Shown piece after piece: positions 1 to 20,387 of a stretch of 20,387 bases of DNA; the stretch's first letter is position 1; each line of letters starts with the position of its first letter. The stretch is from positions 1-20,387 of the IMG/VR virus record IMGVR_UViG_3300027851_001190; one strand, 5' to 3'. Origin of the DNA: a virus. The notes beneath the pieces were generated by a model, which saw only the letters and a list, made by a program, of their open reading frames with translations, did no database searches and was not told the origin of the DNA. Made by a program: the position numbers and the translations under genes.

Positions 1-2778
1 CTACCAGGCGCCAGTGCCGGCACTGTAGTGGGCCGCCAAGCGTCCGGCTGACAGCTTGGAGGCATAGCAGGCCACCTCATCGAGGGAGCCCGCCAGATAG
101 TCCGACCCACCGTCTGAACGGCAGGCAGAAAGCTTTAGGGTCTGGTCGACCAGCGTCAGGGTGCCGGTCCATGCCAGAGCACCATCGACGTAGATCTTTG
201 ACCCGTTGGTCACACCAGAATCGAACACCAGGGCAACGTGATGCCAGGCCCCATTGTTGACGTAGACACCTGAGCCCTTGAACGTCGCGGTACCGTAATC
301 GTAGGCGCCTGCCTCACCGTCCTTGATGACCAGGGCCCAGGCGTTTGCCTTCCCGATCGCGTGCCGTGTTCCCGCCCCTGGGGCGGCGCCCTTGAACCAG
401 CATTCAACAGTACCCGAGGAGAGCTGGAACGCGGCCGCGTTGCCGGCGTCCATCCAGCCCGAGGATCCATTGAAGGTAATCGCCGTATCCGGATCCAACT
501 GAAGAGCGCCGGCCGCCGAGAGCGTCATCCCGCCGGCGAGCGTTCCCGGCCGGGCGTTTCCACTCGCATCTGCAGCTGTGGATCCGGAAGCCTCGCCCAG
601 CCTCCAATAGGCCAACGGTAGGTCAACCTGGACCACGGTGATGTACTCTCCATTGGAAGCCTTATTTCCCCAGTTGGAGCTGTAAGTCCCCCCGGGGGCC
701 ATCGTGGTGTCATTCCTGTCAAAATTAACTGTGGCGCCATCGGCCAGCTCTTCCTGCTGTGTGGCCGTGGCAGTCAGGATCCGCACGTACCGCTTTTGGT
801 CGGTATCGGCCGGATCGTTTCCTCCGGAGCGATCAAAGAAATACGTGTCCGTGGGGAGGATCTGGAAATCTCCCACGCGGCCGATGAAGCCCGTGGCCGT
901 GGGGTAGTAGCCATCCGCCGGCGTGACCAAGTCTTCCAGGGCGATCGGAGTTGAACCCAACCGGCCAGGCAACACCTCAATCTCCCAGCGGTTTGTCCCC
1001 ACGAGCTGGAAGCGTCCACCCGGGCGCAACAACGACCACGTGGGAACCACCTGATGCTCGTCGACCGGGCCCGTTCGTGCGACACGCCGCACGCCGGTGA
1101 CAATGAATAACTCCAGCAACGAATCCCTGAACGCCTGCAGGGCCGACTGGTCATGGTCATGCGTGACGGTGATGTCCAGGAGCAGGTTGCTCCCATAGCG
1201 GCGCCACCGGTTGAGGCCCACCAGGAGCGGATAGCTTTGGAAGCCCCCCACCTGGCTCCAGCCCGCTGACAAACTCCACGACGAAAACACCTGGCCGGCC
1301 ACAACCAGGCTATTCGGCCGTGAAGAGCAGACCAGCATGCCGTCGAGCTTGCCGGCCTTCTGATCACTGGTGAGCGCGGCGATCCGCACCAGGGCGTTCT
1401 CCGGTCCGGATGCAACCGGTGCCGACTGGAATTCGTCGGGCGGCACATACGATGCTTCAGACAGCCGGGTCACGTCCTCGATCGCCTCAACGGTAATCGC
1501 CGGCGAGGACGCGGATCCACGCACAACCCTCGTGGCCACCATGGGCAAAGTCAGAATGCCCAGGGCGGGATACGCCAGGTTGAAGGATTGGCCGGCCACC
1601 AGTGCCACGCTGCTCTTAATGGAAAGAGATGCTGTCCTCGTCGGGATCCCGCCGGTCTTTCCGATCGCGGCCGCAATTTTATAAGCCACCGACTCCCGGG
1701 TGATGTAAGGACGGCCGTATTCTTTTTGAACAACCCCGCCCACAATATCGCTGTTGGCCAGGTCGTGGTACGAGGCCACATTGTCGTCGAAGTCCCGGGC
1801 GCGGTCGCCGAAGCTCACCCGGGTTTCGTTCCAAGTATCCACCCATCCTGATGGATTGATTTCAGGCTCTTCCACCAGGTCCTCCGGGCCCAGGTCGATA
1901 ACTGTTCCCACGGCCGGCCGCTGCAGCTTGAAGGCAATTTTCCCGCCCTGGTAAAACACGGCGCCGTTGATATAGGGAAGCAGATCCCCGAGCAGTTGGC
2001 GCGTTTTGGATGCAGTGATGAGCAACGGAGAGACCCCGAGGTCCTCATCGATGGTCGTCTCGCCGGCGTCCTCGAAAGATATTTCGTCGATCGAGATTGC
2101 CGGCAGCCCCACCCCATAAACCTTGTTGGTGAACAGATCGTAGAAAACCTCTGGCAGGATCGCATCATCGGAAAGGTGGTGGGCGGAGAGGCTGAGCCCG
2201 CTCGTGCGACGGACGAAAATATAGGACAGGTTGGGCGGTGAGGTGCTCTGCCCAAAAAAGAAGTTGTTCGCCACCACGTAGCAAAAATGACGGTATGCCG
2301 GCACCTGGGCTGTGACGGCGCCGGCGCCCTCGTCCACTTTCATGGCGGCGAGAATCGAGTCGACGTTTTGGGTGGATGTCCCCCAATAAACCCGCATGGC
2401 GCCCAGTGTCGTCACCACATTGCTCATGCCGTTGGCGTCGGCTCCGGAGCGGGACATTGTCCCCTCCCAGATCACGTCATCGTTGGCGTATATTTTCCTG
2501 AGCTCGTCGACCGGGCCCATGCAAATCAGCTGCGCGAAGCTGGCCCGATAGTTGTAGCCGGTCGTGGCCGTCTGTGTCTCCGAACCCGCCTCGTAACTCT
2601 GTGTGATCGGGTCTGCCGACTTGTTGAAGAGGTCGGTGATGTAGGTCCCTCCCAGCTTCTGGATCCCCCAAAACAAGGGGACCGGCCGGGCCGCCTGGTT
2701 GGTTCCATAATCCTTGGAGCGGACATTTGCCGTACGGATTTCCTGACTCTTTTCTTTGCCGCCAAAAAGGAAACTCAT
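1..2778 (-). CDS. J-like tail tip / host-specificity protein with C-terminal LamG domain
   Basis: The 925-residue protein is complete; its TAG stop is the first three bases of the window. Its N-terminus (MSFLFGG, then a VPLFWGIQKLGG segment) matches the start of lambda J-like and gene-transfer-agent tail-tip proteins, which close the tail end and contact the host. Residues about 250-440 look like the J-family central tail domain (Phage-tail_3). Residues about 716-918 form a concanavalin A-like LamG domain, seen as PLAYWRLGEASGS, a VECWFKG strand, NNGAWHHVALVFD, KIYVDGALAWTG and GSLDEVACY. LamG domains bind glycans or other surface ligands, so this end probably recognises the receptor (inference). 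The start overlaps the peptidase stop by ATGA and has a GGAGG ribosome site 7 nt upstream. It is shorter than lambda J (about 1130 residues). Confidence 0.9.
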   Translation of the reverse strand: MSFLFGGKEKSQEIRTANVRSKDYGTNQAARPVPLFWGIQKLGGTYITDLFNKSADPITQSYEAGSETQTATTGYNYRASFAQLICMGPVDELRKIYANDDVIWEGTMSRSGADANGMSNVVTTLGAMRVYWGTSTQNVDSILAAMKVDEGAGAVTAQVPAYRHFCYVVANNFFFGQSTSPPNLSYIFVRRTSGLSLSAHHLSDDAILPEVFYDLFTNKVYGVGLPAISIDEISFEDAGETTIDEDLGVSPLLITASKTRQLLGDLLPYINGAVFYQGGKIAFKLQRPAVGTVIDLGPEDLVEEPEINPSGWVDTWNETRVSFGDRARDFDDNVASYHDLANSDIVGGVVQKEYGRPYITRESVAYKIAAAIGKTGGIPTRTASLSIKSSVALVAGQSFNLAYPALGILTLPMVATRVVRGSASSPAITVEAIEDVTRLSEASYVPPDEFQSAPVASGPENALVRIAALTSDQKAGKLDGMLVCSSRPNSLVVAGQVFSSWSLSAGWSQVGGFQSYPLLVGLNRWRRYGSNLLLDITVTHDHDQSALQAFRDSLLELFIVTGVRRVARTGPVDEHQVVPTWSLLRPGGRFQLVGTNRWEIEVLPGRLGSTPIALEDLVTPADGYYPTATGFIGRVGDFQILPTDTYFFDRSGGNDPADTDQKRYVRILTATATQQEELADGATVNFDRNDTTMAPGGTYSSNWGNKASNGEYITVVQVDLPLAYWRLGEASGSTAADASGNARPGTLAGGMTLSAAGALQLDPDTAITFNGSSGWMDAGNAAAFQLSSGTVECWFKGAAPGAGTRHAIGKANAWALVIKDGEAGAYDYGTATFKGSGVYVNNGAWHHVALVFDSGVTNGSKIYVDGALAWTGTLTLVDQTLKLSACRSDGGSDYLAGSLDEVACYASKLSAGRLAAHYSAGTGAW

Positions 2779-3239
2779 TCCACTTCCTCCATCGGCCGGT
2801 AGATCCGGAAAAGGTGTTTCGCAAAAGTCGAATCCTCCATGGAGCAGCGCGTGACTCCGTAGGCATCGTAGCAGTGCCAGAACCAGCTATCCCGCTCGAC
2901 CAGGCCCAGGTGGTGCAGGCTGCGGCCCGTGCTGAAGACCAGCACGTCGCCGGGCTCAAACACGCCGGCGGGTTCTATCCGATCAAAGCAACCCGTGGCC
3001 TCGATGCTGTTGCATAACACATCGAGCATTTCACGGCCGCCGCCGCGCAGGCAGTACCGTGGCCACTCAACCTCCGTGGCCGCGCCCACCTCATGGAGCA
3101 CGGCTGCCGCAAAGCGTACGCAGTCACAACCCACGCCCCGAATCGCAGACTGCCCGACAAACGGAGTGCCTGCCCAATCAGCCAGCGCGCTGGTGAGGAT
3201 GTCTTTCCGGGCCTGGGTTCTAAAAAAGGGCAGTCTCAT
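2775..3239 (-). CDS. NlpC/P60 family cell-wall peptidase, tail-tip associated
   Basis: The 154-residue protein has the NlpC/P60 papain-like cysteine peptidase signature. The probable nucleophile is C40 in GVGCDCVRF, the second residue is H110 in SLHHLGLV, and the third polar residue is probably H122 in WFWHCYDAYG. GDVLVF before the histidine is the usual strand of this fold. In the gene transfer agent and in lambda K-like proteins such peptidases sit in the tail tip and cut peptidoglycan cross-links during DNA entry. No signal peptide is present, as expected for a virion protein. It overlaps both neighbours by ATGA, so hub, peptidase and J-like protein are probably translationally coupled. 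Unlike lambda K there is no N-terminal JAB/MPN metalloprotease domain. Confidence 0.92.
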   Translation of the reverse strand: MRLPFFRTQARKDILTSALADWAGTPFVGQSAIRGVGCDCVRFAAAVLHEVGAATEVEWPRYCLRGGGREMLDVLCNSIEATGCFDRIEPAGVFEPGDVLVFSTGRSLHHLGLVERDSWFWHCYDAYGVTRCSMEDSTFAKHLFRIYRPMEEVE

Positions 3240-4675
3240 TTTTTGCTTCCGGAATTTGAATCGGGCGGGTTGAGCGCATCGAGCTGGGGATTCTTCAGCG
3301 GGATGTAATCGAAGCCGCCCCGGTTCACCAGGTTGTTGTACTTCGTGGTGCAGGTGCCGCGTTTTTTATCGCAGCCCGGGCGGGCAATGGCCGTGGATCC
3401 CGCGATCGCCTTCCGGAATGGCGCATTGATGTAGAGACGGTTGCCGGCCTGGCTCAAAACCAGCCGGGCCTCATCGCCCACCTTGAGCCGCCCGGACGCG
3501 AACCAGTTGGCGTCTGACTCGGCCGTGGCCTTCGCACCAAAAGCCGTCGCCTCGACATAGGTTTCCGTTACGGCCGTCAGCGTGCCCGAGGTCTCGAAAA
3601 GAACACCATTAAGCCTGCAGGTGATCGGATCGAACAACGTCCAGTTACAGAGCCGCTGCACCTGCACCCGGGGTACGGTCCAGTCGTTGATGCGCAGGAT
3701 GCTGGAAAGCTCGACTTCGGCCAGGCCCCGGGCCTTGAAGCCCACGGTACGCACGTCGCCGGCGTAAAGCGGCGAGTTGAAATCGACCGTGAAGCCGGGC
3801 GCCAGGGTGACGTAAATTTTCACGGACATCGGCTCGACCGGCGCGCCGGCAATGAACGCCCGGAATGGATTGTCCAGAGTGCGAAGCCCGATCTGCAACC
3901 TGACACCCTCGTCCAGAAATTCGGTTGAGCTGGTCACTTGGCCGTGCGTGATATCCTCACGCTTCCAGTCGACCGCGCCGGCCGTCAAATCAGCACCGTA
4001 GCTCGTCCACCGCCAGAGCGCGGATCCCTGGGTCAACTCGTAGAGGTAAACCGGCCGCGTGCCCAACTCCTGGGCACTGTATTCCTCGGGGAGCTCGATG
4101 ACCTCCAGCTTGACCCGGGCCGTGGTGTCAGTGATGTATTCAAAATCAACGTCATCCTTGACCAGGCGCACGTAGGAAAGCCAACAGCACTTGGTCTCGG
4201 CCATGGTAAAGGCCCGGCCCACGACGGCCGTGAGCGTCGCCTTTTCCTTGTCTGAATCCTGGGCAACTGCCTGGATCCGGACCGGCGTGATCGCATTCGT
4301 GTCCACCAGCGCCGCATATCCCCAGCCCGGATGTTGGCCGAAATTATCCCGCAGGCCCGCGTCCTCAAACTGCAGCTCCGTATCCGTGGCCGTCACGCTG
4401 CGCGTAAGCCGCAGATCATCCGCATGGCTCGGAATCCAAAAGCCCTGCAGCCGGCCGCGCACTCCATCGATCAATGCCTCCATGGCCCGGATCTCGGCCT
4501 TGGACTGCAGCAGAAATTCCATCCGGAAGCGCCGCTGGGTCCATTCCTGGTTGACCCATGACGTGGTCACGCCGAAGCCCACGGCCTTGGCGCCGGCGTC
4601 GGTCACAAAGCCCTCTTGGGGAGTTGTGAAGTTGGGCCGCAGGTCAAGCAATGGACGGCTCAGGAAAGTGGCCAT
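3236..4675 (-). CDS. Tail hub protein, DUF2163 / phage BR0599 type, probable Fe-S protein
   Basis: The 479-residue protein has two parts. Residues about 40-172 are a tail-tip module shared with the C-terminus of the upstream gene (EWTQRRFRMEFLLQSKAEIR and following). Residues about 205-460 look like the DUF2163/BR0599 hub domain of gene transfer agents and lambda gpL-like proteins, with LRTLDNPFRAF, a YAGDVRTVGF strand and the ending PGCDKKRGTC...NNLVNRGGFDYIP. Four cysteines, C343, C353, C435 and C442, have spacings of 10 and 7; lambda gpL holds a [4Fe-4S] cluster through four C-terminal cysteines with very similar spacing, so a cluster is likely here (inference). The gene begins 1 nt after the upstream stop, behind a strong GAGGAGGA site, and overlaps the peptidase by ATGA. 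The final ~20 residues are a disordered polar tail. Confidence 0.85.
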   Translation of the reverse strand: MATFLSRPLLDLRPNFTTPQEGFVTDAGAKAVGFGVTTSWVNQEWTQRRFRMEFLLQSKAEIRAMEALIDGVRGRLQGFWIPSHADDLRLTRSVTATDTELQFEDAGLRDNFGQHPGWGYAALVDTNAITPVRIQAVAQDSDKEKATLTAVVGRAFTMAETKCCWLSYVRLVKDDVDFEYITDTTARVKLEVIELPEEYSAQELGTRPVYLYELTQGSALWRWTSYGADLTAGAVDWKREDITHGQVTSSTEFLDEGVRLQIGLRTLDNPFRAFIAGAPVEPMSVKIYVTLAPGFTVDFNSPLYAGDVRTVGFKARGLAEVELSSILRINDWTVPRVQVQRLCNWTLFDPITCRLNGVLFETSGTLTAVTETYVEATAFGAKATAESDANWFASGRLKVGDEARLVLSQAGNRLYINAPFRKAIAGSTAIARPGCDKKRGTCTTKYNNLVNRGGFDYIPLKNPQLDALNPPDSNSGSKK

Positions 4676-4676
4676 A

Positions 4677-5711
4677 TCAAAATTCCTCCTCGAAGCTCAA
4701 CGCGGTCGACACGTCATCATCGGTGACCAGGCCCAGGGTTGGAAGCGAGGCCAGGCGCCCGAAAAGAATAGGAACCACCCGGGTGCCCGTGGCCCACGCG
4801 TTGACCAGACCATCGCCTAGCGTCACGGTGTTTGAAGTGCTGGAGGTGATGCGACGCACTTCCCAATTCCTCCAGGACTGCCAGAGAATGACAAACGAGG
4901 CATCGAGCGCCAGGCTGTCGACCACTTCGACCGAAAGCACGGTCTGGCCGGAGACCGCCGGCGCCGAGAGCCAGGTGGTTTCGGTCCACAGAGGAACCCC
5001 CACGGTAATCTTCCCCAGGATGAGCAGCAGCTCGCGCATGCCCTCGGCCTCCGTTGCGTCCAGGGCCAGGACGCGGAATTCAAGATCGCGCAGGGCCCGG
5101 GTGGCCACGCTTTGCCGGATCTCGTCTCCGGTGAGTCCCTCCTGCAGGAGCGTCTTCCAACGACGGCTCACCTGCACCGGATCGCTCCAATCGGGTTCGT
5201 GGGGAAACACCCGGGCGCGCAGACCGGTGGCCGCGTAGTACATATTTTCGGTGGAAAATTCAAAGATGTAGCTGGCCTCGATGATCGGGGATCCCGTTTC
5301 CACCGCCACGTGCGTGACGATCCGCTCCTCCGTGGGCTGGAGAGTAATGGGCAGCGTGCCCAGGCCGGTGAAGCTCAGGCCGTCATCATTGCTTCCCAGG
5401 AGGTCATCCAGGGTGACGGCCGTCAGCCGGGCATTCCAGATCCGGAGCGTGCGTTCCACCGGACTGGCCACCACGCCGAAATCATTCACCGGCGGCGTAA
5501 GATGTACGCGGCCGAAATAGTCATCCAACCAGCTCGCGCCCAAGTAGGCATCACCACTGTCCTGTACCGCCCGGGGCGCCCGCGCAGCGGACGCCGGCGC
5601 GACCACGATCGCAACATCCGGCAGCACGGCCGTGGGATCGAGCACGAGCGTGGCCAGCGCCAGTACGGCGTCAGCCACCTTGTAAGTTTCGGTCAGATAG
5701 TAGCCGGCCAT
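4677..5711 (-). CDS. Distal-tail-like minor tail protein
   Basis: The 344-residue protein sits between a virion protein and the hub, the place of the Dit-like (DUF2460-type) protein in gene-transfer-agent tail tips. Residues about 68-152 look like an Ig-like beta sandwich (NDFGVVASPVERTLRIWNA, then a TLQPTEERIVTHVAV strand). Residues about 196-320 resemble residues 40-172 of the hub: RALRDLEFRVLALDATEAEG, GVPLWTE, an EVRRI strand and a terminal VVPILFGRL. It probably forms the ring linking tube and hub, but I assign that by position and shared module rather than a clear family match. It starts 1 nt after the preceding stop, with an AAGG site about 9 nt upstream. The last residues are acidic (FEEEF). 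Confidence 0.7.
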   Translation of the reverse strand: MAGYYLTETYKVADAVLALATLVLDPTAVLPDVAIVVAPASAARAPRAVQDSGDAYLGASWLDDYFGRVHLTPPVNDFGVVASPVERTLRIWNARLTAVTLDDLLGSNDDGLSFTGLGTLPITLQPTEERIVTHVAVETGSPIIEASYIFEFSTENMYYAATGLRARVFPHEPDWSDPVQVSRRWKTLLQEGLTGDEIRQSVATRALRDLEFRVLALDATEAEGMRELLLILGKITVGVPLWTETTWLSAPAVSGQTVLSVEVVDSLALDASFVILWQSWRNWEVRRITSSTSNTVTLGDGLVNAWATGTRVVPILFGRLASLPTLGLVTDDDVSTALSFEEEF

Positions 5712-5712
5712 A

Positions 5713-6687
5713 TCACGGAACCTTTTTCACTGCCCAGCCCAGTTCCTGGCCGAAGTTGATCGCGGTAATATTCCGGTTGTGCCCGGGCACGGGGAAGGCG
5801 ACCCACGTGTCGCTTCCGATCGTGAATTCCGTGGCCGCATTCAGCCCGGCGAAATACAAAACCCGCAGATCCGGGAACGTCCCCAGGAGGAAGCGGTCGA
5901 TGCTCTGAGCCGGGTTGTGGCCGGAATACACCAGGACCGGCATCAGCGGCCGGGATCCGTCCGCCCTGGGGTAAACCACCAGGGGGCAAAGCGGCGAGTA
6001 GAGCTGGCTGGCGCTGGCACCACTGGCCCGCTCGGCATTGGTGTACCACCGGGGCGCCGCACCATCGGCACACCACTGGGCACCCCCACCCACGGTCACC
6101 GTCCGCACCTTCATGGCGGCCCGGTTGGAGGTGTTGGCGTAGCCGTAGAGGACCGTGTCGCTGTAGCTGTTGTTGAACTGGGCGGCTGACAGGTCATCCC
6201 AGTCTCCGGAGCTATCTGCTACCCCGCCGCATACATATTGCCCCGTTTTGTCCCCGGAAACGGGCGTAAATGCCCTTTCTAGGCATCCCATCGAAAACCG
6301 ACTGAAGTATCCGGGCTGTACCTCAATGAACACGTGGCAAGCCTGCGCGGTGGCAAAGAACCATGCCCTCGTCATGCTGCCGCTCCTCACACTGCAGGCC
6401 GGGCCGGCCGCGTGCCCGGTCTGGCTGGCAATGGTCCCGGCCGAGTAGGCTGTCCTGCCGGCGAGATTGATGAAAACCCTGTCTCCGGTCGCGGTCACCC
6501 AGAGGGAAAAGCTGAAAGTCTCCGCGCCAATGCCTGAGTCGTAGCTGGTCGAGACCAGCAGCTCGTAGAGGTTGCCGTTCAGCACCCCGCTGCGGTCGAT
6601 CGTCCAGCCGGCGCCGGTCAGGAAGGTTTCCAGGGACTGCAGGAGATTCACGTGCCCCGTGGGGGCGTTGACGAGTTGGTAGGCCAT
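5713..6687 (-). CDS. Virion structural protein, paralogue of the neighbouring upstream gene
   Basis: The 324-residue protein is of unknown precise role. It begins with a helical segment (NLLQSLETFLTGAGWTIDRS), followed by beta-rich sequence. Residues 105-140 (MTRAWFFATAQACHVF, then PGYFSRFSMGCLERAF) align by eye with residues 245-279 of the upstream 417-residue protein, and the C-terminal part (LLGTFPDLRVLYFAGLN, then an IGSDTWVAFPV strand) also has a counterpart there. Such proteins are encoded after the tape measure gene in many siphophages and are virion components; adhesin or tail-tip roles are possible. Its ribosome site GAGGAAAT lies 7 nt upstream, in a 10-nt gap, and the next gene starts 1 nt after its stop. 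It lacks the carbohydrate-binding-like repeats of its paralogue. Confidence 0.75.
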   Translation of the reverse strand: MAYQLVNAPTGHVNLLQSLETFLTGAGWTIDRSGVLNGNLYELLVSTSYDSGIGAETFSFSLWVTATGDRVFINLAGRTAYSAGTIASQTGHAAGPACSVRSGSMTRAWFFATAQACHVFIEVQPGYFSRFSMGCLERAFTPVSGDKTGQYVCGGVADSSGDWDDLSAAQFNNSYSDTVLYGYANTSNRAAMKVRTVTVGGGAQWCADGAAPRWYTNAERASGASASQLYSPLCPLVVYPRADGSRPLMPVLVYSGHNPAQSIDRFLLGTFPDLRVLYFAGLNAATEFTIGSDTWVAFPVPGHNRNITAINFGQELGWAVKKVP

Positions 6688-6697
6688 AGTAATTTCC

Positions 6698-7951
6698 TCA
6701 GCTTTTCAGCAGGGCCATAAAGCCGCCGCTCTGTGCCCGGTACACGTTTTCAAAAACCACGTAATCATTGCCCCCCACGCTCACCGTGTTTCCGGAAACC
6801 AGGCTCTCGGGGGAAATGTAGAAAACCCCATCCAGCCGGCCCTGCAGGCCCCCGGGGTTGGCGTAGACCAGAACCTCCTCCAGACCGTAGTCGCCGGCGG
6901 CATTGCGGCCGCCGTAGATCAAAGCCTGGCGGTAAGGCATCACGCGCTGCGTGTTGCTCAGGTCGCCCCAGACCGCGTCGCTTTGGAAGAGCAGGCCCAT
7001 GTTGGCCGTGTTGGCCGCGATCGGCGGATTGTTGTCGCTGCTGCTGTCGTAGGCGTCCGTTGTCGAGGAACTGTTTCCATTCACCCAGAGCGGGAGAGGC
7101 AGCTGGGTGACGGTACCAAATCGGAAAAGCAGCCCGGCGTGGGTGAAGTGGTAGCGGTTGTCGCTTTGCGTGACCCACATGAACCGGGCCTTGTTCGCCC
7201 AGAACCAAAGAGGGATGTCCCCCGTCCCGCCGTTCCACATCTTCGCATAAAACCCCTGGGTGGTGTTTGTCTGCGCATAGAGGTCCCCAGTGAGGTCGTT
7301 CGGCAGTTGGCGCCACTCCGGTGTCACCACGCTCGGCGCCGTGGCCGCCGTGTGGTTGGTCACGCACACCCAATAGTGACTGGAGGAAATCACCACGTTC
7401 CCCGCCACGTAGGCGGTTCCAGTCAACCAGCTGCCGTTGTTCACATCTGTGCGCAACGTCTGGCTGGCCTGGCTGCCGGTCACTCCCAGCCACCCCTGGG
7501 CGGCGCCCACCCGGACCAGTCGCGTGGCCGCCACTGCGGTGGATTCCTGCCAAGCCAGGAGGATCTCAACCTTGTCCTGGTTACCGAGGCCCAGATTTTC
7601 ATACGCCAGGCAGAAACGCCGGCTCGCGGCCGTGGGATGGCTGTGGGCGTCCAAGCGGTACTTCCGGGTCCACTCATTGCCGGATCCATTGAAGTCCGCA
7701 CTCTCCAGGAGCGCGGCGATCGCATTCAACGCCTGCAGGGAATTGGCCGGGTGGACCAGGGCCCAATTCACGTCGGCCGGATCCAGCGTCGGCGCATTTC
7801 CGGTCGTGCTGCCCTTGGCCTTGAAGCGCAGCCCTGAGCCACTCACCACATCCAGGGCCGTGGTGGTGACCATGTCGCCCACCACATAGGCCGTGGCACC
7901 GCTGTACGTTCCGAGATTGGTCCCCGCACTGACTGTTTGATAAAATGCCAT
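6698..7951 (-). CDS. Virion structural protein with two carbohydrate-binding-like (CBM5/12-type) repeats
   Basis: The 417-residue protein carries two copies of a short aromatic module resembling chitin-binding CBM5/12: residues about 13-67 (TYSGATAYVVGDMVTT, then ...NWALV) and 172-216 (GSWLTGTAYVAGNVVI, SSHYWVCVTNH, ...PEWRQL). Both follow the pattern W/Y-x-GTAYVxGdxV...Y.c...aP...W. Between and after them is a body shared with the downstream 324-residue protein (DIPLWFWANKARFMWV, DNRYHFTHAGLLFRFG; GNDYVVFENVYRAQSG near the end). The family is typical of virion proteins encoded after the tape measure. The repeats suggest glycan binding (inference). The start is well supported by a GAGGAG site 5 nt upstream, and it lies 1 nt after the tape measure stop. 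Confidence 0.78.
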   Translation of the reverse strand: MAFYQTVSAGTNLGTYSGATAYVVGDMVTTTALDVVSGSGLRFKAKGSTTGNAPTLDPADVNWALVHPANSLQALNAIAALLESADFNGSGNEWTRKYRLDAHSHPTAASRRFCLAYENLGLGNQDKVEILLAWQESTAVAATRLVRVGAAQGWLGVTGSQASQTLRTDVNNGSWLTGTAYVAGNVVISSSHYWVCVTNHTAATAPSVVTPEWRQLPNDLTGDLYAQTNTTQGFYAKMWNGGTGDIPLWFWANKARFMWVTQSDNRYHFTHAGLLFRFGTVTQLPLPLWVNGNSSSTTDAYDSSSDNNPPIAANTANMGLLFQSDAVWGDLSNTQRVMPYRQALIYGGRNAAGDYGLEEVLVYANPGGLQGRLDGVFYISPESLVSGNTVSVGGNDYVVFENVYRAQSGGFMALLKS

Positions 7952-7952
7952 G

Positions 7953-10900
7953 TTAACTCCTCACTCCTAATTCGGTGGTGCGCCGCGTGGTGTAATCGAA
8001 GGCCATCTTTGCGCCCTCGCGCTGCATGAATTCCTTCATCTCCTGACGGGAATTCACCAGGGCAAAATTGATGATCGGCCGCGTGTCCACGTCTCCGGAT
8101 CCGCCGCCGGACGTGCCCACATAGCCGCCGGAAGCAAAACCCATGGAGGCGCTGCGGCCGGGCGCCGGCGCCCGCATGCCGTGGAACCAATCACGCGGTA
8201 TGCTCATGCTGTTGAGCGCCGCAAAGAGCCCGGGCCCGTAATGCTGCACGGCGGCCGTCCTGGCCACAAATTCACCACTCGCCACCATGGCCACCCGGTT
8301 GTCGCTGTGGCTCGGGGCCCCGGGGATCAAGCCGCCTTCCTCAAAGCCGAGGCCGCCGCCGCCCAGGGCCAGCATGCCGATGATCAACGCGATCGCGGCC
8401 GTGGCCGCCACCAAGCCGGCCGTCGCGGATCCGCCGAAGGAGGCGATACTGGTCGCGGCGGCCGCCGGCGCGTTCGCCGCTGCGATCGTGGCGCCGGCCG
8501 TCACCTGTGTGGCCTGGTTCTGGACCGTCAACATTTTGCCCACCGTGTTCATCACCACCATCTGGACCACGATTTGAACCAAGTTGGCGATGATCGAGGA
8601 GACCGTGTTCTGCATCGCCTGGCGCCAGGTCATCGTCCCGTTAATCAGGCCGGTGATTCCGTTGGAGATGCCATCGATCGCGGAGCCCAGCGTGCCGGTG
8701 ATCACTTTGCTCACTTGCTGGGAAGTGGTTCCGAAGCTGTTGACCCAGTTTGTGAGATCGGACTGGATGCCGCCGTTGAAGGTGAGCGTCTTTGCCTCGT
8801 TTTCGATTTGGGCAATCTGCTGGCTAGCTTGAGCCAGGCGGTCGATCCGGTCCTGGACGTTTTGCTGGACCTGCGGATCCTCGCTGTCCTGGTTGGCCTC
8901 GATGTAGGCGCGCCAGGCGTCAATAGTCTTTTTCAGCTCCTCGCGTTCCCGCTGCAGCAGCTCGAATAATTTGAGGCGCTTTTGCTCGTCTGTCTGGAAG
9001 GGGTCACCACGCAGCAGGGTAATTTCCGATTCGATTCCACTCAAACGCCGCTGGGCTTCGATCTCTTCCTGTCTCAGTTGTTGCGCATGCTGCGCTGTTA
9101 GCTTGGTGAGCTCCTCTTCCGCGTCAACAGTGTCGCGGGCTATTTTTAGAGCCCTCTCCCTGGAAACTCCCGACTGCTCTTCCAGCTGCACTGCGCGTTC
9201 TGATATCTTGGCACTCCGCTCCAGATAATCGGCCGTTTTTCCCTTGTCGAACCCAACCTTGTAGGAACCGCTGGCAAATTTTTCGGCTTCTTCACCTGTG
9301 CCAAATTCAATGTAATCGCCTGTTGCCAGCGCTTCCGCGACAGCGTCCTTGGCGGCATATAGCTTGTTGTTCTTTTTGTCGTAGAAGAGCGTCGGGAAGG
9401 CAATATTTTTCCCGTCGACTTCCGCACTGGCCATTAAATGCGTCGAAAAGGACCCGTCTCCGTTATCCTGTTTGGGGTATTGATCCGCATTGAGGATGCG
9501 ATCGACAAAGTTCTTATCCTTATTTTTAGAAAGGATGTCCAGTGTGCTGACTTCGTCTTTCCCGAGGTTCGTTTTGATGCCCGAGTCTTTGGCTTGGGCT
9601 AGTCGTAGTTGGCTGATTTTTAACTCCAACTCGGCGGCCGTCAGAGCGTTCTGCTGTTTTTTTGCCTTTTCGTCCTCGGCCGAAATCTCCTTGCGGATGG
9701 AAAGTATTTCCTGGTCCAGGTCGACGATGCGCCCGCGCAACTCTGCTTCTTGCTGGGCTTGCTTTAGTCCACTTTTATCACCTGGGATTTCAGTGAGGCG
9801 CAATGCATCAAGATCACGTTTCGCCCGGGAACGGTCGGCCTCAACAAGCCGCAGGCGATCTGCCGGCTTTGCCTGAGAACGGAATACTGCTTCCTCTTTG
9901 GCTGATATTTGACGCTCCAGCTCGGTCTTTGCGACTAGGTCCTCAAACCCTTTCGCCAGTTCCTTGCCGGCCTCAAGCCGCGATTTCTCCTGCGCTTTCA
10001 AAACGTCCAGACGCTTTAGCTCCTCGCCGTTGATCGCCTGGACCTTTCGGAGTTCGATCTCCAGAAGCGCAAGACGCGAGTCGATCATTGCCCGCCCGAC
10101 TTCACCGTATTTTTCAGTGGAGCTCCCGAGGATTCCCGGGATCCGGGCGTTCCGCTCATTCAGCAACTCTACCATCTGGCGCTTTATTTCCTCCGTGCGG
10201 AATTTGGCGCTGGCGACCCCCTCAACCTTCAGGGCATTGAGTTTTTCGGTTTCATTATTGAGCTCCTTGGTCAGCTCGATGGTGCGTTCCAGCTCGTTTT
10301 GATTTTTAAAACCGACGGAACTTAAAGTGGGGTCGAATAGATTTTGTTGGATGTAGCGCGTAGCTTCGAATGCAGCCAAAAAAACGGTCACGGCCAGAAA
10401 GGCCTTGTTCAGCGCGGACAGCGATGCTGTCATCGCATTAACCTGACCGATCGGGCCGGCCAAATTCAGGCTCACTAAACCATAAAGGGTATTGGCAACT
10501 TTGATTGTTCCCAAGGCCACTCCCAGTTTGATGGACACGCCGGCAAGAGCACTTAACCCGGCCGTGTTCTCCGCCGCCCACTTAACCATTGATGCCAACA
10601 CCCCCACCAATGCCATCACATCGCCGATCAGTTGCCTAAAGCCATCCTTAAACCCATCGGAGTTGACTGTTTTGTTGAGCTCCAAGAGGTCGGACCTCAG
10701 TGCCTCAAATAGAGACTCCGTCAGTGAGGCTTTGATTTGCTGTAGGCTGTCTCCCAAATTGCTTAAAGCGACCGCGTAACTCTGTGTTCCTATCACGCCG
10801 GCCTCGGCAAAAGCGCTGACTTTTCTTGTGATGAATTCGTAGAGCTGGCCGGCCTCTTTCGCCTTGGCCACATCTTCCGCAGTGATCCCAAATACCTTTG

Positions 10901-11441
10901 CCGCCTGGGCATTCGCGGTGATCTGACCTGTTAGGATGGCTCGGGTTTCACTCGCGACTTGTTGATCTGGGAGACCTAATCCTTTTACGGCCTGGCTAAG
11001 ATTCAGAACTAACTGAATCTGCTGCTGCAGGTTGTTAATGCCACCGGCAAATTGCGCTCCTGAAGTGGCCTGGAACGCCTCCAGCAACGATTCAAAGCTG
11101 GCACTACTTTCCTTGGCTTTGACCTTTAACAGATCCACGCCGCGACCTGCTTCGACCAGGGCGTCGTTGAAATTCGCAAATTTCTCGGGCTGGAATTGTT
11201 TGAGGACGGCAGCGATCCCGAGCTTGCTCTGCTCCAAGGTGCTGTTGAAAGCCACACCCTCTTGCACCATCCGCTTGATGGCTCCAGGAAGCAATCCAAT
11301 CGAGGAAACCAGCTTCCCGCCCAGATCAATACCAACCCCCAGCTTCAGAGTATCAAGCAGCTGATCCACCTCCTGGCGGTACTGCTTAATCTCCTTGGCA
11401 TTGGCCTCGGTATCGATCCGGACTTTAACTTTTGTGGCCAT
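7953..11441 (-). CDS. Tape measure protein with an embedded virion-protein domain
   Basis: The 1162-residue protein is the longest gene, placed directly after the tail chaperones as in lambda. The N-terminal 230 residues resemble tape-measure N-domains (GAIKRMVQEGVAFNSTLEQS). Hydrophobic segments lie near 265-345, 945-970 and 1005-1035. Long charged coiled-coil stretches cover about 385-650 and 735-915. The C-terminus has the usual FEEGGLIPGAPSHSDNRVAM and ASGEFVARTAAVQHYGPG motifs. The protein sets tail length; at about 0.15 nm per residue the tail would be near 170 nm (inference). Residues about 650-738 (QDNGDGSFSTHLMASAEVDG, IAFPTLF, EALATGDYIEFGTGEEAEKF) are an inserted globular domain known from other large phage virion proteins. 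GC drops to about 45-55% over most of the gene but not its 3' part. Confidence 0.93.
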   Translation of the reverse strand: MATKVKVRIDTEANAKEIKQYRQEVDQLLDTLKLGVGIDLGGKLVSSIGLLPGAIKRMVQEGVAFNSTLEQSKLGIAAVLKQFQPEKFANFNDALVEAGRGVDLLKVKAKESSASFESLLEAFQATSGAQFAGGINNLQQQIQLVLNLSQAVKGLGLPDQQVASETRAILTGQITANAQAAKVFGITAEDVAKAKEAGQLYEFITRKVSAFAEAGVIGTQSYAVALSNLGDSLQQIKASLTESLFEALRSDLLELNKTVNSDGFKDGFRQLIGDVMALVGVLASMVKWAAENTAGLSALAGVSIKLGVALGTIKVANTLYGLVSLNLAGPIGQVNAMTASLSALNKAFLAVTVFLAAFEATRYIQQNLFDPTLSSVGFKNQNELERTIELTKELNNETEKLNALKVEGVASAKFRTEEIKRQMVELLNERNARIPGILGSSTEKYGEVGRAMIDSRLALLEIELRKVQAINGEELKRLDVLKAQEKSRLEAGKELAKGFEDLVAKTELERQISAKEEAVFRSQAKPADRLRLVEADRSRAKRDLDALRLTEIPGDKSGLKQAQQEAELRGRIVDLDQEILSIRKEISAEDEKAKKQQNALTAAELELKISQLRLAQAKDSGIKTNLGKDEVSTLDILSKNKDKNFVDRILNADQYPKQDNGDGSFSTHLMASAEVDGKNIAFPTLFYDKKNNKLYAAKDAVAEALATGDYIEFGTGEEAEKFASGSYKVGFDKGKTADYLERSAKISERAVQLEEQSGVSRERALKIARDTVDAEEELTKLTAQHAQQLRQEEIEAQRRLSGIESEITLLRGDPFQTDEQKRLKLFELLQREREELKKTIDAWRAYIEANQDSEDPQVQQNVQDRIDRLAQASQQIAQIENEAKTLTFNGGIQSDLTNWVNSFGTTSQQVSKVITGTLGSAIDGISNGITGLINGTMTWRQAMQNTVSSIIANLVQIVVQMVVMNTVGKMLTVQNQATQVTAGATIAAANAPAAAATSIASFGGSATAGLVAATAAIALIIGMLALGGGGLGFEEGGLIPGAPSHSDNRVAMVASGEFVARTAAVQHYGPGLFAALNSMSIPRDWFHGMRAPAPGRSASMGFASGGYVGTSGGGSGDVDTRPIINFALVNSRQEMKEFMQREGAKMAFDYTTRRTTELGVRS

Positions 11442-11458
11442 GTTGCGTTACATCACTC

Positions 11459-12096
11459 TCAGGAAGTCGTGCCCGGGCCCAGCGCTGCAGCCAGCCGGGC
11501 ACGGTTTTTCTTGGGACTCTGCTTCTGCGCCGTGGGGCCCTGGGCCGCCCTTCTCAGGGCCGCCTCCAACTTCACCAGGATCTTGTGCCCGCCCTTGTTG
11601 TTGCAGGCCGCGTACGCCGCGTGGGCGGCATGCAGATGCCCCAGCTGGCCCTCTGCCTGGACCCGCTGAAGCTCCCGCCACCGGAGCAGCACCTGGGGAA
11701 TGGACTCCTCGCATAACTGCTCGAAGCTCAGCCCGCAGGCGTTGGCGACACGGGTGCAGATCTCTGCGAGTCCAGCATCGGCTGAAGCTTCGCCGCGCTG
11801 GGCCCGAGTTTTTGCAGGGTGTCCACCCGCAGCGTCAGCCACCGGTGGAAGTTCGGAAAATTTAGGCGGTTGCCCTCCTCCAGGAGGCGCATCTGGTCCT
11901 CTGTGGTGACCGTGTCGCTCCAGCCGGGCTCCTGGCCGGCATACAGCTCCAGGAGACGTGCGTCGTCATCCTGGGCAAGGGCCATCTGGCCCATCAGTTT
12001 CAGTTTGATCTGGCGGACCTTGACGGTTTCTTTGCGGCCGTCGTCGTGGGTGATTTCAATTTCAGTGCCACCCAGCACCGTGATCATATCGCTCAT
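11459..12096 (-). CDS. Tail assembly chaperone GT-type fusion, made by -1 frameshift
   Basis: Reading 80 codons from the ATG at 12096 and slipping -1 on A_AAT_TTT gives an 80 + 132 = 212-residue fusion ending in TGA at 11459-11461, 17 nt before the tape measure start. After the slip the frame reads SELPPVADAAGG and continues through GLSFEQLCEESIPQVLLRWR to a basic end (KKNRARLAAALGPGTTS). In lambda and many other tailed phages, a small fraction of ribosomes make GT, whose T domain recruits the tube protein while G coats the tape measure. The layout here, between tube and tape measure genes, is the same. No independent start with a ribosome site is seen for the second frame; its first candidate start is GTG at 11842. 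The fusion is inferred from sequence, not proven. Confidence 0.85.
11728..12096 (-). CDS. Tail assembly chaperone, unshifted G-type product
   Basis: The 122-residue protein starts MSDMITVLGGTEIEIT and is translated without frameshift. It is small, soluble and acidic to neutral, and lies between the tail tube and tape measure genes, as expected of lambda G-type chaperones that coat the tape measure during tail assembly. The ribosome site GAGG lies about 10 nt upstream of the ATG. The slippery site is at codons 79-80 (Asn-Phe), leaving a 42-residue tail specific to the unshifted product (ending SAPVSPTPAG). No enzymatic motif is visible. The role is inferred from position and the frameshift arrangement rather than strong sequence similarity. 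Confidence 0.87.
   Translation of the reverse strand: MSDMITVLGGTEIEITHDDGRKETVKVRQIKLKLMGQMALAQDDDARLLELYAGQEPGWSDTVTTEDQMRLLEEGNRLNFPNFHRWLTLRVDTLQKLGPSAAKLQPMLDSQRSAPVSPTPAG
11822..11849 (-). promoter_or_regulatory. Candidate frameshift-stimulating stem-loop
   Basis: TCCACC pairs with GGTGGA (6 bp, 16-nt loop). The stem begins 7 nt after the slippery heptamer, the usual spacer. An overlapping palindrome CCACCGGTGG offers an alternative pairing, so the exact structure, or a pseudoknot, is uncertain. Confidence 0.5.
11857..11863 (-). promoter_or_regulatory. Slippery heptamer A_AAT_TTT for -1 programmed frameshifting
   Basis: On the minus strand the G-frame codons are CTA AAT TTT CCG, so the heptamer is A AAT TTT, a perfect X_XXY_YYZ motif. 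Slipping back one base re-pairs as AAA TTT and enters the open T frame. It lies 42 codons before the unshifted stop. Confidence 0.85.
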
Positions 12097-12128
12097 TTTC
12101 TTTATCCTCGCTTTGTTTTGTAAGGCGG

Positions 12129-12155
12129 GGCCGGGCCGCTTGGAGCGACCCGGCC
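12129..12155 (-). terminator. Strong hairpin after the tail tube gene, possible attenuator
   Basis: An 11-pair stem on the minus strand (GGCCGGG-U-CGC with GCG-G-CCCGGCC, one G-U pair, 5-nt loop) lies in the 71-nt gap between the tube gene stop and the chaperone start. No run of U follows, so a classic intrinsic terminator is unlikely. It could partially terminate transcription or protect the tube mRNA 3' end. Confidence 0.6.
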
Positions 12156-12167
12156 TGCCTGGGTTGA

Positions 12168-12953
12168 TTACTCGCGGTGCAACACGGTTCCGACCGTTCC
12201 GGTGATCTGCACTTTGATCTGCAGGTCGGAGAAGTTGTCGCCGTCAATGTTCGGCTGGCCCTCCAGCGCGATGTCGCACGAGAAGCCGGTGTGTTCGAAG
12301 ACCACGGCCGGGCTGTTCTCGTCGAAGACCGCCAGGCGGCCGAAGCCACTGCGGGTCGTCTTGGTCAGCGGGGTCAGCGTCTTGAGGTATTCCACGCTGG
12401 CCGAGGTGATCTGGGGCGCCGTGATCACGGGGACCAGGTTGGCCGCCTGGGCCGTCAGGAAGCGGATCCGCCCGGTCAACTTGTCCAGGATAAAGTCCGT
12501 GCCTTCCGCTTTGCCGGTGATGGTCACCGTGGTGATGTTGCGCACCCGGGCGCCCGCGATCCGGAGGTCATACCACAGGCCAATCACGGCCGCCGTGGTG
12601 CCGAAGGGGAGAGCGTCCCCGTTGGCCGTTGCGGCCGCTGTCTGGGTGAAGCCGGCTCCGGCCGCACCGAAGAACGCCAGCCACATGACCAGGTCCTTGA
12701 ATTCGTCGACGGTCAGCAGGTAGCCGTGCTTGATCTTGGTGATCTTGCGGCGGTCGACGCGCTTGATGCCCCGGTAGGAGCCTTCGTGTTCCAGGGGGCT
12801 GGATTCCGGTTGGAGGGAAAACGCCTTGACGTTCCCCAGGTCCCGGTAGCCACGCGTGGCCGCATCCGCTTCGCTGGTTGCGTCCTCACTGAACGAAAAT
12901 TCCCCCGTGCCGAGCAGGAGGGCGTCCAGATTCTTTTCTTGGATTTCACTCAT
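12168..12953 (-). CDS. Major tail tube protein
   Basis: The 261-residue protein is placed immediately before the chaperone pair and tape measure gene, where siphophages encode the tube subunit that polymerises into the tail. The N-terminal part (LLLGTGEFSFSED, RDLGNVKAFSLQPE, RRKITKIKHGYLLTVDEFKD) and the beta-rich C-terminal half (FDENSPAVVFEHTGFSCDIA, FSDLQIKVQITGTVG) fit phage tail tube proteins of the Mu-like/siphophage group. The Ala/Gly-rich segment near residues 95-125 may be a surface loop. An AAGGA site lies about 10 nt before the ATG, behind an A/C-rich leader. Hairpins lie on both sides of the gene, consistent with a separately tuned, highly expressed message (inference). There is no sheath gene, so the tail is non-contractile. 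Confidence 0.83.
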   Translation of the reverse strand: MSEIQEKNLDALLLGTGEFSFSEDATSEADAATRGYRDLGNVKAFSLQPESSPLEHEGSYRGIKRVDRRKITKIKHGYLLTVDEFKDLVMWLAFFGAAGAGFTQTAAATANGDALPFGTTAAVIGLWYDLRIAGARVRNITTVTITGKAEGTDFILDKLTGRIRFLTAQAANLVPVITAPQITSASVEYLKTLTPLTKTTRSGFGRLAVFDENSPAVVFEHTGFSCDIALEGQPNIDGDNFSDLQIKVQITGTVGTVLHRE

Positions 12954-12982
12954 CTTCTTATTGTCCTTTTTGTTTGTTGTTT
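12954..12982 (-). promoter_or_regulatory. A/C-rich leader with AAGGA ribosome site before the tube gene
   Basis: The leader reads AAACAACAAACAAAAAGGAC followed by AATAAGAAG and the ATG. It is almost free of G and U upstream of the Shine-Dalgarno, so it should be unstructured. Similar leaders precede the capsid and decoration genes. Confidence 0.45.
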
Positions 12983-13006
12983 CTCCTGCCCGTCCCCTGG
13001 GAGGAG
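12983..13006 (-). terminator. Hairpin between tailspike and tube genes
   Basis: CTCCT-CCC pairs with GGG-C-AGGAG (8 pairs, one bulged base, 7-nt loop) in the 69-nt gap. No U-tract follows. It may shield the 5' end of the tube message or weaken read-through from the tailspike gene. Confidence 0.45.
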
Positions 13007-13022
13007 GCGGATCGGTAAATTT

Positions 13023-15689
13023 TTATGCAATGGTGCTTGCGTCCTTCCACCCGACTGAGGTTTCTGTGGATCGGGTCGTGACGGAGCAGTTGAACGTGCC
13101 TGATGTGTAGGGGATCCATGCAGCCTGGTCGGAATAACCGGCAAACAGTCCTAAATAGAGGGTGGCATTATAAACAAATGGCCACGCGTGGGCGGTTAGG
13201 CTTGCCTGGGTTGTGGCCGGGACGAGATTCGATTGGGTCGATCCCAGCACGGCCTCTCCGGTGCTGGCCGCGTCGTAGTAGACAAGGGCGGCCGTTCTCC
13301 CAAGGCCATAAGACCCCACGGAAAAACTCGCGGAGTTGCAGTCGGCCACCACAGTGGAGCCAACATTCTGGACGCTGTTGAATTGCCCCACCACGATTCC
13401 GGGTCTGACATTGCCTGCAGTCTTGGTTCCGGCCGTATAGGCAGTCGAGTTGGTCAGGCGGATGTACTGGTCGCCTACTTGGGCGCCGGTAATCGGCACA
13501 TTCAGGGTGTCGACCGTCCCGGCGGACACATATTTGTGAACTCCGGAAGCGGTGCCGGCTTCGATCCAGACCGGATCGCCGGCCACCATGTTCGCAGTCA
13601 AAAGCTCATAGGTTGCCGTGATGACCACGTAGAGGTCGGTCGTGGTCGTGGCTTCAAGCGCCCGCAGCCGGCCCGAGGCCACCCCCAGGGAGGTCGCCCT
13701 CGTGGGACTGAACCGTGATTCAAATTGGCATTGGTACATCGAGTTGAGCGGCATGCGGTTGAAAAACACCTCGCCGTAGTTCGCGCTCTTCACGCGGCCG
13801 TGGATATTGGCGTTGATGCCCGGGTCAACAAACGAGTTGACAATCGGCGCCGCAACACACTCCAAGTCCACCTCGAATGTGACGTTGCTCGACGCCACAT
13901 CGATGAAGCTCAAACCGGCGCCGGTGATGTTACGGCCCACAGCCTGAACATGTACGTCGGTGATGACGTTGTTCACAGATGTTCCCGTGGCCGAGCCGAT
14001 GGAAAAACCGGATGGGGCACCGTTTATAAACAGATTCCGGATGGTCAGCCGGTCGATGGTCGAGGCGTCTCTTGCATTGATAAAACATCCATTCGCCTGG
14101 GGATTGATGACCTCGAAGCCATCCACGAATATATCGCTGGAATTTCCAAAAGTCGGATCAGCGCAGATCAAAATACCGTCGACGCCGGAACCAGTGGACG
14201 AACAATTTGTAATCCGAATGCGTTGCACGCACTTGACCGAAAAGCCGTGTCCGCCGCCGGTTCCCGGACCGTACGTGTGTAAATTGTCGATCGTGATGTC
14301 CTGTCCATTGCATTCAAAAATGTGAGAGCCCGATTTCAGGGCATCAGGCTCAATCACGGAGACGTTCCGGATCAGGCCCTTGTGAACGGCGGCGGTTCCA
14401 CCGGCAACCACAAAAACATTAGTGCTGTCTGTCACAGCATAGCGGCGGATGGTCAGGTCCTTGATGGTCCATTGGGTGGATGTCGCCGCGACACTGAACG
14501 ATCCCGCCAGGATCGTGGCGCCAGACGTGGCGGTCAGATTGCTGCGTCCCAGAGCACCCGAGCCGATGATAGACACGCCGGTCTTGTTCGACAACGAGAC
14601 CGCGCCGACGATGTATTGGCCCGGGCCCATGCGAATAATGTCCCCGGTTCCTGCGGCCGCCAGGGCGGAATTGAACGCTGCCCCATCGGCCCCGTAATAG
14701 GTCTGTGTCGATCCACTGATCAACCAAACTCCCGTATCCATCCGGGACACCACTTCTTTGACCCTCAACGGAGTCATCGCTCGGGTATGATCCGTGCCGG
14801 CAAGGGCCTCGGCATTGGTGGCCAGCCGGATCAGCCCAAGAACGGTTTCGGTGGATTGGTCCCGGTTGGATTCAACCACAAACCATCTCGACCCCACGGC
14901 TGCCTCTGTGCCGCCGGCGGTGTCCGTGTGGCAGCAAATGAGGTCGCCAACATTGACAGTGGTACCACTGGCACCCCCAACCTTTCCGGCTACCGTCACC
15001 CGGTACGTGTCGCCCGCCTGGGCTGTGGGATAGTTCGGATTGGCGCTGCAGTCCAGAGCCTGGGGCGCCTTCATCACCGGATCCACCAAACCGTCCACGT
15101 AGCTTTTTGAGGCGGCGTCCGACGGGTTCGTGGGAGTGGGCAGGCCGGTAGCCTTGGCCCCACCCGAAAAGACCAGGTTGCCTGTCATCGTGCCGCCAGT
15201 TTTCGGCAGCTTCTCGGCATCCAATTCCTGGATGGCTCCCTGAACGTCGGAAGAGCTGACCGACCCAACAGGCGTGATGGTCACCAAGGCCGCCACTGCG
15301 GCCGCCACATCGGCCGCCGTCGCGCCGGCAGGCATCACGATCAAGTGGAAAATTTCGCCCTCTACTTCCCCGGTGCCGGGATCGTGGTCGATGCGGGCCA
15401 TGAGCGTGCCCTTGGGCAATTCCAGGTCATTGTATACCTTGGTATAGGCCGTATCCGATTCCGGATCCACCGGGGCATCCCAGGGTGAAAATTCCACATC
15501 CGGCGGATCCTCCAGATACCGCTCCGGCTTCCAGGCCCGCAGCCAGATTTGCGCACCTGGATCAAGTGTGGTGTCAATGCCGGCGTTTTTCAGCATCAGG
15601 CGCGCCGTGCGGGATCCCATCCCGGTCTCGATGATTTCAAAATTATTGGGCGTCAGCTTGCCGGTCGTGAGTTCAAAATTAATGTTCAT
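13023..15689 (-). CDS. Tailspike / receptor-binding protein with right-handed beta-helix
   Basis: The 888-residue protein starts at the ATG 4 nt after the preceding stop; an in-frame start at 15740 lies inside the upstream gene and is less likely. Residues 1-120 look like a baseplate/tail-attachment N-domain (LDPGAQIWLRAWKPERYL). Residues about 146-200 are tail-fibre-like (VQGAIQELDAEKLPKTGGTM, SDAASKSYVDGL), and about 278-314 match a fibre repeat (VLGLIRLATNAEALAGTD, MTPLRVKEVV). Residues about 330-650 are a pectate-lyase-like beta-helix (GADGAAFNSALAAAGTGDII, GPGQYIVGAVSL, then repeated rungs such as ITIDNL, IRITNC, LTIRNL). Residues about 670-888 form a beta-rich trimerisation or binding end. 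Such spikes bind or cut surface polysaccharide; no catalytic residues can be named. Its position before the tube gene is unusual. Confidence 0.85.
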   Translation of the reverse strand: MNINFELTTGKLTPNNFEIIETGMGSRTARLMLKNAGIDTTLDPGAQIWLRAWKPERYLEDPPDVEFSPWDAPVDPESDTAYTKVYNDLELPKGTLMARIDHDPGTGEVEGEIFHLIVMPAGATAADVAAAVAALVTITPVGSVSSSDVQGAIQELDAEKLPKTGGTMTGNLVFSGGAKATGLPTPTNPSDAASKSYVDGLVDPVMKAPQALDCSANPNYPTAQAGDTYRVTVAGKVGGASGTTVNVGDLICCHTDTAGGTEAAVGSRWFVVESNRDQSTETVLGLIRLATNAEALAGTDHTRAMTPLRVKEVVSRMDTGVWLISGSTQTYYGADGAAFNSALAAAGTGDIIRMGPGQYIVGAVSLSNKTGVSIIGSGALGRSNLTATSGATILAGSFSVAATSTQWTIKDLTIRRYAVTDSTNVFVVAGGTAAVHKGLIRNVSVIEPDALKSGSHIFECNGQDITIDNLHTYGPGTGGGHGFSVKCVQRIRITNCSSTGSGVDGILICADPTFGNSSDIFVDGFEVINPQANGCFINARDASTIDRLTIRNLFINGAPSGFSIGSATGTSVNNVITDVHVQAVGRNITGAGLSFIDVASSNVTFEVDLECVAAPIVNSFVDPGINANIHGRVKSANYGEVFFNRMPLNSMYQCQFESRFSPTRATSLGVASGRLRALEATTTTDLYVVITATYELLTANMVAGDPVWIEAGTASGVHKYVSAGTVDTLNVPITGAQVGDQYIRLTNSTAYTAGTKTAGNVRPGIVVGQFNSVQNVGSTVVADCNSASFSVGSYGLGRTAALVYYDAASTGEAVLGSTQSNLVPATTQASLTAHAWPFVYNATLYLGLFAGYSDQAAWIPYTSGTFNCSVTTRSTETSVGWKDASTIA

Positions 15690-15693
15690 TTTC

Positions 15694-15819
15694 TTATTTC
15701 TTTGCTTGGGGTGATGTCGGCTCCAGCTCCTCAACCTCAAACGGTTGCGGCACCCGCCGGGTCTGTGCTTTCGTAAAAACCTTGATCGCGCTCAGTAGGT
15801 AGATGCCCTTCAGGTTCAT
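15694..15819 (-). CDS. Small 41-residue protein in the Mu gp38 position
   Basis: The ORF reads MNLKGIYLLSAIKVFTKAQT followed by RRVPQPFEVEELEPTSPQAK and a final K. Its ATG overlaps the preceding TGA as ATGA, and a GGAGG site lies 5 nt upstream, so translation is very likely. It ends 4 nt before the tailspike ATG. In phage Mu a short DUF2635 protein (gp38) lies at the same point, between gp37 and the sheath gene; I do not see a convincing sequence match, so the link is positional only. The N-terminal half is mildly hydrophobic and basic, the C-terminal half acidic and proline-containing. It may be a tail assembly cofactor or simply a coupling leader for the tailspike gene. Confidence 0.7.
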   Translation of the reverse strand: MNLKGIYLLSAIKVFTKAQTRRVPQPFEVEELEPTSPQAKK

Positions 15820-16361
15820 GCGTTCCTCCCGATCTCTCGTTTGTCGCTGCCGGCGTAGATTTCAAACTCCTGGCTCCAGCATTCCCGGCCGGCCAGCTCG
15901 GCCCGCTCTTCGTTGGAGCGTTGGACGTTGGACAAATAAAAGGAATCTCCCGATAGGGGCAGAACCACCGCAAAAGGAAGGCTGGTTAGCGTCTTTCCAA
16001 AAAGGGCGGCGACAATGATTTCACTCATAGGTGAAACGCCCACGGTTTCTGAGTCGCCGGTGAATGCCGCCATGCGCTCCCCGTAGTTTTGATCGCAAAT
16101 CAGGAGGGACAGGCTCACCGTTTTCTTGCTGGTCACCACGTTCCCGGACCGTTGATTCACAAATTCCTCGCCTGTCGTGACGAGAAAACAGGCCCGTTCT
16201 TCAAAAACCAGCAACTCCTCAAAAGCAGCCTGCAGGTTGGCCTGCGAAAAAACCTTCACGCCATCGGAAGTGAACAGGGGATCGGAACTGGCCGGCACGG
16301 TCAGAGTCAGTAGCAGCGTTCTGACGGCCGCCAGGATGTCGTTTTTGGAAGAGAAGCTCAT
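15816..16361 (-). CDS. Gp37-like tail completion / terminator protein (DUF1834-type)
   Basis: The 181-residue protein begins 1 nt after the gp36-like gene, with a GGAAG site about 9 nt upstream, and overlaps the next small gene by ATGA. An N-terminal helix (SKNDILAAVRTLLLTLTVPA) followed by a mixed alpha/beta body (ELLVFEERACFLVTTGEEFV, VVTSKKTVSLSLLICDQNYG, WSQEFEIYAG) is the pattern of Mu gp37/tail terminator proteins, which cap the finished tail tube and join it to the head. Gene order (gp35-gp36-gp37-like) supports this strongly, while the sequence alone is only moderately convincing. No membrane segment or enzymatic motif is seen. Confidence 0.68.
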   Translation of the reverse strand: MSFSSKNDILAAVRTLLLTLTVPASSDPLFTSDGVKVFSQANLQAAFEELLVFEERACFLVTTGEEFVNQRSGNVVTSKKTVSLSLLICDQNYGERMAAFTGDSETVGVSPMSEIIVAALFGKTLTSLPFAVVLPLSGDSFYLSNVQRSNEERAELAGRECWSQEFEIYAGSDKREIGRNA

Positions 16362-16362
16362 G

Positions 16363-16746
16363 TCAGAATTTCTTCCCGGAGCCCCAATTTCCGGTCTGGG
16401 GATTCACGTCGGTGGGAAGGGGGTCCTTGAGTGGCAGGTCGGGGAATTTGCCATCGCGGATTTCCCGCAGTTCCTTCATGGCCTGATCGTGTTTGGTTTC
16501 GCGTTTGGCGGGGATGGGTCCCAGACGGGAATACAGCTCAAACAGCACCAGGGCACGCACCAGGCGTTTTTCCCGGTCCACCGGCAGTGCATAGCGCCGG
16601 GTAAAATCGTCCACCTTCTGCAGCTGCTCCGCGATCGTCGTGGTGATCGGATCCGGATCGCCAAGCTCGACGAGCTTTTTGGCAATACCGTCCAACTCCC
16701 TTTTGGAGATGTCGGCCAGCAGATCTTTTTCGATGAAGGTGATCAC
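16363..16746 (-). CDS. Gp36-like head-tail connector (DUF1320)
   Basis: The 127-residue protein shows the DUF1320/Mu gp36 pattern: an N-terminal helical region with KRELDGIAKKLVELGD, a middle helix pair (TIAEQLQKVDDFTRRYALPV) and DREKRLVRALVLFELYSRLG. Proteins of this family are small all-helical connectors between portal and tail terminator. The C-terminal 40 residues (PIPAKRETKHDQAMKELREI, then a Pro/Gly tail GNWGSGKKF) look extended. The start codon is GTG and has no visible Shine-Dalgarno; directly upstream is the AT-rich and cttcgcg repeat spacer, so the start is less certain than for neighbouring genes. It is followed after 1 nt by the gp37-like gene. Confidence 0.82.
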   Translation of the reverse strand: MITFIEKDLLADISKRELDGIAKKLVELGDPDPITTTIAEQLQKVDDFTRRYALPVDREKRLVRALVLFELYSRLGPIPAKRETKHDQAMKELREIRDGKFPDLPLKDPLPTDVNPQTGNWGSGKKF

Positions 16747-16750
16747 GGGG

Positions 16751-16783
16751 TAAAGTTTTAGGTTTTAAGTATTAAGTTTTAAG
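16751..16783 (-). repeat. AT-rich iterated spacer (gttttaag-type)
   Basis: On the plus strand the block reads taaagttttaggttttaagt followed by attaagttttaag, an imperfect iteration of ttaagtttt/ggttttaag units. It is strikingly AT-rich within high-GC coding surroundings. It lies immediately upstream of the gp36-like start. Confidence 0.7.
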
Positions 16784-16803
16784 CAGAGGGCTGAAGGATT
16801 GGA

Positions 16804-16830
16804 CTTCGCGCCCTTCGCGTTCTTCGCGGT
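16804..16830 (-). repeat. Three 9-bp tandem units cttcgcgNN
   Basis: The plus strand reads cttcgcgcc, cttcgcgtt, cttcgcggt with exact 9-bp spacing. The array is flanked by an inverted pair gacttc (16802-16807) and gaagtc (16831-16836); the latter overlaps the stop of the coiled-coil gene. Such iterations are typical of dispersed intergenic repeats in high-GC bacterial chromosomes. Confidence 0.75.
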
Positions 16831-16834
16831 GAAG

Positions 16835-17293
16835 TCAGGCCTTGGCTTCCTCCGCTTCCAGGATCGCGCTGATGAGATTGTGCTCGTTCAGGCCGCGATG
16901 GTTGATGCCGAGCGCGCTGGCAATGCGGTCCTGTTCCTTCCGGGCCAGGCCCTGCAGCTCCTTCGCCCGGGCATCGCGCTTCTGCGCTTTGGCCTGGGTT
17001 TCGGTTTCCAGTCGTGCCTTTTCGTCGGCAGTGAGTTTTTCATCGGCGGCCTTCCGGTCCGCCTCTTCCTTGGCAGCCTTTTCGTCCGCCAGGCGTTTTT
17101 CCTCGGCCGCTTTTTCTTCCGCCTCTTTTTTGATGCGGGCAGCCTCATCCTTGTCGTCCGGGTTCGCCGGGACGACCTGTTTGAAGTGCAGCCAGGCATC
17201 CAGGGACGCTCCGCCGGCTTCGATGACATCGCCCTTCGGGACGACCTTTCCGCCAACCACAATCCCCTTGGGATCTTTGACGATGACTCTCAT
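16835..17293 (-). CDS. Coiled-coil virion-associated protein in the Mu gp35 position
   Basis: The 152-residue protein starts MRVIVKDPKGIVVGGKVVPK. An AAGGA site about 8 nt upstream selects this ATG over an in-frame start 81 nt further up. Residues 1-43 are a small beta domain common in short phage proteins encoded after the capsid gene (strand, turn, GDVIEAGG, helix DAWLHFKQV). Residues about 46-115 are a highly charged Ala/Glu/Lys coiled coil with repeated AAxEK/ADEK units. Residues about 118-152 (RKEQDRIASALGINHRGLNE, then HNLISAILEAEEAKA) resemble a small SAP/HeH-type helical domain that often binds nucleic acid. Its place between capsid and gp36-like genes equals Mu gp35. The function is unknown. 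Confidence 0.78.
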   Translation of the reverse strand: MRVIVKDPKGIVVGGKVVPKGDVIEAGGASLDAWLHFKQVVPANPDDKDEAARIKKEAEEKAAEEKRLADEKAAKEEADRKAADEKLTADEKARLETETQAKAQKRDARAKELQGLARKEQDRIASALGINHRGLNEHNLISAILEAEEAKA

Positions 17294-17313
17294 GGGTTGA
17301 TCCTTTTTGATCC

Positions 17314-17330
17314 GCCTTCTGCCTTCTGCC
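17314..17330 (-). repeat. Short direct repeat gccttct x2 plus partial
   Basis: The plus strand reads gccttct gccttct gcc, then cactgccctc, in the 94-nt gap after the capsid gene. It has the look of the dispersed intergenic repeats seen in the next spacer. Confidence 0.55.
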
Positions 17331-17337
17331 CACTGCC

Positions 17338-17355
17338 CTCCGGTTAGAACCAGAG
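17338..17355 (-). terminator. Hairpin after the capsid gene
   Basis: CTCUGGU pairs with ACCGGAG on the minus strand (7 pairs including one U-G, 4-nt loop), about 33 nt after the capsid stop. No U-tract follows. It could be an attenuator or an mRNA 3' stabiliser for the capsid message. Confidence 0.45.
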
Positions 17356-17387
17356 AGCATGTGGGCTCAGGCAATCAGGCCGGATGG

Positions 17388-18488
17388 TTAGCTCAGCACG
17401 TCCGAGAGGTGATAGCCCGCCGCACTGCCGACGAGCTTCTCATCGGTGTAATGGCGGATCTGGTTCACTTCCGTGTTGGTGTTGTTTTCGGAGTAGGTGA
17501 GCACCGAGGTGCCGCCCTCTCCGCCGCCGTCGACCGCCGTCCAGACGAAGGTCCGGAGGAAGTTCATGGCCTGCAGGTCCTGGCTGGCATTGGCATGCGC
17601 CAGAATGACCGAATCGGACCAGATCTTTTCCACGGCCAAGGCCTGGCCGTCGGCCGCGCTGTTGATCAGGCCGCCGGCGATGATGATGTCATCGATCTCA
17701 AACACCTGCTTGAGCATGTCCAGGGTCAGCACCTGCTTGTTGGCAGATCCGAAGAGCTCCAACAACTTGGTGTGATACTTCAGCTTGCGCCAGACCTGAC
17801 GGGGAATGATCATCAGATTGGGATCCATTCCCACCGCGTCATAAATGGCCTCCTTGGCCACATCCACATCCAGGTGGGGTGTCGAGGTGGTGTAATTGTC
17901 CCACTTGTTGGTCGGGCTGCTATTGGGAACAGTGCCGGCCGTGGCCGCCGCCTTGACGCGCTTTTCGTGGTTGATCCGAATGATGCGCAGGTTCCGGAGC
18001 AGGGCCGCACGGCTGGCGTCAAAAGCTGACGCATACCGTTTCTTGTCCTCAACCGGCACGGGCACTTCATGACCGTACTTCTTGCAGTTGTACGTGTCGT
18101 CAGACAGGTGCATCAGCGATCGCCCATAGGCTTGGCCGGGAGCCATCGCCTTCAGGGTCGGGACCGAGACCTCGTCTTCCGCCGTCGTGACGTAGTAGTC
18201 GGACGACTTTTCGTTGGTGTAGAAATACGGTGCGAGCCGGGCGCCCACGAAGGTGCCCATGTCTTGCATGAATTTCCGTGCCACCGAAGTGAGGACGGGG
18301 TTGATTGTGGCCGTGCTGGTCAAACCCATCTGGGTGTGACGACGGGCCAGCAGGTCGCCCTGCTGATTGCCCAGGCACTGCGCCATCGGTGCCAGGAACG
18401 TGGTGATGACCAGGAGCGTGAGCCCCCACATCAACAGTCCCAGGCCGGTGCGCGGCGGGCGTTGCATGAATTTTCCGAATCGTTTCAT
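17388..18488 (-). CDS. Major capsid protein with N-terminal hydrophobic segment
   Basis: The 366-residue protein has a body from about residue 54 (MGLTSTATINPVLTSVARKF) that fits a family of HK97-fold major capsid proteins. Family-like features are an APYFYTNEKSSDYYV strand, TYNCKKYGHEVPVPVEDKKR, the helix FDASRAALLRNLRIIRINHE, and DPNLMIIPRQVWRKLKYHTK followed by LLELFG and an IAGG strand. It follows protease and decoration genes as expected. Residues 1-53 are an extension: basic residues (KRFGK), then a strongly hydrophobic stretch at about 15-34 (GLGLLMWGLTLLVITTFLAP) and a polar linker ending LARRHTQ. It could be a signal-like anchor, a prohead domain removed by the protease, or an annotation artefact if M54 (at 18329) is the true start. 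No clear Shine-Dalgarno precedes either ATG. Confidence 0.88.
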   Translation of the reverse strand: MKRFGKFMQRPPRTGLGLLMWGLTLLVITTFLAPMAQCLGNQQGDLLARRHTQMGLTSTATINPVLTSVARKFMQDMGTFVGARLAPYFYTNEKSSDYYVTTAEDEVSVPTLKAMAPGQAYGRSLMHLSDDTYNCKKYGHEVPVPVEDKKRYASAFDASRAALLRNLRIIRINHEKRVKAAATAGTVPNSSPTNKWDNYTTSTPHLDVDVAKEAIYDAVGMDPNLMIIPRQVWRKLKYHTKLLELFGSANKQVLTLDMLKQVFEIDDIIIAGGLINSAADGQALAVEKIWSDSVILAHANASQDLQAMNFLRTFVWTAVDGGGEGGTSVLTYSENNTNTEVNQIRHYTDEKLVGSAAGYHLSDVLS

Positions 18489-18553
18489 AATTTTGGTTTC
18501 TGTTTTTCTCCGCTTACGCGGTTTGTGTTTTTGGGTTGCTTTGTCGTTGAGGG
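18489..18553 (-). promoter_or_regulatory. A/C-rich leader of the capsid gene
   Basis: This 65-nt gap contains AACGACAAAGCAACCCAAAA, ACACAAACC, a small GNRA hairpin CCGC-GTAA-GCGG, then GAGAAAAACAGAAACCAAAA before the ATG. The only GGAG lies about 19 nt before the ATG, too far for normal use. The leader should be largely unstructured, fitting S1-assisted initiation (inference). Confidence 0.4.
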
Positions 18554-19189
18554 TTATGCGGCCGCACGGAGAACCAGGTAGGACACTTTGGTGGTGCCGT
18601 CGGTTCCGTTGGCGCTGAGGGTGAGGTCGATCTGGTCGTTGGCATGATCGTTGACCGCCGAGACCAGGGTTTCCGTGGAGGCCCGCGCCACCAAGGTGGG
18701 CAGGATGATGTCCCCGTTTTCCAGTCCGGCCACCGCGATGCTGTCAGTGGTGGCAGCCCCGCCGGCCCAGGTGTGAACCCCGGATTTGACGATGCTGTAG
18801 TTCGGTTTCTGGTTCGGGATGTCGTAGACCTCGATGAGGTCGCCGTCCGCGCTGTTGCCGGCCGATTTCTTGATCCCACGGCTGAAGCCGGAGACCAGGG
18901 TGGCAGCCTTGCCGCCCACGGCCGGGATGATCTGGGCGCCGCCGGCAATGACGCCGCCAGCACGCACGCGCATGATGCCGCCGCTTCCCAGGAGGTGAAT
19001 CTGCACCTCACGGTCACGGAGATCCGCTTTTTCCACGATCACGCCGACTTCTTTGCCGACTGTGGCCAGGAGTTTGTAGGTTCCGGCAGCCGTGCCGGGC
19101 TCGACAAAGTAGCCCTGCTTGCCATCGAGGTCGCCCAAGGTTTCCTCCAGGCCCCCGAAGTTGATTCCGCCAACTGTTTCTGTTTGCAT
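18554..19189 (-). CDS. Head decoration / stabilisation protein, two-domain
   Basis: The 211-residue protein lies between protease and capsid genes, the usual place for a capsid decoration protein. Residues about 20-122 (LDGKQGYFVEPGTAAGTYKL, RAGGVIAGGAQIIPAVGGKA, GNSADGDLIEVYD) resemble DUF2190/decoration-like domains that bind the outer capsid. Residues about 128-211 (YSIVKSGVHTWAGGAATTDS, NGDIILPTLVARA, VSYLVLRAAA) form a beta-sandwich module also seen in other phage structural proteins. No signal peptide or membrane segment is present. The ATG has no Shine-Dalgarno and follows an A/C-rich leader. The role is inferred from order and the first domain. Confidence 0.75.
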   Translation of the reverse strand: MQTETVGGINFGGLEETLGDLDGKQGYFVEPGTAAGTYKLLATVGKEVGVIVEKADLRDREVQIHLLGSGGIMRVRAGGVIAGGAQIIPAVGGKAATLVSGFSRGIKKSAGNSADGDLIEVYDIPNQKPNYSIVKSGVHTWAGGAATTDSIAVAGLENGDIILPTLVARASTETLVSAVNDHANDQIDLTLSANGTDGTTKVSYLVLRAAA

Positions 19190-19223
19190 GGTGTTTGGTT
19201 ATTCTTGGTTGAGGTTGGACGGC
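19190..19223 (-). promoter_or_regulatory. A/C-rich leader of the decoration gene
   Basis: The gap reads CCGTCCAACCTCAACCAAGA then ATAACCAAACACC before the ATG. There is no Shine-Dalgarno and almost no G, resembling CAA-rich unstructured leaders. Confidence 0.4.
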
Positions 19224-19778
19224 TCAGCTCTGGGCCGGGGCGGCTTTGCCCAGGGATTCCAGATAGTCGTCGTAGAGTTTGGGATGGGCTTCGGCGGCTT
19301 TCACCAAAGCTTCGTCTTCGGAGATGTCTTCCTCCTTGGCGATGGCTTTGGCCTTGACGACCAGCTCGTGGTCGGTGCCGGCAACATCGTTGCCTTCGGG
19401 TCCGCCCTTTTTTACCACCTGGCCGGGAACCTTCGTGGGCTCCATGGCTTCCAGGAGTTCCGCGTCATCGGGGTTGGCCTCGATGCGGGCGATCCATTTG
19501 GCCTTGAGTGCATCGTTCTTCGGAGCGATGCGGCCTTCGGCGGCTGCTTTGGCCACGAGGGTCTCGGCGTTTTTCTTGCGGAGTTTGCCGAGGTCGGCCG
19601 ACACTTTGTCGTACTCCGACTTGGCAACGTAGTCCGTGGCCAACTTGGCCTTGAGGCTCAGCGCCTCTTTGATATCCACGCCCTTGGCGCTAAGCTCGGC
19701 CACCGCAGCCGCATCATCCAAGTCGCTGCTGCTGAGGATGCCGAACTTTGCCAGGAGCTTCATGAGTTCCTTGTTCAT
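19224..19778 (-). CDS. Possible nested scaffold protein from an internal start
   Basis: An in-frame ATG at 19778 begins MNKELMKLLAKFG exactly where the Pro/Gly linker of the protease ends, giving a 184-residue scaffold-like protein. AAAAGGA lies 3 nt upstream (19782-19788), close but plausible as a ribosome site. Phage Mu makes its scaffold Z from an internal start within gene I, so the layout has precedent. Expression is inferred only. Confidence 0.45.
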   Translation of the reverse strand: MNKELMKLLAKFGILSSSDLDDAAAVAELSAKGVDIKEALSLKAKLATDYVAKSEYDKVSADLGKLRKKNAETLVAKAAAEGRIAPKNDALKAKWIARIEANPDDAELLEAMEPTKVPGQVVKKGGPEGNDVAGTDHELVVKAKAIAKEEDISEDEALVKAAEAHPKLYDDYLESLGKAAPAQS

Positions 19779-20369
19779 CTGTCCTTTTGCCCCTGGGGGG
19801 GGCTGCGATGGCGGGTTAGGGTTCCCTCCCTGCGGGCCATCACCGCCGGGCTGGTTTGCGCCCGGCGCCTGCCGGGCTAAAAGTCGTTCGATCGTTTGGA
19901 AGGCCGGCCGGTTGACCATGCCGCCCATGTTCAGGGTCACGCCACGGATCTTGCGGATATCGCCTTCCTTGGTGATCAATACCTCTGGCGAAAACGCCTG
20001 GTAGGTTTCATCGGTCAGGGCCCTGAGCCCGGCGCCGCTAAGTTTGACCTGCACACGGATCCCGCCTTTTTTCGGATCCTCGCCACCCCACCAGGCTTTG
20101 AGCGGCCACGCGCTGGCCGGACCGTCTTCGTGGTCAAAGTCAAAATACGGCTTCACGCTTTCGCCGGCCGCAGCCTTGGCCAGCATATCCTGGATCTGCC
20201 CATTAATCAGTTCTGCGTCGGCGGCCTTCGCTTCAACCTTGATCTTTTTGGTCTTCTTGCCCACTAGGGCAGTGATTTCGTTGACCCCTGGCGGGACATA
20301 TTGGATTTCTCGCAGTTCGCCTGCGCCCGCAGGGATCTGCAGAGAGTACGCCGCCTGCAGCGTGTCCAT
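19224..20369 (-). CDS. Prohead protease / scaffold, Mu gpI-like
   Basis: From the first in-window ATG the protein has 381 residues, but the frame stays open to the window edge and this ATG has no good ribosome site, so the true start may lie outside. The N-terminal half matches Mu gpI-type prohead proteases: EIQYVPPG, FDFDHEDGPASAWPLKAW with probable catalytic H80, YQAFSPEVLI with probable nucleophile S127, and a TLNMGGMVNRPAF ending. These enzymes mature the capsid shell by cutting scaffold and other head proteins. A Pro/Gly/Gln linker at about 173-197 leads into a helical Lys/Ala/Glu-rich scaffold-like half (MNKELMKLLAKFGILSSSDL, DKVSADLGKLRKKNAETLVA). The stop is 34 nt before the decoration gene. 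Confidence 0.87.
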   Translation of the reverse strand: MDTLQAAYSLQIPAGAGELREIQYVPPGVNEITALVGKKTKKIKVEAKAADAELINGQIQDMLAKAAAGESVKPYFDFDHEDGPASAWPLKAWWGGEDPKKGGIRVQVKLSGAGLRALTDETYQAFSPEVLITKEGDIRKIRGVTLNMGGMVNRPAFQTIERLLARQAPGANQPGGDGPQGGNPNPPSQPPPGAKGQMNKELMKLLAKFGILSSSDLDDAAAVAELSAKGVDIKEALSLKAKLATDYVAKSEYDKVSADLGKLRKKNAETLVAKAAAEGRIAPKNDALKAKWIARIEANPDDAELLEAMEPTKVPGQVVKKGGPEGNDVAGTDHELVVKAKAIAKEEDISEDEALVKAAEAHPKLYDDYLESLGKAAPAQS

Positions 20370-20387
20370 CTCGGTGGCATCCTTGGC

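Follow-up and report, generated by a model that had tools for sequence, protein, structure and literature searches.

An extra fibre/spike gene at the neck-tube junction of a B3/JBD30-type siphophage module

RESULTS

Organization of the Structural Gene Module

The 20,387-nucleotide stretch of DNA analyzed here (the window), from an uncultured long-tailed bacterial virus, carries a structural gene module on the minus strand. Its genes are given below in the order in which they are read.

19224..20369, minus strand, Mu-like protease I (Pfam PF10123)
18554..19189, minus strand, head scaffolding/decoration protein (phrog_673, 1e-4)
17388..18488, minus strand, major capsid protein (phrog_1005; real start probably internal)
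16835..17374, minus strand, gp35-position protein, K/E-rich (assigned by position only)
16363..16746, minus strand, Mu gp36-type head-tail adaptor (PF07030, 9.9e-8)
15816..16361, minus strand, gp37-like neck protein at the stopper position (assigned by position only)
15694..15819, minus strand, 41-aa ORF overlapping the stop of the gp37-like gene (positional counterpart of B3 orf42, no sequence match)
13023..15689, minus strand, spike/fibre gene
12168..12953, minus strand, tail tube (major tail) protein, siphophage type (phrog_807, 1.8e-16; NCBIfam NF052337, tail_tube_6XGR)
11728..12096, minus strand, tail assembly chaperone position (overlapping -1 frame ORF at 11459-11842)
7953..11441, minus strand, tape measure protein (HMM-supported)
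6698..7951, minus strand, o50, counterpart by order of the JBD30 tail-fibre protein gp47
5713..6687, minus strand, o51, counterpart by order of the JBD30 tail-fibre protein gp48
4677..5711, minus strand, o52, first part of the distal tail protein
3236..4675, minus strand, o53, fusion of the second distal tail part with the upper baseplate protein
2775..3239, minus strand, NlpC/P60-like tail peptidase
1..2778, minus strand, baseplate hub (J-like) with a C-terminal LamG lectin domain

Pfam and PHROGs profiles back the assignment of the protease, capsid, gp36, tube, tape measure, o50 to o53, NlpC-like peptidase, and hub. The match of the tube protein to NF052337 (6.7e-16, 58.5 bits) lies slightly below the 60-bit cut-off. 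The original prediction had read the gene order as that of phage Mu. This holds by HMM for the protease, capsid, and gp36, but the "gp35," "gp37," and "gp38-like" proteins gave no HMM match, and their labels are positional; comparison of the gp37-position protein with B3-type stoppers using hhalign gave only P = 0.08. Neither a sheath gene nor a Mu-type baseplate gene was found among the window genes with Pfam, PHROG, or NCBIfam profiles. Judged by this gene content, in which a Mu-type protease and gp36 are combined with a siphophage tube, tape measure, distal tail protein, and hub and a sheath is absent, the window represents a siphophage module of the B3/JBD30 type, with a non-contractile tail.

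The capsid ORF has ~53 extra N-terminal residues containing a hydrophobic stretch (18300-18488); alignment suggests that the true start is an internal ATG at about residue 54. The tape-measure region (8500-11500) has a GC content of ~0.53, compared with 0.60-0.64 around it, and the strongest codon deviation in the window (z 5.8). At 11459-12096 the overlap between the -1 frame ORF and the chaperone gene is like that of a G/GT programmed frameshift, and it contains an AAAAACT run at about 11813.

Domains of the Spike Protein

The spike gene encodes a protein of 888 amino acids from an ATG start and reads from 15689 to 13023. The coordinates originally predicted for it were correct, and the ORF is real and on the minus strand. 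The stop codon occupies 13023-13025 and is followed by a gap of 69 bp, after which the tail-tube gene begins, confirming that the spike gene stands directly before the tube gene. Given this stop codon and gap, no frameshift or readthrough joins the two genes. Searches found no close relatives of the spike, tube, and capsid in IMG/VR, and none of the capsid in GTDB genomes. Three regions of the spike can be distinguished.

15315..15689, minus strand, residues 1-125, putative anchor domain
14700..15218, minus strand, residues ~158-330, fibre/stalk module with KTGGTMTG and SDAASKSYVDG motifs (T4 gp12-type repeat)
13770..14700, minus strand, residues ~331-640, probable right-handed beta-helix with motifs 26-31 residues apart

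Residues ~158-330 are firmly assigned as tail fibre from sequence matches. The module matched PHROG tail-fibre families, including phrog_910 at 1.3e-9, and its best PDB match to a gp12 chain of T4 type was at 8.7e-9. Residues 158-282 share 41% identity with a tail-fibre-domain protein of Xanthomonas phage Rb1. The spike thus contains the phage fibre stalk module of tail fibre/tailspike proteins. When pieces of the spike were searched by tblastn in 50,697 phage records, only the fibre module gave matches. Among 79 contigs carrying the module, a tube gene was detectable in the fetched flank of none.

The original prediction had called the protein a beta-helix tailspike. The fibre/stalk part is significant by the phrog_910 and gp12 matches, but the beta-helix is seen in motif spacing, with neither HMM nor AlphaFold confirmation. 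Hydrophobic-x-Asn/Asp-hydrophobic motifs occur at residues 409, 440, 467, and 493, and the series continues, as judged by eye, at 522, 550, and 576. The four-motif chain was reproduced in 0 of 1000 shuffles and in other window proteins the chain was never above one, for a pattern picked after inspection of the sequence. A looser form of the motif, also picked after such inspection, occurs six times in the region compared with 1.8 expected (14 of 5000 shuffles). The region had no sequence match in Pfam, PHROG, NCBIfam, or the PDB, and tblastn with the beta-helix piece against the same phage records gave only matches at E 3-5. A 942-aa fibre to which one match ran into the beta-helix region was rejected as a relative of that region because it has no visible beta-helix motifs. 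AlphaFold modeling of the whole spike from its single sequence gave a pLDDT of 38, and a fold search with the model returned no match at E below 1; residues 1-125 modeled alone, again from a single sequence, gave a pLDDT of 39. These models were too poor and so were not used. From the motif spacing alone, a beta-helix at residues ~330-640 is likely but unproven.

Residues 1-125 had no detectable relatives in profile, hhalign, and tblastn searches. An anchor of the BppU_N (PF10651) or NPS type was rejected, as the HMM gave no hit at E 10 and hhalign a probability of 0.2%; NPS proteins, included as positive controls, scored 81-100 bits. An anchor like that of the tip adhesins of kin was also rejected, as the spike had no match to the post-hub proteins of six kin.

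The Neck-Tube Junction in Related Phages

Tube-bearing contigs were fetched with alignments of B3-type and window-type tubes, and junctions were counted wherever a distinct locus with a tube gene had 1.5 kb or more of sequence upstream (n = 136). A spike at the neck-tube junction was found at none of the 136 loci. It was similarly absent from four prophage loci of genome contigs with a tube gene and upstream sequence. In B3, MP22, phiSHP3, Bhz63, and others the small neck gene (or its spacer) leads into the tube gene with no space for a further gene, and the window departs from this B3/JBD30-type arrangement in that a large gene separates the tube gene from the gp38-position gene. The capsid-to-tube distance in 105 contigs ranged from 1,109 to 3,430 bp, with a median of 1,757 bp. 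The corresponding distance in the window reaches 4,435 bp and falls to 1,768 bp after subtraction of the spike gene.

Two large ORFs near this position in kin were rejected. A 457-aa ORF in the slot of contig L065 was judged to be a frame artefact, because the capsid-to-tube distance of this contig is normal (1,573 bp from the capsid ORF). A 640-aa ORF between the capsid and neck genes of contig L171 was translated and read as a wrong-frame artefact.

The spike gene is therefore an addition, because the junction is empty in kin and the distance is normal without it: it is an extra gene at a junction that in kin is normally closed. This bears out the original view that the position is unusual for a fibre/spike gene, and routine carriage of a spike at this site by kin, which would have spoken against that view, was not seen. 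The accompanying idea of an insertion is upheld insofar as the gene is extra, but a recent foreign origin is unsupported by codon usage, as the deviation of the spike gene (z 2.9) is equaled or exceeded by that of several neighbors (2.6-5.8 for J, o53, tube, and TMP).

Tail-tip Genes

The tip device encoded in the window comprises o50, o51, the distal tail protein (o52/o53), the upper baseplate protein, and the hub. Because o50, o51, o52, o53, and J are all present, the spike does not replace the tip genes, and because these genes are retained it is most simply an accessory adhesin.

The distal tail protein, a single protein of ~568 aa in B3 (orf52), appears to be split in the window (3236-5711). 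The o52 protein matches positions 351-681 of phrog_1082, and positions 738-903 of this family are matched by o53 residues 42-204, a segment that precedes the upper baseplate protein (phrog_778) in one fused chain. Residues Cys-343, Cys-353, Cys-435, and Cys-442 of o53 are invariant with B3-type kin (3300-3650) and are probably the metal site described for JBD30 gp50. The o50 protein has a CBM_5_12 carbohydrate-binding module at residues 175-205. The LamG lectin-like domain of the hub (residues 771-912, window 1-470) was not seen in three aligned kin hubs and may bind host glycans.

The contig stops exactly at the hub stop codon (window 1-4), and the usual position of a post-hub adhesin therefore falls off the contig. 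A second contig, IMGVR_UViG_3300006033_001309, is 100% identical over 8174 bp and ends at the identical base; its other end has a short inverted duplication.

DISCUSSION

Location and Role of the Spike

We tentatively favor, at a little under an even chance, a reading in which the window encodes an accessory spike, added at the neck-tube junction and most likely located at the neck or head-proximal end of the tail, that binds or trims polysaccharide. The protein would consist of an anchor domain, a fibre stalk, and a probable beta-helix head, and would act beside the products of ordinary tail-tip adhesion genes. Its gene would be co-transcribed with the neck and tube genes that flank it, whose junction is closed in kin. 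The spike would occupy a position like that of the neck passage structure of the 936 phages and is predicted to raise adsorption by acting on surface polysaccharide before the tip engages; its function is probably to grip the host surface. The gene itself, its fibre module, the siphophage context, and the junction left empty in kin are observed; the beta-helix fold, the trimeric state, the glycan activity, and the neck position are what we infer. The placement of the spike gene, with the stopper-position gene before it and the tube gene after it, hints at the neck. The neck of JBD30 consists of an adaptor and a stopper and nothing else. Counted against this reading are the lack of a BppU_N match at the spike N terminus, the nps gene place in TP901-1 (described below), the lack of a usable model, an anchor and beta-helix for which no relatives were found, and a contig that ends at the hub.

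It is possible, though we consider it rather doubtful, that the spike is instead an ordinary tail-tip receptor-binding protein whose gene has moved upstream and which attaches to either the hub or the distal tail protein in the manner of Sf11 or JBD30; gene position would then carry no information about location. The siphophage Sf11 does have trimeric tailspikes that dock on its distal tail protein, and the hub of the window ends in a LamG domain, unlike the kin used for comparison. TP901-1 illustrates that a protein need not sit on the virion where its gene order would suggest: its nps gene is preceded by the gene for the receptor-binding protein and by a small putative holin ORF, the protein is nonetheless at the neck, and gene position is for this reason a weak guide to virion location. 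However, the adhesin gene follows the hub gene in B3, JBD30, and prophage kin, and the Sf11 spike gene is likewise at the distal end. The window spike has no match to the adhesins of kin, and the window retains o50 and o51 as tip fibre genes. A protein of the JBD30 gp54 type would be expected directly after the hub and with a kin-like anchor, whereas the spike gene lies upstream of the tube gene. We provisionally place the neck ahead of the tip as the site of the spike, an order that is unproven.

That the spike attaches to the tube protein, whose gene lies directly after its own, and so decorates the full length of the tail tube is improbable. The two genes are adjacent, and a tail-long decoration encoded beside mtp is known in TpeX of the 936 phages, but TpeX is encoded downstream of mtp, is produced by frameshift, and extends the tube protein rather than being a separate trimeric fibre; no frameshift or readthrough links the spike to the tube gene across their 69-bp gap.

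The original prediction placed the spike in the slot of the sheath gene L. This is correct by gene count from the Mu protease, but in evolutionary terms the framing is misleading, a by-product of the comparison with Mu, as kin have no sheath gene. Replacement of a sheath gene by the spike when a Mu-like myophage ancestor lost contraction is very improbable and already contradicted, since B3-type siphophages have a closed slot with neither sheath nor scar, the entire downstream tail module is B3-type rather than Mu-type, and there are no contractile tail genes around the slot.

If the accessory spike is indeed at the neck, the pre-tube junction would serve unrelated siphophages as a common point of entry for accessory adhesins, and the JBD30-type tail would gain a second, proximal adhesion site; annotators should then not presume that receptor-binding genes are solely distal. 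If it is a tip protein, the window would be an example of gene order misleading structural inference.

Comparison with Known Systems

The module resembles the adhesion device of JBD30 and B3 (gp47, gp48, gp49, gp50, gp53, and gp54). The tube, tape measure, o50 to o53, and hub are shared and their order is conserved, but in JBD30 and B3 the small neck gene and the tube gene have nothing encoded between them, and the receptor-binding protein is encoded after the hub. The trimeric tailspikes of Sf11, 9NA, and TW1 resemble the spike in being spike-type adhesins of phages with non-contractile tails. The Sf11 gene differs in lying distally among the tail genes, and its product, which uses N-terminal helices to attach to the distal tail protein, has no sequence match to the spike. 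Xanthomonas phage Rb1 shares the fibre module, in a gene located between the prohead protease and capsid assembly genes. The module is the only common part: the Rb1 protein is a 1271-aa fibre with a Peptidase_S74 chaperone, in a phage of another type.

For a neck location, the strongest parallel comes from another lineage. The 936 phages (Skunavirus) carry an optional nps gene between the head-tail joining genes and mtp, in a region around mtp that is a hotspot of rearrangement; immunogold labeling mapped the Phi15 NPS to the point between capsid and tail, and in NPS groups D and E the C-terminal part is a beta-helix (PMC4759559, PMC6669499). Gene order was checked in three of these phages: nps lies directly before mtp in PhiA.16 and Phi155, and in ASCC395 a 45-aa ORF lies between the two genes. 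The spike shares with these proteins the large, fibre-type character and the slot that follows the head-tail joining genes and precedes the major tail protein gene. The NPS proteins are modular, of about 500-900 aa with carbohydrate-binding or beta-helix C termini, and the spike has 888 aa and a probable beta-helix. In contrast, NPS begins with BppU_N, which neither HMM nor hhalign comparison detected in the spike; the spike stalk is a T4 gp12-type fibre module; and the phage lineages are unrelated. A fibre gene for the neck at the identical slot is thus already known from phages of dairy bacteria (the lactococcal 936 group), and ~140 viruses related to that of the window have no gene there. 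That the spike is a neck- or tube-mounted beta-helix protein of a Mu-type siphophage, with an anchor unlike that of the lactococcal NPS, and hence an independent invention at the same genomic slot, is plausible, although we would lean somewhat against it.
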